From contig NZ_BBXE01000042.1 in assembly GCF_001570565.1 (NCBI RefSeq), positions 1-64,000 of the forward strand: a stretch of DNA of 64,000 nucleotides. The letters run 5' to 3'. Position 1 is the first letter of the stretch; each line of letters starts with the position of its first letter. The notes under the pieces are model-generated. The model ran no database searches, was not told the DNA's origin, and saw nothing but the letters and a program-made list of their open reading frames with translations. Below, in pieces: positions 1 through 64,000 of this stretch. The position numbers and the translations under genes are program-made. The DNA is from Herbidospora yilanensis (GTDB lineage Bacteria > Actinomycetota > Actinomycetes > Streptosporangiales > Streptosporangiaceae).

Positions 1-1
1 C

Positions 2-3000
2 GGCGCGTCCCTGCCCGACGGCCGGGCAGAGCAGGCGCACCTGCTGGCGGGCACGCTGGCTCGGAGCCGGGTGCTCTTGCTGATCGACGACGTGGGGTCC
101 GAGGAGTCGCTCCGCGAGATCCTCGCGTTCGACGGGCCGTTTGCGCTGGTCTGCACCAGCCGCTCCAAGCTGAGCGGCCTGACGGGAACGGTGCGGTTTC
201 TGGAGCTCGGGCCGCTGGAGGAGCCGCAGGGTGCGGAACTCGTCAGCGCGGTCGCCGGGCCGCCCCGGCTGACCGAGGAGCAGATCGGGCGGCTCGTGGC
301 GGCCTGCGGCGGGCATCCGCAGGCGCTGAGCATCGCTGCCGCTCACCTGGCGAGCCGCCCGAAGGCGCATGCCGACCGCTACATCGCCGACATCGACAGC
401 GCCGATCGGGGCATCAAGGCGCTCCGGGCCGGCCAGACCGCACTGGAGCCGATCCTGGCCCGGAGCTTCGCCGCCCTCGGCCCCGAGCAGCGGGAGCTGT
501 TCGTCCGGCTCGGCGTGCTGCCGCGCATGTCCGTCACCCCCGACATCGCGGCGGCGGCCGTCGCCCCCTTGACCGAGATCGGCGAAGCCGACATCGAGGC
601 CGTCGGGGACCTGCTCGACTCCCTGTTCGAGCTCAGCCTCATCGAACAGGTCGACGACGACCGTTACCTCTTTCACGAGATCCTCCACCGCTATGCGCGG
701 CACACCTCGGCGGCGGTCGAACCCGGCACCCGCGACGCGGTAATCGCCCGGTCGTGCGACGTGATGGCCCTGCGGGCCGAGGCGACGACCGAATCGATCG
801 GCTTCCTTGACGCGGAAGCGCGAGTCCCGGCACCATCCAACGCGATGGCGTTGCAGACCTTGCACGCCGATCGTCCGGGTGCGATTGCCCTGGTCGAACG
901 GGCTCGGGAGCTCCAGATCTGGGAACCGCTCCTGCGATTGGTCTCCGGTCTCCTGCCCTCCTTGACGCTGGGAGGTCACTGGCTGGAATTCGACCGGATC
1001 AACCGCTATGCGCTGGAGGCGGGCGAGCTCGCCGACCGGCCCGACTGGGTCGCCATCGCCCTCCACAACAGGGGCACCGCCGCCAGTCACCTCAGTGGTG
1101 GCGAAGACGCCACCGAGCTGTTCCGGCGGGCCGCCGAGACGGCGCGCGGGGCCCGGATGCCCGAGCTTGCCTACACCGCTTTGCTCTCCATGGGGACGTT
1201 CCTCCTCAACCGGGGGCGCACCCGTGAGGCTATCCCCCTCCTCCGTTTCGGACTGCGCTTCTGGCGGCTCAGCGGAGACCACCAGACGCTGGCCCGGGTC
1301 CTGGAGTTGCTCGGCGGCGCACATCTGGCCCTCGGGCGGGGTCGCCGGGCCGGGCAGTATCTGCGCAACGGCGCGAGGCTGTCGGCGTCCCGAGGCGGCC
1401 CGAACCCCAGCAACAGGCCGGCCCCCGAGTCGGCACATGAAGCGCTGCTCGACATCGACCGGGCCCGCGCGGTGGGCAGCCGCGAATGGGAGGCGCGGGC
1501 GCTCCTAGAGCTCGCCGCCGTCCCCGGCGACATGAGGCCGCCGTCGACCCCGGATGATCCCGGGGAAAACGCGCTGGCCATCTATCGGGACCTGGGCGAC
1601 GTGCAGGGGCAGGTGCTGGCTCTGTTCCTCCTCGGGAAGGCCGTCGGAAGGGCCGGAACCGGCGAGGCCCTCGATTGTCTGCTGGAGTGCGCCGAACTGG
1701 CGGAGGGGATTGGCGATTACCAGCATGCCGCGCTGGCGCTTTCCGAGGTGGCTTTCCACTACGGGAGCATGGGCAACATCCAGGAGGCGGATGTTCTTTT
1801 CGCCGATGCCGACGCCATGGCGCGGCACCTCGGCAACCCGGTCCTGATCGCCAGGATCCTGCGACAACGAGCCGATCATCTGTCGCATCGAGGGTTGGTC
1901 ACAGAACGGGTCGATCTCCTGTCTGAGGCGATACGCCTGCTGGAGACCACCGACGACAAGGAGTCGTTGTGGCAGGCCAAGGTCGCGCTTAGCGAGACGC
2001 TGGTCACGGGAGAAGACTGGCTGCGGGGTGCCCGGATCCTCGATGCGGTTCTCTCGGCGCCATCGGAGCACGTGACCGATGAGTCCAAGACCCGGGCGTG
2101 GAAAGCGCTGGCCATCCTCTATTCGCGCCGGGGTCTTCACCGAGAGGCCGTTTCCGCCATCACGAAGGCACTCGAACTGTGCGGCAGATCGGGTGATCAG
2201 GCCGACCTGCTGCACTGCACGATGGCCCGTGCATCCCTTCACGCCCGCAGCGGAGAACGACTCTCCGCGCTGGCGGAATACGCGAAGGCAGCCGACATCG
2301 CGGCGGCACGCAAAGACATTCGTGTTCTGCTGACGGCCAAGAGCATGGCGGCGGTATGCGGGCTCGACGGCGACGAAGCGGAGGCGACCGCCGCACTCGC
2401 CAGCGTGGCCACGCTGCTTCCGCTGGCCGGGGAACTCGGAATGCACGAGCTGGAAGCCGCCCTGCGCGTGAACGTCGGGCTGCACCACTCGGAGAGCGGT
2501 GACACCGACGCGGCGACCGCCGAACTTCAGCAGGCCCTGACGGTCATCGACCGGGCCGGCGACCGATCGTTGCGCGCGACCGCCCTGCTCGGCTTGGCGC
2601 GTTGCCACCGAGCCGCAGGTGCCATCGAGGTGGCCCGTGCTCGCGCACGCGAGGGCTTCGCCCTGCACCAGGAACTCGGGAACTGGTCGGCGGCGGGAAC
2701 GGCCTATCTGGAGCTCGTGGAGCTCGCCGGGACCGCCCCTGAGGGCCTCACGTTCGCCGACATCCTCGGAGAGGGCGTCGTGCTCGACCCGAGAGTAGGG
2801 GAGTCGCTCGGCGCGCGGCTCGGAGATAGGGGCCCCACGCAGGAGGTCGGCGACCACGCTCAGGTCGCAGACCGGCGGAAGATCACCGTTTCCGAAGCCG
2901 TTCGCCAGGAGCTGTCGCACCTCACGGTCGAGGCACTGATGACGCACTTTGAACACTCTCGGCAGCTGTGCCTGATCTGCGATCTTGTGGTCGACGAGAC

Positions 3001-3649
3001 AGGCGCGGCGGAACTGCTCGTGGTCCGCGACCAGCGCGAGAGCGTGATCACGCTGCGGTTGGCCCACCCGCACTGCGCCTCGTCCAAAGTGATCGAGATG
3101 ACGGCCGTGGTCGCCGAGAGGCCGAAGGAGGTCCTGGAGGCGGAATGCATGATCTTCGGTCCAGCCAGAGCCGGCGTGATCATCGATTGCCAGAACGGCT
3201 GGCGTGCGGGACCAGACGGGCAGATCAACGACGTGATCCTCCAGGCCTTCCGTGACCTGGGCTTCGCCTGCCCGATCGTGGGGGAGGTGGAGGGAAGCCC
3301 GTCGCTGGCCCTTCCCGATGCCCGCGGTGGTGAGGTGCGGGCCCGGCTGGAAAGCAACCTCCTCACGATCACCGTCAACGCGGGCGAGCTGCTGCCGCGC
3401 ATGCCTCTCGACTTCTTCCCCGAGTGGTATCAGGAGGCGGCCGACACGCTGACCCTCATCGTGGGCCGGAATCTCCAGGGCATGGCGGCCGACGACCCGT
3501 CCTATCTTATGAAGGCCATCGCGCTGGGCAGGGTCGTGGGCGGAGTCGTCTCGCTCACGGTGGTGCGGCCCGGCCGGAACGCTCCCTGCCCCTGCGGGAT
3601 GCGGTCGGGGCGTAAGTTCAAGCACTGCTGTGGTGCGACAAGATCATGA
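2..3649 (+). CDS. STAND-type protein with TPR array and C-terminal SEC-C motif (5' truncated)
   Basis: The frame is open to the first base of the window, so the N-terminus and the Walker A motif lie outside. What remains starts just before a Walker B-like strand (VLLLIDDV) followed by NB-ARC-style helical and winged-helix sequence (FHEILHRYARH near residue 225). Several hundred residues of TPR-like helical repeats follow. The protein ends in a SEC-C zinc motif, NAPCPCGMRSGRKFKHCC. STAND ATPases with TPR sensors act in signalling or, in many bacteria, in antiphage defence; which applies here is inference. About 1,215 residues are present. The gene sits at the edge of an accessory region and is followed by an IS remnant. 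Confidence 0.75.
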   Translation, partial: GASLPDGRAEQAHLLAGTLARSRVLLLIDDVGSEESLREILAFDGPFALVCTSRSKLSGLTGTVRFLELGPLEEPQGAELVSAVAGPPRLTEEQIGRLVAACGGHPQALSIAAAHLASRPKAHADRYIADIDSADRGIKALRAGQTALEPILARSFAALGPEQRELFVRLGVLPRMSVTPDIAAAAVAPLTEIGEADIEAVGDLLDSLFELSLIEQVDDDRYLFHEILHRYARHTSAAVEPGTRDAVIARSCDVMALRAEATTESIGFLDAEARVPAPSNAMALQTLHADRPGAIALVERARELQIWEPLLRLVSGLLPSLTLGGHWLEFDRINRYALEAGELADRPDWVAIALHNRGTAASHLSGGEDATELFRRAAETARGARMPELAYTALLSMGTFLLNRGRTREAIPLLRFGLRFWRLSGDHQTLARVLELLGGAHLALGRGRRAGQYLRNGARLSASRGGPNPSNRPAPESAHEALLDIDRARAVGSREWEARALLELAAVPGDMRPPSTPDDPGENALAIYRDLGDVQGQVLALFLLGKAVGRAGTGEALDCLLECAELAEGIGDYQHAALALSEVAFHYGSMGNIQEADVLFADADAMARHLGNPVLIARILRQRADHLSHRGLVTERVDLLSEAIRLLETTDDKESLWQAKVALSETLVTGEDWLRGARILDAVLSAPSEHVTDESKTRAWKALAILYSRRGLHREAVSAITKALELCGRSGDQADLLHCTMARASLHARSGERLSALAEYAKAADIAAARKDIRVLLTAKSMAAVCGLDGDEAEATAALASVATLLPLAGELGMHELEAALRVNVGLHHSESGDTDAATAELQQALTVIDRAGDRSLRATALLGLARCHRAAGAIEVARARAREGFALHQELGNWSAAGTAYLELVELAGTAPEGLTFADILGEGVVLDPRVGESLGARLGDRGPTQEVGDHAQVADRRKITVSEAVRQELSHLTVEALMTHFEHSRQLCLICDLVVDETGAAELLVVRDQRESVITLRLAHPHCASSKVIEMTAVVAERPKEVLEAECMIFGPARAGVIIDCQNGWRAGPDGQINDVILQAFRDLGFACPIVGEVEGSPSLALPDARGGEVRARLESNLLTITVNAGELLPRMPLDFFPEWYQEAADTLTLIVGRNLQGMAADDPSYLMKAIALGRVVGGVVSLTVVRPGRNAPCPCGMRSGRKFKHCCGATRS

Positions 3650-3685
3650 CGGGGGCGCTGTGCTGACAGATCTCCAGGTCCTGGC

Positions 3686-3711
3686 CTGTAGGGCTTAAGA
3701 ACTCGATTCAA
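3686..3711 (+). repeat. Left terminal inverted repeat of the IS element
   Basis: This stretch begins CTGTAGGGCTTAAGAACTCG. It matches the reverse complement of 4900-4925 at 19 of 26 positions, the expected arrangement for the two ends of a transposable element. Confidence 0.65.
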
Positions 3712-3747
3712 TTCCAGCGCAGAGCTCATCGTCCGGGGACGGACGGG

Positions 3748-4875
3748 TTGAGAGTTGCAGTGGCTGGTTCGGGTTATCTGGGATCATCTTTTGTGATCTT
3801 GTCTACGGTGTACGCCGTCGCCCGGCGCCTGCTGTCTTTGCCCGCCCTGCTGTTACGGTGCGACGCATCCAAGGAGGCGGAATTGCTGGTGCTTCGGCAT
3901 CAGAACGCGGTCCTGCGCCACCAGGTCCCACGCGTGCGGTACGAACCAGCCGACCGCCTGTGGTTTGCGGCGCTCTCGCACCTGATACCCCGCCCCCAAT
4001 GGGAGAAGATCTTCCCGATCACGCCGTCCACCCTGCTGGCCTGGCACCGCAAACTCGTCACGAGGAAGTGGGACTACAGTCGGCATCGCCGTCCCGGCCG
4101 CCCACCCACCGCAGCCGCGGTCAAGGCCCTCATCCTGCGCATGGCCACGGAGAACCCAGGATGGGGTCACCGGCGCATTCACGGTGAGCTGACCCGCCTC
4201 GGCCATAAGATCGCCGCTTCTACCGTCTGGAACATCCTGAACCGGGCCGGGATCGATCCCGCCCCGCGCCGCGACGGCCCGACGTGGAAACAGTTCCTGA
4301 CCGCCCAGGCCAGCACATCGTCGCGGTCGACTTCCTGCACGTGGACACCGTCCACATCCAACGCCTCTATGCCCTGGTCATGCTCGAACACGGCAGCCGC
4401 CGCACCCACCTTCTCGGCGTCACCACAAACCCCACCGGCCAATGGACCGCCCAAGCCGCCCGCAACTTCCTCATGGACTCCGACATCGACTCCACGAAGC
4501 TGAAGTTCCTGATCCGTGATCGTGCAGGCCAGTTCACCAGTTCCTTCGACGCGGTGTTCGCCGACGCCGGCCTCCGGATCCTCACGAGTCCACCGCAGGC
4601 CCCGAAAGCGAACGCTCACTGCGAAAGGATCATCGGCACCTTACGCCGCGAGTTGCTCGACCGCATGCTCATCCTCAACGAGTGCCATCTACGCCGGACA
4701 CTCACCCGCTACCTGCAGCACTACAACACGACCCGGCCTCACCGCAGCATCGGACAATTGTCTCCATCGCAAGCCGATGCCGGTCCGCCAACCATGATCG
4801 ACCTGGCCAACCACCGAGTCCATCGCAAAACGATCCTTGGGGGGGCTCATCAACGAGTACCAGCTCGCCAGCTGA
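3748..4875 (+). pseudogene. DDE integrase-core transposase, two frameshifts
   Basis: The first part (from 3748; the true start may be slightly downstream) carries the N-terminal helix-turn-helix and the HTH_21-like segment GWGHRRIHGELTRLG. Near 4300 the coding frame shifts by -1 after FLTAQA and continues as HIVAVDFLHVD. The integrase core then follows with D (AVDF), D (LIRDRAGQF) and E (HCERIIGTLRRE). A second shift lies in the run of seven G at 4839-4845. One G fewer would restore GGLINEYQLAS and a TGA at 4873-4875, the usual C-terminus of this family. Two independent shifts point to inactivation rather than programmed frameshifting. Confidence 0.8.
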
Positions 4876-4899
4876 CGCCGCGAATCAGCAGGTCAAGCC

Positions 4900-4925
4900 T
4901 CGACTCCAATTTTTGAGCCCCACAG
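4900..4925 (-). repeat. Right terminal inverted repeat of the IS element
   Basis: Read on the minus strand this begins CTGTGGGGCTCAAAAATTGG and pairs with 3686-3711. It lies 24 bases past the ancestral transposase stop codon at 4873-4875. Confidence 0.65.
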
Positions 4926-5300
4926 GGTCTACCGGCAAGAGGAAGGGACCTTGATCCGCTTGCCTGATCTCGTCAACGACTGCCACGTACGGTACTCAGC
5001 TTTGATCGAATCGGCCCTCACTGCTGGATCTAACAGGAGTGCGTGAACCCGATTGTCGATCGCAACTCGTGGAGGATGAGGTGTGAAGGACGAACCGGTC
5101 AATCTGTCGTTGATCTGGTTCCAGATGGGCAGACACAGACGGCGGAGGTGTAGCGGCCGGCATTCCCAGCGGCTGGGCATCCGGTCGTAGTGAAGCGGTC
5201 CGGGATCAGTGGAGGCTCTGACGGTCCCGGCAAAGCCGGACGGGTCGCCCTGCTGGTGCTTTGGGTGACAGCGGTGGGACGTTCGTGAAAATCTTGGGGT
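4926..5300. other. Intergenic stretch, nothing recognised
   Basis: This region lies between the IS right end and the DUF262 start codon. It has short open frames on both strands, but none shows a family motif, a good ribosome binding site or a convincing start. It may be the remains of a gene from before the IS insertion. Confidence 0.4.
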
Positions 5301-6994
5301 ATGTCGCCGATCCCCCATGAGCGCGCTCACCGCCCCCAGTTAGAGAAGATCACCGAGCTCGCGTCGCGGGTCAGAGCGGGGGAGATCAGGCTTCCGAAGT
5401 TCCAGCGGCAGTTCGTGTGGAAGGGCCCCCAAGTCCTCGATCTGCTCGACTCGATCTCACGGAATTATCCGATCGGGAGCCTGCTGCTGTGGGACAGCGA
5501 TTTGCGGCTGGCGAGCGACCACGACATCGCGGGCATCGAGATCGACCAGGCGCCGGACCGTGAACGCACTGCCTATCTGCTCGACGGCTGCCAGCGTCTG
5601 TCGACTCTCTGCGGGGCGCTGTACTGGGAGCCGAAGGGTGATCCGAAAAGTCTCTGGAACCTAGTCTACGACTTCGGGGAGGAGCGTTTCGCGCATCGGA
5701 AGGACTTCGACGAGCCGCCCGCGCACCAGATTCCGTTGAGGCTGCTCGCCCAGCCCTACGAGTACGCCAAGTGGGCTTCGAAACGGCTTCCTGAGGAGTT
5801 CGAGGGGGCGGCGAAGCAACTGTTCGACAACTTCGCGAACTACGAGACCTCGGTCGTGACGCTGAAGACGGCCTCGATAACTGAGGTCGGCCGGATTTTC
5901 GAACGGGTCAACACGCGCGGCACACCACTGACGGCGGTCCAGGTCATCCGCGCGGTGACCTGGCGCAGCGACTTCGATCTCCTCGACGCCATCGACGGCG
6001 TCCGCGATGTGCTTGCAGCCAAGAACTATGGCTTGATCGACCAGATGCTGCTGCTCCGCGCGATCTCGGCGGCGGCCGGGCTCGGGTTCGCCAAGTCCGA
6101 CATGGAGCAACTGCCGTCCGTGGGCCATGAGCGTCTTCTGGCCGCCATCGAGGAGACCGAGGAGGCCGCGAAGAAGGCCGTGGACTTCCTCACCACCGAG
6201 ATCGGCACTCCGACGGCCGCCGCGCTTCCCCACGCCAACCAACTCGCCGTCGTCATCGAGATCTTCCGGCAGATCCCGAGGCCGAACGGCAAGCAGTTCG
6301 CCCAGCTCCGCAGCTGGTTCTGGCGGACGACCCTCGGCGGCTATTACGACGGCTGGAATCCCCGGAAGATGGCGGCGGACCTCGCAGCGGTGACGGCGTT
6401 CGCGAAGGGCGAGACCAAGGGCATCGAGGTAGACGTCCCGCCACCCAGCACGCGGCTGTGGGCAGGCAAGTACGATCGGGGTACCGCGCCGCAGAAGATG
6501 TTCGCGCTCATGCTCGCGGCACGAGGCCCCCTAGACCTGATCACCGGGGCGGCCATTGACGTGGGGAAGACCCTCGCCGGGGATAACTACCTGCAGTTCC
6601 ACCACTTCTTCCCCAAAGCGGCCCTCCTGCGCGACGGCATCAGGTTCGAGCAGGCCAACTCCTCGCGAACATCGTCATGCTGACCGCGATCAGCAACCAG
6701 AAGTTCTCCGACCTGCCGCCGTCCGCCTATCTGAAGGCCGAAATCGACTTCAGCGACGAACGGACGATCCGCGACCGGCTCGACACATGCCTCGTCTCCG
6801 CGCCCGCTTTCGACGCGGCCATGCGCGGCGACTACAAGGCGTTCGTCGCCGCCCGGTCGGAGACCTTGCTGGAGTGGGCGAGGGACCTCATCCAGCGCGG
6901 GCTGGCGACGGAGGCCGCGCCTGCGGAGCTCGACGAGGAGAGCCGGCGGCTCGCGAACGAGGTCGAGGTCGTGGACGAGGACACCGACGACTGA
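5301..6994 (+). pseudogene. DUF262/HNH (GmrSD-like) nuclease gene, single frameshift
   Basis: The N-terminal DUF262 domain carries PKFQRQFVWKGPQVLDLLDS and YLLDGCQRLSTL, a variant of the family DGQQR motif with Cys in place of the first Gln. The C-terminal HNH-like signature HHFFPKA is near residue 435. The frame stops at 6683, just after that motif. The missing C-terminus continues in the -1 frame, where LANIVMLTAISNQKFS resumes the expected sequence at about 6660, and runs to a TGA at 6994. A one-base loss near 6660 explains both parts. DUF262/DUF1524 proteins include type IV, modification-dependent restriction enzymes. It could be a sequencing error or a real inactivation. The ATG at 5301 is the chosen start. 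Confidence 0.75.
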
Positions 6995-7065
6995 GGTCCG
7001 GGCTACTGTGGACGGCCACGTTCTGTCAGTGCTGGATGGTCTCCTGATGGCGGGAGGTGTGTCCA

Positions 7066-7719
7066 ATGCGCGTCAAAGATCTGCCGGAGGCCGACCGGCC
7101 CAGGGAACGGCTGCTCGAGCACGGACCGCGTGCGCTCGCCGACCGGGAGCTGCTGGCGCTGGTGCTGGGTGAGGGCCGTCCCGGTGTGGACGTCATCGAG
7201 CTGGCGTCCCGGCTGCTCGCCGACCATGGCGGGCTGGCCGCGGTGGCTATGGCCGATCCGGGCGCGCTCCAGCGGTCGGCGGGGATCGGCCCGGCCAGGG
7301 CGGCCCGGCTGACAGCGGTGTTCGAGCTGGCGCGACGCGCGGCCGGGCCGTCGCGCCTCGGCCGGATCACGACCACCGAGGACATAGCGGTCGCCGCCGC
7401 ACCGCTGCTGCGAGGCCTCCGGCACGAGAGGGCGGTCGTCGTCGTTTGCGACGCCGGCGGCCGGATCCTGAAGACCGCCACGCTCACCGCCGGCGCAGCG
7501 GATCGCACCCTGATCCCGGTCCGTGACGTCCTGAGCCTGGTCCTCGCGCTGGGCGGCGTCCGTTTCGCGGTGGCGCACAACCATCCGAGCGGCCGGATGG
7601 AGCCAAGCGAGGCAGACGTCCGGGTAACCGCCCGTCTCCGCGACGCCGCGACCACGGTCGGGCTCCGCCTGCTCGACCACGTCATCGTCACCGAGACTTC
7701 GTGGGCCAGGATCCCGTGA
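7066..7719 (+). CDS. radC: RadC-family JAB/MPN protein
   Basis: About 217 residues, the usual RadC size. The N-terminus has a helix-hairpin-helix-like segment (RSAGIGPARAARL). The C-terminal JAB domain has the metal motif AHNHPSGRMEPSEAD, with two His and one Asp in the standard spacing. The ATG at 7066 is preferred over the GTG at 7057 because GGGAGG at 7052-7057 is well spaced from it. RadC-family proteins are common on islands and near restriction loci, and their biochemical role is not settled. It follows the broken DUF262 gene by about 70 bases on the same strand. Confidence 0.9.
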   Translation: MRVKDLPEADRPRERLLEHGPRALADRELLALVLGEGRPGVDVIELASRLLADHGGLAAVAMADPGALQRSAGIGPARAARLTAVFELARRAAGPSRLGRITTTEDIAVAAAPLLRGLRHERAVVVVCDAGGRILKTATLTAGAADRTLIPVRDVLSLVLALGGVRFAVAHNHPSGRMEPSEADVRVTARLRDAATTVGLRLLDHVIVTETSWARIP

Positions 7720-7980
7720 TCATCCCACCGGTGCCGGTATAACCGGTGGGGACGGCTCGCACGAGCCCTTCCGGTCGCAGGCCTCGACGAGTCGCCAGGG
7801 GCCCGGCAGACGGACCCACCAGGTGCCCGTCGCGCGCCCGTACCGAGCCCACACTGCGGGAGCCATCGGCGAGCTCCGCCGACGGACTCACGCACGCTCC
7901 CGTTCGGTGAGTGCCGCCCACAGCGCGAGTCCGTCACTTGGATAAAGCTCAAACAGAAGGAATACGAGCGACTCGCGAGG

Positions 7981-8160
7981 TTGCAGACCTGGAATGGCAC
8001 AAGCAGCCACAGCGGTTCAGCCGCCAAATGCGTCGAACTCGCCTCTCTAGGGAGCAGCATCTTGATCCGCGAGCCTATGAACCCCGGCAAGCGATTTCTG
8101 AACGTCGCGAACGTCAATGCCCGCCCAATCTTCGCCACACGCTACGCTAATCGGCTCTGA
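7981..8160 (+). CDS. Possible DUF397-family small protein, non-canonical start
   Basis: Reading from TTG at 7981 gives 59 residues containing SSHSGSAAKCVELAS and SSILIREPMNPGKRFL. This resembles the actinobacterial DUF397 pattern (HSG..CVE...VRDSK.P). The length fits the family. There is no ATG or GTG in frame upstream, and the ribosome binding site is poor, so this may be a decayed gene. DUF397 genes usually sit beside an XRE regulator, which is absent here. The rest of the 7720-8197 gap holds nothing I recognise. Confidence 0.35.
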   Translation: MQTWNGTSSHSGSAAKCVELASLGSSILIREPMNPGKRFLNVANVNARPIFATRYANRL

Positions 8161-8197
8161 CTAACGGGATGGGCGAGGCCTGAGGCCCCGCCCTCAC

Positions 8198-9340
8198 TCA
8201 CAACCGTCCGTTGAACGCATAGTTCAGGAGAGCGGATCCAAGGGCCTTTAGCTCTCGATCTTGTGTCGCGGACGCCGCAAGGCAACTGGCCAGTGAGTCA
8301 AGCGCATCGGCGAGCCGTCGTTGTTCTGGCATCGGTGGAAGCGGTACCTCAGTCGCAAGGAGTCGTTCTGGACTGACTCGCTGCCGTCTGGAACCCATGC
8401 CCGTGGTTTTGTCGCGGAGCGCGGCATGAAGGGCAGGCCACGTAACCAGGTGCTTAACATATCGGGGGTCGGCTACGTCGGCGTCGATGGCGAATGTGGG
8501 GAATTCGTGGGAGACATGCAACCCGTCGAACTCGTCAGGAACGATAGCGAGGGCGCCTTCCCAGCCAAAGAGCTTGCTGTAGACGAACTGCCCCGCCCGT
8601 AGGCGGTTGTACCTAGCGTACTTTGTCTCGGAACCTTTGATTGGTGGCCGAGTGAACATCCCGCGACCGTGGCTATAGATGCCAGCTGTTTGATAGAGGG
8701 TGTCCGCCATGACGGGTACGGAGTCATTGATAGGTATCAGGAAATCGCGCATCGGCGCAGGATCCCCTGCTCGTGTGATCAGTGAGCTGAAGAGGGCGCG
8801 ACGAGTGGCCTCGGCAGTTTCCTTAAGCTGCCTGATCTTCTCTATCTTGGCGGTGGCGGCGTCGAGGCGCGAGGCGATGCGGCGTTGCTCGTCCAGTTCT
8901 GGCAGGGGGACGGTTGTGGAGAGAAGGCGGCCGATATTGACTCGTTGACGGCGTGAGCCCATGCCGGTGCCCTGGTCTCGGAGCTTGCCATGGAGGCCCG
9001 GCCAGGTGGTTAGGTGGGCAACGTATCCGGGGTCGGCGACGGCGGCGTCGATATGGAAAGTCGGAAATTCGTGAGAGACATGCAGGCCGTCGAACTCTTC
9101 CGGCACGGTAGCGAGCGCGCCTTCCCAGCCGAAGAGCTTGCTATAGATGAACTGCCCCTTCTGGATTCTGTTGTATTTGAGATAGTTGGTCTCGGAGCCA
9201 GCAATGGGCGGGCGTTTGAAGAGCCCGCGCCCGTAGCTGTAGATGCCTGCCGTCGTGTAGGTGGCGTCCGGGTCGATGGATACGATATCTGATTCTTGTC
9301 GCAGGAACGTGCCGAGAGCGACTTCCGGGTACGCGTTCAT
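8198..9340 (-). CDS. hsdS: Type I restriction-modification specificity subunit HsdS
   Basis: HsdS sets the DNA target of the type I complex. The 380 residues contain two target-recognition halves separated by a helical spacer (IASRLDAATAKIEKIRQLKE near residue 155). The halves are unusually alike: both contain the same tract from YSKLFGWEGALA through FDGLHVSHEFPTF, and both contain GMGSRRQRV. The start is the ATG at 9340, preceded by GGAGGG. It overlaps the hsdM stop by four bases (ATGA), so the two are translationally coupled. The nucleotide composition looks less GC-rich than neighbouring genes, as is common for acquired specificity subunits. Confidence 0.93.
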   Translation of the reverse strand: MNAYPEVALGTFLRQESDIVSIDPDATYTTAGIYSYGRGLFKRPPIAGSETNYLKYNRIQKGQFIYSKLFGWEGALATVPEEFDGLHVSHEFPTFHIDAAVADPGYVAHLTTWPGLHGKLRDQGTGMGSRRQRVNIGRLLSTTVPLPELDEQRRIASRLDAATAKIEKIRQLKETAEATRRALFSSLITRAGDPAPMRDFLIPINDSVPVMADTLYQTAGIYSHGRGMFTRPPIKGSETKYARYNRLRAGQFVYSKLFGWEGALAIVPDEFDGLHVSHEFPTFAIDADVADPRYVKHLVTWPALHAALRDKTTGMGSRRQRVSPERLLATEVPLPPMPEQRRLADALDSLASCLAASATQDRELKALGSALLNYAFNGRL

Positions 9341-10815
9341 GCTGATCCCTCCACGTCCTTCGCGAGCGAGGTGAGGAGCGCGAGGATCTCGTGTTCGGCG
9401 GAGATCAGATTGCCGAGGAGTTCGGCGGGTGGGCGATGGGCCAGATCGTCCTTCTCGGTCGGGTTGGCGAAGTTGAGATTGTAGTTCTGGCTGATGATGT
9501 CGGCGGCGGGAACCCGCCATGCGCGATCCGTTTGTATCCGGTTAGCGCGCTCGGGGCCACCCCACCACGCGGCGCAAGCTTCGAATTCCTCATAGCGCAT
9601 GGGCTTGGTCTTGGCGTAGCCCTTGCGACCTTCCGGTGGGATGATCTCGTAATACCAGGTCTCCTTGGTTGCGCCGGTTTTCTCGAAGAAAAGGAGGTTG
9701 GCTGGGATCGGTGTATAGGGAGCGAAAACGCCTTGGGGGAGGCGGATGATGGTATGGAGGTCACACTCCTCCAAAAGCTGCTTGCGTACCTTCGCGCCGG
9801 GCCCCTCGCCGAAAAGCGCGTTATGAGGGAGAACGATGGCGCAGCGTCCGCCATGCCCCAGCTTTTTGATGACTGAGTGAAGGAAGAGCCAGGCCGTCTC
9901 ACGAGACCGGTAGGCGGTTGGGAAACCTTGGACGATGGAGTCCTCCTCCTCGCCGCCGAAGGGCGGGTTGGTGAGGATGACGTCGACCTGGGAGCTGGGG
10001 CCCTTCTCGTCAATCATCACGCGGAGGGAGTTGGCGTGGAGAACCTTCGGGGAGGGGATGCCGTGCAAGGTCAGGTTCATCATGCAGAGCAGGAACGGCA
10101 GGGGCTTCTTCTCGATGCCACGGATGTTGTTGAACAGTTGCTGCTGGAGGACCTTGCCGGTGGCTTGCGGGAACAATTCGGTGTACGCCTCGACGAGGAA
10201 GCCGCCGGTACCGCACGCCGGGTCCATGATCGACTCGCCGAGTTTGAGGAAGGTCTGCTCGACCATGAAGCGGATGACGGGGCGCGGGGTGTAGAACTCG
10301 CCGGAGTCGCCCGCGGCGTCGCGCATCTGCTTCAGCAGGTCCTCGTACAGGAACGCCATCGTGTGGATGTCGTCGCTGCTGTTGAAGTCGATGCCGCGGA
10401 TCTGGTTGACCAGGTCGCGGAACAGGTAGCCCGACAGCATTCGGTTCTGGACGCCGGCGAATACCTGGCCGAGGACGTTGCGTGGATCCCCCGGCACGTC
10501 ACTCTTCAGATCTGCCAGGTACGGGAGGAGTTCCGTGTTGACGAACATCAGCAGGTCCGCACCTGTGAAGGTTTCCCGGTCGGCCCAGGCCCGCCACTGG
10601 TAATCCGGCTTGATGATCGGTTCTTGACCGAACACCTCGCGTTCGGCTTCCAGCGCGTCGAAGGAGCGCAGGAACAGCAGCCAGGACAGCAAGGGGAGGC
10701 GGTCCAGGTCGCCGTTGAGGCCCGCGTCCTTGCGCATGATGTCGCGGGCTGACTTGATGACGGCCGACAGACGTGCACGGGAGGTGGTGTCCTGCGTCTT
10801 CGGGAGTGGGGCCAT
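9337..10815 (-). CDS. hsdM: Type I restriction-modification methyltransferase HsdM
   Basis: N6-adenine methyltransferase subunit of 492 residues. An N-terminal HsdM helical domain is followed by the SAM-binding motif DPACGTGGF (about 198-206) and the catalytic NPPF (about 283-286). It forms the modification core with HsdS, which begins on its stop codon. Five bases separate it from the upstream AbiEi-like gene, so that gene, hsdM and hsdS probably share a transcript. Confidence 0.95.
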   Translation of the reverse strand: MAPLPKTQDTTSRARLSAVIKSARDIMRKDAGLNGDLDRLPLLSWLLFLRSFDALEAEREVFGQEPIIKPDYQWRAWADRETFTGADLLMFVNTELLPYLADLKSDVPGDPRNVLGQVFAGVQNRMLSGYLFRDLVNQIRGIDFNSSDDIHTMAFLYEDLLKQMRDAAGDSGEFYTPRPVIRFMVEQTFLKLGESIMDPACGTGGFLVEAYTELFPQATGKVLQQQLFNNIRGIEKKPLPFLLCMMNLTLHGIPSPKVLHANSLRVMIDEKGPSSQVDVILTNPPFGGEEEDSIVQGFPTAYRSRETAWLFLHSVIKKLGHGGRCAIVLPHNALFGEGPGAKVRKQLLEECDLHTIIRLPQGVFAPYTPIPANLLFFEKTGATKETWYYEIIPPEGRKGYAKTKPMRYEEFEACAAWWGGPERANRIQTDRAWRVPAADIISQNYNLNFANPTEKDDLAHRPPAELLGNLISAEHEILALLTSLAKDVEGSA

Positions 10816-10820
10816 GGTCG

Positions 10821-11294
10821 TCAGAGGTCCTTGTTCGTCGGCTGGATGTTCAGGTCGCTGAGGGTGCGGGCGAGGGATGTCACGCGGAAGCCGTCGCGGT
10901 GTTCGACGTCGGCGAGCGACAGGTCGGCGCGGTGGGTGAGCACGGCGGGATCCCGCTGGCGGAAGCCGGGTGGAACCGTCATGTGCACGGCGGCCGGGTC
11001 GACTGGGGCGAGGCCGTGGACGCTCAAGGCCGTCTCATGGGAGAAGACCGCGCGGTCCAAGCTCCACAGCGACCAGCGGGCCAGATGATCCAGCTCGCTG
11101 GCCGGGAAGTCGGCGTACTCGCGGAAGCGATACAGACCTCTGTCGATGCGCATCCAGTTGCCCCGGCGGACGTGAAAGTACTGCGACTGGTAGGAGTAGC
11201 CGTCGAGCAGTGCTTGGGCCGCCGTGAAGTAGCCGCGCTGACGGGCGGCCCGGCGCCAGAGCCGTGCCCGGGGTTCTTCCTCCCGCTGCCTCAC
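10821..11294 (-). CDS. AbiEi-like antitoxin/winged-helix protein inside the hsd operon
   Basis: 157 residues. The N-terminal winged-helix segment (RQRGYFTAAQALLDGYSYQSQYFHVRRG is its extent, read as GYFTAAQAL then YFHVRRGNW) is followed by the AbiEi core with FSHETALSVHGL, HMTVPPGF and FRVTSLARTLSDL. In AbiE type IV toxin-antitoxin systems this protein represses its operon and opposes the nucleotidyltransferase AbiEii. No AbiEii gene is adjacent. It starts at GTG 11294, lies 86 bases after hsdR and ends five bases before hsdM. A role as regulator of the restriction operon is inference. Confidence 0.8.
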   Translation of the reverse strand: MRQREEEPRARLWRRAARQRGYFTAAQALLDGYSYQSQYFHVRRGNWMRIDRGLYRFREYADFPASELDHLARWSLWSLDRAVFSHETALSVHGLAPVDPAAVHMTVPPGFRQRDPAVLTHRADLSLADVEHRDGFRVTSLARTLSDLNIQPTNKDL

Positions 11295-11380
11295 GGTAGC
11301 CAGGTTAGCTTAGGTGAAACTTATAGTCACTTTTAGTTTTGTGCACGATGTGACCATCGTCTTGTTCGCCCCACTAGAAC

Positions 11381-13840
11381 TCAGGAGGCTTCGTATAGCT
11401 GGGTGCGCAGGTGGTCGACGGCGGTGCGCAGCCCGGCGCCGGAGCGGTCGCCGAAGAGCTCCGCGATCTCGACGACCGTGCCGAACTCCTGGTAGGCGGG
11501 GGAGTCCATGGCCTGGACTTCCAGTTCACTCTCGTCATGCGCGGAGTACTGCGCCAGCACGCGGTCGAGGATCGCGCGGGCCTCGAGGGCGAACGACTCC
11601 AGGAACTCACGGTGCTGGAGCTTGAAGCGGAGGGCGCGTTCGGAGCGCGACAGCACGGGGAGGTTCCAGCCGAGATAGATCAGCAGGTCGATGGCGTCGG
11701 CGTCGGGACGGCCCGTCAGTTCACCGAGGTCGGCGGTGCTGATCCCGATGGCCTCTAGGCGTTCCCGCAGCTCCTTACGACTCCGGCTGTGCGCCCACTG
11801 GGTAAGCAGTTGGTTCGGGGACAGATCGAGCTCGTGCAGTTTGTCCTTGATGAACTGCTCCAGCCGCACAAGGCGCAGTCGCAGGCCTTTTCCATCGGTC
11901 TCGGTGATGTAGACGGCCGAACCGAGGATGTTCACCTCTACGTCGTCTATGTAAAGGGTGCGGCCCTCGGCGCGGATATCGTCGATCATCTCGCCGTCGA
12001 TGATCGTCGGTGGAAGGTCGCCGCCGTCGCGACTTTCATACTCAGCCTCGGGCTCGGCCGCCTCGTCGGGGTCCGGTTCGGGCTCGATGTCGAGGTCCTC
12101 GGGGAAGGTGACGAAGCTGCCGTCCGGGTCTGCCTCGTCGCGGAGCCGGCGGAGCGGCGGGCCATCGAACTTGGGGTCGTAGAACAGGCGGGTCGCGTCC
12201 ACGAAGTCGATGATGTCGAACGCGAACTTGCCTGTCTCGGGCGACAGGCGGGTGCCGCGGCCGATCGTCTGCTTGAACTCCGGCATCGAGCGGATCACCC
12301 GGAACAACACGATGTTGCGGACGGCCGGGATGTCGACGCCCGTCGACAGCATCCGCGATGTCACCGCAATAACCGGGACCTCGGAGGCGTCGTAGCGGAA
12401 GTCGTCCAGACGCTCTCGGCCGGCCTCGTGGTCGTCTCCGGTGATCCGGCAGACCCACTTGTGGCCGTACCGCTGTGACAGGTCGGCGTTGGCGCGGGTC
12501 AGCGCCTCGACCATGCGCATCGCGTGGTCGTTGGTCTGGCAGAACACGATGGTCTTGTGCATTCGGCCGGTCTTATGCAGATACTCCGTCAGGTAGCGGG
12601 CTACCTCGTCGGTGCGGTCGAGGATCGCCACGAGCCGCTCGAAGTCCTTCGGCCCGTACAGCTCATCGGGGATTTCTCTGCCGTACATGTCAAGCTGACC
12701 TGCGTCCGGCCGCCAGCCGTACAGGTCAATATCGATCCGGACGTTGCGGACCCGGTAAGGGGCGAGGAAACCGTCGCGAATGCCCTGGGCGAGGGAGTAC
12801 TCATAGATCGCGTCGTCAAAGTATTGGTAGGTGTCGACGTCCTTACGGCTGATCGGCGTGGCCGTCAGACCCAGCTGGACGGCGGGCTCGAAGTGGTCCA
12901 GGATCTCGCGCCACTGCGAACCCTCCGAGGCGCTGCCCCGATGGCACTCGTCGACGATGATGAGGTCGAAGAAGTCCCGTTCGAACTTCGTGTACAAGTC
13001 CTGCGCCCCGCCAGGCTGCGACAGCGACTGGTACAGCGCGAAGTAGATGTTGCGGCTCTTCTGCACTATGCCCTGGCCGAGCCGGTGGACGGCCTCGCCG
13101 AACATCTCGGTGAAGTAGTCGTCCTTGGGCTGGTCGATGAGGATGTTCCGGTCGGCGAGATATAGGACACGGGGCCGTCGCCCCTTCTCCGGCCAGTTCG
13201 CGTTCCACAGCTTCGCGACGATCTGCGCCGAGACCAGGGTCTTGCCCGTGCCGGTGGCCAGCACTAGGAGTAACCGTCGTTGGCCCTTGGCGATGGCCTG
13301 CACGGCTCGGTTGATCGCGTTGCGCTGGTAGTAGCGGGGGTCCTTTGGAGTGCCGTCCCAGTTGCGGGTCAGTATGAACGGCGCGGACGCCAAGTCGGCA
13401 TGAGCCTCGTCGGTGAGGTCTCGGGCATCGCGGTACCGCGCCCAGAGCTGCTCCGGCGTGGGGAACTCCGAGATCTCCGAGATCAGGCCAGTCCGGTAGT
13501 CGACCTCGATGGTGCGGGTGCCGTTCGTTGAGTAGGCGAACGGGACGTCCAGCAGCTCGGCGTAGCGTTTGACCTGCTCGAAACCCTCAGCGGGATCAAT
13601 GCGGGAGCGTTTGGCCTCGACGACGGCGAGCGGCAGGCCGTCGGAGTACTCCAGCACGTAATCGGCGATTAGCGGGCGCTGCTGATGGTGGCGGCGGGCG
13701 GTCGGCTGGATCCGGCCGCGATTGATCCGGTACCGGCTCTTGACCTGCTCTTCTACATTCCAACCGGCCCGGATGAGAGCGGGCAGGACGAACCGCTCGC
13801 AGGTCTCGTCCTCGGTGGGGTTGCCGCTACTGGAAGTCAC
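11381..13840 (-). CDS. hsdR: Type I restriction endonuclease subunit HsdR
   Basis: 819 residues. The N-terminal nuclease domain has a PD-(D/E)XK pattern (ADYVLEY then VVEAKR at about 73-78). A superfamily 2 translocase follows with Walker A GTGKT (about 197-201), DECH (about 297-300), GLTATP and the late helicase motif IGRGTRLSPETG. The C-terminus resembles the EcoEI-type HsdR tail. An acidic linker rich in D, E and P (about residues 570-600) separates the motor from the C-terminal region. The start is GTG at 13840. It is the first gene of the hsd operon. Confidence 0.94.
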   Translation of the reverse strand: MTSSSGNPTEDETCERFVLPALIRAGWNVEEQVKSRYRINRGRIQPTARRHHQQRPLIADYVLEYSDGLPLAVVEAKRSRIDPAEGFEQVKRYAELLDVPFAYSTNGTRTIEVDYRTGLISEISEFPTPEQLWARYRDARDLTDEAHADLASAPFILTRNWDGTPKDPRYYQRNAINRAVQAIAKGQRRLLLVLATGTGKTLVSAQIVAKLWNANWPEKGRRPRVLYLADRNILIDQPKDDYFTEMFGEAVHRLGQGIVQKSRNIYFALYQSLSQPGGAQDLYTKFERDFFDLIIVDECHRGSASEGSQWREILDHFEPAVQLGLTATPISRKDVDTYQYFDDAIYEYSLAQGIRDGFLAPYRVRNVRIDIDLYGWRPDAGQLDMYGREIPDELYGPKDFERLVAILDRTDEVARYLTEYLHKTGRMHKTIVFCQTNDHAMRMVEALTRANADLSQRYGHKWVCRITGDDHEAGRERLDDFRYDASEVPVIAVTSRMLSTGVDIPAVRNIVLFRVIRSMPEFKQTIGRGTRLSPETGKFAFDIIDFVDATRLFYDPKFDGPPLRRLRDEADPDGSFVTFPEDLDIEPEPDPDEAAEPEAEYESRDGGDLPPTIIDGEMIDDIRAEGRTLYIDDVEVNILGSAVYITETDGKGLRLRLVRLEQFIKDKLHELDLSPNQLLTQWAHSRSRKELRERLEAIGISTADLGELTGRPDADAIDLLIYLGWNLPVLSRSERALRFKLQHREFLESFALEARAILDRVLAQYSAHDESELEVQAMDSPAYQEFGTVVEIAELFGDRSGAGLRTAVDHLRTQLYEAS

Positions 13841-13869
13841 CCTATATTTCTACCCGGAGGGTGTGACAA
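13841..13869 (-). promoter_or_regulatory. Possible promoter of the hsd operon
   Basis: On the minus strand TTGTCA and TATAGG are separated by 17 bases, and the second hexamer abuts the hsdR GTG. If real, the transcript would have almost no leader, or translation would begin slightly downstream. Confidence 0.35.
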
Positions 13870-14295
13870 TTTCTGGACTCTCGATCCCAAACCCCTCTGA
13901 ACGCGGATTGCATCTTCGGCAGGATGACGCCTCAGTCGGTTGCCTCGCCTTTCGTGACTACGGAACGATGAGAAGAACCGGGCGTTGGTCAGCCATGCCA
14001 GGAAACTCACGGACCCGTGAGGTGGGCCAGGCGAGCTGATCGGCTAGGTCTTGCATGGTGAGCCCCGTCTGACTGGTGGCGAGCTCGAAGGCTTGCCGAA
14101 GGAGGACTGGAGTTCCCCTGGGTAGCCGGTAATCGACTCGGGCGTAAAGCCGAACTGGCTCCGGAGTTCATGGAGTTGCTGATAGCCGCGCGGCTGGCGG
14201 CCGAGTCCGACACTTCCTCCCGGCTGATCCGAAGGGGGCTGCGGTTGGCTGAGTCGGTAGCGGGACCACATCTGGTTGCTTTCGGTGTCGGTGTG
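13870..14295. other. Divergent intergenic region, nothing further recognised
   Basis: This separates hsdR from the rightward unknown gene. Open frames run through parts of it, including a rightward extension to 14170, but none shows a family motif. The promoter of the rightward gene must be here. Confidence 0.35.
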
Positions 14296-15819
14296 ATGTC
14301 ATCTAGTGATATGCGTCGGTGGGCAAAGCTGAACGAGCGCCAGATGACAACCCTGCGCCGCATCGCGGACGGTGAGTCGGTCACCGCCAAGGACAGTGAT
14401 CTGGCTCGTACGGTCTACGCACTCCGGGACAGGGGGTTGATTTCGACCCCCCGGACAGACGGCATATGGATCGCTGAGGTAACCGAGGCAGGGCGCTTCT
14501 ATCTCGCGAATGGCTACTACCAGGGCGCTGCGGCACTGACGTCTCCCACTGTGAGTTCCAAGACCGGAAGACGAACTGCCGACATCAAGCGGCAAACGCC
14601 TCGTGCCCTGGCGGCTGAATTGATCAAGCGCTTGCAGGACGAAGGGGGGACGGTGCATGTCCATGACCCAGATAAGACCACTAGGGCGCTTCATCGACGG
14701 GCCCTGGACGCGGCCAAGCGTCATGGGTTGATCCCTGAAGGCTTCCGTCTCCTCCATACCGGTCGTGACCGCGGAGATCTCATCCTCCGGCTGGAGAATG
14801 AAGCACATCCCGACGAGACCGACTGGAATCGCATCCGATTAAGCGCTCGTGATCTGATCACCGATCCTCACGAGCTTGCGAACTGGCTTCGAGAAGACCG
14901 TCGCTCGATTGACGTCACCGACGCCATGATCGGCCGCGCTCTGGAAGCGATAAGAGCATTGGCGGAGGGTCTGCTGCAACGCGGTCATAGCGTGGGCATA
15001 TCTAGGCGGGGCAAACCACGTGGCCTCCACGCGCATGCGCGTGGACACCAGTACGCGCTGAGCATCAAGGAGGAACTCGACCGTATTCCTCGCGTCTATA
15101 CCGAAGAGGACCTCCGGAGCCGAAGGCTCTACGCCTGGCAACGGGTTACACCTGAGTACGACGAGGTCCCGTCAGGTCGGCTCAGGCTTGAACTGGGGGA
15201 CGGGAGCGGTCTGCAGTGTTGGGCGGACGACAAGCGTTCACGTTTGGAGGACAAGATACGAACGGTCGTCAATGCGATCGAGCGACTCTCGGAGGCTGAC
15301 CAGCAGGCGCGTTTTGCGAGGGAAGAGGCTCAGCGAAAACGCGATGAGAACTGGCGACGCCAGGAGGAGGAACAGCAACGACAGGCGGCCGCGCGGCAAG
15401 AAGAGCGCGATAAGGAGCTTGCGCAAGCCGCCGACCAGGCGCAGGAGGAGCATAGACGGCGAGCTTTCGGGCAAGCACTGGAAGGATGGGCTAGTGCAGC
15501 GGCTATCCGCGAATTCTGCCTGAGACTAGAGGCACTTTCTGCGACTCTGCCGGCACAAGAGGCAACGATCGCGCGATGGGTGACGTGGGCGCGAGCCCAA
15601 GCTGATCACATGGATCCCCTACTCACGCCGAGCGTGTTGACCGAGGTGAGCTTCGACATCGAGCCGACGGCGGAAACCTTGCACCGCTACCTGCGAAACG
15701 AAAAGCGAGGCGAACGAGAAACACGACCAGAAGAACCAATTGAGGTCAGGTATGACGTTCTCTATCCATCAGCATGGCGATGGGGACGCCCAGGTCGTTC
15801 TCAATGGTGGCGGCGGTAG
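14296..15819 (+). CDS. Unknown protein with wHTH-like N-terminus and charged coiled coil
   Basis: About 507 residues, not recognised. The first 70 residues (LNERQMTTLRRIADGE, SDLARTVYALRDRGLIS) look like a winged-helix reader. A second helical region follows, then a long Arg/Glu/Gln-rich coiled coil from about residue 375 (AREEAQRKRDENWRRQEEEQ). The frame is open back to 14170. The ATG at 14296 is chosen because conserved-looking sequence begins there; 14311 is an alternative. Base composition is less GC-rich than the surrounding core genes. It overlaps the next gene tail-to-tail by 74 bases. Proximity to hsdR suggests a defence link, but that is inference only. Confidence 0.6.
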   Translation: MSSSDMRRWAKLNERQMTTLRRIADGESVTAKDSDLARTVYALRDRGLISTPRTDGIWIAEVTEAGRFYLANGYYQGAAALTSPTVSSKTGRRTADIKRQTPRALAAELIKRLQDEGGTVHVHDPDKTTRALHRRALDAAKRHGLIPEGFRLLHTGRDRGDLILRLENEAHPDETDWNRIRLSARDLITDPHELANWLREDRRSIDVTDAMIGRALEAIRALAEGLLQRGHSVGISRRGKPRGLHAHARGHQYALSIKEELDRIPRVYTEEDLRSRRLYAWQRVTPEYDEVPSGRLRLELGDGSGLQCWADDKRSRLEDKIRTVVNAIERLSEADQQARFAREEAQRKRDENWRRQEEEQQRQAAARQEERDKELAQAADQAQEEHRRRAFGQALEGWASAAAIREFCLRLEALSATLPAQEATIARWVTWARAQADHMDPLLTPSVLTEVSFDIEPTAETLHRYLRNEKRGERETRPEEPIEVRYDVLYPSAWRWGRPGRSQWWRR

Positions 15820-16609
15820 TCGTAGCTCCGCGCTTGCGCAGTGCCTCGATTGCCCGGTCGAGTAGATGGCCGAGCCGTAAAACTTCGTTGCGCAAGGCGA
15901 TCAGCTCATCGAACCGTGCAACGGTCTCCTCCCCGCACCACTGCCGTACCAAGGCATGGACTGGTTCGCGTTCGCGCAGCCGGAACCGGGGTTCCTCACG
16001 GGCATCCTGCCATGACCGCCGATAGGACATCCCATAGAGCGCCTCATCGCGGAGTTCAGCTTCTTCGCTGTGAATCGCCTCCATTACCTCGTTACAGAAG
16101 ACGTTGGCGATGGTCGGCATCAACCGTCGTGCCGCTTGCCAAGGACTAATCAGCGTCCCACTGCGATCACGGAAGGCCAGAGGGTCGTCTCCTAATTCTT
16201 CGGGGGTGAGTCCTAGGCGTTCCGCCATACTCGTGGGGTTGTCGATCCGAAGGACTCCGGTCTCGCTCCTACTTCGACCGAGGACCAGCCGCCGGCCAAG
16301 CCCGCAGTTCTTCACGACGAGCAACGCAGCTTCATACTCCACCGCGCCGTCAGCTATAGCGGATGCCTCTCTAACTGCCAACAGCCGCTGTTCGTCGTTG
16401 AGCCGCGGTCCGATAGCGGCCCAGCGATCCAGCAGAGTGGTATGGGAGACCCATTCCTGTAGCCCGGAGTCGTCGCCGTCCATCCGGCGGATCCTGATTG
16501 AGCCGTCGCTATCCCTTACTCTCACGATGATGACGCGGTGCACCGGCTCGCCCAGCGACCTCGGCCGCTCGCGATAAGCCCACTCCTCTCCAATCTCCAT
16601 GCCTAACAT
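15746..16609 (-). CDS. Unknown protein, actinobacterial hypothetical family
   Basis: 287 residues, no named domain recognised. The N-terminus reads MEIGEEWAYRERPRSLGEPV followed by a beta-rich segment ending EWVSHTTLL, then helical sequence with many Arg and Glu residues. The first ATG at 16609 has GGAG just upstream; a second at 16600 is possible. Convergent with the preceding gene, sharing 74 bases, and divergent from the nucleotidyltransferase gene. Lower GC than the core genes suggests acquisition. Confidence 0.6.
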   Translation of the reverse strand: MLGMEIGEEWAYRERPRSLGEPVHRVIIVRVRDSDGSIRIRRMDGDDSGLQEWVSHTTLLDRWAAIGPRLNDEQRLLAVREASAIADGAVEYEAALLVVKNCGLGRRLVLGRSRSETGVLRIDNPTSMAERLGLTPEELGDDPLAFRDRSGTLISPWQAARRLMPTIANVFCNEVMEAIHSEEAELRDEALYGMSYRRSWQDAREEPRFRLREREPVHALVRQWCGEETVARFDELIALRNEVLRLGHLLDRAIEALRKRGATTTAATIENDLGVPIAMLMDRERHT

Positions 16610-16812
16610 TAACTCCGTCTATGTGATCGTTATATCGCTTTGAGTAATGGTCGGTTGGCTGCTCTGCTGCGACTGATGATCCTTCGCACGATGGCGCAGG
16701 CGTACCGATCGCCGTGTTCAGTGCAGTGGGTCCGGAGCGGAGCGGACTTGGAGCCACTATCAGATCTGCATACTGATGGGGCTGTTGATGACTGTGTGGA
16801 TACTCTGAAGTG

Positions 16813-17448
16813 ATGACCGACCAGACGATCTCTCCGGACGAGCAAGAAACGGCGCTTGATCTGGATGCCGTCGTTGCTGCGGGATGGGCTGTTCCCGAGG
16901 CGTTTCCGGGAGCGGAGTTCGCTCGCGCCGAGTCCTTTTGGCGGGAGCGAAGGACCGAGGATGCCAGGCTTCTGCAGGTACGTGCCAAGGCGTCAGTGCT
17001 CGTGGAATCCTGGACTGGATGTGTACCGCGTGATGTCGGTTCCTTCGGTATCCAGCTCAACCTGGAGAGCAGTGATCTTGACCTCGGAATTGGATACCCG
17101 ATTGCCGGCCGAGACGATCTCATGGCGGCGCTCGCCCCGCATGTGGTGTTCAAGGACGAGCGCCGGACCCGTTTCGACACCACCCGGCTGGTGTTCGCCT
17201 TCGCCGTCGACGGCATCGAGATCGACCTGTCCGCGCTGACGGAGGAGGACTTCGCCGTCGCGTGTCGGATGCTGGATCAGATCGACAGCGAGATGACCGA
17301 GGCGGAGCGGATCGCGCACACCTGGGTCAAGTACCAGCTACGCCGGGCGGGCAGGGCAGAGGAATACGCGAGCTGGAAGCTCGTCACGTACGCGCGTTTC
17401 TGCCCGGAGTTCAACTGGGTGCCGATCACCGAGCCGACCGCCGGTTAG
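16813..17448 (+). CDS. Nucleotidyltransferase-fold protein (Pol beta superfamily)
   Basis: 211 residues. It carries the superfamily signature: Gly-Ser at about 76-77 (DVGSFGIQL), the paired acidic motif SSDLDLG at about 86-92 and the third acidic residue in GIEIDLSAL at about 138. These residues normally bind the metal and nucleotide triphosphate. The substrate is unknown. It converges on the radical SAM gene, with four bases of overlap at the stop codons. A helper role for that operon is possible but would require separate transcription. It is not an obvious AbiEii. Confidence 0.7.
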   Translation: MTDQTISPDEQETALDLDAVVAAGWAVPEAFPGAEFARAESFWRERRTEDARLLQVRAKASVLVESWTGCVPRDVGSFGIQLNLESSDLDLGIGYPIAGRDDLMAALAPHVVFKDERRTRFDTTRLVFAFAVDGIEIDLSALTEEDFAVACRMLDQIDSEMTEAERIAHTWVKYQLRRAGRAEEYASWKLVTYARFCPEFNWVPITEPTAG

Positions 17449-19574
17449 GTGCCGCATGGGTCGGCGGCGTTGATCAGCTCCCACGACCTGTCAGCGGCCC
17501 ATCGGCCGGACTCGTGGACGAGCCGGTTGGCCGCCTGCGGCGGGAGCGCCGCCACCACGCCCGGCAGCGTCGAGTCCATGCGCTGCCGGAGTTCAGCCAG
17601 TCGCTCGTCGAGCATCGCGTCCAGGCCGGCGGTGAGCAGCGGGCGCTGTGAGAGCTCGGTGTTTCGGCTGATCAGGTCGATCATGCTGGTGAGGACCGAG
17701 AACGCGGCTTCTTTGATGACGGCTCTGGCTGTGCGGACCTGTCGCTGCGGCTCTCCGTCGAGGATCTTCTCCAGGCTCTTCAGCGTGTAGTCCAGGGCGA
17801 AGTTGCGGTCTACCCACAGCTGCGCCCGGTGGGAGCACTCGCCGATGCGCCAGTCGGCGAACTCCGCGTCGACCCGGCCCATGGATGGGCGGACCTCCCT
17901 GGTCAGCCCGGCGGCCTCGGCCTTGCGGGTGTAAGGGGCACCGATCAGGCACTCCATCGAGACGAGCATGTAGGAGATGCCGGTGTAGAAGGGCTTGCCG
18001 GTGCTGTGCTCGGCGACGAAGGCCGGGTCGGTGACGCCGTCGACGATCTGTTCGGCGCTCAGATGGGGGAGCGGGCGCAGTAACAGGTCGGTTCGCCCCT
18101 GGAAGGCGTGCGTGGCCAGCAGTTCCTCTTCGGTCATCAGGTGGTCGAAGGTGATGTACGTGTAGCGGGTCGGCACGCCCAGCGCCGACAGGGTGCGGAT
18201 GGCCAGGGCGTTCTGTTCTGCGGTGGTCTCCTTGTGGAAGCGGTCCAGGATCGAGGTGACGCCGGACTCCACCCCGAACAGGCAGCGGCGCAGTCCGTCG
18301 CGCAGCAGGGTCCGCCACATCGTGGCACGTTCCACATGCCATGCACGGTCGCGGCCAAGGTGGGTGACCTGGTCGATACGGCAGGACGTCTCCCAGCGGA
18401 AACCGGCTTTGGCGAGTTCGGTGGCGATGGCAAGGATGCGTGGGACGGCGTTCTCATCGCGGCCGATGGCTTCCTCGTCGACCAGGTAGAGGGTGCGGGA
18501 GATCTCCGGGTGACGAGCGAATTCCTCGTTCAGGGCGCCGAGCATCCACGGCAGTTCCTCTGGCGCTCCTCCTGCCCACACACCTTTGTGACCCCGCGGA
18601 CAGAACGAGCACGTGCTGGTACACCCCCGCGTCGTCTCCAGCTGGGCCACGCCCTGGTGGGCGAAGGTTGCCTGCAGTAGGTCCAGTTCGGGGAAGAAGT
18701 CCTGGGCGTTACGGTTGGAGACAGTCGGGGTTCGGCGGCGGCCGATCGCGACGGCTCCGCCTCGGGGCGCGCCGACGTAGCCGATGCCGTGGATCTGGTC
18801 GCGGGCCAGGTCGCCGTGCCAGTGGGCGATGACGTCGCGGATGGTCGGTTCTCCGGCGCCGCGCGCGATGAGCAAACGGGGGTAACGCTCCAGGAGCAGG
18901 GCCTCGTTGCGGGCGGTCAGGCTGCCGCCGGCCAGGATCAGCGGCACCTGATCCTGGACTTCGTCGAGCAGGCGGGTCATCAGGTCGTACTGGCCGAAGG
19001 TGGCCGAGATCCCGAGGACGTCCGGCTGCTGGACGGTGATAGCGGTGAGGATGTCGTCCAGGGTGACGCCGAGCTGCATGTCCATCATTTCGACGTGGCC
19101 TGACAGGGTGGAGCGGGCGGCGCGGGCCAGGTCGGAGATGGCCAAAGGGAAGCGCGGCAGTGGGAAGTGCTCAGGCCGGTACAGCGCGGCGAGCAGGATG
19201 CGCGGCCGGGTCAGTCGGGTCACGGCGTCCGTGGTGATGTCGGCGTGGCTGATCCAGTCGCCGGGCGTGTGCAGGCGCATGTTGTCCATGCTCCAGGCGG
19301 GCCAGGATCGGGTCTCGTGTGGCTGGCCGGACAGATCGGCCAAGAACCACTGGCCTGGCTGGTCGGTGCCGTGGGCGAGGAGCCGCCGTTCCAGGGTGCC
19401 GGTGATGACGACTTCGTGGGCGGGCAGGATGCCGGTCACCGCCCGGCGAAGGGCGTTGGGCTGGCTACGGGGGATCGCGGCCAGCAGTTGGCGCTGGTCG
19501 GCGGTCAGTGGTGTGAGTCGGCCGATGGCGTTCAGGAGCAGTTCGAGGCTTGCATCGGCACCGATGGTGAGCAT
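17445..19574 (-). CDS. B12-binding-domain radical SAM enzyme
   Basis: 709 residues. A Rossmann-like cobalamin-binding region spans about 125-250 (LDDILTAITVQQPDVLGIS, LILAGGS). The radical SAM cluster motif follows as GCTSTCSFCPRG, with Cys near 318, 322 and 325 in CxxxCxxC spacing. Family members use a 4Fe-4S cluster, SAM and often cobalamin for methylations or rearrangements at unactivated carbon. Start ATG 19574 with GGAGG upstream. It is the last gene of the long leftward operon, 84 bases after the phosphatase-like gene. The substrate is unknown. Confidence 0.88.
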   Translation of the reverse strand: MLTIGADASLELLLNAIGRLTPLTADQRQLLAAIPRSQPNALRRAVTGILPAHEVVITGTLERRLLAHGTDQPGQWFLADLSGQPHETRSWPAWSMDNMRLHTPGDWISHADITTDAVTRLTRPRILLAALYRPEHFPLPRFPLAISDLARAARSTLSGHVEMMDMQLGVTLDDILTAITVQQPDVLGISATFGQYDLMTRLLDEVQDQVPLILAGGSLTARNEALLLERYPRLLIARGAGEPTIRDVIAHWHGDLARDQIHGIGYVGAPRGGAVAIGRRRTPTVSNRNAQDFFPELDLLQATFAHQGVAQLETTRGCTSTCSFCPRGHKGVWAGGAPEELPWMLGALNEEFARHPEISRTLYLVDEEAIGRDENAVPRILAIATELAKAGFRWETSCRIDQVTHLGRDRAWHVERATMWRTLLRDGLRRCLFGVESGVTSILDRFHKETTAEQNALAIRTLSALGVPTRYTYITFDHLMTEEELLATHAFQGRTDLLLRPLPHLSAEQIVDGVTDPAFVAEHSTGKPFYTGISYMLVSMECLIGAPYTRKAEAAGLTREVRPSMGRVDAEFADWRIGECSHRAQLWVDRNFALDYTLKSLEKILDGEPQRQVRTARAVIKEAAFSVLTSMIDLISRNTELSQRPLLTAGLDAMLDERLAELRQRMDSTLPGVVAALPPQAANRLVHESGRWAADRSWELINAADPCGT

Positions 19575-19658
19575 GCGGACCTCCGCGCGGAAAGGAAAGA
19601 AGGGATGACGGCATGGCCCTGCGGCGTCCAGGACGCCGGGGCTACGGGGGAGCCGGGG

Positions 19659-20477
19659 TTAGGCGGGGATGCTGATGACGGCCGTCATGGCCGCGTGGTC
19701 GCTGAGGCCTGAGGTGCGGGGCTGGTGGAGGTAGCCGCATTCGAGCACCGCGCCGACGGGTGAGCAGAAGATGTGGTCGAAGCGGTAGCCGTCGCCACTG
19801 CGTCGCCCGTACCAGGAGTGATCGACCGCGTCCGGGTGAAGGTGCCGGAAGGCGTCGGCGTACCCGGCGGTGGTGAAGGCGGTGTAGAAGTCGTACTCCC
19901 AGGTGCCGAACACCTTGTGGTGGGGCTGGTGGCCCGGCTCCAGGACGTTGAGGTCGCCGGCGATGACGATCGGGCCGCTCACGGCGAGGCCGTCTGCCAG
20001 GTTCGGCAGATGAGCGGTTACCGCGTTCTGGAAGGCGCGCTTGTCTTCGTTGCGGCGGTCTTTGGGGCCGCGGGAGGGCACGTAAAGCCCGACCACGCCG
20101 ATGGTGTGATCCCCGTCCAAGTGGAGACGGACGGCGGCGCAGCGATGCGGAAGATGCTCCACCTGGATGGAAGTGACGGATTCCTGCTTGCCGGTGCGCG
20201 AGGCGACGAGGGTCAGATAGTCGGGGCCGCCGTCGCTTACGTGGACGGAGAATCCGTGCTCGCTCAGGGCCTGGGTGATGGCGTGCCCGCCCGGGGCGAC
20301 CTCGGTCAGCACGATCACGTCGGCGTCCTGTCCGGCCAGCCAGTCGGCCTGCCGTCGGGAGCGGGCGGGGTTCGCGTGCTGGACGTTGAGGGTTAGCACG
20401 CGCACCAGGCCGGGCCGCGTCTCGTGCTCGGCACCGGGCAGGAGGCTGAGCTGCTGGCGGTCCTCGGCGCTGGCCAT
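19659..20477 (-). CDS. Endonuclease/exonuclease/phosphatase family hydrolase
   Basis: 272 residues with the EEP pattern: LTLNVQHAN (Asn), VIVLTEVA (metal Glu), GDLNV, DHSWYGR, YRFDHIF and the C-terminal SDHAAM (Asp-His pair). The family hydrolyses phosphodiester or phosphomonoester bonds in nucleic acids, lipids or small molecules. There is no signal peptide, so it is cytoplasmic. An AGAGGT site lies before ATG 20477. Only three bases separate it from the aldo/keto reductase stop. Its place among SAM enzymes hints at a phosphorylated or nucleotide-like intermediate, which is inference. Confidence 0.85.
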   Translation of the reverse strand: MASAEDRQQLSLLPGAEHETRPGLVRVLTLNVQHANPARSRRQADWLAGQDADVIVLTEVAPGGHAITQALSEHGFSVHVSDGGPDYLTLVASRTGKQESVTSIQVEHLPHRCAAVRLHLDGDHTIGVVGLYVPSRGPKDRRNEDKRAFQNAVTAHLPNLADGLAVSGPIVIAGDLNVLEPGHQPHHKVFGTWEYDFYTAFTTAGYADAFRHLHPDAVDHSWYGRRSGDGYRFDHIFCSPVGAVLECGYLHQPRTSGLSDHAAMTAVISIPA

Positions 20478-20480
20478 GGG

Positions 20481-21578
20481 TTACCTCTGGATCTCGTCGG
20501 TGAAGACCTCGCCCTGGGCGTCCAGACGTTCCTGCAGCCGGCCCATGACCACGCGGGCCTGTCTGATCACCTCTGAAGGTGGGCGGTCGCCCAGCGCCGA
20601 CAGGTTCATCGCCACTTGTTCGGGGGTGGTGAATCCGACCAGCACGGCCGCGTGGGCATACCGATCGAGGCACGCCCACAGGGCGATGTGAATGAGGTCT
20701 TCCCGGCGAGAGCCGACCACTCCCTGCAGTTCATCCAGCCCTTCGGCGATGAGGGCAATGGCCGCCGGGGTGAACCAACGCTTCCGGGAACGATGGTCTC
20801 CCTTCCCGAACTGCGGCGGGGCGGCCGGGTCGTAGGCGCCGGTGAGGAGGCCCTGCGCGAGCGGCTTGTTGATCAGCACGCCGACCTCGTGCTCGGCGGC
20901 GAACGCGAAGATGCCCTCCGAGCGATCGGCAGGAGACAGCAGGTGGTCGCGGACCGCGAGCACGTCCGGTTCGACAGCGGCGAACACCGCGCGGAACCGG
21001 GCGATCTTGTCGCCTCGTTGATCGGGCGAGGCGGTGAGGCGGTCGAGGGCGAAGCGGTGCGGGCCGCGCATCCCTACCGCCCGGATCAGTCCCTCTCGCC
21101 GGAAGGTCTGCATCGCCTCGGCCGCAGGTTCCAGCCAGCGGTCGCCGTCTCCGAAGTCGGAGTGGTGCAGGAAGTAGATATCGAGATGGTCAGTGCGCAG
21201 GTTGTCCAGGGACTGCTCCAACTGGCGGCGCATGTGCCGGGGATCGAACCCGTGCAGGGCCGTCCCGGCGAAGTAACCGACCTTGGACACCAGAACGATC
21301 TCCTCGCGGGGGACCCGCGCGACCAGAGCGCCGATCTGCCGTTCGGAACGGCCGTGTCCGTAGACGTCGGCGGTGTCGAACAGGCGGGCGCCCATCTGCC
21401 AGGCGACCTCCAGGCCGGCGGCGGACGCCTCGGCCGAGGCACCGGTGGACCAGCCCATCGGCAGGCCCAGGTTCTCGTCCGGGCCGCCGATGCCCCAGCA
21501 GCCCATGCCGACGGCGGGCACGGTGATGCCGGATCGGCCGAGCGTCCGCTGGGGCAACGGGGCGGGTGGCGACGTCAC
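20481..21578 (-). CDS. Aldo/keto reductase
   Basis: 365 residues, an (alpha/beta)8 NADPH oxidoreductase. The tetrad is visible: Asp in FDTADVYG with Tyr five residues on, Lys in LVSKVGY and His in YFLHHSD. The N-terminal RTLGRSGITVPAVGMGCWGIG is typical of the family (shown here only as GRSGITVPAVGMG). GTG 21578 overlaps the GNAT stop by four bases, so it is coupled to it. The likely role is reduction or oxidation of a carbonyl in the unknown pathway. Confidence 0.9.
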   Translation of the reverse strand: MTSPPAPLPQRTLGRSGITVPAVGMGCWGIGGPDENLGLPMGWSTGASAEASAAGLEVAWQMGARLFDTADVYGHGRSERQIGALVARVPREEIVLVSKVGYFAGTALHGFDPRHMRRQLEQSLDNLRTDHLDIYFLHHSDFGDGDRWLEPAAEAMQTFRREGLIRAVGMRGPHRFALDRLTASPDQRGDKIARFRAVFAAVEPDVLAVRDHLLSPADRSEGIFAFAAEHEVGVLINKPLAQGLLTGAYDPAAPPQFGKGDHRSRKRWFTPAAIALIAEGLDELQGVVGSRREDLIHIALWACLDRYAHAAVLVGFTTPEQVAMNLSALGDRPPSEVIRQARVVMGRLQERLDAQGEVFTDEIQR

Positions 21579-22522
21579 GTGGGCCTCCTAGATGAGGGTG
21601 CTTGGTAGTAGCGGATCTGTCCTGTCGTGGTCATACCGAGCGCGTGCAGGTCGGCTAGAAGGGCGGGTGCGTTGTCGGGGACGATAGAGCGCGCGACCAC
21701 GGCGTGATGGCGGATCCCGGCGGACAGAGCGGCCGTGATCAGCGGCGGGGCCACCTCGGCGCGGTCGGTGTCCGGGGCGATGAGCACGTCAGCCAGCAGC
21801 GCCTCGGCGGGTTCTGCGGGGTCGTCGTGGGCCAGCGGATACATCAGTGCCGCCCCTTGAAGGTCGCCACTGGGGCCATCCACGATGAGCAGGCCATCAG
21901 AGACGAACCGTTCGTCCGCGCTCCAACGCCGGTAGGTGTCCTCAGCGACCTGCCGTCCATGATCGGGGTGAAGAGCCTGGTACAGGTGGCTCAGCGCGTC
22001 GACGTCGGAGGCTTCGGCCCGCCGCACTCTCACCCAGCCACGGTCGGGAAGGCGCGGCAGCAAGGAGAGATCGGCTTTCAGCAGCGCCGCGGTGGAGTGA
22101 GGACGCCACCCGGCCTTCTCGAAGAATTCGTAGCCGTGCTTCCGTGCTCCAGGGATCTCGGCGGTGAGTAGGGCTTGCGTCCCGTCGGCCTGGAATTCGG
22201 CCGCCTCCTGCAGCAGTGCCGTACCGAGTCCGCGCTGCTGCCATTCGGGCGCGACGATGGGACCCCACAGCCGAGCTGATGAGCCCGGCGCGGCCGCGTG
22301 GCGAAGAGCCGCTGCGGCGGCCAGTGTGCCGTCGGCGAGACGGGCCAGGAACACGGTCGTCGGCAGCGCGTTGCCACTGGGGCGCAGCCGGGAGCGCACG
22401 AGTGCGGAGGTCACCGGCCGTTGGTCGGGCCAGCCGCGCATGGCGGCGTATCCGAGATCTGCGAGCTCCTCGTCCAGAGGGGTCCTGGGCTCATAAGCGA
22501 TGTTGCTGATCGAGATCGTCAT
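21575..22522 (-). CDS. GNAT acetyltransferase, probably two GNAT domains
   Basis: 315 residues. The first half has the acetyl-CoA binding pattern IVAPEWQQRGLGTALLQ (Q/RxxGxG/A) and a YEFFEKAGW C-terminal strand. The second half, from about residue 165 (VRVRRAEASDVDALSHLY), looks like a second, degenerate GNAT fold. ATG 22522 overlaps the preceding methyltransferase stop (ATGA). It would acylate an amine, but the acceptor is unknown. Confidence 0.82.
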   Translation of the reverse strand: MTISISNIAYEPRTPLDEELADLGYAAMRGWPDQRPVTSALVRSRLRPSGNALPTTVFLARLADGTLAAAAALRHAAAPGSSARLWGPIVAPEWQQRGLGTALLQEAAEFQADGTQALLTAEIPGARKHGYEFFEKAGWRPHSTAALLKADLSLLPRLPDRGWVRVRRAEASDVDALSHLYQALHPDHGRQVAEDTYRRWSADERFVSDGLLIVDGPSGDLQGAALMYPLAHDDPAEPAEALLADVLIAPDTDRAEVAPPLITAALSAGIRHHAVVARSIVPDNAPALLADLHALGMTTTGQIRYYQAPSSRRPT

Positions 22523-23325
22523 GGGCGCCTCGATTGGGTGGCTGCTATACCGACGCAGACACTGCCGCGTCCGATCAGGAATGCCGGGTGGAGGGCCAGC
22601 GCGACCGTGGGCGGGGCGCTTCGGGTGAACAGGCGAACCTGGCCGAAGCCGTTGCGGAAGGCGTCGGCGATCTGATCGGGAGACGCGAACGGGCTGGGCC
22701 TGGAAGGGTGGCGAAGCCGTTGTCGGGCGAGGACCATCCGTTCGGCCGAGGTCGCGGGCCAGGTGGTGGCGGCCAGGGCTTGTCCAGCTCGGCCGATCCG
22801 GTCGTATTCGAGGTAGCCGGCGCGTCCGGCGATCCGAGAGGTGTAGAGCAGGAGGCCGTCCTCGGACAGCAGACCTGCCAGGCGGGTGATCACTGCCTCG
22901 CGGTCTGCGGGACTGGGCAGCAGCGACAGCAGCCCATCGGTGACGATCAGATCGAACGATCCTGACACTCCGGCCAGCTCCGGCGCTTCGGATCGAAGGG
23001 TGAAGACCTGGGTGCCGGTCTCCTTCGCCCAGGTGTTGATGAGAGTCAACGGGGTCGGGCAGGCGTCGGCCACCGTGATCTGCATGCCCGGCTGCAGTTC
23101 GGTGAGGATCTGCGGCATGGTCTCGTCCGAGGAACCACAGACCAAGGCAGTCGACGGTTGCCTTTCGGCCAGCGCACGCTGGTAGAAAGCGGTGTGCCAG
23201 CGGGGATTGCCCTTCAGGCCTGCCTGCCGGAACAGCCGCCACGAGGCGTGGTAGCAGAAACAGCCCGGGGCGCAGTTCTCTCGGGCGGCCGACCAGGCGC
23301 CTCTGATCGTGAGGGACGCGGTCAT
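22519..23325 (-). CDS. SAM-dependent methyltransferase, Cys-rich N-terminus
   Basis: 268 residues. The N-terminus contains a Cys cluster (ENCAPGCFCYHASW). The SAM-binding region reads TALVCGSSDETMPQIL then ITVADACPTPL, and motif IV-like FDLIVTDGLLSLLP follows. The glycine motif is less regular than in classical class I enzymes. It overlaps both neighbours by four bases. The substrate is unknown. Confidence 0.75.
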   Translation of the reverse strand: MTASLTIRGAWSAARENCAPGCFCYHASWRLFRQAGLKGNPRWHTAFYQRALAERQPSTALVCGSSDETMPQILTELQPGMQITVADACPTPLTLINTWAKETGTQVFTLRSEAPELAGVSGSFDLIVTDGLLSLLPSPADREAVITRLAGLLSEDGLLLYTSRIAGRAGYLEYDRIGRAGQALAATTWPATSAERMVLARQRLRHPSRPSPFASPDQIADAFRNGFGQVRLFTRSAPPTVALALHPAFLIGRGSVCVGIAATQSRRP

Positions 23326-24098
23326 CGTTTCTGGCCGATGAGGTGGAACAGGCGGGCGATCTGCCGGTAGGGGTCACGGCATCCGGCCTGCCATTCAGCC
23401 TCCAGGACGTAGTCGAACCCCTCGCCGACCGGGGCGTCGCCCAGGTGGTCGGTGAACACCCGCACCCCGTACCACTGGCATGTCGTCACCCCGGCCTCGC
23501 CGAGGATCGCCTCGACCGCGGAGAGGGCGTCGGCCCGGCTGCTCACCCCGAGATTGCCCTCGACGGAACCGGCCCCCAGCACCGCGACCGCATCCGCCCA
23601 TCGGCCCTCCAAGGCGGGACGCATGGCCAGCCCATCGGCGTTCTTGGTCAGCAACGACACCAGGCCGCCCGGTCGGACCGCCGATGCGAGGTCGTTCAGG
23701 AAGGCGTGCGGGTTCTCGGCGTACATCAGCACGCCATGGCAGCAGACGAGATCGAAGCCGTTCTCGGCCAGATGCCCGGCCTGGTCGGCGGTGCCTTCGA
23801 CAAGCGTGATTCGGTCGCGGACCTGCTCGCTTTCTCCCGAGATCCGGTCGGCGGCCCGCTTGTGCATGCCCTGGTCGGGGTCCAGCAGGGTCACCCGGTG
23901 TCCGGCGCGCGCGAGCAGGACGGCCTGGTGGCCGTCACCCCCGCCGATGTCCAGGACCTGCTGGGAGTCGCTGGGCAGGTGAGTGCGCAGGGCGCGGGCG
24001 ACCAGGGCGTGACGGAGCGCGCCGCGCAACGTACCGGCGTGACGGGCATAACCAGCCGACAGATCAGCACCGGACGCCGAGGTCCAACTGTTGCTCAC
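23322..24098 (-). CDS. SAM-dependent methyltransferase, CmoM-like
   Basis: 258 residues. A clear class I motif, VLDIGGGDGHQAVLLA, and an acidic strand end, VTLLDPD, bind SAM. Beyond that it shares features with CmoM/SmtA, the tRNA cmo5U carboxyl methyltransferase: LLTKNADGLAMRP, YGVRVFTDHL and a C-terminal DPYRQIARLFHLI. An RNA or carboxylate substrate is therefore plausible but not shown. GTG 24098 overlaps the upstream hypothetical gene's stop. Confidence 0.78.
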   Translation of the reverse strand: MSNSWTSASGADLSAGYARHAGTLRGALRHALVARALRTHLPSDSQQVLDIGGGDGHQAVLLARAGHRVTLLDPDQGMHKRAADRISGESEQVRDRITLVEGTADQAGHLAENGFDLVCCHGVLMYAENPHAFLNDLASAVRPGGLVSLLTKNADGLAMRPALEGRWADAVAVLGAGSVEGNLGVSSRADALSAVEAILGEAGVTTCQWYGVRVFTDHLGDAPVGEGFDYVLEAEWQAGCRDPYRQIARLFHLIGQKR

Positions 24099-24733
24099 GG
24101 GTGGGTCTCCTTCGGCGAAAGCAGGGAATCGAACAGGGCCTGGTGCTGAAGCACCAGGCGGATCGACAGGTAGCGGGTCCGTAGCAGTTCGCGGAGTACC
24201 TGACTGGCCGGCGTGTCAGGGAGGGTGCCCTCACGGACGGCCCGGCGCAGTGCGATCAGCTGAGGTACATGCGCTTCGACGTTTTCCAGGTCGATCGGGT
24301 GACTGCGCTCCAGCCACGAGCTGAGCCGCTCTAAGGTCATGACCTCCCAGACCACGGTGTCGCCCCAGAATCCGTCCGGGCCTGCGGCGGTGACCAGGTG
24401 GGGGATGCGGCGCAGCCCGGTTTTGGGCAGGGGCGGTGGCACCGGGCTCGTCACGCACGCGGCTTCGCCGCTGCGACGGCCCCTGATCGTGCTCAGATGC
24501 TTGGAGAAGGCCAGCGCCAAGCCCGTCTCTGCCAGCGCGGTACCGGTAGGGGCGATGGCCACGGCCTCGACCCATGAACGCTGGGCCGAGGTCAGCGCGA
24601 GGCGTACAGCGGCGGCCGGGTCGTGCTCTTCGTGCCAAACGCGTCGTCGTGCCCCGCTGGTAACGACCCCGGGGCTGAGGAGTCTGGCGGCGTCCTGGGC
24701 GGTGAAGAACCGCTCTCCTTGGGCGGTGATCAC
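24095..24733 (-). CDS. Hypothetical protein of the SAHH-like/radical SAM operon
   Basis: 212 residues, soluble, not recognised. The N-terminus (GERFFTAQDAARLLSPG) looks like a short helix-turn-helix or substrate-reading motif, followed by mixed alpha/beta sequence with DGFWGDTVVWEVMTLERL and a helical C-terminus. GTG 24733 overlaps the SAHH-like gene's stop and its own stop overlaps the CmoM-like start, so it is an integral operon member. Confidence 0.65.
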   Translation of the reverse strand: MITAQGERFFTAQDAARLLSPGVVTSGARRRVWHEEHDPAAAVRLALTSAQRSWVEAVAIAPTGTALAETGLALAFSKHLSTIRGRRSGEAACVTSPVPPPLPKTGLRRIPHLVTAAGPDGFWGDTVVWEVMTLERLSSWLERSHPIDLENVEAHVPQLIALRRAVREGTLPDTPASQVLRELLRTRYLSIRLVLQHQALFDSLLSPKETHP

Positions 24734-26163
24734 CGGGTGGCCTGGGGGCCGAACCGTGTGTAGTAGCGCTCAAGCAGGCCGCAGGACTCCAGGACCCGGT
24801 TAGAGGCGTCCACGTTGTGCCCAGCGGTGAAGCCGTGCTCAGGCGTTGCGAGGGTCGACGCGGCCACCAGGAGGCTGGCGAGGATCAGATCGGAGTACAT
24901 GTTCGGCAGCGACTCGGCGTGATGAAAGTTGATCGGGAAACCGTCGCCCACGAGGGTCACCTTTGCGCCCGAAGGCATGTGCAGCCGGGTTCCCAGCACA
25001 CCTTCGTCGGTGACCTTCTGCGCCTCATCCGCCAGCTCCGCGACCGCGAACTCCCGATCGCGCGAGGTCGTGGATACCAAATAGCAGTCTCGGCTGATCG
25101 CGGCGGCGTGTTCGCCGCGTAGTCCGGTCCGACCGGTGCAGCCGAGAATTATCAGTGGACGGTGATCGCGCAGAAGCGTGCTGACGCACCGGCCAGTGAG
25201 ATACCCACGCTCGTGCGCCGCGATCAGCCGTACCAATTGCCGGTCATGTACGGCCACCCGCATGTGGCGTGACCGCAGCACAGCGGCGATGTGTTCACCG
25301 ATCCGTCCGAACCCCACCACAAGGGCCGGCTGGCCTTCGAGTTTTTCCTCCGGAAGAAGGCGCAGAAGATTTCTGACCACCGCGTCCGCGATGCCGTAGC
25401 ACTCCATCGTCGCCTTCAGTCGCGACTCGGCCACTGAGAAGATCGGCAGTGGGATCCGGTCCTCCCACGGTTCGAGCCGGGTGATGCCTGAGATGGTCTG
25501 TTCCACCAGGCCGACGAAGCGCGGAAGGAGGTCGGGCCGCTGCTCCAGCAGGACGGGCAGCGTGTAGCCGCCGTCATCGATCAGTAGACCCGGCAGCCCG
25601 AGCGTGGCGGCGCGTCGTGTGTGATCGTGCAGGGCGTCCGCCGCGTCCGTCCAAGGCCACACGGTGACGCCCTGCCTGGCCAGGTGCGCGTCCACACGGT
25701 CGGTGTGCCGGTAGGGGTACCCCTTGTCCAATACGGTGACCGCGTGCGCGGGCACCCCCATAGCCAGTACCGCGTCCACCATCACCAGGAAGTCGGTCAT
25801 GTGATGCACCGTCAGCACCGGAGCCACCGATGCCAGGCACCCGGGCGGCAGGAAGCACGGCAGTTCGCCCGTCAACGGCATCTGACCGCGCAGCGCGTTC
25901 ATCTCGGTCGTCGTGAACGGAATCCGTCGCACCGCCGCAAGAATCGCCTGTACCTGGTCGGTGGTGAGCCCCGTCGTCTCTTCCGCAATCAAGGTGATGA
26001 CGTGGGTGCCCGAGGCAGATGCCTTGGGCCGGGCCGGCGCGCTGACCAGAAGACGAACGCATGCCTCGGCTCCCACACGCAGGCGCAGGCCGGTCCCGTC
26101 GAGAGCCACCTCGCCGAGGTCGGCGACCTTGGCCACTGCCTCGATCACCGCTTCGCGCACCAT
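24730..26163 (-). CDS. S-adenosylhomocysteine hydrolase-like protein, divergent active site
   Basis: 477 residues from ATG 26163, which has AGGAGG upstream. SAHH landmarks are present in order: DDGG near 196, LVEQTISGITRLEP (counterpart of EETTTGV), ESRLKATMECYG near 246-257 and the NAD Rossmann motif VVGFGRIGEHIA near 282. By eye, the Lys and Asp of the usual KSKFDN active-site stretch fall on Leu and Met. The enzyme may therefore act on a different substrate or have lost hydrolase activity. Placed with two or three SAM-using enzymes, SAH disposal or handling of an adenosyl-like product are both plausible. Confidence 0.8.
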   Translation of the reverse strand: MVREAVIEAVAKVADLGEVALDGTGLRLRVGAEACVRLLVSAPARPKASASGTHVITLIAEETTGLTTDQVQAILAAVRRIPFTTTEMNALRGQMPLTGELPCFLPPGCLASVAPVLTVHHMTDFLVMVDAVLAMGVPAHAVTVLDKGYPYRHTDRVDAHLARQGVTVWPWTDAADALHDHTRRAATLGLPGLLIDDGGYTLPVLLEQRPDLLPRFVGLVEQTISGITRLEPWEDRIPLPIFSVAESRLKATMECYGIADAVVRNLLRLLPEEKLEGQPALVVGFGRIGEHIAAVLRSRHMRVAVHDRQLVRLIAAHERGYLTGRCVSTLLRDHRPLIILGCTGRTGLRGEHAAAISRDCYLVSTTSRDREFAVAELADEAQKVTDEGVLGTRLHMPSGAKVTLVGDGFPINFHHAESLPNMYSDLILASLLVAASTLATPEHGFTAGHNVDASNRVLESCGLLERYYTRFGPQATR

Positions 26164-26210
26164 CGGCCTCCTATTGCGGACTGGGCGGCCCATCCTTGCA
26201 GGGTGGGGTT

Positions 26211-26810
26211 TTAGTTCGAGGTAGCGGTTGCCGACTTGCCAAAGCCGTACTTGAGTTCGGCTCGCTGCGCTCGAACGCGCTGGCCCTTCATCTGCATCTG
26301 CGCGAACTGCTTGCTCACCCCGTAAGTCTCGGCAACGCGCGTGTTGTCCCAGCCATCGAAGGCCATCCGCGCGGCTGCAGCGAGTGGAATCAACAACTCG
26401 CCGGCCATGAACTTAGCCTCGTATTCCTGTTTCTCATCGAACTGGCGCTTGTGGTCCTCGCCGAGGATCACTCTGTCGAAGGGGTGTTCCAGCAAGAGAT
26501 GGCCGAGTTCGTGGGCGATGTTCGACCGACGCCGGGCGGGGGAGTGGGACTCGTTCTCCACGATGAGACGTGCCGTGCCTACTGAAACCAGTGCGGCGGA
26601 CCACGCGGCCGTATCACCGAGGGTGAAGTGACCAAAGGCTTCCGGGCTCACACCGTGATCGAGTAGATCCCCGATTCCGTAAACAGGGATCCCATGGGCG
26701 TCCGCCATCGCGTACGGATCGAGTGGATCTGTCGGGCTCAGCCCAAGCTCTGCCCGCTCCTCGAGGACGACCTCGCGCATCCGCGGCTGCGTCCACCCAC
26801 CTCGGGCCAT
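26211..26810 (-). CDS. ImmA/IrrE family metallopeptidase
   Basis: 199 residues. It has the zincin motif IAHELGHLLLEHP, and further on a third-ligand candidate in EYEAKFMAGELLIP. ImmA/IrrE peptidases cleave or inactivate a partner XRE repressor on receiving a signal. The start codon directly abuts the stop of the XRE gene just upstream, the standard pairing. It lies 47 bases before the SAHH-like start and is probably co-transcribed. Confidence 0.9.
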   Translation of the reverse strand: MARGGWTQPRMREVVLEERAELGLSPTDPLDPYAMADAHGIPVYGIGDLLDHGVSPEAFGHFTLGDTAAWSAALVSVGTARLIVENESHSPARRRSNIAHELGHLLLEHPFDRVILGEDHKRQFDEKQEYEAKFMAGELLIPLAAAARMAFDGWDNTRVAETYGVSKQFAQMQMKGQRVRAQRAELKYGFGKSATATSN

Positions 26811-27188
26811 TTAGCCCTCCCGGCCTTCTCGTTCGACCCGGAACCGCCGGGCTGCGGCGGCGATGACCTCTTCGAGGTACGCCACATCGTTCTCCGAGAG
26901 ATCACGACGCGCCCGCAGCAGGGGGCCGATGGAGGCCACGAGTTCCGGCTCCTCGTCGTCTGTTCGCATCGGATCCACGTAGAAGGACTCGGCTGGCATC
27001 CGCAGCCAGGTGGTCATCGCCGCGAACGCCGTGACATCTGGCTTCAAGCCACTGGCCATGCGGGAGATTGTCGACGCGGACACGCCGATCTCCTTGGCCA
27101 ACTGCCGCCACGATAGATCCTTTTCGGCACGCGCGGCGTCTAGGGCCGCGTGCAGCGCCTTCACGTTGACCCCAGAGCTGTCGCTCAT
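26811..27188 (-). CDS. XRE-family transcriptional regulator
   Basis: 125 residues from ATG 27188. The helix-turn-helix reads LSWRQLAKEIGVSASTISRM. The C-terminal half is acidic and helical. It is the first gene of the leftward operon and is divergent from the ubiquitin-like module across 136 bases holding three palindromes. It probably represses one or both directions until its ImmA/IrrE partner removes it. That model is inference from known pairs. Confidence 0.88.
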   Translation of the reverse strand: MSDSSGVNVKALHAALDAARAEKDLSWRQLAKEIGVSASTISRMASGLKPDVTAFAAMTTWLRMPAESFYVDPMRTDDEEPELVASIGPLLRARRDLSENDVAYLEEVIAAAARRFRVEREGREG

Positions 27189-27235
27189 CCCGGGTGCCCC
27201 TGACTTCTGCCAACGCTCAATATGTCGCTCACCCC

Positions 27236-27248
27236 TGCTACAGTAGCA
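27236..27248. promoter_or_regulatory. Palindrome in the divergent control region, site 1
   Basis: TGCTACAGTAGCA: perfect 6-base arms around a single A. It lies about 50 bases upstream of the XRE start codon, a plausible operator for an XRE dimer. Confidence 0.5.
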
Positions 27249-27249
27249 T

Positions 27250-27267
27250 TGCTCGAAACTTCGAGCA
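27250..27267. promoter_or_regulatory. Palindrome in the divergent control region, site 2
   Basis: TGCTCGAAACTTCGAGCA: perfect 8-base arms around AC, one base from site 1 and sharing its TGCT...AGCA ends. It is a candidate operator for the divergent XRE regulator. Confidence 0.55.
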
Positions 27268-27272
27268 GTGGT

Positions 27273-27293
27273 CCACATCTGGCGCAGATGTGG
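27273..27293. promoter_or_regulatory. Palindrome in the divergent control region, site 3
   Basis: CCACATCT and AGATGTGG form perfect 8-base arms around a 5-base spacer, 31 bases before the ATG of the ubiquitin-like gene. It could be an operator for a second regulator or a hairpin in the leader. No T-run follows, so it is not an intrinsic terminator. Confidence 0.45.
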
Positions 27294-27324
27294 GTCGGGC
27301 TCGCCATGCGCCACAGGAGAACTC

Positions 27325-27585
27325 ATGTCTCACGACGACCACGGGCGCCCGCCCGTCTTGATCATCGTCAACACCCGCTCGCACCCCTGGCGGGAGAAGG
27401 CCATCAACTTCGAGCAGCTCGTCGAGCTCGCCTACCCGGGCCAGCCGCCGACCGACCAGGACACCATCACCGTCAGGTACAGCCGTGGCCACGACGGCCA
27501 CGGCTCCGGCAGCCTGACCGCCGGCCGCAGCGTGAACGTCAAGAACGGAATGGTCTTCGATGTCGTCCGCACCTCTCGTTCGTGA
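27325..27585 (+). CDS. Ubiquitin-like modifier (multiubiquitin-domain family), single domain
   Basis: 86 residues. The beta-grasp pattern typical of the bacterial multiubiquitin domain is visible: VLIIVNTRSHPWREKAINFE, then LVELAYPG, then TITVRYSRG and a final strand MVFDVVRTSRS. Only one domain is present. It ends in Ser rather than a Gly-Gly tail. ATG 27325 is preceded by AGGAGA. The last 26 bases overlap the E1 gene in another frame, so the two are coupled. It is the probable protein tag of the module. Confidence 0.8.
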   Translation: MSHDDHGRPPVLIIVNTRSHPWREKAINFEQLVELAYPGQPPTDQDTITVRYSRGHDGHGSGSLTAGRSVNVKNGMVFDVVRTSRS

Positions 27586-28729
27586 CCCGGACCTGTCCCG
27601 CCTGCTCAACGACGGCTACGACGTCGTGGTGCAGGCGGGGCACCTGCTCGTCCGGCACATTCCCTACGTCACCGAGGCCGTTACCGTTCAATACGGATTC
27701 CTCGCCTACCCGGTCACCATCAGCGGCGACCGGGTCGTCTCCGACACCGACCACCGCATCTGGTTCGGAGGCTCGGCACCGTGCGACGAGCACGGCCGCA
27801 GGCTGCCGATGGTCAACGACGAGTTCCGGGCGATTGCCGACGGTGTCCAGGCGAACTTCATGCTGTCCTCCAAGCCGGGCCCGAACGGCTACCCCGACCA
27901 GTACACCAAGGTCACCGCCTACACCCGGATGATCGCCGACCAGGCACAGGCACTGGAACCGATGGCCACGGCCACGCCGGGAGCTGCCTGGCAGGAAGTC
28001 GAGGACGACTCACCCTTCGTCTACCGCGACACTGCCACCTCGCGGGCCGGGCTTGCGACGGTCCACCGTCGCTTCCGGGGCCACCGAATCGCGATCATCG
28101 GGCTCGGCGGCACCGGCGGGTACATCCTGGACCAGGTCGCCAAAACCGAAGTCGACGCGATCCTGCTCATCGACGGAGACCACTTCGACAACCACAACGC
28201 CTTCCGGGCGCCGGGCGCGGCACCGCTGGAGACACTCCGCGAGCGCCCGAACAAGGCCTCATACTTCGCGTCGGTCTACTCCCGGATGCACCGTGGCATC
28301 ACGACATACGAGCATTACCTCGACGAGGACAACCTCGAAGTCCTGTCTGGGGCCACCTTCGTGTTCCTGGCCTCGGACGACGCGCTGAGCAAAATCCCGA
28401 TCATGGACTGGCTGGAGGCCCGAGGCGTGCCGTTCATCGACGTCGGCATGGGCATCGAGGAGGTCGATGGCAAGCTCACGGGCCTGCTGCGAGTCTCCAC
28501 CAGCTTGCCGGAACGTCGTGCAGAAGCCCGTCGCAGAGTCCCTGCCCCGGCCCCGGAACGCGACGACTACGGTCGCAACATCCAGACCGCCGACCTCAAC
28601 GCGCTCAACGCACTCCTCGCGGTCGGCCGCTGGAAACGCCACATCGGCGTCTATGCCGATGTGACCAACGAGGCCTTCACCACCTATTCGCTGATCACGA
28701 ACGAGATCGCCAACGAGGACCTGCCATGA
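27560..28729 (+). CDS. E1-like ThiF/HesA adenylating enzyme with an N-terminal extra domain
   Basis: 389 residues. Residues 1-150 form an extra domain (DUF6791-like by appearance) with IPYVTEAVTVQYGFL and IWFGGSAPCDEHG. Residues 165-389 are the E1 fold: IAIIGLGGTGGYILDQ (nucleotide loop, about 178-193), ILLIDGDHFDNHNAFR and a late helical segment NALNALLAVGRWK. It should adenylate the C-terminus of the upstream modifier. The only cysteine in the whole protein is Cys75 in the N-terminal domain, so the ThiF part lacks the usual catalytic Cys. Its ends overlap both neighbours. Confidence 0.85.
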   Translation: MSSAPLVRDPDLSRLLNDGYDVVVQAGHLLVRHIPYVTEAVTVQYGFLAYPVTISGDRVVSDTDHRIWFGGSAPCDEHGRRLPMVNDEFRAIADGVQANFMLSSKPGPNGYPDQYTKVTAYTRMIADQAQALEPMATATPGAAWQEVEDDSPFVYRDTATSRAGLATVHRRFRGHRIAIIGLGGTGGYILDQVAKTEVDAILLIDGDHFDNHNAFRAPGAAPLETLRERPNKASYFASVYSRMHRGITTYEHYLDEDNLEVLSGATFVFLASDDALSKIPIMDWLEARGVPFIDVGMGIEEVDGKLTGLLRVSTSLPERRAEARRRVPAPAPERDDYGRNIQTADLNALNALLAVGRWKRHIGVYADVTNEAFTTYSLITNEIANEDLP

Positions 28730-29118
28730 CTGCGGCCGCGTTCCTGCGACCGGAGTTCGTCGAGAGCTTCCCCTCGGAAATGTCGCGTGGAATCCTCTAC
28801 GTTTCTATCCCCTACGCGACCTGCGGGCACCTATGCGCCTGCGGCTGCGGGCAGGAGATCGTCACCCCGCTGTCACCCGCGCAGTGGGCACTCACCTACG
28901 ACGGCGAGAACGTTTCTCTACGTCCTTCGATCGGTAACTGGGGGTTGTCCTGCCGCTCCCACTACTGGATCAAGGAAGGTGTGGTGCGGTGGAGTCGTCG
29001 CTACACAGCCGATGAGATCGACGACAACCGGGCTCGCGACAGGAGGGATCTACAGGAGCACCTCGATCAAGACCGCCCTGGCCCGATTGCGAAGTTGATT
29101 CGCCGCCTCTGGCGATAG
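28726..29118 (+). CDS. DUF6527 protein of the ubiquitin-like module
   Basis: 130 residues. A Cys-rich loop, CGHLCACGCG (Cys 33, 37, 39, 41), probably binds zinc, followed by RPSIGNWGLSCRSHYWI with Cys76 and His79. This matches my recollection of DUF6527, a family found with bacterial multiubiquitin/E1 operons, where a processing or deconjugating role has been proposed. That role is not evident from this sequence alone. ATG 28726 overlaps the E1 stop (ATGA). It completes a three-gene set with no separate E2 gene. Confidence 0.78.
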   Translation: MTAAAFLRPEFVESFPSEMSRGILYVSIPYATCGHLCACGCGQEIVTPLSPAQWALTYDGENVSLRPSIGNWGLSCRSHYWIKEGVVRWSRRYTADEIDDNRARDRRDLQEHLDQDRPGPIAKLIRRLWR

Positions 29119-29202
29119 CTCCCCAAGGTGACGCTCCAACCCGAGTGCGATTTCGGGGCGAAATGGGAACTCCGCCCTCGCTTGGGTGAGGAACCGATCG
29201 CG

Positions 29203-30312
29203 TCAGCGGTTGGCGGCATCGAGTTCAGGTGGCGATTGTTGTGTCGGGCTTCCTGTTGGGTCATCGAGAAGATCGAATCGGAGGTCCACGAAGATCTTGT
29301 CGATGGGCACATCGTGGGCACGGCAGTACGACACGATGTCTTCCCACTGCAGGTCGCCGGGATGCGGTCGCGTGGCCACGTATGGGCCGACGAAGCTGTC
29401 GAAGTGCATGTCCTCGTATTCGATCTTCGCGAACCTCCGGCCGATCAACTGACCCACTCGGCTGACCACCTCCTGCTCAGTCATCGTCGTGACATCCATC
29501 AACTCCTGGATTTCGACGGCGTATGTCGCACCGATTTCCACCTGCCCGACGAGGTCACGGCCGCGTTGCAAGAGAAGGGCGAGCATCACTCGGGCAGGTC
29601 GGCTCAGGCTCTGGATGCTCTCCGCGAACGCGGCCATAGCCGCGACATTGCCGTCCCGGATCTCGGGATCGTCGCCCTCCCACTTGTGATGGGCAAGAAA
29701 GGCCTTCAACGTGCGAGCAGGACTCACGGCGGAATCCCCGGTCCGATCGGCGACGCGAACGGATTTGGAGTTGGCCAGATCCGAGACGGCCTGCGGGCCG
29801 CAGAAACGCTCGACCCAGGATTGGCCGAAGAATTCGTCCACGAGACGTGGATGGTCTTTCAACAAGGCTGACACTTCCTGAGCGCCCCACGAAACGAGGG
29901 CGATTCCAAGCTTGGCCAGTCGTTCGCTCTGCTTCCGGATTTCCGTGTCAAGCTGTGTTCTGCGCAGGTTGCAGGAGGTGGCGTAGTAGAATACGGCGGT
30001 CTTGTCCGCCCAGTCGCCAGCTATCAAATCGTCGACAGCCTTCTTGATCTTTGCGGCAGTGAGGTTTTTGACCCGACGCGATTGCAGGACGGCGTAGACC
30101 CTCTCTCCGTCTCCCCCGTCCGTCGGAGGCGCTGAGCGCCGGGCGTAGGCGTCGATCCCATCCTGTGCCTGCCCTGCCAGACCGAACAGCTTGGTCTCGA
30201 CACCTTCGACGATCTCTAATAGCTGTCGGAACAGGTGCTCGGCATCGACCCATTCCAGTTGGTCGATAGGCAACATCTGGGCTCTGGTAGTGATTGGCGG
30301 CATAGGTTTCAT
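29203..30312 (-). CDS. Protein with restriction-endonuclease-like N-terminal domain
   Basis: 369 residues. The N-terminal 170 residues resemble Mrr-like PD-(D/E)XK effector domains: GLAGQAQDGIDAYARR supplies the Asp, and RVYAVLQSRRVKNL the QxR/K strand. YYATSCNLRR and HPRLVDEFFGQSWVERFCG, typical of the same domain family, follow. The C-terminal half is unrecognised. Such domains usually cut DNA when a sensor part is triggered. Twelve bases downstream of the next gene on the same strand, so likely co-transcribed. The conserved catalytic Lys appears to be Arg, which is tolerated in some families. Confidence 0.65.
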   Translation of the reverse strand: MKPMPPITTRAQMLPIDQLEWVDAEHLFRQLLEIVEGVETKLFGLAGQAQDGIDAYARRSAPPTDGGDGERVYAVLQSRRVKNLTAAKIKKAVDDLIAGDWADKTAVFYYATSCNLRRTQLDTEIRKQSERLAKLGIALVSWGAQEVSALLKDHPRLVDEFFGQSWVERFCGPQAVSDLANSKSVRVADRTGDSAVSPARTLKAFLAHHKWEGDDPEIRDGNVAAMAAFAESIQSLSRPARVMLALLLQRGRDLVGQVEIGATYAVEIQELMDVTTMTEQEVVSRVGQLIGRRFAKIEYEDMHFDSFVGPYVATRPHPGDLQWEDIVSYCRAHDVPIDKIFVDLRFDLLDDPTGSPTQQSPPELDAANR

Positions 30313-30324
30313 CGTTTAAGTTTC

Positions 30325-31035
30325 TTACGGCATGAGGCGGAGGGCCGCGCCATCCCAGTAGAGATGCTCGGCATCGGTCCACGAGCTTGGGTAGCGGTTC
30401 AACCGGACGGCTTCTGGCGTGAATTCGGGGAACATATCGGGAGGCAGAGGTTCGCCTGTGTAGCTGTTCACCCACTCAGTCGCTACGGGGCTGGGCTTCC
30501 AATCTGGGTCGCCGATGAGAACTGCGGCGACCATCTTGGGTTTGAGAACGACGGACTCGCCTGGAATCCGCCATTCACGTTCCCAGCTGAAATCCAGTAA
30601 CCCACGTCCGTCAGTCCGGATCGGATTTCCCCAGACCTGTACGTCTTCGGGCCACTGCTGGTGGACCGACTCGGGAGGATAGGCGATCCCTCCGCCGCCG
30701 GCCGCGATGACATCGGCGCGGCGAAGCAAGACGCCCCAAGGGGGCATCCCCCGCTCGGTGAGCATGTGTAGGAGGTGATCGCCAGGGCTCTCGGACAGGC
30801 AGACGGCTGGCCCGTGGGCGCGGAAAGGAGTGAAGCCGCGGATGGTCCCAGTGGTGAGGATGGAGTCCAAGCGCTCCTGAGGGGTCATCGCCCGAATCGG
30901 CGAGGGCACGTGGGGAGTGCTCGGCGACGATGCCTTCCGACCACAGAAGTGGATCAGAAAGTTGCTCTGGCCGGGTCCGGTTGAGGACAGAATCGGCGGC
31001 AACGGAGCACGGTCGGGGTACATCATGATTCTCAT
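30325..31035 (-). CDS. Unknown protein, possibly AbiGi/DUF2971-like
   Basis: 236 residues, soluble. The layout NFLIHFCGRK, then LDSILTTGTIRG, VCLSESPGDHLL, PWGVLLRRADVI and DFSWEREWRIPG resembles proteins annotated as AbiGi-like or DUF2971-like, in which a Glu-x-Glu-Trp-Arg motif is conserved. The assignment is weak. It is the upstream member of a two-gene unit with the nuclease-like gene. Starts at 31035 or 31026 are both possible. Confidence 0.5.
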   Translation of the reverse strand: MRIMMYPDRAPLPPILSSTGPGQSNFLIHFCGRKASSPSTPHVPSPIRAMTPQERLDSILTTGTIRGFTPFRAHGPAVCLSESPGDHLLHMLTERGMPPWGVLLRRADVIAAGGGGIAYPPESVHQQWPEDVQVWGNPIRTDGRGLLDFSWEREWRIPGESVVLKPKMVAAVLIGDPDWKPSPVATEWVNSYTGEPLPPDMFPEFTPEAVRLNRYPSSWTDAEHLYWDGAALRLMP

Positions 31036-31196
31036 GATCTCGCCATTTGGGAGCGGGCCAGACCAAGCGGCTCAATGGGGCAACCGGCGCGGACTGCCTG
31101 ATTGGTGGGCAAGCCACAACCAGTGCTCATGTGAACTGCCCCCTGGTCGTCATGTCCCTTGAAGTGGCTGAGATGGGCGCCGCGCAGTTCGCGTAG

Positions 31197-31553
31197 CTAC
31201 CGGCTTGTGGTCCATACGGGCTGCTCGCAGCGTCGCGTAACGCCCCTGACGCCGGTGCACATCTTGATCACGTCGATGTGGCTGAAGAGGGTGCTCTTCT
31301 CGTTGCAGCCCCACGCGGCTCCGTTGGTGTCGGCGATGGTGTGGATGCCGAGGATCGATGTGGCGTACTCGGCCTCGACGTACAGGTTGTCGGCCTTGTT
31401 GTCGCACACGACGATGTGCCGGCGGTCTTCCAAGACGCGAATGCTTCCGGCGGCGGTCGAGTGTCCCCATCCTGGGCCGGGATCGGTGGGCGCTGCGGAC
31501 GCGGCGACAGTCGCGGCAAGGACAGCCGAGAGGATGAACGCTCGAACAAACAC
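31197..31553 (-). CDS. Small secreted hypothetical protein
   Basis: 118 residues. A signal peptide is clear (FILSAVLAATVAASAAP, cleavage after about residue 21). The mature part has three Cys residues in contexts VCDNKADN, WGCNEKST and MCTGVRG, suggesting a small disulfide-bonded fold. Start GTG 31553. Function unknown. It lies between the defence-like genes and the tRNA-Lys. Confidence 0.6.
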   Translation of the reverse strand: MFVRAFILSAVLAATVAASAAPTDPGPGWGHSTAAGSIRVLEDRRHIVVCDNKADNLYVEAEYATSILGIHTIADTNGAAWGCNEKSTLFSHIDVIKMCTGVRGVTRRCEQPVWTTSR

Positions 31554-31865
31554 AACGATCCGTTCCAGGAGAGGCCGTCAAAACGGCTGTCATCCTGAAC
31601 GACGTTCTCCCGGACGTCAGTCGTGTTGACCGAGGTCTGACCCCAGGCCGACCTGATCTAGGGGATGCGCGGCTCGTGGGCCCACTTTTGGGGGATGTTC
31701 TGTGGCCGTCATGTGGATCCGACGTTACGTTGGCCCGCTTAGCGATCTTCAGCCCAGCACGCGGACGTACCAATGAGCAATCGCCGAGCAACCGAGGCCG
31801 ATCTCGCCTCGCCGCCGAGGCCTCAAACCGGCACAAAACCACCGGTCAAATCGGGTCATAAGTGG
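31554..31865. other. Intergenic stretch before tRNA-Lys, nothing recognised
   Basis: No gene with a convincing start or family motif. This is where an attachment-site scar would be expected if an element had integrated at the tRNA. I saw no second copy of the tRNA 3' end here. Confidence 0.4.
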
Positions 31866-31937
31866 TGGGGCGCCAGGGATTCGAACCCTGAACCTACGGA
31901 TTAAAAGTCCGGAGCTCTGCCGTTGAGCTAGCACCCC
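31866..31937 (-). tRNA. tRNA-Lys (anticodon TTT)
   Basis: On the minus strand the acceptor arm GGGGTGC pairs with GCGCCCC (one G-T wobble). The anticodon stem CCGGA/TCCGT holds the loop CTTTTAA, anticodon TTT. The T arm is CAGGG TTCGAAT CCCTG. The genomic sequence continues with CC after the discriminator A. Its 3' end faces the accessory region on the left. Confidence 0.95.
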
Positions 31938-32006
31938 TCGTCTGCAGGGTACAGCGATCGTCTCACCAGAGCGAAGCAGTTCCCCGTGATCAGCCTACCG
32001 GCCGCC

Positions 32007-33158
<1,152 letters not shown>

Positions 33159-33237
33159 GATTGCAGCGTATCCGGGCAGGGTCGGGGTAGGGCCAGGGGG
33201 AATCCCGATGTGCCATAGACGACAAAAGGGGCACGCT

Positions 33238-33642
33238 ATGGACATGAACGAGATACAGCCCAGTGGACACGTCAAGCAGCTTCGCCGGACTCGCAATGGC
33301 CGGATCGTCGCCGGGGTCTGCTCCGGTGTCGGTCAGTACATCGGCATCGACCCGAACATCCTGCGGATCGTTCTCGCGGTCGCGTCGTTCTTCGGCGGCC
33401 TCGGTGTCGGCATCTACGCCGTCGCCTGGCTCCTGATCCCGAGCGAGGAGAAGAACGCCTCGATCGTGCAGGACCTCATCGAGAAGAACAAGGACAACCC
33501 GACCTGGCTCGACGCCAAGGCCAAGGCGCAGGAGGGGTGGGCCAAGGCGACCAAGTCGCACAACGGCCACAAGACGCCGTCGACGCCGGTCGACCCTTAC
33601 ACCACTCACCCTTACGCCCAGACGAAGCAGCCGAACGACTGA
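33238..33642 (+). CDS. PspC-domain membrane protein
   Basis: 134 residues. The PspC domain (LRRTRNGRIVAGVCSGVGQY, IDPNILRIVLAVASFFGG) contains one long hydrophobic segment ending AVAWLLIPSEE. A polar C-terminal tail follows, rich in Lys, Asn and Pro. PspC proteins respond to envelope stress in proteobacteria; in actinomycetes many are small membrane proteins of unclear role. Convergent with the MFS gene, with stop codons one base apart. Confidence 0.88.
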   Translation: MDMNEIQPSGHVKQLRRTRNGRIVAGVCSGVGQYIGIDPNILRIVLAVASFFGGLGVGIYAVAWLLIPSEEKNASIVQDLIEKNKDNPTWLDAKAKAQEGWAKATKSHNGHKTPSTPVDPYTTHPYAQTKQPND

Positions 33643-34929
33643 TCACGAGGTGTGCACCTTGGCGATGATCTCCGTTCGGGATTCCGTCCACGCGATGGCC
33701 AGGATGGCCGCGGCGCTCAGCCCGGCCACCCCGGCCAGCGCCACCACCGGTTCCGGGCCGAGGATCTGCGCGAGCGCGCCGCCGATGAGGATGCCCACAC
33801 CCTGTGAGGCCAGCAGGCCTGACTGGACCAGGCCGAACGCCTGACCCCGTCGTTCGGGGGGCACACACTGGACGAAAGCGGCGTTGGCCGCGAGCTGGTA
33901 TGCGCCTCCCACGCCGGACAGGACCCACAACACCAGCACGATCTCCAACGGCGGGCGCATGGCGCACACGACCAGGGGAGCGCAGGTCAGCATGGCCATC
34001 CAGCCCATCGTCTTGAGACGGGTGCTGGGATTGACGAACCTGCTGAACAGGAACGCCCCGAGGACCGTGCCGGTCGGCATGGCGGCCATGAGCAGGCCCG
34101 TGATCACGGGCACCGGGAGCCCGCCGTCGTCGAGTTCCGCCGCGTAGGGCACCGCGATCCCCTCGGGCAGCACGTAGAAGCCGCACAACCACGCGAACAG
34201 CACGAGGGTGCGCAGCCGCCGGTCGCCGAAGACCAGCCTGGCGCCCGCGGCGGTCATCGTCCACATCGACGGCTTTCCGCCGTCGGCCGACACCGTGGCC
34301 GATCTGCGGCTCACCCCGGCGACGATGATGAGCGCCGAGGCCAGGAACGTGGCGCAGTCGAGCGCCAGCGCCCGATAGGGGCCCAGACCCGCGATGACGG
34401 CCCCGCCGGCCGCGAACCCGAGCATCTGGACGGCCTGGTTCGTCATGTTCTGCAGGGCGCTGCCGGCGACGTATCGATCGCCTTCGAGGATCTCGGGCAG
34501 CAGCGCGGCGCGCGCGGCCGAGAACGGCGCGCTGAGCAGCACCACCAGGAAGACCAGCACGCACAGCACCGCGAACGGGGTGCCGGGGATGGCCATGATC
34601 GCGACCATGAGGGCCCGCAGGACATCGCAGACCAGCATGACCTGGCGGCGCGGGTAGCGGTCGGCGAGGCCGGCCAGCAGGGGGCCGCCGAGGATCGGCG
34701 GCAGGTAGGTCAGGGCGTAGACGGCCGCCGTGGCGAGCGCCGACTGGGTTCGGTTGAACACGAGCACCGCCAGGGCGACCTGCGCGAGCTGGTCGCCGAG
34801 CAGCGACAACCCCTGGCCGAGCCACAGGGCCCGGAACTCCTTGATCGCGATGACTTCGCCGTATGTCGCTTGGCGCTCCCCTGGACGGCGGTGTCTCCCC
34901 GGCAGTTTTCCGGGCTTCGTGGCCGCCAT
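33643..34929 (-). CDS. MFS transporter (MFS_3/EntS-like exporter family)
   Basis: 428 residues with about twelve membrane segments. The N-terminal EFRALWLGQGLSLLGDQLAQ and LLAGLADRYPRRQVMLVCD (loop 2-3 motif) are typical of the EntS/MFS_3 group. The C-terminus is a short cytoplasmic tail. The substrate is unknown; siderophore or drug export is usual for the family. The start has GGAGAG upstream. A 34-base interrupted palindrome lies 22 bases upstream, so an unlinked repressor probably controls it. Confidence 0.9.
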   Translation of the reverse strand: MAATKPGKLPGRHRRPGERQATYGEVIAIKEFRALWLGQGLSLLGDQLAQVALAVLVFNRTQSALATAAVYALTYLPPILGGPLLAGLADRYPRRQVMLVCDVLRALMVAIMAIPGTPFAVLCVLVFLVVLLSAPFSAARAALLPEILEGDRYVAGSALQNMTNQAVQMLGFAAGGAVIAGLGPYRALALDCATFLASALIIVAGVSRRSATVSADGGKPSMWTMTAAGARLVFGDRRLRTLVLFAWLCGFYVLPEGIAVPYAAELDDGGLPVPVITGLLMAAMPTGTVLGAFLFSRFVNPSTRLKTMGWMAMLTCAPLVVCAMRPPLEIVLVLWVLSGVGGAYQLAANAAFVQCVPPERRGQAFGLVQSGLLASQGVGILIGGALAQILGPEPVVALAGVAGLSAAAILAIAWTESRTEIIAKVHTS

Positions 34930-34951
34930 TTCTCTCCGCTGAGCTCAGGCC

Positions 34952-34985
34952 GTAGCTGACACACTGTGTTCAGTATGTCACCTAC
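34952..34985. promoter_or_regulatory. Large interrupted palindrome upstream of the MFS gene
   Basis: The arms GTAGCTGACACACTG and CAGTATGTCACCTAC are complementary at 13 of 15 positions around the spacer TGTT. Size and position suit an operator for a TetR- or ArsR-type dimer, perhaps two. No regulator gene is adjacent. Confidence 0.6.
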
Positions 34986-35020
34986 AGTGCCTATAGCGCT
35001 CGCGAATCGCAACCTCGCGA

Positions 35021-35362
35021 CTACCACCCGAGTTCGTGCAGGCGGTCGTCGTCGATGCCGAAGTGGTGGGCGATCTCGTGGACCACCGTGATCTGAACCT
35101 CTTCGACGACGTCAGCCTCGGTTTCACAGATTGCCAAGGTCGGATTTCGATAGATCTCGATGCGGTCGGGAAGCACTCCTGAGTACCACTCGCCCCGCTC
35201 CGTGAGCGGAATGCCGGTATAGAGACCGAGGAGGCCAGCTTCGGGCGGATCGTCCACGACCACGACGACGACGTTGTCCATGACTTTGGCCAGATCGGGC
35301 GGGATCAGGTCGAGTGCCTCGGCCACGAGCTCCTCGAACTTGCTCCTCGAGACGTCGATCAC
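35021..35362 (-). CDS. Metallopeptidase family protein (PF06262-like zincin)
   Basis: 113 residues. The zincin helix HEIAHHFGIDDDRLHELGW gives HExxH with a downstream Asp. The N-terminus (FEELVAEALDLIPPDL) matches the small minigluzincin family common in actinobacteria. No signal peptide, so probably cytoplasmic. Divergent from the metallophosphoesterase gene, with about 46 bases between them. Confidence 0.88.
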   Translation of the reverse strand: MIDVSRSKFEELVAEALDLIPPDLAKVMDNVVVVVVDDPPEAGLLGLYTGIPLTERGEWYSGVLPDRIEIYRNPTLAICETEADVVEEVQITVVHEIAHHFGIDDDRLHELGW

Positions 35363-35408
35363 ACGTCAAATCTACTTCCCCGTGGTTTTCGGGTAGACAG
35401 GAAGGAAC

Positions 35409-37004
35409 GTGGATTTGCCGAAGTGGGGGGAATCCGTGATCCGGTTTCTCAGAGGCCGGTTCGTACGGTTTCTTACAGTCGTCGTGGTCGCCCTGGCCGG
35501 AGCTTGGCTGGGGCTTTTGTTCGGCGCGTCCGTGCAGACGCCCATCGGCCCCGCCGACATCAACATGGCTCTGCGGCCCTCCTTTGACGGGGGCACGGTC
35601 GTCGACGTGCGGCCCCTGGGAACGCTCCGGTTCGACACCCACTCGGGGCCGGTGCAGCTCAACCTCAGCATCGAGGCGGTCCATCCCGAGGCCGCCGAGC
35701 AGATCCTGCAGAACCCGCGCTGGGCCGACCGGTTGCCCGAGACCATCGAGACCGACCTGATGGGCGGCGTACAGGATCTGCTGGTCAGGGCCGCGGTCGG
35801 CGCGGTGGTCGCCGGCTTCCTGGGCGGGCTGATCGTCTTCCGCGACGTCTTCCGCGGCCTGTGGAGCGGCCTGGGCTCGATCCTGCTGGTCGGCGCGATG
35901 GCCGTCACGGCCGCGCTGAGCTTCAACCCGCAGGCGATCGCCGAACCCCGCTACACGGGCCTGCTGACGGGCGTGCCGTCACTGGTGGGCAACGCCCAGT
36001 CGATCGTCACCAAGTTCTCCGAATACCGGGGCCAGCTCGCCAAACTCGTCACGAACATCAGCCGTCTGTACGAAGCCGGCTCGACCCTCCCCATCTACGA
36101 TCCCGACCCTGACACGATCAGGGTCCTGCACATCTCCGACCTGCACATCTACCCGCCGGGCTGGAACGTGGTCCGCTCCCTGATCGACCAGTTCAAGATC
36201 AATCTGGTCATCGACACCGGCGACATCAGCGACCACGGCACCAAGATCGAGAACTCCTTCGTCGAGGAGATCGGCGACCTGGGCATCCCCTACGTGTTCG
36301 TGCGGGGCAACCACGACTCGATGGAGACCCAGAAGGCGGTCGCGAAGCAGAAGAACGCGATCGTCCTCGACGACCGGGTCGCCGAGGTCGAGGGCCTGCG
36401 CATCTACGGCATCGGAGATCCCCGCTTCACCCCCGACAAATCGGTCGAGGTCGACGAGAGCCCCGAGGCGCTGGCCGCCCTGGGGCGCGAGAAGGCCGCC
36501 GGCGTCGCGCCGCCCGAATGGCCGCGCTCGTCATCGACCACGGCGCCGCAGCGGTCTCCGGTCGATCTGGTGGCCGTCCACGACCCGACGATCGGGCGGG
36601 CCTTCTACGGGTCGGTCTCGCTGATCCTGGCCGGGCACGTCCACGCCCGCTCGACCGAGTTGTCGCCGACCGGGTCCCGGTTGATGATCCAGGGCTCGAC
36701 CGGCGGGGCGGGCCTGCGGGGCCTCGAACACGACGAGCCCACGCCTCTCCAGGCCTCGGTTCTCTACTTCAGCAAGGACACCCACAGGCTCCAGGCCTGG
36801 GACGACATCACCGTCGGAGGGCTCGGGGAGCAACGTATCGCCGTGGAGCGTCAAATCGAGGCCGCGCCAGGTCGTACAATTTTCCCTGTGCCAGGGAACG
36901 CCCCGTCCCCGACGGGAACGATCACTGACACACCGTCGCCGGTCGCTTTGGCACAGAGGGCAAACGTCCCCTATGCTTCAGAGGTCCCCGACGGAGCGCG
37001 GTAA
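35409..37004 (+). CDS. Membrane-anchored metallophosphoesterase
   Basis: 531 residues. An N-terminal membrane segment (FLTVVVVALAGAWLGLLFGA) and another hydrophobic pair near 120-180 precede the calcineurin-like domain. Metal ligands are visible in order: HISDLHIYP, DTGDISDHG, VRGNHDSM, AVHDPTIGR and LAGHVHARS. The C-terminal tail is Pro/Thr-rich. It lies directly upstream of tRNA-Glu and is the last protein gene before the tRNA cluster. Substrate not predictable. Confidence 0.9.
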   Translation: MDLPKWGESVIRFLRGRFVRFLTVVVVALAGAWLGLLFGASVQTPIGPADINMALRPSFDGGTVVDVRPLGTLRFDTHSGPVQLNLSIEAVHPEAAEQILQNPRWADRLPETIETDLMGGVQDLLVRAAVGAVVAGFLGGLIVFRDVFRGLWSGLGSILLVGAMAVTAALSFNPQAIAEPRYTGLLTGVPSLVGNAQSIVTKFSEYRGQLAKLVTNISRLYEAGSTLPIYDPDPDTIRVLHISDLHIYPPGWNVVRSLIDQFKINLVIDTGDISDHGTKIENSFVEEIGDLGIPYVFVRGNHDSMETQKAVAKQKNAIVLDDRVAEVEGLRIYGIGDPRFTPDKSVEVDESPEALAALGREKAAGVAPPEWPRSSSTTAPQRSPVDLVAVHDPTIGRAFYGSVSLILAGHVHARSTELSPTGSRLMIQGSTGGAGLRGLEHDEPTPLQASVLYFSKDTHRLQAWDDITVGGLGEQRIAVERQIEAAPGRTIFPVPGNAPSPTGTITDTPSPVALAQRANVPYASEVPDGAR

Positions 37005-37024
37005 GGACAGAGAGAAATCTCTGC

Positions 37025-37097
37025 GCCCCCATCGTCTAGCGGCCTAGGACACCGCCCTTTCAAGGCGGCGGCACGGGTTCGAATCCCGTTGGGGGCA
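37025..37097 (+). tRNA. tRNA-Glu (anticodon TTC)
   Basis: The acceptor arm GCCCCCA pairs with TGGGGGC. The anticodon stem CCGCC/GGCGG holds CTTTCAA, anticodon TTC. The T arm is CGGG TTCGAAT CCCG. Confidence 0.96.
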
Positions 37098-37194
37098 CGG
37101 AAGGGCCAGGAAAACGGCAGGTCGAAGACCTCCGAAGAACTGGTAAGCTACAAAAGCCGAAAGCGAAACGCCGGAAGCAAAAGTAGCAAAGCAA

Positions 37195-37269
37195 GGTCCT
37201 GTAGAGCAGTTTGGAGTGCTCGCCACCCTGTCAAGGTGGAGGTCGCGGGTTCAAGTCCCGTCAGGACCG
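37195..37269 (+). tRNA. tRNA-Asp (anticodon GTC)
   Basis: The acceptor arm GGTCCTG pairs with CAGGACC. The anticodon stem CCACC/GGTGG holds CTGTCAA, anticodon GTC. It is separated from tRNA-Phe by four bases. Confidence 0.96.
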
Positions 37270-37273
37270 CTTG

Positions 37274-37347
37274 GGTCAGGTAGCTCAGTTGGTACGAGCG
37301 ACCGCCTGAAAAGCGGTAGGTCGGCGGTTCGACCCCGCCCCTGACCA
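37274..37347 (+). tRNA. tRNA-Phe (anticodon GAA)
   Basis: The acceptor arm GGTCAGG pairs with CCTGACC. The anticodon stem ACCGC/GCGGT holds CTGAAAA, anticodon GAA. The T arm is GGCGG TTCGACC CCGCC. Confidence 0.96.
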
Positions 37348-37369
37348 CATCTCTTGCTCGAATGAAACG

Positions 37370-37399
37370 CCCTGGACACATCGTGTGCCGGGGTTTTTT
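37370..37399 (+). terminator. Intrinsic terminator of the tRNA-Glu/Asp/Phe cluster
   Basis: The stem CCCTGG(A)CACA pairs with TGTGCCGGGG around TCG, with one bulged A and a wobble, and is followed by six T. It lies 22 bases after tRNA-Phe. Confidence 0.8.
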
Positions 37400-37459
37400 C
37401 ATTTCCCGTGACAATTCCCGAGGGCCCGCCGCGACGTCGTCCGGCGGGCCCTCGGCGGT

Positions 37460-38206
37460 TCAGCCGACTCTCGGCTCGTTCGCGCTGAAGGTGTTGCACG
37501 ATTTGGCGTCCCGCGACTCGAAGCCGCGCGTGAACCACGCCTCCCGGTTGCGCGGCGAGCCGTGGCTGCCGTTGATGCCGCCCCCGTCGTCGTCGAGGGT
37601 CATCATGCGCCGCAGGTTCCGCAGATCGGCGGCGGGCCGGTTCAGCGACTTCCAGGCGCTGCCCATGAACACCCCGGCCAGGCACTCCGACTGCAGTTCG
37701 ACGCGCCGGGAGCGCTCCAGTTCCTCGTCCTGGCCGGAGGTCGGCAGGTTGACCTCCGCCCACAGGATCCCCGTCATGTGCTGGACGTGGTGGCCGTATT
37801 CGTGGGCGGCCAGCAGGAAGGTGCTGAGATCGTGAGGGGTGGCCAGCAGGCGCTGGTCGAGCAGGACGTCGAAGCGGCGGTCGGCGGGGCAGTACTGGCC
37901 CTGGATGCCCTGCCGCCACATCACCCCGCATCGGACCTCGGGCCGGTTGACGAACCCCACGCCCGCCGGGGGCATCGGCACGCCGACCTTGCCCATGTGG
38001 GCCGACCACGCGGCGTTCATGCAGTCGACGAGCGAGCGGAGGTATCTCCTCGTCCGGTCGCGGTCGCCGACGGCGACGGTCTTCTCGGGGCAGTCGACCT
38101 CGGCCATCTGGCCGGCCCGGTAGAGCAGGTTGCCGGTCAGGACGGGGTCGTCGACCGGGTAGGCCGTGCCGCCCAGCAGCAGGAGGGAGACGAGGAGTGC
38201 GCGCAT
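37460..38206 (-). CDS. Secreted neutral zinc metallopeptidase, copy 1
   Basis: 248 residues, YpfJ/PF04228-like. A signal peptide (LLVSLLLLGGTAYP) is followed by VLTGNLLYRAGQMAEVDCP and a conserved fold with LAAHEYGHHVQHMTG as the zinc HExxH site. The C-terminal RNREAWFTRGFESRDAKSCNT is shared with the two upstream paralogues (core WFTRGFESRDAKSCNT). Paired Cys residues suggest disulfides. Last of three tandem paralogues on the minus strand, abutting the next. Confidence 0.9.
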   Translation of the reverse strand: MRALLVSLLLLGGTAYPVDDPVLTGNLLYRAGQMAEVDCPEKTVAVGDRDRTRRYLRSLVDCMNAAWSAHMGKVGVPMPPAGVGFVNRPEVRCGVMWRQGIQGQYCPADRRFDVLLDQRLLATPHDLSTFLLAAHEYGHHVQHMTGILWAEVNLPTSGQDEELERSRRVELQSECLAGVFMGSAWKSLNRPAADLRNLRRMMTLDDDGGGINGSHGSPRNREAWFTRGFESRDAKSCNTFSANEPRVG

Positions 38207-38950
38207 CTATGCCACCTTGCCGGGCTCGGAGGTCCAGGTGTTGCACGATTTCGGGTCGCGGGACTCGAATCCCCGCGTGAACCAGGTCTGCTGGTTCTTG
38301 CCTTTGCCGTGGTCGTGGCCTTTCCAGTACTCGTCGCCGCTGCTCCGGATGATCTCCTTGAGCTCGGCCACGTCGCTCGCCGGGCGGCCGAGCGACGCGA
38401 AGGCGCTGCCCATGAAAACCCCTGACAGGCAGGTGGCCTGGAGTTCTAATCGGCGGGTCTGTTCCTGGGTCTCGCGTTTTCCACTGGTCGGATAGTGGTT
38501 GAAGGCGTCGAGGAGGCCCATCGTCTTCTGGATGTGGTGGCCGTATTCGTGGCCGACGAGGTGGAAGATGAACAGGCTGTGGGGATATTCGAGCAGGTTC
38601 CGGTCGAGCAGGATGACATAGCCGAAATTCCGGTAGCAGTACTGTCCGGCGACGCTGGCCTCCCATTTCGATCCGCAGTGGTCCTTGCGGCTGTTGATGA
38701 ATCCCACGCCCGAGTTCGTGAGCGGCAGGCCCACCTTCTTGAGCTGGGCCCGCCAGGCCTTGTTGAGGCAGTCGTTCAGCGCCTCGATGTACTTCCTGGC
38801 CTGCGGGCGGTTCATCGACGAGATCGGCTTCTCGCGGCACTTGACCTTGGCCATCTTCCCCGTCCGGTAGAGCGGGTTCTTGACGAGCGTCTGGTCGTAG
38901 ACGGGGTGGGCGGTCGTGACGGACAGCGCCAGGGCGAGGTGGATGAGCAT
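38207..38950 (-). CDS. Secreted neutral zinc metallopeptidase, copy 2
   Basis: 247 residues, same architecture as its neighbours: N-terminal signal sequence (LIHLALALSVTTAHP), NPLYRTGKMAKVKC, zinc motif VGHEYGHHIQKTMG and C-terminal WFTRGFESRDPKSCNTW. Its stop codon directly precedes the start of copy 1. The substrate of the family is unknown; family membership is clear. Confidence 0.9.
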   Translation of the reverse strand: MLIHLALALSVTTAHPVYDQTLVKNPLYRTGKMAKVKCREKPISSMNRPQARKYIEALNDCLNKAWRAQLKKVGLPLTNSGVGFINSRKDHCGSKWEASVAGQYCYRNFGYVILLDRNLLEYPHSLFIFHLVGHEYGHHIQKTMGLLDAFNHYPTSGKRETQEQTRRLELQATCLSGVFMGSAFASLGRPASDVAELKEIIRSSGDEYWKGHDHGKGKNQQTWFTRGFESRDPKSCNTWTSEPGKVA

Positions 38951-38951
38951 G

Positions 38952-39704
38952 TCAGGCGACCTGTGCCGACTTGGCGGTCCAGGTGTTGCAGGCGCCCGGT
39001 TTCCGGGTCGCGAAGCCCTTGTCGAGCCAGGCCAGCACGCTCTTGCCCCGCCCGTGGGTGCGGCTGTGGCCGGTGCCGTCGAGTTCGCGCAGATACTGCC
39101 AGTCGGCGTCGCCGCGGCCCAGCGTCGGCCAGACCGCGCCGAAGAAGACGCCGGCCAGGCATTCGGCCTGGAGCTCGTTGCGGCGGATCTGCTGGTAGAG
39201 CTCGGCCTTGGAGCGGTAGGGGTGGGTGCGGTACGCGTCGGCCATGCCCGTCAGGTTCTGCACGTGGTGGCCGAACTCGTGGGCGATCACGAGGTACAGA
39301 TAGAGGTTCGACGGCTCGACCAGGGCGTCCTTGTCGAGCAGCACCATGAAGCGGTGTTGTGAGTCGCAGTAGCGGCCGGCGGCGTCGCCCCACTTGCGGC
39401 CGCAGAACGGCTTCGGCCTGGCCTGGAAGCTGATCTTGACCGGGGTGAAGGGCAGGCCGTTCCTGCGGAAGTGTGCACCCCAGGCCTCGTTGAGGCAGGT
39501 CGCCACCGTCGTCGCGTAGTTGCGGGCCGAGGCCGCGTCGCCGTCGCGTAACGGGGGTTCGGGGCAGTCGACCGGTGCGAGCCGGCCCGTTCGGTAGAGC
39601 GCGTTCTGGGTGAGGACGCGGTCGTCGATCGGGTAGGCGGACGCCGGGGCCGCCCCCACGGCCAGCAGCGAGACGAGCACGGTGACGAATGGGGTTAAAC
39701 GCAC
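38952..39704 (-). CDS. Secreted neutral zinc metallopeptidase, copy 3
   Basis: 250 residues. Signal peptide (VTVLVSLLAVGAAPASA), NALYRTGRLAPVDCP, zinc motif IAHEFGHHVQNLTG and a C-terminal WLDKGFATRKPGACNTW. It is the first of the three in transcription order and separated by one base from copy 2, so the three form one operon. The most divergent copy by eye (HEFGHH rather than HEYGHH). Confidence 0.9.
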   Translation of the reverse strand: MRLTPFVTVLVSLLAVGAAPASAYPIDDRVLTQNALYRTGRLAPVDCPEPPLRDGDAASARNYATTVATCLNEAWGAHFRRNGLPFTPVKISFQARPKPFCGRKWGDAAGRYCDSQHRFMVLLDKDALVEPSNLYLYLVIAHEFGHHVQNLTGMADAYRTHPYRSKAELYQQIRRNELQAECLAGVFFGAVWPTLGRGDADWQYLRELDGTGHSRTHGRGKSVLAWLDKGFATRKPGACNTWTAKSAQVA

Positions 39705-39733
39705 ACAGGTGATCCTAGGTGGGACACCGGCGG

Positions 39734-40363
39734 TTATGCCTGGTTGATGAAGGAGGCGACCTCCTCAGGGTGGCTCAGCATGGGCATGTGGCCGGCCGGG
39801 ATCTCGCCCGTGACGGCGTTCGGCAGGCGTTCGGCGACCACGCGGCGCATGAAGTCGATGGGGAAGAAGCGGTCTTCCGTACAGAACAGGAATCTAACCG
39901 GCACGTCGGGCCAGGGCCGGCCGGTGACCTCGAACGGGGTGAACGACTGGTCGCGGGTCGCGGCGTTCCCGATCGCGATGCCCTCGGGGTCGACGCCGTT
40001 GTAGAAGACCGCGTTCTCGTCGGAGGAGTCGACGCCCAGGGCGTTGTGGCCGGTGGCCTCCCACCATTCGACGCCGGTCTCGCCGGGCTTCGGGACCATC
40101 GCGGTTATGAGCACGATCGCGCGCGCCGGGACGCGGGCGGCGACCAGGGGAGCGGTCAGGCCGCCGAGCGAGTGGGCCACCACGACGACGTCCTTCCGGT
40201 CGCCGACGGCCTCGACGGCGAGGTCGGCGTATTCGGGCACGCCCGCCGACGGGTCGCCGGTCGGCAGGTCGAGGGCGATCACCTCGCCGTCGAGCTGGGG
40301 AATCAGCCGGCTCCAGTAGCCGGGTCCGGCGCCGCCGCCGGGAATTAGAACGTTAGTACGCAT
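39734..40363 (-). CDS. Alpha/beta hydrolase
   Basis: 209 residues. The nucleophile elbow is VVVVAHSLGG. The acid is probably in FLFCTEDRFFP and the His in AGHMPMLSHP. The oxyanion region is LIPGGGAGPGYW. No signal peptide. It resembles the small esterase group including plant MES-like and lincomycin-type hydrolases; substrate unknown. Divergent from the PL8 lyase gene, with start codons only 22 bases apart. Confidence 0.9.
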   Translation of the reverse strand: MRTNVLIPGGGAGPGYWSRLIPQLDGEVIALDLPTGDPSAGVPEYADLAVEAVGDRKDVVVVAHSLGGLTAPLVAARVPARAIVLITAMVPKPGETGVEWWEATGHNALGVDSSDENAVFYNGVDPEGIAIGNAATRDQSFTPFEVTGRPWPDVPVRFLFCTEDRFFPIDFMRRVVAERLPNAVTGEIPAGHMPMLSHPEEVASFINQA

Positions 40364-40385
40364 GTGCCTACTCTATGGTGGGCGC

Positions 40386-42098
40386 ATGCTCTCGCGGCGT
40401 GATTTCCTGGCCGGGACCCTGCTGACGGCCGCCGGAAGCCGCGATGACGCCTGGTCGAGGCTGGCGCGCAACTGGGCGGCCGTCTCGTCCCGTGGTGAGC
40501 CACGCTCGCCCCATCACGCCCTGGCCCGGGAGTTCCGGCAGACCGGCGATCCGATGCTGAAGAGAAGGGTCGCCGGCGAGATCCGCCGGGCGGTCCGCGA
40601 GGCCTACCACGCCGGGGCGGTCAAGACCGGGAACTGGTGGAACTGGGAGATCGGGGTGCCCAAGTGGCTGCTCGACCTCGCGATCCTCGTCGGCCACCGC
40701 GACGACGGCCTGATCGAGGCGGTCGACCACTTCGTCCGGCCCTGGCGGCTGCAGTTCTACCGGGGCACCAGCACCGCCGCCAACCGCACCGACCTGTGCC
40801 TGGTCACGCTGCTCAACGGCATCCTGGCCCGCGACCCGCGGAAGCTCTCCCGCGCCGCCGGGGCGCTCTCGCCCGTCTTCCGCCACGTCACGAGCGGTGA
40901 CGGCCTCTACCGCGACGGGTCGTTCATCCAGCACTCGACCGTCCCCTACCAGGGCACCTACGGGGCCTCGATGCTCCACGGCATCGGCGCGATCCTCAGA
41001 ACGCTGCGCGGCACCCCGTGGGAGATCACCGACCCGGCCCTGCGCAACGTCCTCGACGCCGTCGAACACTCCTTCCTGCCCTTCCTCCACGAGGGCCGGA
41101 TGATGGACCTGGTCAGCGGGCGCGCGATCGCGCGCAAGCCCGACGGAGACCGGAGAAGGGCCCGCGCCCTCACCGACGCGCTCGACCTGCTCGGCGAGTC
41201 GGCCCCCGCATCCCAGCGGGCGCGCTGGCGCGAACTGATCGCGAACCCGCCCACCGGCCACCGGCTGATGCCGGCGAGCGCCCGCGCCGTCCACCGCCGC
41301 GACGGCTGGACGGCCGCGCTCAGCATGGCCTCCCACCGGGTCGCCCACTACGAGCACGGCAACGGCGAGAACCTGCGCGGCTGGCACACCGGCGCCGGAA
41401 TGCTCTATTGGTGGGGCGAAGGCCACGGCGACCACTACTCGGGCGACTTCTGGCACACCGTCGACCCCTACCGCCTGCCCGGCACGACGGTCTCGACCAA
41501 ACGCCTGCCCGACGGCGCGGGCGGCGCCTGGGGGGAGAACTGCCCGCCCGCGCGGTGGGTCGGCGGGGCCTCCGACGGCGTCCACGCCACCGTCGGCCAG
41601 CACCTCTTCGGCCTCGAAAGCACCCTTGAGGCCCGCAAGTCGTGGATCTTCCTCGACGACATGGTGGTCTGTCTGGGCACGGGGATCACCTGCCGCGACG
41701 GGGTGCCGGTCGAGACGATCGTCGACAACCGCCGCACCCGCGCCCGGCTGACCCTCGGCGACGGCTGGGCCCACCTGGAAGGCCACGGCGGCTACGTCTT
41801 CGACGGCCCACTCCGCGTCCACCAGGGCGAATACACCACGCTCTGGTTCGACCACGGCACCGACCCGACCGACGCCCGCTACTTCTACGCGCTGCTCCCC
41901 AACGCCGACCTGGCGGCCACGAAGGCGGCTCGGGTCACCGTCGTCGCCAACACGCCGGCCCGGCAGGGTGTCACCACGGGCGACCTGACCGCCGTGAACT
42001 TCTGGCGGCCCGGCACGGTCGCCGGGATCACGGTCACCGAGCCGTCGGCGATCCTCTACCGGCCCGGCCACTTTCTCGTGGCCGAACCGCAGGGCTAA
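40386..42098 (+). CDS. Polysaccharide lyase family 8 (hyaluronate/chondroitin/xanthan lyase type), Tat-exported
   Basis: 570 residues. The N-terminus MLSRRDFLAGTLLTAAG has a twin-arginine motif, so it is likely exported folded. The alpha/alpha toroid contains NWWNWEIGVPKWLLDL (catalytic Asn region) and DGSFIQHSTVPYQGTYG (catalytic His and Tyr region). The later beta domain has NGENLRGWHTGAGMLYWW. Shorter than many PL8 enzymes, which often have extra binding domains. It cleaves uronic-acid polysaccharides by elimination; the exact polymer cannot be told. Confidence 0.88.
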   Translation: MLSRRDFLAGTLLTAAGSRDDAWSRLARNWAAVSSRGEPRSPHHALAREFRQTGDPMLKRRVAGEIRRAVREAYHAGAVKTGNWWNWEIGVPKWLLDLAILVGHRDDGLIEAVDHFVRPWRLQFYRGTSTAANRTDLCLVTLLNGILARDPRKLSRAAGALSPVFRHVTSGDGLYRDGSFIQHSTVPYQGTYGASMLHGIGAILRTLRGTPWEITDPALRNVLDAVEHSFLPFLHEGRMMDLVSGRAIARKPDGDRRRARALTDALDLLGESAPASQRARWRELIANPPTGHRLMPASARAVHRRDGWTAALSMASHRVAHYEHGNGENLRGWHTGAGMLYWWGEGHGDHYSGDFWHTVDPYRLPGTTVSTKRLPDGAGGAWGENCPPARWVGGASDGVHATVGQHLFGLESTLEARKSWIFLDDMVVCLGTGITCRDGVPVETIVDNRRTRARLTLGDGWAHLEGHGGYVFDGPLRVHQGEYTTLWFDHGTDPTDARYFYALLPNADLAATKAARVTVVANTPARQGVTTGDLTAVNFWRPGTVAGITVTEPSAILYRPGHFLVAEPQG

Positions 42099-42586
42099 CG
42101 CACCTTCCTGGGTTTGCCGAGCTGCTTGATCGTCTGGGGATCGGCGCCCTTGGGCAGGTCGGCGACGGTGATGGGCCCCTTGCCGTGGGCGACCTTCATG
42201 TTGGGGGAGCACAGACCCGTGGTCATCCGGCCCTCCGACTTGTAGGCGAACACCAGATACCGGGCGCCACGGGAGAACCGGGTGCCACACGCCGCAGACT
42301 GCGTGTGCGTGCTCACCGTGACGACGGCCTTCGGCCTTCCCCTGTACGCATGGTCGACCCGGAAGGTGTACACGACCGGCTGCACCGGGTCCCACCGGTC
42401 CTTCGGCCGTTTCACCGCCTTGGCGGTGCCGGTGAACACCAGCGTCGAGTTCTTCAGGTGGTAGGGCACTTCCGGGGGCACGCAGCTACAGGCGTACGAG
42501 GGGGTCGCCCCGAAGACGAGGGTGCCCAGGACGAGGGTGAGAGCGATCACGATTCGACGCAGCATGCCCCTGAGACGGAATCCCAT
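42095..42586 (-). CDS. Secreted TIMP-like (netrin-fold) protein
   Basis: 163 residues. A signal peptide (ALTLVLGTLVFGATPSYA) is followed at once by CSCVPPEVP, the N-terminal Cys-x-Cys arrangement of tissue-inhibitor-of-metalloproteinase folds. Other fold features are LVFTGTAKAV, AYRGRPKAVVTV, and CGTRFSRGARYLVFAY with a late Cys in GLCSPN. In animals this N-terminal Cys coordinates the protease zinc; in bacteria the function is unknown. Converges on the PL8 gene, sharing three bases. The start could also be the ATG at 42565. Confidence 0.72.
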   Translation of the reverse strand: MGFRLRGMLRRIVIALTLVLGTLVFGATPSYACSCVPPEVPYHLKNSTLVFTGTAKAVKRPKDRWDPVQPVVYTFRVDHAYRGRPKAVVTVSTHTQSAACGTRFSRGARYLVFAYKSEGRMTTGLCSPNMKVAHGKGPITVADLPKGADPQTIKQLGKPRKVR

Positions 42587-42710
42587 GCCGATCGGTTCGG
42601 GCGAAAAACCTGGGTTTGGCTAGTCGCGATCAAGAGAGCCCACTACGCTTGGCCAGCAGTGAATCCGCCGTGTGTCCGCGGGCCTTCTCTCATTTCATTG
42701 GGGTGGCTAC

Positions 42711-43067
42711 GTGTCGGGGCCCGGCGTTGAGTTCCTGCTCGCCAATGTGCTGCAAGGTGTCGCCGATCTGTCCGGGGTCGACGGGGCCGCCCTTCGCCTG
42801 CTCGACGACACCGATCGGCTCCGCATGATCGGAGCGACCGACGAAGACGGCTGGGTGCTCGAGCGCGCGGGCTGCTCGGCCCTGTCCGTTCCCCTGGTCG
42901 AGGGCCGAGAAGTCATCGGGGAGCTCACCCTCTACACGCACGAGCGTCACGAGTGGAGCCGTTCCGAGGTGGAAAAAGGCGCGCGTCTGGGCGAGCTCGT
43001 CGTCGTCGCCCTGGAAGCCATGGCCGGGGGCAGGACTGAGTCCTCCGCCTCTGGGCAGGTGAGATGA
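42711..43067 (+). CDS. Short GAF-domain protein
   Basis: 118 residues from GTG 42711; the frame is open back to 42672. A single GAF-like domain: LQGVADLSGVDGAALRLLD, LRMIGATDEDG, SVPLVEGREVIGELTLYTH. No output domain. Its TGA lies next to the following GAF-ANTAR gene, so the two are likely co-transcribed. It probably senses a small ligand or redox state, but nothing identifies it. Confidence 0.65.
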   Translation: MSGPGVEFLLANVLQGVADLSGVDGAALRLLDDTDRLRMIGATDEDGWVLERAGCSALSVPLVEGREVIGELTLYTHERHEWSRSEVEKGARLGELVVVALEAMAGGRTESSASGQVR

Positions 43068-43129
43068 CCACGAAGCTACCTCTCCACGACCGCGCCGGCG
43101 CACAGGTGAGGTTCACGGGAGGATACGGA

Positions 43130-43849
43130 ATGACCCATATCGATCCAGAAGCGCTCGTCGCGAGCCTGCGGCGAATGCAGAAGGCCGCTCCGGCGACCGG
43201 GATCGTGCACCACCTTGAGCGCATCGTCCAGGTCGTCGACCGGATCTTCGGATATTCCGGGGCCGGCCTGATGTTCGCCGACCCCGATCGCATCCTGCGA
43301 TACCTGTTCGCCACCGACGAGGCGGGACGCAGCCTCGAACACGCCCAGGCGACCGTCCAGGCGGGGCCCTGTGTGGCCGCGTACACGACCGACGGCGCCG
43401 TGACCACGTACGACGTCCGGAAGGACGACCGCTGGCCCGATCTCGCGCCGCTCCTGCACCCCGACGTGCGGGCCGTCGCGGGGGTGCCGGTACGTCTCGG
43501 CGGAGAGCCCGTCGGAACGCTCAACGTCTACCAGGACACCACCCACGACTGGGAGGAGTCCGACACCGAGGCGCTGCACGCCTACGCCCACGTGATCGAG
43601 CAGGTCATCGCCGCCGCCGTGGAGGCGGAGGAGAAGTCGCAGCTCGCCGACCAGCTCCAATACGCACTCGACTACCGCGTGGTCATCGAACGGGCCATCG
43701 GGTACCTGATGGGAAAGCACGACCTGACCGCCAGCCAGGCCTTCACGGGCCTGCGCAAGCAGGCCAGGGACAGTCGCCGGAGGGTTGCCGATCTGGCCGC
43801 CGAACTGCTCGGGGAACAGGGTCGTGGAGATCCGGACCACGCGATCTGA
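43130..43849 (+). CDS. GAF-ANTAR transcription antitermination regulator
   Basis: 239 residues from ATG 43130, chosen because GGGAGG at 43117-43122 is well placed; an ATG at 43064 is in frame but weaker. The GAF domain (GAGLMFADPDRILRYLFATD, AGVPVRLGGEPVGTLNVY) is followed by a coiled linker and the ANTAR domain (LDYRVVIERAIGYLMGKHDL, QAFTGLRKQARDSRRRVADL). ANTAR domains bind nascent RNA hairpins to prevent termination. No target hairpin is identified here. Confidence 0.9.
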   Translation: MTHIDPEALVASLRRMQKAAPATGIVHHLERIVQVVDRIFGYSGAGLMFADPDRILRYLFATDEAGRSLEHAQATVQAGPCVAAYTTDGAVTTYDVRKDDRWPDLAPLLHPDVRAVAGVPVRLGGEPVGTLNVYQDTTHDWEESDTEALHAYAHVIEQVIAAAVEAEEKSQLADQLQYALDYRVVIERAIGYLMGKHDLTASQAFTGLRKQARDSRRRVADLAAELLGEQGRGDPDHAI

Positions 43850-44264
43850 CCTGATGACCACGATCATCCTGCAAGGTGATCTCGACGTCTTCGGCGCCGT
43901 GGAGCTCCGCCGCGCCGTCTGGAGGGCCGAGCGGGCCGCGCACCTGCGGCTCGACCTGGCCAAGGTGACGTTCATCGACGTCGCGGGCGCCCGGACGCTG
44001 CTCTGGGCGCACCGCAGGGCCCGCGGGCGGGTTTCCCTCGCGAACCCGCCCGACGGGGTGCTCCGGTTGCTGCGGCTGCTCGACTTCGACCGGTACCTCG
44101 AAGTGGATACGCTGGCCGGTGATGTCGTACCGAATGCTCTTCACGTGGGTCCTGCGCCGCTCCGACGCGGAGAAGATCCACCATCTGACGATCCGCCTGC
44201 TGGCGACCCTGTCGGTCCTGCCAGTCGTGAAGCGGATCCTCCACGCCTTGCTGGCCCCCCGTGA
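43824..44264 (+). CDS. STAS-domain protein overlapping pyrD
   Basis: About 146 residues from GTG 43824; ATG 43854 is an alternative. The STAS/anti-sigma antagonist pattern is IILQGDLDVFGAVELRRAV, then LRLDLAKVTFIDVAGARTLL, where the Asp-Val-Ala replaces the usual Asp-Ser phosphorylation site. So it may not be regulated by Ser phosphorylation. The Pro/Asp-rich tail overlaps the start of pyrD by over 140 bases. Either it genuinely extends or pyrD starts later. Confidence 0.7.
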   Translation: MEIRTTRSDLMTTIILQGDLDVFGAVELRRAVWRAERAAHLRLDLAKVTFIDVAGARTLLWAHRRARGRVSLANPPDGVLRLLRLLDFDRYLEVDTLAGDVVPNALHVGPAPLRRGEDPPSDDPPAGDPVGPASREADPPRLAGPP

Positions 44265-45186
44265 CGAGTCGCTGCGGGTCCAGGCGTTCGGGGTGCACTT
44301 CCCGACGCCGTTCGGGCTCGCCGCCGGGTTCGACAAGAACGCCGAGTGCGTCCCGGCGCTGGCCGCGCTCGGGTTCGGCCACGTCGAGGTCGGCACGATC
44401 ACGGCCCACGCCCAGCCCGGCAACGCCCGCCCGCGCCTGTTCCGGCTGGTCCCGGAGAAGGCGATCATCAACCGGATGGGCTTCAACAACGAGGGCGCCA
44501 AGATGGCCGCCCGCCGGTTGAAGCGGGTCCGCGGGGTGCCCGCGGTGGTCGGGGTGAACATCGGCAAGACCAAGGTCGTCCCCGAAGAAGAGGCCACCCG
44601 CGACTACGTCGCCAGCGCCCGGGTCCTCGCCGGCCTGGCCGACTACCTGGTCGTGAACGTCTCCTCACCCAACACCCCCGGCCTGCGCAACCTCCAGGCG
44701 GTCGACCTGCTGCGCCCGCTGCTGACCGAGGTCAAGGCGGTCGCGGGCCGCACCCCGCTGCTGGTGAAGATCGCCCCCGACCTGGCCGACGAGGACATCG
44801 ACGAGGTCGCCGAGCTCGCCGCCGAACTGGGCCTGGCCGGCATCATCGCGACCAACACCACGATCAGCCGCGCGGGCGTCTCCAGCACCGAGACCGGCGG
44901 CCTGTCCGGCCGCCCGCTGAAAGACCGGTCGCTGGAGGTCCTGCGCCGCCTCCACGCCAAGGTCGGCGACCGCCTGGTGCTGGTCTCCGTCGGCGGCGTG
45001 GAAGACGTCGACGACGTCTGGGAGCGCCTGCTGGCCGGCGCCACGCTGGTCCAGGGCTACACCGGCCTGATCTACGGCGGCCCGCTGTGGGCCTGGCACA
45101 TCAACCGGCAGCTCGCCCGCCGGCTGCGCCGCCACGGTCTCTCCTCGGTACGCGACCTACATGCTCGGGCGGGTCGAGTCGGCTGA
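44122..45186 (+). CDS. pyrD: Dihydroorotate dehydrogenase, class 2 (quinone-dependent)
   Basis: 354 residues. It oxidises dihydroorotate to orotate in pyrimidine synthesis using FMN and a membrane quinone. The N-terminal membrane helix (YRMLFTWVLRRSDAEKIHHL) marks class 2. FGLAAGFDKNAE, NRMGFNNEG, VNVSSPNTPGLR (catalytic Ser), LLVKIAPDLAD and TNTTISR are all present. Start ATG 44122 (MSYRMLF) matches actinobacterial homologues. It converges on the hexosaminidase gene with 30 bases shared. Confidence 0.95.
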   Translation: MSYRMLFTWVLRRSDAEKIHHLTIRLLATLSVLPVVKRILHALLAPRDESLRVQAFGVHFPTPFGLAAGFDKNAECVPALAALGFGHVEVGTITAHAQPGNARPRLFRLVPEKAIINRMGFNNEGAKMAARRLKRVRGVPAVVGVNIGKTKVVPEEEATRDYVASARVLAGLADYLVVNVSSPNTPGLRNLQAVDLLRPLLTEVKAVAGRTPLLVKIAPDLADEDIDEVAELAAELGLAGIIATNTTISRAGVSSTETGGLSGRPLKDRSLEVLRRLHAKVGDRLVLVSVGGVEDVDDVWERLLAGATLVQGYTGLIYGGPLWAWHINRQLARRLRRHGLSSVRDLHARAGRVG

Positions 45187-46746
45187 CAACGTCAGCTCGT
45201 CGAGATGGCGCATGGCCGCGGCCACGTCGAGCCCGCCCGGCGTGTGGGGACGTGACCGCTGCCAGGGCCTCGGGCCGTCGAGCGGGCGGTAGTTGACGCC
45301 CGCGGCGTCGAGACGGCCCAGATGGTGTTCCAGGCGGCCCAGGAAGTCCGGTGCGGCCGGGCGGCCGGTCCAGGCGATCTCGGCCATGGCGCAGCCCCGG
45401 GGCCAGGCCTTGTAGTCGAGGGTGCGGGCGTCGGGGATGTACTCCGACCAGAGCTGGAACTGGGCGCCCAGCACCCGCTCGGCGGCGACGTCGAAGGCGG
45501 CGACGTCGCCGACGGTGATCGACTCGCCCAGGGCCGCCGGTTCGTCGGCCGAGGCCGCCTCGGCGTAGTCGAAGTAGAGCGGGAACACCGGCGTCAGCAC
45601 CACGTCGTGACCGGCCGCGATGGCCCTGCGGGCGACGTTCGTGCCGCGCCAGGGCATCACGACGGTGTCGTCGCGGAGCATGCCGCTGACGAACGCCTCG
45701 TCCCACACGACCGCCCGGCTGCCCCGCTCGGCCAGCAGGTCGGCCAGCCGCCGCAGGAACCAGGCGTGCAGGTCTCCCGGGGTGGCCAGGTGCTGGGCCC
45801 GCTGGAAGGCGGTGATCTCCGTGGACGCGGCCCAGGCGTCGAGCACGCACTCGTCGCCGCCGATGTGGAAGAACGGGGTCTCGCCGAGGGCGCCGAGGAC
45901 CTCGTCGAAGACGGTGGCCAGGAAGTCGATCGTCTTCGGCAGCGGGGCGAGGATCGCCGGGGAGATGCCCCAGCGCTCCAGCACCCGGTGCCGCCGCGAC
46001 GGGTCGGCGCCGAACTCCGGGTAGGCGGCCAGGATCGCCGACGCGTGGCCCGGAACGTCGATCTCGGGCACGACGGTGACCGCCCGCTGCCGGGCATAGG
46101 CCGCGATCTCCCGCAGATCGTCGAGCGTGTAGAAGCCGCCGTGGGGGGTCGCGTCGTAGCTCTCCGGCTCGCCCTTGCGCGAGGTGATCGTCTGGGCGCG
46201 GTGCGAGCCGATCTCGTGCAGGCGCGGATAGGCCCGCGACTCGACCCGCCAGCCCTGGTCGTCGGCCAGGTGGAGGTGGAGCCGGTTGAGCTTGTGCATG
46301 GCCAGCAGGTCGATCATCCGCAGCACGTCGTGCTTGGGCAGGAAGTGCCGGGAGACGTCGAGATGCGCGCCACGCCATGAGAGCGCCGGAGCGTCCGCCA
46401 CACGGACGCAGGGGACGTCGTATGCGGAAAGTGGGGAAACCGCGCGGAAGGCGTCGTGGGGGAGCAACTGGCGCAACGTCTGCGCGGCGTAGAAGGCGCC
46501 CGCGGCGTCGCCCGCGAGGATCTCGATGTCGTCGGCCCTCACGGTGAGGGTGGAGGACTCGGGGGCGCCGTGGCGGCGTACCGAAACCGGGCCGTCGCCG
46601 ATGACGGGGCCGAGAGCCGCGAGCGCCCGCCGGACCGGTTCGGCGAGGTCTCCGGCGACGCCGAAACCGGGCGTCAGCGGGAACACGCCCGGGAGGGCTT
46701 CGACGGACCGGGGGGCAGGCAGGAAGTGGCGCATGCCCTCGATCAT
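45157..46746 (-). CDS. GH20 beta-N-acetylhexosaminidase
   Basis: 529 residues. An N-terminal GH20b domain is followed by the catalytic barrel: WRGAHLDVSRHF, LHLADDQGWRVES, VPEIDVPGHASAIL and the catalytic pair in FFHIGGDEC (Asp-Glu), later LWSEYI and EIAWTG. It removes terminal GlcNAc or GalNAc from chitin, peptidoglycan or glycans. No signal peptide, so it is probably intracellular. Three bases separate it from the amidase stop, suggesting a joint role in cell-wall turnover. Confidence 0.93.
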   Translation of the reverse strand: MIEGMRHFLPAPRSVEALPGVFPLTPGFGVAGDLAEPVRRALAALGPVIGDGPVSVRRHGAPESSTLTVRADDIEILAGDAAGAFYAAQTLRQLLPHDAFRAVSPLSAYDVPCVRVADAPALSWRGAHLDVSRHFLPKHDVLRMIDLLAMHKLNRLHLHLADDQGWRVESRAYPRLHEIGSHRAQTITSRKGEPESYDATPHGGFYTLDDLREIAAYARQRAVTVVPEIDVPGHASAILAAYPEFGADPSRRHRVLERWGISPAILAPLPKTIDFLATVFDEVLGALGETPFFHIGGDECVLDAWAASTEITAFQRAQHLATPGDLHAWFLRRLADLLAERGSRAVVWDEAFVSGMLRDDTVVMPWRGTNVARRAIAAGHDVVLTPVFPLYFDYAEAASADEPAALGESITVGDVAAFDVAAERVLGAQFQLWSEYIPDARTLDYKAWPRGCAMAEIAWTGRPAAPDFLGRLEHHLGRLDAAGVNYRPLDGPRPWQRSRPHTPGGLDVAAAMRHLDELTLSADSTRPSM

Positions 46747-46749
46747 GGA

Positions 46750-47583
46750 TTACTTCAGGTAGGTCTGGAAGCTGCCCGCCAGGGCCTCGGCGAGGTCCTG
46801 GCGCCAGGAGGAGCTCTTCAGCTTGGCCGCGTCGCCGGCGTTGCGCATGTTGCCCGACTCGATGAAGACCTTCGGCACCGTCGACAGGTTCAGCCCGCCC
46901 AGGTCGGAGCGGTAGTCGAGGGCGTTCTTCCCGATGTAATTGGCGTAGGGCATGCCCGTCTGCTTCTTCACCGCGTTGCGCACGGCGAGGCCGAGCTTGG
47001 CCGACTTGGCGACCACCGGGTCGACCGGGCCGTTGATCTTCTTCGGCATGATGACGTGGAAGCCGTGGCTGGTCGAGCCGGCGCCGTCGGCGTGGATCGA
47101 GATCGCCAGGTCGGCCTTGGCCTTGTTGCCGATCGCGGCGCGCTGGGTGATGCACGGCCCGACGCCGGTGTTGTTCTCGCGGGTCAGCTTGACCGTGGCG
47201 CCTTCGGCCCTCAGCAGCTTGGCGAGGCGGACCGAGACGTCCCAGGTGAACGCGGCCTCGGAGTAGCCGTCGTTGGTCGCGGTGCCGGTCGTGTCGCAGG
47301 CCTTCTTCTGGGTCAGCACGTCGACCTGCTTGTTGATGACGTCGGGGCGCTTGTAGTTGCCACCGTTGTGACCCGGGTCGATCACGATGACCTTGCCCTG
47401 GAGGGCCTTCGCCGGCGCCTCAGCGGGCGCGGCGACCGCTTCGGAGACCGCGGCCTTCCCCGTGCCGGGCTGCGCGGCGGCCGGGGCAGACTCGGCACCC
47501 GCGGCCACCCCGCCACCGCACGCGGCGGTCCCCAGACCGAGCACGGCCAGAGCGGCGGCGGCGAGCGCCGGACGAGTCTTCAT
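46750..47583 (-). CDS. N-acetylmuramoyl-L-alanine amidase (Amidase_3), lipoprotein-like
   Basis: 277 residues. The signal sequence (ALAAAALAVLGLGTAACGG) ends in a Cys suited to lipid attachment. After an Ala/Pro-rich linker comes Amidase_3 with the zinc ligands: VIVIDPGHNGG (His), Glu in the region ATNDGYSEAAF, SIHADG (His) and the catalytic Glu in VFIESGNMRNAGDA. It cleaves the amide bond linking peptide to MurNAc. Start ATG 47583. Transcribed into the hexosaminidase gene. Confidence 0.92.
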   Translation of the reverse strand: MKTRPALAAAALAVLGLGTAACGGGVAAGAESAPAAAQPGTGKAAVSEAVAAPAEAPAKALQGKVIVIDPGHNGGNYKRPDVINKQVDVLTQKKACDTTGTATNDGYSEAAFTWDVSVRLAKLLRAEGATVKLTRENNTGVGPCITQRAAIGNKAKADLAISIHADGAGSTSHGFHVIMPKKINGPVDPVVAKSAKLGLAVRNAVKKQTGMPYANYIGKNALDYRSDLGGLNLSTVPKVFIESGNMRNAGDAAKLKSSSWRQDLAEALAGSFQTYLK

Positions 47584-47676
47584 CACGGTGGTTCCTCTCG
47601 CAGGCGGGCACTACAAGCACCCAACCTACGCGTTCCCTGGCCGTGACCTGGCCGTTATATGAGTAAAGGATGCAAA

Positions 47677-47916
47677 TCACCCAGAGCCCTGGCCCTGGAT
47701 CTGCAGCAGGGCCGCGAGTTCGCGGGCCTCCTCGGCGTCGAGGCCGAGGACGACCCGGGGGCGGCCCCACGGGTGGTCGATCGAGTGCGCCACATAGCTG
47801 GCCACGGATTCGTCGCCCGTTTCGGCGCGGCCACGGGCGTGGCGCCAGTGGCCCCAGGCCCGTTCGAGTTCGGCCGCCGCGCGCTGGGCACAGGAGACCA
47901 ACTCTGGATCACGCAT
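47677..47916 (-). CDS. Small hypothetical protein
   Basis: 79 residues from ATG 47916, with GGGGGA seven bases upstream. Helical, charged (AAAELERAWGHWRHARGRAE) and ending LDAEEARELAALLQIQ. A typical actinobacterial conserved hypothetical; nothing suggests a function. It lies between the LacI regulator and the amidase, on the same strand. Confidence 0.6.
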   Translation of the reverse strand: MRDPELVSCAQRAAAELERAWGHWRHARGRAETGDESVASYVAHSIDHPWGRPRVVLGLDAEEARELAALLQIQGQGSG

Positions 47917-47995
47917 TGAATTCCCCCAGATCTTCACCGTCCGGCGTCGTGGCCCGAGTCAACACGGACCGTGACCCGACGCCGGACCGGTTGAC

Positions 47996-49093
47996 CTAGC
48001 TTTGGGAATCCTTTGGCGCGGGGCCAGTGCTGCGGCGGGTGATGAGCTGCGGCGTCACCTGGCGCAGGCGGGAGTTCTTGCCCGGCTCGGAGATCCGGTC
48101 GCTGAGCAGCGCGGCGGCCGAGCGGCCCATCGCGCGACGCGGCTGGTCGACCGAGGTCAGCGAGATGTGGTGGACGGCGGCCAGGTGGGTGTTGTCGTAG
48201 CCGACGACCGACAGGTCTTCGGGGACCCGCAGCCCGAGCTCGCTGGCGGCGGTGAGCACCCCGAGGGCGACGACGTCGTTGGCGGCGAAGATGGCGGTCG
48301 GCCGGGGGTCGCGCTCAAGAAGGGCCAGCGCCGCGCGGCGGCCGCCCTCCTCGGTGAAGTCGCCGTGCTCGACCATGATGTAGGGCGCCAGCGCGTGACG
48401 GCGCATGGCCACCAGATAACCCTCGCAGCGGCAACGGGCCGCGGAGGAGGGGGTGCCCTCGATGTGGGCGATCCGGCGGTGTCCGAGCTCGACCAGATGG
48501 TCGACCGCCAGACGCGCGCCGAGCTGGTCGTCGTCGACGACGATGTCGACGCTCTCAAGGTCGACGTCGCGTTCTCCGACGACGACGGTGGGCGTGTAGG
48601 CGGCGGCCTCGGCCAGGGTGTCGCTGGACGGGGCGACCCCCAGCAGCACCAGCCCGTCGACGCGCAGTTCGAGGAAGGCCTCGACGGCTTCGTCCTCGAA
48701 CGCCGGGTCGAAGCGGCCGGAGCCGATGAGCAGCCGCAGGCCCTCACCGTGGAGGCTCTCCTGGAGGCCGTCGAGGAACTCGGCGTAGAACGGGTTGTGC
48801 AGGTCGGCGACGAGGGCGCCGACGAGATGCGTACGGCCTTCGACGAGACTGCGGGCGACGGCGTTGGGCCGGTATCCCAGCTCCCTGGCCGCCTGCAGAA
48901 CCGCCTCCCGGCGATGCTCGCTCACATGAGGTGAGCCGCGAAGGACCAGCGAGACCAGGGACTTGGAGACGCCCGCGCGCTCGGCTACGTTGCGAATCGT
49001 CGGCCGTGGCCGTGGACTGAATCCGTCGAGTCCGGTAGGTCCGGGTACCGCGATGTCGCGCCGGGCAGTGGTCTGCATGGACGGTCCTGACAT
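47996..49093 (-). CDS. LacI-family transcriptional regulator
   Basis: 365 residues. DNA-binding helix-turn-helix and hinge: TIRNVAERAGVSKSLVSLVL, RPNAVARSLV. The periplasmic-binding-like core follows (HLVGALVADLHNPFYAEFLD, IFAANDVVALGVL, LSVVGYDN). Start ATG 49093 has GGGGAGA upstream; later ATG 49078 is possible. The sugar effector is unknown. The adjacent hexosaminidase/amidase genes could be targets, but no matching operator was found. Confidence 0.9.
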   Translation of the reverse strand: MSGPSMQTTARRDIAVPGPTGLDGFSPRPRPTIRNVAERAGVSKSLVSLVLRGSPHVSEHRREAVLQAARELGYRPNAVARSLVEGRTHLVGALVADLHNPFYAEFLDGLQESLHGEGLRLLIGSGRFDPAFEDEAVEAFLELRVDGLVLLGVAPSSDTLAEAAAYTPTVVVGERDVDLESVDIVVDDDQLGARLAVDHLVELGHRRIAHIEGTPSSAARCRCEGYLVAMRRHALAPYIMVEHGDFTEEGGRRAALALLERDPRPTAIFAANDVVALGVLTAASELGLRVPEDLSVVGYDNTHLAAVHHISLTSVDQPRRAMGRSAAALLSDRISEPGKNSRLRQVTPQLITRRSTGPAPKDSQS

Positions 49094-49339
49094 GGTTCTC
49101 CCCACGATGCGCGGATGTGCACCTGCCAAGAAGAACGATCGAGAGCCGAATAAGGTACGGCCGAGTTGTCTCGATCCTTGAGAAAGCTGTCAGGGCGGAG
49201 CGGGAGGGGCCACGGAACCGGTGGGGTTGGCGCCGGGCGGGCGGCGCCTTTCCACACCCCTACTGCAGGTGTGCGGCTGTTGGACGCGCTCACTCACGCG
49301 AGCGCGCCGTCCCCCTCGTGGTTGCGACCCCCCGCTGCG

Positions 49340-49543
49340 TTACTCCGAACGCTGCTGCGGAATCCCCGCCAGCAGCGCCCTCACCTCGGTCTCCCGGTAA
49401 CGCCGGTGCCCACCGAGCGTGCGGATGGACGTCAACTTGCCGGCCTTCGCCCACCGCGTGACGGTCTTGGGGTCGACCCGGAACATCGTTGCGACCTCCG
49501 CCGGGGTGAGCAGTGGCTCTGCCTCGGGTGTACGAGCTGACAT
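49340..49543 (-). CDS. bldC: BldC-type developmental regulator
   Basis: 67 residues, single MerR-like winged helix: LLTPAEVATMFRVDPKTVTR, WAKAGKLTSIRTLGGHRRYR and a C-terminal LLAGIPQQRSE. Size and sequence match Streptomyces BldC almost completely. BldC delays the switch from growth to sporulation by head-to-tail oligomers on direct repeats. Neighbours to the right are those of the Streptomyces locus. Confidence 0.95.
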   Translation of the reverse strand: MSARTPEAEPLLTPAEVATMFRVDPKTVTRWAKAGKLTSIRTLGGHRRYRETEVRALLAGIPQQRSE

Positions 49544-49865
49544 TTGTGCGGCCTCTCCTCCGTGTGGACCGGCGACAGCGATCCTGCGACTTATATCTGC
49601 GCTTGTCACGGGATGTCCCTCAATGATCCATAACGTGCGGTTTCACGGACCATTTGCGGCATCACCCGATGTGACCATACAGCCACGTAGCGCGATTGGC
49701 GAGCCCTCTGGGCACAACGTCTCGACCACGTGTTGATGTCACGCTCGGTGATTCTAGCGACACGTTTCGTGGTATCGCAGTGAAAACGGCAAACTACTCA
49801 GTTCGCAGTTGTGAGATCGTGCATCTCCTGACCCAACACCGCAGGTCAGCGTCGAGTGATTACGG
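49544..49865. other. Upstream region of bldC, no gene
   Basis: Less GC-rich than its surroundings and free of convincing coding sequence. It should carry the bldC promoter; I could not assign its boxes. A short hairpin (CACG TTT CGTG) lies near 49770. Confidence 0.4.
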
Positions 49866-50753
49866 TCAGTTAGCTGATTCGAGGCTCTGCACTGACCGCC
49901 AGCGGAGGATCACGCGCTGGTACATGGCGAAGGCAAGTTCTTCCTGACCGTTGTCCAAACCCGTGAGAGCGGCGGCCAGCTCGGCCACCGACTGGTCGGC
50001 CTGGAGGGTCTCGTCGTCCATGAGGTGGACGATGCCGCCGTAGTCGAGCTCCACCAGCGAGTGGGGGTGGAACTCCTCCAGCCAGCGGCCCACCTCTTCG
50101 ACGTCGGTGAGCGTGTCGACGTCGCCCACGTGACGGCGGATGACGACCAGGGCGCGGGCCACCCGCTTCCTGGCCTGGGCCATCGAGGTGACGTAGAGCA
50201 TGTTCCTGGCCGGGGCCATGGTCACGCCGGTCGACGACTCGGGCTCCTGCTCGCCGCGCAGGACCAGCCAGCGCTCGGCGGAGTCGAAGGGCACGAACCA
50301 GGGCGTCGGGACGTGCCAGGTGCTGGTCATGATGTGGGTGCGCAGCGAGGGCTCACCGCGCTTGAAGGCGTCGAACTCGCCGGCCGTGTGCTCCGCGACC
50401 GGCGGGGGCACGAAACGGTCGGCCAGCTTGGCCGGCAGGCTGCCCCGCCACGAGGCGAACGCCAGCCACGACCGCAGCCGGGTCTGCCACGGGCAGACGT
50501 AGAGGACGCCGTCGACCCGGCGCAGATAGGCGTTGTGACTCTCCGCCGCCGGGGCCGGGGCGGGTGGGACCCGCAACAGCCGGCGTAGTGACTCCTCGTG
50601 CTCCACCGCGAGGGCGCCCGCGCGGCGGGGCCGCCGCGGGTTCTGGGCATAGGCGTTCCACCGAAGGCGTTCCTGCTCGGAGAAGGCGCTCAGCGGCTCA
50701 TAGACGCGGAGATACGCGGCGTAGGGCAGCACAACGGCATCGTGCCATGCCAC
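49866..50753 (-). CDS. Conserved hypothetical protein next to bldC
   Basis: 295 residues. Soluble, with VLYVCPWQTRLRSWLAFASW, THIMTSTWHVPTPWFVPFD, and MLYVTSMAQARKRVARALVV. A homologous hypothetical gene lies between bldC and the valine dehydrogenase gene in Streptomyces. No function is known. Divergent from the dehydrogenase gene. Confidence 0.8.
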   Translation of the reverse strand: MAWHDAVVLPYAAYLRVYEPLSAFSEQERLRWNAYAQNPRRPRRAGALAVEHEESLRRLLRVPPAPAPAAESHNAYLRRVDGVLYVCPWQTRLRSWLAFASWRGSLPAKLADRFVPPPVAEHTAGEFDAFKRGEPSLRTHIMTSTWHVPTPWFVPFDSAERWLVLRGEQEPESSTGVTMAPARNMLYVTSMAQARKRVARALVVIRRHVGDVDTLTDVEEVGRWLEEFHPHSLVELDYGGIVHLMDDETLQADQSVAELAAALTGLDNGQEELAFAMYQRVILRWRSVQSLESAN

Positions 50754-50860
50754 GCCGCGTCACGCATTGGGCGGCGTTCCGTAATCCATGATCGTCGCTA
50801 CGCTGGAAGGTGGAACCGCCGCAACGGAGCGGCGGACAGGGACGATCAGGAGTCACCAAA

Positions 50861-51946
50861 GTGACCGACGTCTTCGGGCTTTCCCACAAGGATCAGACCC
50901 GTCACGAACAGGTCGTGTTCTGCGCCGACGACAAGTCCGGCCTCTACGCGATCATCGCCATCCACAACACCGCCCTCGGTCCTGGGCTGGGTGGAACACG
51001 TTTCTATCCCTACCCGGACGAATCCGCCGCGCTGGCCGACGTGCTGAACCTGTCGCGGGCGATGGCGTACAAGAACGCGCTCGCCGGCCTCGACCACGGC
51101 GGCGGCAAAGCGGTGATCATCGGCGACCCCGCGACCGACAAGTCCGAGGCGCTGCTGCGCGCCTACGGCAAGTTCGTCCAGTCGCTCGGCGGGCGCTACT
51201 ACACCGCCTGTGACGTGGGCACCTACAGCGAGGACATGGACGTCATCGCGCGCGAGAGCTCCTACGTCACCGGCCGCACCCCGGCCAACGGCGGCGCCGG
51301 CGACAGCTCGATCCTCACCGCCTACGGCGTCTACCAGGGCATGCGGGCCGCCGCCCGGCACGCCTTCGGCGAGACCTCGCTGTGCGGCCGCCGGGTCGGC
51401 GTCGAGGGGGTCGGCAAGGTCGGCCACCGGCTGGTGGAACACATTCTCGACGAGGGCGGCGAGGTCGTCGTCTGCGACGTCGACGAACTCGCGGTCGGCC
51501 GTGTCCGCCAGCGGCACCCGCAGGTCGAGGTCGTCTCCGACGCCGCGGCCCTGAAGCGTGCCGACATCGACGTGTACGCCCCCTGCGCCCTCGGCGGCGC
51601 CCTCGACGACACGGCCGTGGCCGAGCTCCGGGCGAAGATCGTCTGCGGCGGGGCCAACAACCAGCTCGCCCACCCCGGGGTCGAGAAGCAACTCGCCGAC
51701 CGCGGCGTCCTGTACGCCCCCGACTACGTGGTGAATTCGGGGGGAGTGATCCAGGTCGCTGATGAGATCGCCGGATTCGACATGGACAGGGCGAAGGCGC
51801 GGGCGGGTCAGATCTTCGACACGACCCTGAAAATCTTCGCCATCGCCGACGACGAAGGCGTTCCACCAGCCGTCGCAGCAGATAGGCTGGCGGAGCGCAG
51901 AATGTCGGAAGTCGGGCGGCTTAGGGGTATTTGGCTGGGCCGGTGA
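50861..51946 (+). CDS. Glu/Leu/Phe/Val-type amino-acid dehydrogenase
   Basis: 361 residues from GTG 50861. NAD-dependent oxidative deamination of branched-chain or aromatic amino acids. The catalytic region includes [20 protein letters not shown] (Gly-rich substrate loop) and [20 protein letters not shown] (Lys residues). The Rossmann motif is [20 protein letters not shown]. By position it corresponds to Streptomyces valine dehydrogenase; leucine or phenylalanine specificity cannot be excluded. Confidence 0.92.
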
Positions 51947-52097
51947 CCGCCGACGCGCATACGGCGTACCGAGCGGGGCGCAAAACAGGTACGGTTGTAG
52001 GCGAACGAATGGCTGACGTCCAAAGTCAGGTGGCGTCAGTGCGTGGTGCGTTAGCGACGAGGGGTCGGGCACGACCCCGCATGAGGGGGTCGAGCCA

Positions 52098-52334
52098 ATG
52101 GGGCGCGGCCGAGCCAAGGCCAAGCAGGTCAAGGTTGCCCGCCAGCTGAAGTACAACAGCGGCGGCACCGATCTTGAGCGCCTGCGCGCGGAGCTCGGAG
52201 TCGAGGAGCATGTCGATTCCGACCGCACAGACGAGCACGACCCTTATGACGAGTTGGCTGAGCGGTACGCCGACTACGCCAACGTCGATGACGAGGATGA
52301 TGAGGACGACTCCTCATCCGGGGGCCGTCGTTGA
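52098..52334 (+). CDS. DUF3073 small protein
   Basis: 78 residues: MGRGRAKAKQVKVARQLKYN, then an acidic tail (DEDDEDDSS). DUF3073 proteins are confined to actinobacteria and often lie beside purM, as here. Function unknown. A strong hairpin terminator follows. Confidence 0.95.
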   Translation: MGRGRAKAKQVKVARQLKYNSGGTDLERLRAELGVEEHVDSDRTDEHDPYDELAERYADYANVDDEDDEDDSSSGGRR

Positions 52335-52361
52335 GCGGCACCTGACCCAGCGTTGATCACG

Positions 52362-52391
52362 CCCGGCGCGGTTCGCCACGCCGGGTGTTTT
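52362..52391 (+). terminator. Intrinsic terminator after the DUF3073 gene
   Basis: Stem CCCGGCG/CGCCGGG with a 10-base loop, followed by TGTTTT. Confidence 0.75.
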
Positions 52392-52509
52392 CCGCGCGAC
52401 CTCGTGAGGGTCCCGCGCTCCGGGTGACCGGAGTGCATACAGCCATTTCCATACGAGACCGAAAGCGCCGCCCGGGGGCAACCACCGCCAGGCGGCCTTT
52501 CGTGTTTCC

Positions 52510-52537
52510 CGGGCCCGGCGGCTCGCCGCCGGGCCCG
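52510..52537 (-). terminator. Strong GC hairpin just after purM
   Basis: 13-base perfect arms CGGGCCCGGCGGC and GCCGCCGGGCCCG around two bases, a few bases past the purM stop. It has no T-run on the minus strand, so it would be a U-less actinobacterial hairpin terminator. Confidence 0.6.
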
Positions 52538-52541
52538 TCGA

Positions 52542-53567
52542 TCAGCGATACCGCGCTTCTCCCGTGCCCGGCACGATCTCACCGAGCACCCACGACGGCA
52601 CGCCGCGTGTGGCGAGGAGTTCCAGCGCCTTGTCGGCGTCTTCCGCCGGGACGATCGCCGCCATGCCGACGCCCAGGTTGAAGGTCTTGTCGAGCTCGCC
52701 CTGCGGGACCTTCCCGGCCTCGCCGAGGACCGTGAAGACCGGCGGGACCGTCCACGACGAGCGGTCGAGGACGGCGTCGACACTCCCGGGCAGCGAGCGG
52801 GCCAGGTTGGCGGTCAGGCCGCCGCCGGTGATGTGGGCGTAGGCCCGCACCGGCACGTGGCGGGTCAGCGCCAGGCAGTCGAGCGAGTAGATCCGGGTCG
52901 GTTCGAGCAGTTCCTCGCCCAGGGTGCGGCCGAACTCCGGGATCTGCGCCGCCAGTTCGAGGCCCGCGGTCTTGATGATGTGGCGGACCAGCGAGTAGCC
53001 GTTGGAGTGGACCCCCGACGACGCCATGGCCACCACGACGTCACCCGCGCGGACCCGGTCGGGACCGAGCAGCTCGTCGGCCTCGACCACGCCCGTTCCG
53101 GCGCCCGCGAGGTCGTAGTCGTCGGGGCCCATCGCGCCCGGGTGTTCGGCGGTCTCGCCGCCGACCAGCGCGCAGCCGGCCTGGCGGCAGCCCTCGGCGA
53201 CGCCGCCGACGATCTCGGCGATGCGCTCGGGCACCACCTTGCCGCAGGCGATGTAGTCGGTCATGAACAGCGGCTCGGCGCCGCAGACCACCAGGTCGTC
53301 GACGACCATGCCGACCAGGTCGATGCCGATCGTGTCGTGCTTGCCGAGCCTGGACGCCAGCATGACCTTGGTGCCGACCCCGTCGGTCGAGGTCGCCAGC
53401 AGCGGCCGGCGGAACTTCAGCAGGGCCGACACGTCGAACAGGCCGGCGAACCCGCTGGCGTCGTCGACCACTTCGGGGCGCCGGGAGCGGGCCACCTTCG
53501 ACTTCATCAGCTCGACGGCGCGGTCACCGGCCTCGATGTCGACACCGGCGGCGGCGTACGAGGTCAT
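52542..53567 (-). CDS. purM: Phosphoribosylformylglycinamidine cyclo-ligase
   Basis: 341 residues; AIR synthetase of purine synthesis. Motifs: YAAAGVDIEAGDRAVELMK, LLATSTDGVGTKVMLA, IGIDLVGMVVDDLVVCGAEP and GGGLTANLARSLP. Starts at ATG 53567, overlapping the purF stop by four bases, so the two are coupled. Followed by a GC-rich hairpin. Confidence 0.97.
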   Translation of the reverse strand: MTSYAAAGVDIEAGDRAVELMKSKVARSRRPEVVDDASGFAGLFDVSALLKFRRPLLATSTDGVGTKVMLASRLGKHDTIGIDLVGMVVDDLVVCGAEPLFMTDYIACGKVVPERIAEIVGGVAEGCRQAGCALVGGETAEHPGAMGPDDYDLAGAGTGVVEADELLGPDRVRAGDVVVAMASSGVHSNGYSLVRHIIKTAGLELAAQIPEFGRTLGEELLEPTRIYSLDCLALTRHVPVRAYAHITGGGLTANLARSLPGSVDAVLDRSSWTVPPVFTVLGEAGKVPQGELDKTFNLGVGMAAIVPAEDADKALELLATRGVPSWVLGEIVPGTGEARYR

Positions 53568-55000
53568 GCGCGGGCCTCCAGGACGTACTTGCCGACCTTG
53601 TCCTGGTCGATCGGGATGGGGTAGCTGCCGTCGAAGCAGGCTCGGCAGAGCCTCTGGGCCGGGATGGTGGTGGCCTCGGTGAGGCCCTCCATCGAGATGT
53701 AGCCGAGGGAGTCGGCGCCCAGGTGCTCGCGGATCTCCTCGACGTTCATCGAACCGGCCAGGAGCTCGGCGCGGGTGGCGAAGTCGATGCCGTAAAAGCA
53801 GGGCCAGGCCACCGGCGGGGCCGAGATGCGCACGTGGACCTCGGTCGCCCCGGCCTCGCGCAGCATCTTCACGATCGCCCGCTGGGTGTTGCCGCGCACG
53901 ATCGTGTCGTCGACCACCACCAGGCGCTTGCCCTGGACGATCTCCTTCAGCGGGTTCAGCTTCAGCCGGATGCCGAGCTGGCGGATCGTCTGGGACGGCT
54001 GGATGAAGGTCCGGCCGACGTAGGAGTTCTTCACCAGGCCCTGGCCGTAGGGGATGCCGCTCTGCTCGGCGTAGCCGATCGCGGCGGGGGTGCCCGACTC
54101 GGGGGTCGGGATCACCAGGTCGGCGTCGACGGGGTGTTCGCGGGCCAGCCGGCGGCCGACCTCGACCCGGGTCGCCTGGACGCCGCGCCCGGCGATCGTG
54201 GTGTCGGGACGGGCCAGGTAGACGTATTCGAACAGGCAGCCCTTGGGGTCGGCCGGCGCGAACCGGCGCGAGGTGACCCCGCGCTCGTCGATGGTGAGGA
54301 GCTCGCCCGGCTCGACCTCGCGCTGGAACGTCGCGCCGACGATGTCGAGGGCGGCCGTCTCGGAGGCCACCACCCAGCCGCGCTCCAGACGGCCCAGGAC
54401 GAGCGGACGGATGCCCTGAGGGTCCCGGGCCGCGTAGAGCGTTTTCTCGTCCATGAAGACGAGTGAGTAGGCGCCGCGGACCATCGGCAGCAGCCGGGCG
54501 GCCGCCTCGTCGATCGGCTCGGAGCGGTCTTTGGCCAGGATCGCGGTGAGGATCTCGCTGTCGGTGGTGGCCCTGGTGGTGCCGGGGGCCACCCGCTCGG
54601 CGAGCTCGCCGGTGTTGATCAGGTTGCCGTTGTGGGCCAGCGCGAGGCCGCCCACGTCGGTCGAGCTCAGTGTGGGCTGCGCGTTCTCCCACACACTCGA
54701 ACCGGTGGTGGAATAGCGGCAGTGGCCGATGGCCAGGTGTCCCTTGAGGGTGCCGAGGATCGACTCGTCGAAGACCTGGGCCACCAGGCCCATGTCTTTG
54801 TAGACGAGGATGCGGCTGCCCTCGCTGACCGCGATGCCCGCGGACTCCTGGCCGCGGTGCTGCAACGCGTACAGCCCGTAGTAGGTGAGTTTGGAGACGT
54901 CCTCCCCCGGAGCCCAGACGCCGAAGACGCCGCACGCGTCTTTCGGGCCTTGGTCGAGGGGGTCAAGGTCATGGCTCAGATGGCCGTCGCCCTTCAGCAC
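53564..55000 (-). CDS. purF: Amidophosphoribosyltransferase
   Basis: 478 residues; first committed step of purine synthesis. A propeptide of about 22 residues precedes ACGVFGVWAPG, whose Cys becomes the glutaminase nucleophile. The PRPP loop is RLVVVDDTIVRGNTQRAIV. Four Cys residues suited to a 4Fe-4S cluster are spread through the C-terminal region (for example WPCFYGID and LCRACFDG). GTG 55000 start. purL is not in the window. Confidence 0.96.
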   Translation of the reverse strand: MLKGDGHLSHDLDPLDQGPKDACGVFGVWAPGEDVSKLTYYGLYALQHRGQESAGIAVSEGSRILVYKDMGLVAQVFDESILGTLKGHLAIGHCRYSTTGSSVWENAQPTLSSTDVGGLALAHNGNLINTGELAERVAPGTTRATTDSEILTAILAKDRSEPIDEAAARLLPMVRGAYSLVFMDEKTLYAARDPQGIRPLVLGRLERGWVVASETAALDIVGATFQREVEPGELLTIDERGVTSRRFAPADPKGCLFEYVYLARPDTTIAGRGVQATRVEVGRRLAREHPVDADLVIPTPESGTPAAIGYAEQSGIPYGQGLVKNSYVGRTFIQPSQTIRQLGIRLKLNPLKEIVQGKRLVVVDDTIVRGNTQRAIVKMLREAGATEVHVRISAPPVAWPCFYGIDFATRAELLAGSMNVEEIREHLGADSLGYISMEGLTEATTIPAQRLCRACFDGSYPIPIDQDKVGKYVLEARA

Positions 55001-55128
55001 ATGCTTGAGTCTATTTCGGCCTCTTGGCTGCTCGGACCCCCGGGTGGGCTGAACCCGGCGAAATGATCACCAGCGCTTTGCCGTGTCGGCCGCCGTATCC
55101 CCGGCCCCACAGGGGAAGTGAGAGGAAT

Positions 55129-55842
55129 ATGACCACTCCTGACGAGCCGAGGGACGACCAGCCCAAGCGGCGCATGCCCTGGGACGTTCCGCCCGGACAG
55201 GCCCCGGGCAGGCCGTCGCCGGACGCCGAGGACACCGCCGTCTTCAGCGCCGAACACCACCCCGGCGGCTCACTCGGGCCCGACCCGGGGCGGCCGGAGA
55301 ATCGGCCGGAGAATCAACCGGAGAACTGGCCCGAGAACCAGCCGGGACACCGGGCGGAGCCGCCGCCGGAGGGCGTGCCGCAGGGCCGGCCCGAGAGCCC
55401 GCCGCCCTATCAGCCCGGACCTTCCGGGCCGAGCGCCTACCAGCCGACCTCCTACCCGCAGGCCCCCTACCCCTCGGCGCCCTACGGCGAGAGGCCGCCG
55501 TCCAAGGGCGGCGGGCTGGGCACGGCCGCGCTGGTGCTGGGCATCGTGGCGATCGTGCTGCTGCTGGTCTGCGGCCTCGGGCTGCTGGTGGCGGTGGCCG
55601 GTGTGATCGTCGGCATCATCGCGATCGCGAAGCGGTCGAACAAGGGGCGGGCCGTCGTCGGCCTGATCCTGAGCATCCTGACGCTGGTGATAGGAGCGAT
55701 CATCATCGGCGTGGTGGTCAACTGGGCCAACAAGAACAATCTCGCCGAGTGCTTCGACACCCGCCTGCACCCGACGCAGGAGTCGCAGCAGCAGTGCGTC
55801 CAGCGGAAGATCAACGCGCCGGTCTCGGAGGGCGGCTACTAG
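55129..55842 (+). CDS. DUF4190 membrane protein with Pro-rich N-terminus
   Basis: 237 residues from ATG 55129 (GAGAGGA upstream). The first 130 residues are disordered and Pro-rich, with a short repeat of the tetrapeptide PEN plus one residue. Two membrane segments follow (LGTAALVLGIVAIVLLLVCG, GLILSILTLVIGAIIIG) around KRSNKGRAVVG, the DUF4190 pattern. The C-terminal tail is outside or inside by an even count. Function unknown. Divergent from purF. Confidence 0.88.
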   Translation: MTTPDEPRDDQPKRRMPWDVPPGQAPGRPSPDAEDTAVFSAEHHPGGSLGPDPGRPENRPENQPENWPENQPGHRAEPPPEGVPQGRPESPPPYQPGPSGPSAYQPTSYPQAPYPSAPYGERPPSKGGGLGTAALVLGIVAIVLLLVCGLGLLVAVAGVIVGIIAIAKRSNKGRAVVGLILSILTLVIGAIIIGVVVNWANKNNLAECFDTRLHPTQESQQQCVQRKINAPVSEGGY

Positions 55843-56279
55843 AAAAGAGGGAGGTAGGGCGACAGGTCGGCCCGGCCGCCGCTCGCCCTGACCCGCCCGT
55901 CGGCCACCGCCGCGGGCCAGCCCTCCCGGCCGGTGGCCAGCACGATCCACGTGCGGGGGTCGGTCTCGACCACGTTCGGGGGAGTGCCCCGGGTGTGCCG
56001 GGGCCCCTCGACGCACTGGACGGCGGCGAACGGCGGCACCCGCACCTCGACGGTCCGGCCGGGGGCCCTCGCCACGAGTTCGTCGAGCAGGAACCGCACG
56101 GCCGCGCGCAGCGCCTCGCGCCGGGGCTCGGTCTCCCGGCCGTACGCCGACAACACCGCCGAGACCACGGCGGGACCCGCGGCGGCGTCGGGGCCGTCGA
56201 ACGGCGGCAGGCCCAGATCCGCCAACTGGACGTCGAGAGCCGCGCGAACGCGGGAAGGGTCCTGGCGGCGGGGCGGCAT
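55839..56279 (-). CDS. Sterol-carrier-family (SCP2-like) protein
   Basis: 146 residues from ATG 56279; GTG 56309 is an alternative. N-terminal helical segment, then VEVRVPPFAAVQCVEGPRHT, WIVLATGREGW and DLSPYLPLF, the layout of the small actinobacterial sterol-carrier family. Lipid or hydrophobic ligand binding is expected. Converges on the DUF4190 gene with four bases shared. Confidence 0.78.
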   Translation of the reverse strand: MPPRRQDPSRVRAALDVQLADLGLPPFDGPDAAAGPAVVSAVLSAYGRETEPRREALRAAVRFLLDELVARAPGRTVEVRVPPFAAVQCVEGPRHTRGTPPNVVETDPRTWIVLATGREGWPAAVADGRVRASGGRADLSPYLPLF

Positions 56280-56423
56280 GTGCCCATTGTGGCGGGTGGG
56301 ATCGTTCACCGATGCGGCGGACGACGTTCACCTTCACTTCGGTCGCCAACAATACGGTCCGGGCGGGGACCTGCGCCGTCTGGGCCGTTCCCTCGATCCC
56401 CGCGCGACCCTTTTGGAGGAGCT

Positions 56424-58511
56424 GTGACGAACCCGTCACCGCGTCGATCCCTGCCGCTGCTGACGCCGGCCCACCCGGGCGGCCGCAGCGCCATGACCTG
56501 TAAATACCGTTGTGGCGACGCCTGTTTCCACGAAGTGCCCAACACGAGTGAGAACACCTACTTCGGTGACGTCGTCGCCGACATGTCCCGTCGGGGCGCG
56601 CTGCGCGCCGGGGCGCTGGGCGCGCTGGTCCTGTCGGCCGGTGTCGTCGGCGCCGCCGCGACCCCCGCCGCGGCCGACGACAAGTTCACCCTCGACTGGT
56701 GGAACAAGGGCGGCAACTGGAACAGCGGCGGCTCCCACCCCTACAAGGGCGGCCTGACCTTCACGCCGGTCGCGCCCAACACCAATGACCAGGTCACCGT
56801 GCCGAACGGCTACCAGTCGGCGGTCGTGGTCCGGTGGGGCGACCCGGTCCTCCCGGGTGCGCCGGCCTTCGACTTCGAGGCGCAGACGCCCGACGCGCAG
56901 GCCAGGCAGTTCGGCTACAACTGTGACTTCGTGACGCTGTTCCAGCTCGGCCGCGACCGCGGCCTCCTCTGGGTGAACCACGAGTACACCAACGAAGAGC
57001 TGATGTTCCGCGGCTACACCAACGGCGACAACGCCACCCCCGAGCAGATCAACATCGCGATGAACGCCCACGGCGGTTCGGTCGTCGAGATCCGCCGGAG
57101 CGGTAACACCGGCCGCTGGGAGCTCGCCACCTCCGGCCCGCGCCGCTACAACCGCCGCATCACGGCCCACACCGAGATGAGGTTCACCGGCCCGGCCGCC
57201 GGTTCGAGCCTGCTGAAGACCGCCGCCGACCCGAGCGGCCGCGTGGTCAAGGGCATGCTGAACAACTGCGCCGGCGGCACCACCCCGTGGGGCACCGTGC
57301 TGACCGCCGAGGAGAACTTCAACCAGTACTTCGTGAACGCCGGCAAGGCGCCCGCGGAGGCCCAGGCCGGGCTGACCCGCTACGCCCTCCCCACCGGGCT
57401 CGCCGGCCGCCGCTGGGACCGCGTCGACGAGCGCTTCGACCTGGGCAAGCACCCCAACGAGGCCAACCGCTTCGGCTGGATCGTCGAGATCGACCCGACC
57501 GACCCCGACTCGACCCCGATCAAGCGCACCGCGCTCGGCCGCATGGCCCACGAGGCGGCCACCACGACCATCAGCCGGGACGGCCGGCTGGTCGCGTACA
57601 TGGGCGACGACTCGCGGTTCGAGTACATCTACAAGTTCGTGTCGAAGGACCGCTACATCCCGGGCAACGACCGCCACAACCGGACGCTGCTCGACAACGG
57701 CACCCTCTACGTCGCCCAGTTCACCGGCGACAGCCCGGCCGCCGAGATCGACGGCACCGGCAAGCTGCCGAAGGACAAGGCGTTCGACGGCGTCGGCAAG
57801 TGGATCCCGCTGGTCAGCGGCACCAGGTCGTACGTCGCGGGCATGACCGCCGAGCAGGTCCTGGTCTTCACCCGCCTGGCCGCCGACAAGGTCGGCGCGA
57901 CCAAGATGGACCGCCCGGAGGACATGGAGCGCAACCCGGTCACCGGCACCGTGTTCGTCGCCCTGACCAACAACACCGCGCGCAGCTCGGGCCCCGACGA
58001 GGCCAACCCGCGCCTCAACAACAAGCACGGCCACATCCTGGAGATCGCCGAGAACCGCGACGACGCCGCGGCGCTGACCTTCGCGTGGAGCCTGCCGCTG
58101 GTCTGCGGCGACCCCAACGACCCGGGCACCTACTTCGGCGGCTTCGACAAGACCAAGGTCTCGCCGATCTCCTGCCCCGACAACGTCGCCTTCGACAAGG
58201 ACGGCAACCTCTGGATCTCCACGGACGGCAACGCCCTGGGCACCCACGACGGCCTGTTCGCCGTGCCGGTCCGCGGCAAGGACAAGGGTCACGTCCGGCA
58301 GTTCCTCACGATGCCCAAGGGCGCCGAGTGTTGCGGTCCGCTGGTGTCGGAGGACCAGAAGTCGGTCTTCGTCGCCGTGCAGCACCCCGGTGAGGGCACC
58401 GGCGCCTCGCCGGCCGCCCCGATCTCCCACTTCCCCGACGGCGGGACCTCGCAGCCCCGTCCGTCGGTCGTGGTCGCCTGGCACAAGCAGGGCAAGAAGA
58501 TCGGCAGCTAG
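56424..58511 (+). CDS. PhoX-family alkaline phosphatase, Tat-exported
   Basis: 695 residues from GTG 56424 (TTGGAGGA upstream). Tat signal at about 54-85: SRRGALRAGALGALVLSAGV. The PhoX/DUF839 beta-propeller follows with YNCDFVTLFQLGRDRGLLWV, NHEYTNEELMF, NNCAGGTTPWGTVLTAEENF and HEAATTTISRDGRLVAYMGD, which supply Ca/Fe ligands in the family. It releases phosphate from organic phosphoesters outside the cell. No PHO box was identified. Confidence 0.93.
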   Translation: MTNPSPRRSLPLLTPAHPGGRSAMTCKYRCGDACFHEVPNTSENTYFGDVVADMSRRGALRAGALGALVLSAGVVGAAATPAAADDKFTLDWWNKGGNWNSGGSHPYKGGLTFTPVAPNTNDQVTVPNGYQSAVVVRWGDPVLPGAPAFDFEAQTPDAQARQFGYNCDFVTLFQLGRDRGLLWVNHEYTNEELMFRGYTNGDNATPEQINIAMNAHGGSVVEIRRSGNTGRWELATSGPRRYNRRITAHTEMRFTGPAAGSSLLKTAADPSGRVVKGMLNNCAGGTTPWGTVLTAEENFNQYFVNAGKAPAEAQAGLTRYALPTGLAGRRWDRVDERFDLGKHPNEANRFGWIVEIDPTDPDSTPIKRTALGRMAHEAATTTISRDGRLVAYMGDDSRFEYIYKFVSKDRYIPGNDRHNRTLLDNGTLYVAQFTGDSPAAEIDGTGKLPKDKAFDGVGKWIPLVSGTRSYVAGMTAEQVLVFTRLAADKVGATKMDRPEDMERNPVTGTVFVALTNNTARSSGPDEANPRLNNKHGHILEIAENRDDAAALTFAWSLPLVCGDPNDPGTYFGGFDKTKVSPISCPDNVAFDKDGNLWISTDGNALGTHDGLFAVPVRGKDKGHVRQFLTMPKGAECCGPLVSEDQKSVFVAVQHPGEGTGASPAAPISHFPDGGTSQPRPSVVVAWHKQGKKIGS

Positions 58512-59911
58512 ACCAGCGCCGGGTCCCGGTCGTCCTCGGTGACCGTCTCGACGGTCCGGTCCCTGCGGAGGGCGTAGAGGGCGACCGGGACCCCGGCCCC
58601 GACGATCGCCGCGGCGATGAGCAGCGTGAACTGGTAGGCGTCCAGGAACGCCGCCATCGTCGGGGCGGTCTGCCGGGCGTTCAGGACCGCGCCGAGGATG
58701 GTGATCCCGAGCAGTCCGAAGACCTCGCGGGAGACGTTGAGCGTCCCCGAGGCGACCCCGGCCCGGTCTGCGGGCACCGCACCGATGATCACGTCGGTCA
58801 GCGGCACGAGCATGCCGCCGCCCGCGCCGAAGACCAGGAACCAGGGCAGCAGGTCGAGATAGGTCGAGCCGGCGCCGGTGCTCGACAGGCCCGCCATCGC
58901 GACGACCATCAGGGCGAGCCCCGCGGCGACCGACGGGCCGGTGCCGATGCGCCGGGCGAGCTGCGGCGAGAAGACCGCGACGGCCGCCATGAGCAGCGCC
59001 ATCGGCACGAATCCCGCCCCCGCCTCGGTCGGGCTGAAGCCGAGCGCGCTCTGCAGGTAGATCGCGGTGAAGAAGTAGATCCCGAACACGCCGAACGCCC
59101 ACAGGCCCATCGACAGCAGGCCGCCGCTGAACACCCGCGAGCGGAACAGGCGCAGGTCGATCATCGGCTGACGGCTGCGCGACTCGATCACCAGGAACGT
59201 GGCGAACGCGACGGCGGCCAGCGCGAACGAGCCCAGGATGAGCCCGGAGGTCCAGCCCTCGCCCTCGCCCTCGATGAGCGCGAAGGTCAGCGCGAACAGT
59301 GCGAGCGAGGAGCTGAGCACGCCGGGCACGTCGATCCGGACCCCTCTGGTGCGCACGCTCGCCGGCAGGGCGACCGCGGCGATCACGGCCACCACGATTC
59401 CGATCGGCAGGTTGATCAGGAAGATCCAGCCCCAGCTGATGTTCTCGCTGAGCACGCCGCCGGTCAGCGGCCCCACGGCCAGCGCCAGCGCGGAGACGGC
59501 GCCCCAGATCCCCACGGCCGTGGCCCGCTCGCGCGCGTCGACGAACGTGGCCCTGATCAGCGCCAGCGACGTGGGCGTCACCAGGGCGGCGCCCACGCCC
59601 TGCGCGACCCGCGCCGCGATGAGCGTCTCCTGCGAGCCGGCCAGCCCGGCGGCGACCGAGGAGGCGGTGAACACGGCCAGGCCGATGAAGAACATGACGC
59701 GCAGCCCGAAGACGTCGGCCAGCCGTCCGCCGGCCAGCAGCAGCCCGGCGAAGGCCAGGATGTAGCCGCTCACGATCCATTCGAGCCCGGCGAGCGTCAG
59801 CCCCAGGTCCTGCTCGATCGTCGGCAGCGCGACGTTGACCACGTTGTTGTCGAGGTAGGTCATGAACGTCGCCAGCGACACGGCCGCCAGCACCCACCAT
59901 CTTGATCGCAT
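58508..59911 (-). CDS. DHA2-family MFS drug exporter
   Basis: 467 residues, fourteen predicted membrane segments. Signature pieces: MTYLDNNVVNVALPTIEQDL, GGRLADVFGLRVMF and the antiporter-type stretch LTGGVLSENISWGWIFLINL. A proton-driven multidrug exporter. Its stop overlaps the PhoX stop by four bases. It is divergent from the TetR gene, with two copies of a palindrome between them, the classical repressor/pump arrangement. Confidence 0.92.
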   Translation of the reverse strand: MRSRWWVLAAVSLATFMTYLDNNVVNVALPTIEQDLGLTLAGLEWIVSGYILAFAGLLLAGGRLADVFGLRVMFFIGLAVFTASSVAAGLAGSQETLIAARVAQGVGAALVTPTSLALIRATFVDARERATAVGIWGAVSALALAVGPLTGGVLSENISWGWIFLINLPIGIVVAVIAAVALPASVRTRGVRIDVPGVLSSSLALFALTFALIEGEGEGWTSGLILGSFALAAVAFATFLVIESRSRQPMIDLRLFRSRVFSGGLLSMGLWAFGVFGIYFFTAIYLQSALGFSPTEAGAGFVPMALLMAAVAVFSPQLARRIGTGPSVAAGLALMVVAMAGLSSTGAGSTYLDLLPWFLVFGAGGGMLVPLTDVIIGAVPADRAGVASGTLNVSREVFGLLGITILGAVLNARQTAPTMAAFLDAYQFTLLIAAAIVGAGVPVALYALRRDRTVETVTEDDRDPALV

Positions 59912-59937
59912 TGCTCAGGCCCCCTATACGGAGTACT

Positions 59938-59950
59938 TGTACGGCGTACA
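59938..59950. promoter_or_regulatory. TetR operator candidate 1
   Basis: TGTACGGCGTACA has perfect five-base arms around three bases. It partly overlaps GTACATGTAC (59946-59955), itself a perfect palindrome. It lies between the divergent exporter and regulator. Confidence 0.6.
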
Positions 59951-59971
59951 TGTACAGTGCATAGCTCAGCT

Positions 59972-59984
59972 TGTACGTCGTATA
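59972..59984. promoter_or_regulatory. TetR operator candidate 2
   Basis: TGTACGTCGTATA, the same motif with one arm mismatch, 34 bases from site 1 and nine bases before the regulator's GTG. It overlaps a plausible -10 region (TATAGT), so binding would block the regulator's own promoter. Confidence 0.55.
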
Positions 59985-59992
59985 GTTGTCAA

Positions 59993-60676
59993 GTGGCACC
60001 TGAGAAGCTGAGCCGGGAATCAGTCGTCGAACGGGCCATCGACCTGATCGACGCCGAGGGGCTCGAAGCCGTCACCGTGCGGCGGCTCGCCCAGTTGCTC
60101 GGCGTCACGCCGATGGCGCTCTACTGGCATTTCAAGAACAAGGACGAACTGCTCGCCGGCGTGGCCGACCATCTGCTGGCGCAGATCCTCGCCGAGGTCA
60201 CCGACGAGCCCGCGTGGCACGTGCAGGTCCGGGGGGTGGTCGAACGGCTGGTCACGCTGCTCGACCGGCACCCGGCGCTGGCGACCCTGCTCCACACGGT
60301 CGACAAGCACCGCGTCGACAGCTTCAACGTCGCCACCAACATGGCCCTCGACCTGCTCCGCAGGGGCGGCTTCACCGTCCAGGAGGGCTTCCTGGTCTCG
60401 TCCTACCTGCTGTCCGGGGTGATCGGCCTGGTCGGCGGCGCGCCGGTCTGCCCGACGCCGCTCAGCCCCGCCGAGGCGCGCGAATGGCGGCGGCGCAAGC
60501 GCCTGGAACTGGAGAACCTGTCGGCCGAGCGTTTCCCGCTGCTGATGGAGTTCGCCAAGACCTGGGAAGACGAGACCGACGTGGCCGAGTACTACAAGTA
60601 CGGCGTCGACCTGCTCATGGCCGGGGTCGAGACGATGGCCGCGCGAGTGCGGCGCACATCGCTCCCACCAGACTGA
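59993..60676 (+). CDS. TetR-family regulator (TetR_C-type)
   Basis: 227 residues from GTG 59993. DNA-binding domain: ERAIDLIDAEGLEAVTVRRL, LLGVTPMALYWHFKNKDELL. The larger C-terminal domain (FLVSSYLLSGVIGLVGGAP) is the ligand-binding part. The start sits close to a TATAGT hexamer, so the message may be nearly leaderless. It is the likely repressor of the divergent exporter and possibly of itself. Its 3' end overlaps the next MFS gene by 62 bases in convergent orientation. Confidence 0.92.
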   Translation: MAPEKLSRESVVERAIDLIDAEGLEAVTVRRLAQLLGVTPMALYWHFKNKDELLAGVADHLLAQILAEVTDEPAWHVQVRGVVERLVTLLDRHPALATLLHTVDKHRVDSFNVATNMALDLLRRGGFTVQEGFLVSSYLLSGVIGLVGGAPVCPTPLSPAEAREWRRRKRLELENLSAERFPLLMEFAKTWEDETDVAEYYKYGVDLLMAGVETMAARVRRTSLPPD

Positions 60677-62000
60677 CGCAGAACAGCGTCGCGTACGTCA
60701 CCCGGAATCCTCCCATCAACTGCTCCACCGCCGAAGGCGACAGCAGCGACAACGTCGCCTGGTAGACCTGCGCCCGGATCTCGGGCGTGACCGCCCCGGT
60801 CAGCAGGGTCAGCGTGGTCGCCACGCTGAGCGACATGCCGAAGTTCTGGATCGTCAGCCGGAACCCGTTGACCACCCCGAGGCTGCCCGCCGGGAGCACG
60901 TTCATGATCTGGGTGGTGTTCCCCGTCAGGAAGGTCCCGTTCCCGCATCCGGCCAGGAACAGCCCGGCCGCGATCACCGGATAGGACGCCTCGGTCGACA
61001 GCGCCAGCACGGCCAGCCCGCACGCCGCGAGCACCGCCCCGCCCACCGACACCGCGTAGGCCCCCAGCCGCCGCGCCAGCGCCCCGGCGAGCGGCGAGGC
61101 GAGCGCCATCCCGGCCGGCACCGGCAGGATCGCCAGCCCGGCCTGGAGCGCGTCGGCCCCGCGTGCCGCCTGGAAGTACAGCCCGGCCAGCAGGATGAGC
61201 GACGAGCGTGCCAGCGCCGCGCAGAACGAGGCCAGGTTCGAGAACACCAGCAGCGGCGCCCCGAACAGGGCGCCGTTCAGGATGGGGTTGGCCGCCCGGC
61301 GCTCCACCGCGAACAGGACGGGCGCCAGCGCCGCCGCGACCGCCAGGCCGGCGAGCGACCCCTCGGTCACCGCGTAGAGCGCGGCCGACAGCAGCAAGAA
61401 GATCACCAGGTTTCCGGCGGCGTCGATCGGCGCCCGCCGTCCCGGGCTGCCCGGCCGCAGGATGAGGAGCCCGGCCACCAGCGCCAGCAGCCCGGCCGGC
61501 ACGTTCACCCAGAAGATCCACCGCCACCCGAGCGTGTCGGCGATGAGGCCGCCCAGCGTCGGCCCGGCGAGCTGCGCGATCGAGAGGGTGCCGATGTAGA
61601 CGCCCATACCCTGGCCGAGCCGGTCGGGCGGGAAGGCGTCGGTGATGATGACGGTCCCGTTGGCCAGGATCATCGAGGCCCCGATGGCCTGCAGCGCCCG
61701 CATCGCGATGAGCACGCCCACATCGGGGGCCAGCCCCGCCAGCGCCGAGGCCGCGGTGAAGAGGGCGAACCCGGTCAGGTAGACCCCGCGCCGCCCCAAG
61801 AGGTCGGCCACCCGCCCGAAGAACACCAGGGTCGCCGTGTTGACCAGCATGAACGACAACAGGATCCAGTTCGACGCGAACGGCGACGCGTGGAAGTGCC
61901 GGACGACGACGGGTAACGCGACGTTCAGCGTGCTGCCCGACATGCCGATGAGGATCAGCCCGAGGCTGGTGACCAGGCAGACCCGCCAGGCATACCTCAC
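60615..62000 (-). CDS. DHA2-family MFS exporter of the cyclase/Crp cassette
   Basis: 461 residues, about fourteen membrane segments. GMSGSTLNVALPVVVRHFHA, FFGRVADLLGRRGVYLTGF and LAGPTLGGLIADTLGWRWIF are characteristic. GTG 62000 overlaps the Crp gene's stop by four bases (GTGA), so translation is coupled to it. Substrate unknown. Confidence 0.9.
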   Translation of the reverse strand: MRYAWRVCLVTSLGLILIGMSGSTLNVALPVVVRHFHASPFASNWILLSFMLVNTATLVFFGRVADLLGRRGVYLTGFALFTAASALAGLAPDVGVLIAMRALQAIGASMILANGTVIITDAFPPDRLGQGMGVYIGTLSIAQLAGPTLGGLIADTLGWRWIFWVNVPAGLLALVAGLLILRPGSPGRRAPIDAAGNLVIFLLLSAALYAVTEGSLAGLAVAAALAPVLFAVERRAANPILNGALFGAPLLVFSNLASFCAALARSSLILLAGLYFQAARGADALQAGLAILPVPAGMALASPLAGALARRLGAYAVSVGGAVLAACGLAVLALSTEASYPVIAAGLFLAGCGNGTFLTGNTTQIMNVLPAGSLGVVNGFRLTIQNFGMSLSVATTLTLLTGAVTPEIRAQVYQATLSLLSPSAVEQLMGGFRVTYATLFCVSLVGAMCAALARPSSRPRP

Positions 62001-62686
62001 CGGGCTCTCTTGCGCAGCCCGTCCAGGTCGTAGATGATCACGCGGCGGCGGCCGGTCTCGATCAGTCCCCGGTCGCGCAGGCTCCTGAGGGCCTTGCTGA
62101 CGGCCTCGCGCGACGCGCCGGTCCAGCCCGCCAGTTCGTCTTGGGAGAGCGGCAGCATCACCCGCACGCCGCCCGGGGTCTGCTCGCCGTAGCGTTCGGC
62201 CAGCTCGACCAGGCGGGTGGCGACCCGGCCGGTGGTGTCGAACGCGCCGTATTCGACCCGCTTGCGGTCGGCGTCGCGCAGGCGGCCGGTGATGAGCTGG
62301 AGGAGCAGGACGGCGATGCGGCCGTGTTCGCGCAGGAACGAGGCGAAGTCGCGGACCACGATGGCCTCGATGGGCTCAAGCGCGGTGACGGTGCCCGATC
62401 GGGGGCCGCCGTCGACGGCCGACATGTCGCCCAGCAGGGCGCCGGGACCGCGTACCGCGAGCACGACCTCGGTGCCGCCCGCCGTGTGGGACGACACCTT
62501 CACCCGCCCCGAGGTCAGCACGATCACCCAGTCGTTGGTGTCGCCCTCGGTCATGACGGTCTCGCCGCGCTCCCACTGCCGGGGCCGCCCGGCGGCCCGG
62601 AGGTCGGCGATCTCCTCGGCGGTGAGGAGGGCCAGGAACTCTCCCGGCTCGGGTGATTTCATGTCGTCCAGTCTTGGGTCAAGCAT
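61997..62686 (-). CDS. Crp/Fnr-family cyclic-nucleotide-type regulator
   Basis: 229 residues from ATG 62686 (62662 and 62716 are alternatives). The N-terminal cyclic-nucleotide-binding fold reads WVIVLTSGRVKVSSHTAGGT and GALLGDMSAVDGGPRSGTV. The C-terminal winged helix is LSQDELAGWTGASREAVSKA and LRSLRDRGLIETGRR. It overlaps the cyclase stop by eight bases and the exporter start by four. A cyclic nucleotide made by the upstream cyclase is an attractive effector. Confidence 0.92.
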   Translation of the reverse strand: MLDPRLDDMKSPEPGEFLALLTAEEIADLRAAGRPRQWERGETVMTEGDTNDWVIVLTSGRVKVSSHTAGGTEVVLAVRGPGALLGDMSAVDGGPRSGTVTALEPIEAIVVRDFASFLREHGRIAVLLLQLITGRLRDADRKRVEYGAFDTTGRVATRLVELAERYGEQTPGGVRVMLPLSQDELAGWTGASREAVSKALRSLRDRGLIETGRRRVIIYDLDGLRKRAR

Positions 62687-64000
62687 GGTCGTTCGTAAAA
62701 TCGATCTCGACAGCACGCAGCACGTACGCGTGCACGGGGTGGTCCTTGCCCTTGAGCGACAGGTCGCCCAGCGAGACGACGTCGGCCGGGCCGAGCAGCT
62801 CGTAGGTCGACTGGCCGATCACGACCGACCCCGGCTCGGCCAGCGCCTGGAGCCGGGCCGCGACGTTGACCGCGTCGCCCATCGCGTTGAAGCCGCGGAA
62901 CTCGGGGCTGCCGATGTTGCCGACCAGCGCCGGGCCGGTGTTGACGCCCACCCGGAACTTGGGCCACTCGACCTCCGACAGCAGCCCCGCCTCCTGCTCG
63001 CGCAGCACCTCGGCCGACACCCGGGCCGCCGCCCGCTGCATCTCCAGGCCCGCCTGCGCGGCCCGCCGCGCGTGGTCGGCCTGCGGCGCGGGCGCGTTGA
63101 ACAGGGCCAGCAGGGCGTCGCCGACGAACTGCACGATCGTGCCGCCGTTGCCGAGGATGCACGGCACCGCCGCGGTGTGGAAACGGTTCAGCATGTCGAC
63201 GATCTCGCCGGGGGAGACCTTCTCGGAGAACGTGGTGAACCCGCGCAGGTCGGCGAACAACGCGGTGACCTCGGTCAGCGAACCGCCGAGCGCGGCCTTG
63301 TTGGGATCGGCGAGCAGGCTCTTGGCGACGTCCGGAGACATGTAGGCGCGGAAGAGGGTCTCCAGCTCGGCGTAGAGCCGGGCGTTCTCCAGGCTGATGG
63401 AGAGCTGGGTGGCCAGCGTGGCGGCCAGGGCGGCGTCCTGGGAGGTCTGGCCGACCGGCACGGCCAGCGCGCCCGCCAGGTGGCCCTTCACGGTCAGCGG
63501 GTGGACCACCGAGCCCGACATCTCGACCGGCGACCCGCCGGTCAGCGTGGCCACCTCCTGGGTCGTCAGGGTGGGTGCCCCGCGCGCGCCGAGCGGGGTC
63601 AGCGCGCCGCCGCTCATGACGCTCACCCGCACGTCCCCGTACGCCTCCCTGACCCGCCGCAGCGACTCCGACAGCAGCTCCGACTCGGGCAGCCCCACCC
63701 GGGCCCGGCCGCCGACGTCGACGAGCGCGCCCAGCCGCTCCGACAACTCGCGCTCGTTCGCCAGGGCCGCGCCGGCCTTGTCGAGCACCGCAGCCTGGCC
63801 CTCGGTCAGCTTGAACCGCCCGGCCAGCCGCGTCGCGACCGGCACGCCCGACTCGGTCCGGCGGCGCAGGTGGGCGACGAGCTCTTCGAGGGCCTCCTCG
63901 TACTGGGCCTGGATGCGCCGGGCGGTCGCCGACAGGGTGACCGCGTCGAACAGGCCGCTGCTGGAACCCTCCCGCCGGAACTGGATGTACGCCGAATAGG
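62679..64000 (-). CDS. GAF-containing class III nucleotide cyclase (5' end outside window)
   Basis: The frame stays open to the window edge, so the N-terminus is missing; at least 439 residues are present. A GAF-like domain (about 80-170 of the visible part before ENARLYAELE) precedes the class III cyclase domain: VTALFADLRGFTTFSE (metal Asp), QFVGDALLALF (second Asp) and AMGDAVNVAARLQ (transition-state Asn and Arg). The Lys usual at the adenine-selecting position of KxxGD is Gln, and the partner residue looks like Asn. Substrate specificity is therefore uncertain. Its stop overlaps the Crp gene. Confidence 0.88.
   Translation of the reverse strand, partial: YSAYIQFRREGSSSGLFDAVTLSATARRIQAQYEEALEELVAHLRRRTESGVPVATRLAGRFKLTEGQAAVLDKAGAALANERELSERLGALVDVGGRARVGLPESELLSESLRRVREAYGDVRVSVMSGGALTPLGARGAPTLTTQEVATLTGGSPVEMSGSVVHPLTVKGHLAGALAVPVGQTSQDAALAATLATQLSISLENARLYAELETLFRAYMSPDVAKSLLADPNKAALGGSLTEVTALFADLRGFTTFSEKVSPGEIVDMLNRFHTAAVPCILGNGGTIVQFVGDALLALFNAPAPQADHARRAAQAGLEMQRAAARVSAEVLREQEAGLLSEVEWPKFRVGVNTGPALVGNIGSPEFRGFNAMGDAVNVAARLQALAEPGSVVIGQSTYELLGPADVVSLGDLSLKGKDHPVHAYVLRAVEIDFTNDHA

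Follow-up and report, generated by a model that had tools for sequence, protein, structure and literature searches.

The radical SAM enzymes OxsB and AlsB contract the furanose ring of dATP or dAMP on the way to oxetanocin A and albucidin. Section 9 of PMC13331322 gives these compounds as the only two natural oxetane nucleosides known and invokes a nonspecific dehydrogenase for reducing the aldehyde; the OxsB/AlsB family acts on deoxyadenosine nucleotides. The albucidin genes lie in the order albA-albB (PMC7074753), and the gene taken as AlsA at locus L099 of Streptomyces albus subsp. chlorinus has the corresponding position. The same work employed S. albus Del14 as a host for albucidin.

We describe here a related locus within a 64,000-nucleotide stretch of DNA from the soil actinomycete Herbidospora yilanensis (the window). 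A sequence-only reading had reported ten same-strand genes at 17445-27188, and domain searches bear out both these genes and the enzyme types named for them; it had missed a convergent gene for a nucleotidyltransferase (NTase)-fold protein at 16810-17448 on the forward strand. We regard it as fairly likely that eight of the ten genes, together with the convergent gene, form a biosynthetic cluster whose product is a modified nucleoside, made via ring contraction, an aldo/keto reductase (AKR), a phosphohydrolase and tailoring enzymes. Judged from sequence, the product is probably a new nucleoside-type compound, with related clusters in many other actinomycetes.

Organization of the locus

The eight genes run from 26193 down to 17445 on the reverse strand and with the NTase-fold gene constitute two cassettes. 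Cassette A begins with a SAHH-like NAD-dependent enzyme of 487 aa (24730..26193), followed by hyp4, a conserved 212-aa protein with no assigned function (24095..24733), a class I SAM methyltransferase, MT1, whose top named model is CmoM (23322..24098; PF08241, E 6.9e-17), a divergent methyltransferase, MT2 (22519..23325; PF08242, E 4e-4, below its cut-off), and a 315-aa GNAT acetyltransferase (21575..22522; PF00583, E 2.6e-8). Cassette B contains the AKR (20481..21578; PF00248, E 1.6e-36), an EEP-family hydrolase that we propose to be a phosphohydrolase (19659..20477; PF03372, E 1.7e-12), a 709-aa cobalamin-dependent radical SAM enzyme (rSAM) of the OxsB/AlsB family (17445..19574), and the 212-aa pol-beta-type NTase-fold protein (16810..17448, forward strand), the end of whose gene overlaps the rSAM stop codon. 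Upstream of cassette A, on the reverse strand and outside the biosynthetic unit, are an ImmA/IrrE-like peptidase (26211..26810; PF06114, E 5e-19) and an XRE-type regulator (26811..27188; PF01381, E 1e-7). The four-base stop/start overlaps said to join most of the genes are present at five consecutive junctions, from the SAHH-like gene through hyp4, MT1, MT2 and GNAT to AKR; the remaining junctions are gaps of 3 nt (AKR-EEP), 84 nt (EEP-rSAM), 17 nt (ImmA-SAHH) and 0 nt (XRE-ImmA).

A full-length OxsB/AlsB homologue

By sequence, the window rSAM is a full-length homologue of OxsB and AlsB. It matches OxsB (PDB 5ul2) at 270 bits in phmmer (E 3.3e-79), and a profile of the rSAM family matches the same structure at 394 bits (E 1.2e-116), the alignment running nearly end to end with the N-terminal domain included (positions 42-710 of 715 in profile A1 against 28-741 of 744 in OxsB). 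The window protein shares 34.9% identity with the OxsB segment and 45% with AlsB, against 31.5% between OxsB and AlsB, and 133 of the 160 columns identical in those two are kept in it; to our knowledge, AlsB is its closest characterised relative. The radical SAM motif CTSTCSFC is at residue 318, with cysteines invariant in 12 aligned sequences, and the OxsB motif is one residue longer. The cobalamin-binding domain PF02310 scores 27.7 bits, below the Pfam cut-off of 32.1, and the same stretch aligns with OxsB. Membership in a family that acts on deoxyadenosine nucleotides supports the earlier suggestion of a nucleotide-like small molecule.

Some observations count against the pathway proposed below. 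Asn186 of OxsB (numbered from the OxsB segment) is replaced by Thr in all 65 remaining rows of the 66-row alignment, the window rSAM and AlsB included. In the tree, the stem of the 58-row actinobacterial clade holding the window rSAM is long, at 1.11 changes per column, which leaves room for a change in the reaction; the OxsB row is itself a very long branch and the root is therefore unsure.

Genes that accompany the radical SAM gene

Related loci were collected with short peptide patterns, the best 80 of 85 matches being kept as a sample. The 79 rSAM loci listed comprise 73 from this search plus L024-L027, L038 and L044; L037, L043 and L045-L047 duplicate the contigs of L049, L048, L093, L065 and L095, respectively, and were excluded. 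Dropping 11 loci judged to be cut short (L080, L108, L110-L112, L115-L120) leaves 68, some of which have short flanks. Architecture groups on the tree were assigned by hand from a looser neighbourhood search: L055 and L106, where no EEP was found, and L059, where no NTase was found, were put in the EEP/NTase group, while L102, L107 and OxsB were placed in none.

In 61 of the 68 untruncated loci listed, an AKR gene lies close to that of the rSAM (at least 36% identity across 35% or more of the query, no farther than 7 kb; the L048 match, which is counted, spans only 36% of the gene), and no more than 1.5 kb away in 59. Five of the seven exceptions carry an AlsA homologue instead. By comparison, the 18 AKR-like matches in the whole 7.85 Mb H. 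yilanensis genome give an expectation of about 5% per 22 kb. The AKR-type groups, each locus with an OxsB/AlsB relative, comprise 57 loci of named records (31 named genera and two MAGs without genus), and AKR is near rSAM in all of them except L055, which lies inside the 58-row clade and accounts for the difference to a looser search (62/68). The Gammaproteobacteria MAG at L107 has an AKR 38% identical, yet falls outside this clade. Across 56 loci, AKR distances follow rSAM distances (Mantel r 0.66, none of 2000 permutations as high), and shared host descent may be a cause. The window AKR contains the motifs FDTADVYG, SK and LHH.

A hydrolase gene is likewise common: among the 68 loci listed, 37 have EEP, 19 have CYTH and none has both, so that either is present in 56; neither was found by the looser search in six AKR-bearing loci (L053, L054, L055, L106, L107 and L114). 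The window EEP protein has the motifs NVQH, LTE, GDLN and SDH, and its nearest solved relatives are DNA-acting enzymes of the exonuclease III type, which counts against its reading as a phosphohydrolase. In 27 of the 68 loci listed, an NTase-fold homologue lies no more than 1.5 kb from the rSAM gene, and related clusters also carry kinase, PRTase, HAD and NUDIX genes.

These distributions bear on an alternative in which the pathway still makes a nucleoside, but the OxsB-related rSAM acts without ring contraction (by methylation, epimerisation or C-C coupling) and the AKR reduces a different carbonyl, such as that of a keto sugar produced by the SAHH-like enzyme. The long stem favors it, as do a herbicidin cluster in which a radical SAM gene and oxidoreductases accompany a SAHH homologue (PMC6794829) and the methylation reported for OxsB/AlsB, regarded as an artefact in section 9 of PMC13331322. 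A SAHH-like gene is present in just 10 of the 68 loci listed, against 61 with a nearby AKR, which argues that the AKR is independent of the SAHH-like gene, and 79 alignment columns are at least 97% conserved with OxsB and AlsB included. We consider this alternative unlikely, though it deserves to be taken seriously; the probabilities that we attach to rival readings overlap and are not meant to sum to one.

Cluster boundaries and the two cassettes

The ten genes had been read as a single operon, which the comparison does not bear out. The window XRE and ImmA proteins have no match at E 1e-6 in any of the 79 rSAM loci listed, and in Herbidospora mongoliensis their genes lie with ubiquitin-like, E1 and DUF6527 genes about 55 kb from the other operon genes. 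They are thus neighbours of the biosynthetic cluster and members of the adjoining ubiquitin-like block, a separate unit.

Cassette A is complete, with its order kept, at all eight loci found with a SAHH-like identity of at least 56% (MT2 included, 8/8), an order beyond chance; no further cassette A gene was found around two more distant SAHH-like genes, at L041 (47%) and L042 (39%). The SAHH-like protein scores below curated cut-offs (NF004005, 86.9 bits against 275; PF00670, 25.8 against 27), a profile of nine of its relatives matches solved SAHHs at E 5e-31, and a separate high-scoring SAHH (506.8 bits) is encoded on C13 of the genome. Its NAD site follows GxGxxG (GFGRIG, at 294), and the catalytic His, Asp, Glu and Lys of SAHH align with conserved residues, with a Glu at the position of SAHH Asp190 and the next Asn in a gap. 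Hyp4 is conserved beside the SAHH-like gene and has no Pfam or NCBIfam match at E 0.01; its predicted model (pLDDT 83.6, pTM 0.84) has no Foldseek match at E 0.001. MT1 scores 104 bits against the CmoM model NF008264 (cut-off 366), and the GNAT protein has one GNAT domain by Pfam and, from its length, perhaps a second.

It could be argued that cassettes A and B are unrelated pathways adjacent by chance, since A occurs without B in G101 (two loci), G349 and G322, and B occurs without a SAHH-like gene in 58 of the 68 loci listed. We find this improbable: the window, G098, G084 and a distant Egibacteraceae MAG all have the two cassettes together with their order kept, a four-base overlap joins them in the window, and related SAHH, MT1 and GNAT genes accompany cassette B in PRTase-type clusters.

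Proposed pathway and its alternatives

In the pathway that we favor, the rSAM would, like OxsB and AlsB, take two hydrogen atoms off a (deoxy)nucleotide and contract the furanose, the AKR would act as a dedicated reductase converting the ring-contracted aldehyde to the alcohol, and the EEP hydrolase would strip phosphate(s), the role of OxsA in oxetanocin A. The role of the AKR is suggested by its linkage to rSAM and its absence where AlsA is present. Cassette A may tailor the nucleoside before or after contraction, by sugar oxidation (SAHH-like enzyme), two methylations and GNAT acylation; SAHH homologues listed for herbicidin and aureonuclemycin clusters in PMC6794829 and PMC10339500 support a nucleoside pathway. 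More speculatively, the NTase-fold protein may serve activation or self-protection by transferring a nucleotidyl group to the product or to an intermediate. It had been stated that no standard biosynthetic class applies, which is true of PKS, NRPS and RiPP, but the core fits the described oxetanocin A/albucidin pathway type.

Prokaryotic viperins provide a different precedent, as their ddh-nucleotides stop phage polymerases. The locus might similarly be an intracellular antiviral system in a defence island, with ring-contracted nucleotides stopping phage polymerases; the window also has type I restriction genes, a GmrSD-type gene and the ubiquitin-like/E1 block, compact rSAM-AKR-CYTH loci exist, among them L109 of Crossiella (CYTH in 19 of the 68 listed), and oxetanocin A is termed antiviral in PMC13331322. 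PADLOC matched none of six cluster proteins (AKR, MT1 and rSAM left out), phosphohydrolases would remove the active triphosphate, and the MFS gene in six of the eight PRTase-type loci suggests export. The earlier statement that no transporter is seen is true of the operon, where neither a resistance gene nor an exporter was recognised, but does not extend to these relatives. We consider an antiviral role here doubtful, and equally doubtful the wider proposal of a large, hitherto undescribed family of AKR-coupled OxsB-type clusters that makes ring-contracted (oxetane-type) nucleotides and whose compact rSAM-AKR-CYTH/EEP forms are intracellular antivirals, viperin-like by different chemistry.

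RNA had also been suggested as the product, and an RNA- or DNA-modification operon in which the CmoM-like MT1, exonuclease-like EEP and NTase-fold protein act on nucleic acid is very improbable, as the hints are weak (distant CmoM, exonuclease III and tRNA-nucleotidyltransferase resemblances), NCBIfam scores are far under curated cut-offs, the core family uses mononucleotides (PMC13331322), and the distribution is sparse, as of an accessory trait (8 of 200 genomes of the order, the H. yilanensis genome counted). A Ter-type nucleoside-like metabolite system, to which the PRTase and HAD genes of plasmid relatives had pointed (their 658-aa PRTase-type protein has a sub-threshold Pfam Pribosyltran match), was dropped because the OxsB match explained more.

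Comparison with known nucleoside pathways

If the favored pathway is correct, the AKR is a candidate for the aldehyde reductase, a step without an assigned enzyme in oxetanocin; many further oxetane-type nucleosides would await, on a scaffold that already includes antiviral and herbicidal compounds, and AKR-type loci would allow the enzymology to be tested cleanly with two or three genes.

Cytosylglucuronate decarboxylase is a radical SAM enzyme of a nucleoside antibiotic pathway, and in G101 the radical SAM enzyme encoded next to cassette A shows weak likeness to it (7vob, E 2.8e-11); the window has no such gene. In the herbicidin and aureonuclemycin clusters (hcd, her, hbc, anm), a SAHH homologue is accompanied by genes for radical SAM, oxidoreductase and methyltransferase enzymes according to Table 1 of PMC6794829, where the radical SAM enzyme is listed with 435 aa, in contrast to the 709-aa OxsB type here. 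In the albucidin pathway (AlbA/AlbB, equivalent to AlsA/AlsB; L099), AlsB is the 45% identical relative of the window rSAM, but AlsA is present there and not in the window, where tblastn with the L099 gene taken as AlsA (that overlapping the AlsB gene just upstream, which a simple CX3CX2C pattern misses) gave nothing at E 1; conversely, the window has an AKR, which is absent from the five AlsA loci. An OxsA-like HD domain had no Pfam match in the ten genes and 20 other window proteins scanned. The oxetanocin A pathway (OxsA/OxsB) resembles the window in its B12 radical SAM homologue and in requiring both a phosphohydrolase and an aldehyde reductase, but uses the HD-type OxsA, whereas the window has an EEP enzyme, a cluster-encoded reductase and an extra SAHH/MT/GNAT cassette.

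Operon layout and the radical SAM enzyme

The sequence-only reading described ten genes running from an XRE gene to a B12 radical SAM gene (rSAM), and gene and domain calls bear out all ten, on the minus strand from 27188 to 17445, the window being part of contig C42 in a genome of 7.85 Mb. Five successive 4-base overlaps chain the genes for a SAHH-like protein (24730–26193), hyp4, two methyltransferases (MT1 and MT2), a GNAT protein and an aldo/keto reductase (AKR, 20481–21578); the EEP hydrolase gene (19659–20477) follows after 3 nt, and rSAM (17445–19574) after 84 nt. That observation is confirmed in part, and its interpretation, the making or modifying of a nucleotide-like small molecule or an RNA, is partly supported. 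We note that one block, at 27325–29118 together with 26211–27188 (ImmA and XRE) and 29203–31035, unites XRE, ImmA and two genes of unknown function with those for multiubiquitin-domain, DUF6791-ThiF E1-like and DUF6527 proteins; it is kept as a unit in H. mongoliensis (L127), there about 55 kb away from the remaining cluster genes.

Homology places the rSAM protein in the OxsB/AlsB family. A single-sequence search matches it to the oxetanocin A enzyme OxsB (PDB 5ul2) at E 3.3e-79, with TokK the next-best solved protein at 27 bits, and a profile of 12 relatives aligns with the same structure almost full-length at E 1.2e-116. Locus L099 comes from Streptomyces albus subsp. chlorinus NRRL B-24108, which produces albucidin and whose OxsB homologue is AlbB/AlsB (PMC7074753). 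The window protein is 45% identical to AlsB and 34.9% to an OxsB segment (OxsB and AlsB share 31.5%), and retains 133 of the 160 columns identical between those two. The window cluster itself counts as neither an oxetanocin cluster nor an albucidin one.

Of 200 genomes from the order, 8 (its own included) contain rSAM relatives at E 1e-40, and such relatives are also present on Streptomyces and Nocardia plasmids; the cluster therefore looks like an accessory, mobile trait. Defence and mobile genes (integrase-core, GmrSD-type, RadC, N6 DNA methylase and type I restriction HsdR) lie at 4284–13840 of the window. In H. mongoliensis, the IstB and Mu-type transposase genes of an IS21-like pair interrupt the rSAM gene (L037 3564–8410, with L049 on the same contig), so that the cluster there is probably inactive.

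Partner genes and cassettes

We compared 68 loci (73 plus six others, less 11 truncated), the 73 being a sample drawn from the best 80 of 85 matches to short peptide patterns. A window-type AKR lies near rSAM in 61 of the 68, within 1.5 kb in 59, at a median of 766 bases; as the Herbidospora genome has 18 AKR-like matches in 7.85 Mb, the cluster's own counted, chance presence is expected in about 5% of 22-kb stretches. The exceptions are L027, L099, L101, L103, L113, L102 and L055, and in the first five an AlsA-type gene adjoins rSAM (46–49% identical homologues), the gene preceding AlsB in the albucidin producer being taken to be AlsA. Across 56 loci, pairwise AKR distances rise with those of rSAM (r 0.66, with none of 2000 permutations as high), a correlation that shared descent of the hosts also yields.

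EEP is present at 37 of the 68 loci and an alternative hydrolase, CYTH, at 19, so that 56 have one or the other and none of the 68 has both; no second EEP match was found in the Herbidospora genome at E 1e-6. Six loci with an AKR match, under a looser count that takes in L055, have neither hydrolase: L053, L054, L106, L107 and L114, which have a NUDIX gene, and L055, at which neither EEP, CYTH nor NUDIX was found. Additional genes in other clusters encode DegT aminotransferase, formyltransferase, thymidylate-kinase-like, PfkB, NUDIX, PRTase, HAD and MFS proteins. Those for kinases, phosphoribosyltransferase and NUDIX are consistent with nucleotide substrates, and NUDIX may serve self-protection.

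Several loci merit separate mention. DegT aminotransferase, formyltransferase and thymidylate-kinase-like genes accompany an OxsB-type gene at L060, L062, L064, L066, L068, L072, L089, L090, L100 and L025, which suggests an N-formylamino nucleoside. AlsA-like and OxsB-type pairs in Duganella, Herbaspirillum, Pedobacter and on an Agrobacterium plasmid (L101, L103, L113, L027) are possible albucidin-like pathways beyond Streptomyces. Contigs whose labels name Lokiarchaeota and Gammaproteobacteria MAGs (L112, L107) carry an OxsB-family rSAM together with an AKR, and in Sphaerisporangium album (L048, 8360) the AKR match spans only about one third of the gene, which may be broken.

On the rSAM tree, 58 actinobacterial rows including the window form a single clade (SH-aLRT 100) on a long stem, the root of the tree being uncertain; AlsA rows all fall outside it, as does L107, which has AKR. 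Architecture groups are clustered on this tree (17 changes against a shuffled mean of 39), and several were gained or lost more than once.

Two cassettes can be distinguished. Cassette A, in the order SAHH-hyp4-MT1-MT2-GNAT, is whole at all eight loci found where the SAHH-like protein reaches 56% identity or more (the window, G098, G084, two copies in G101, an Egibacteraceae MAG (L050), G349 and G322); no further cassette A gene was found at L041 or L042, where that protein is 47% and 39% identical. Cassette B comprises AKR-EEP-rSAM and the convergent NTase gene (16810–17448, plus strand), and the window, G098, G084 and L050 have the two cassettes together. A P-loop kinase gene adjoins cassette A in G349 and G322. 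In G101, which holds cassette A twice, the genes after the L039 copy encode a P-loop kinase, a radical SAM protein other than rSAM, and a PfkB kinase; after the L040 copy come ORFs of about the same lengths, the comparison being by length. The nearest solved structure to the L039 radical SAM protein is cytosylglucuronate decarboxylase, an enzyme of nucleoside antibiotic synthesis, and these surroundings are perhaps a second nucleoside-type pathway.

Proposed pathway and the SAHH-like protein

From the observed homology, gene order and linkage we infer enzymatic steps in which rSAM would contract the ring of a nucleotide, AKR would reduce an aldehyde, EEP would dephosphorylate and cassette A would tailor; any role for NTase, step order, base and final structure are speculative. 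That no AKR was found at loci where AlsA removes a one-carbon unit supports this scheme. We suggest that the AKR-linked family around this cluster is worth more attention than the single operon.

Plain SAH recycling is an unlikely function for the SAHH-like protein, because it scores far under the SAHH equivalog cut-off and a high-scoring SAHH is encoded elsewhere in the genome. In alignment, its NAD motif and the four residues that are catalytic in SAHH (His, Asp, Glu and Lys) line up with conserved residues, and the Asp190 position is a Glu. Oxidation of a nucleoside sugar would be its likeliest job, since SAHH homologues are listed for the herbicidin and aureonuclemycin clusters in Table 1 of PMC6794829, and the expressed aureonuclemycin cassette is four genes, anmB-E (PMC10339500).
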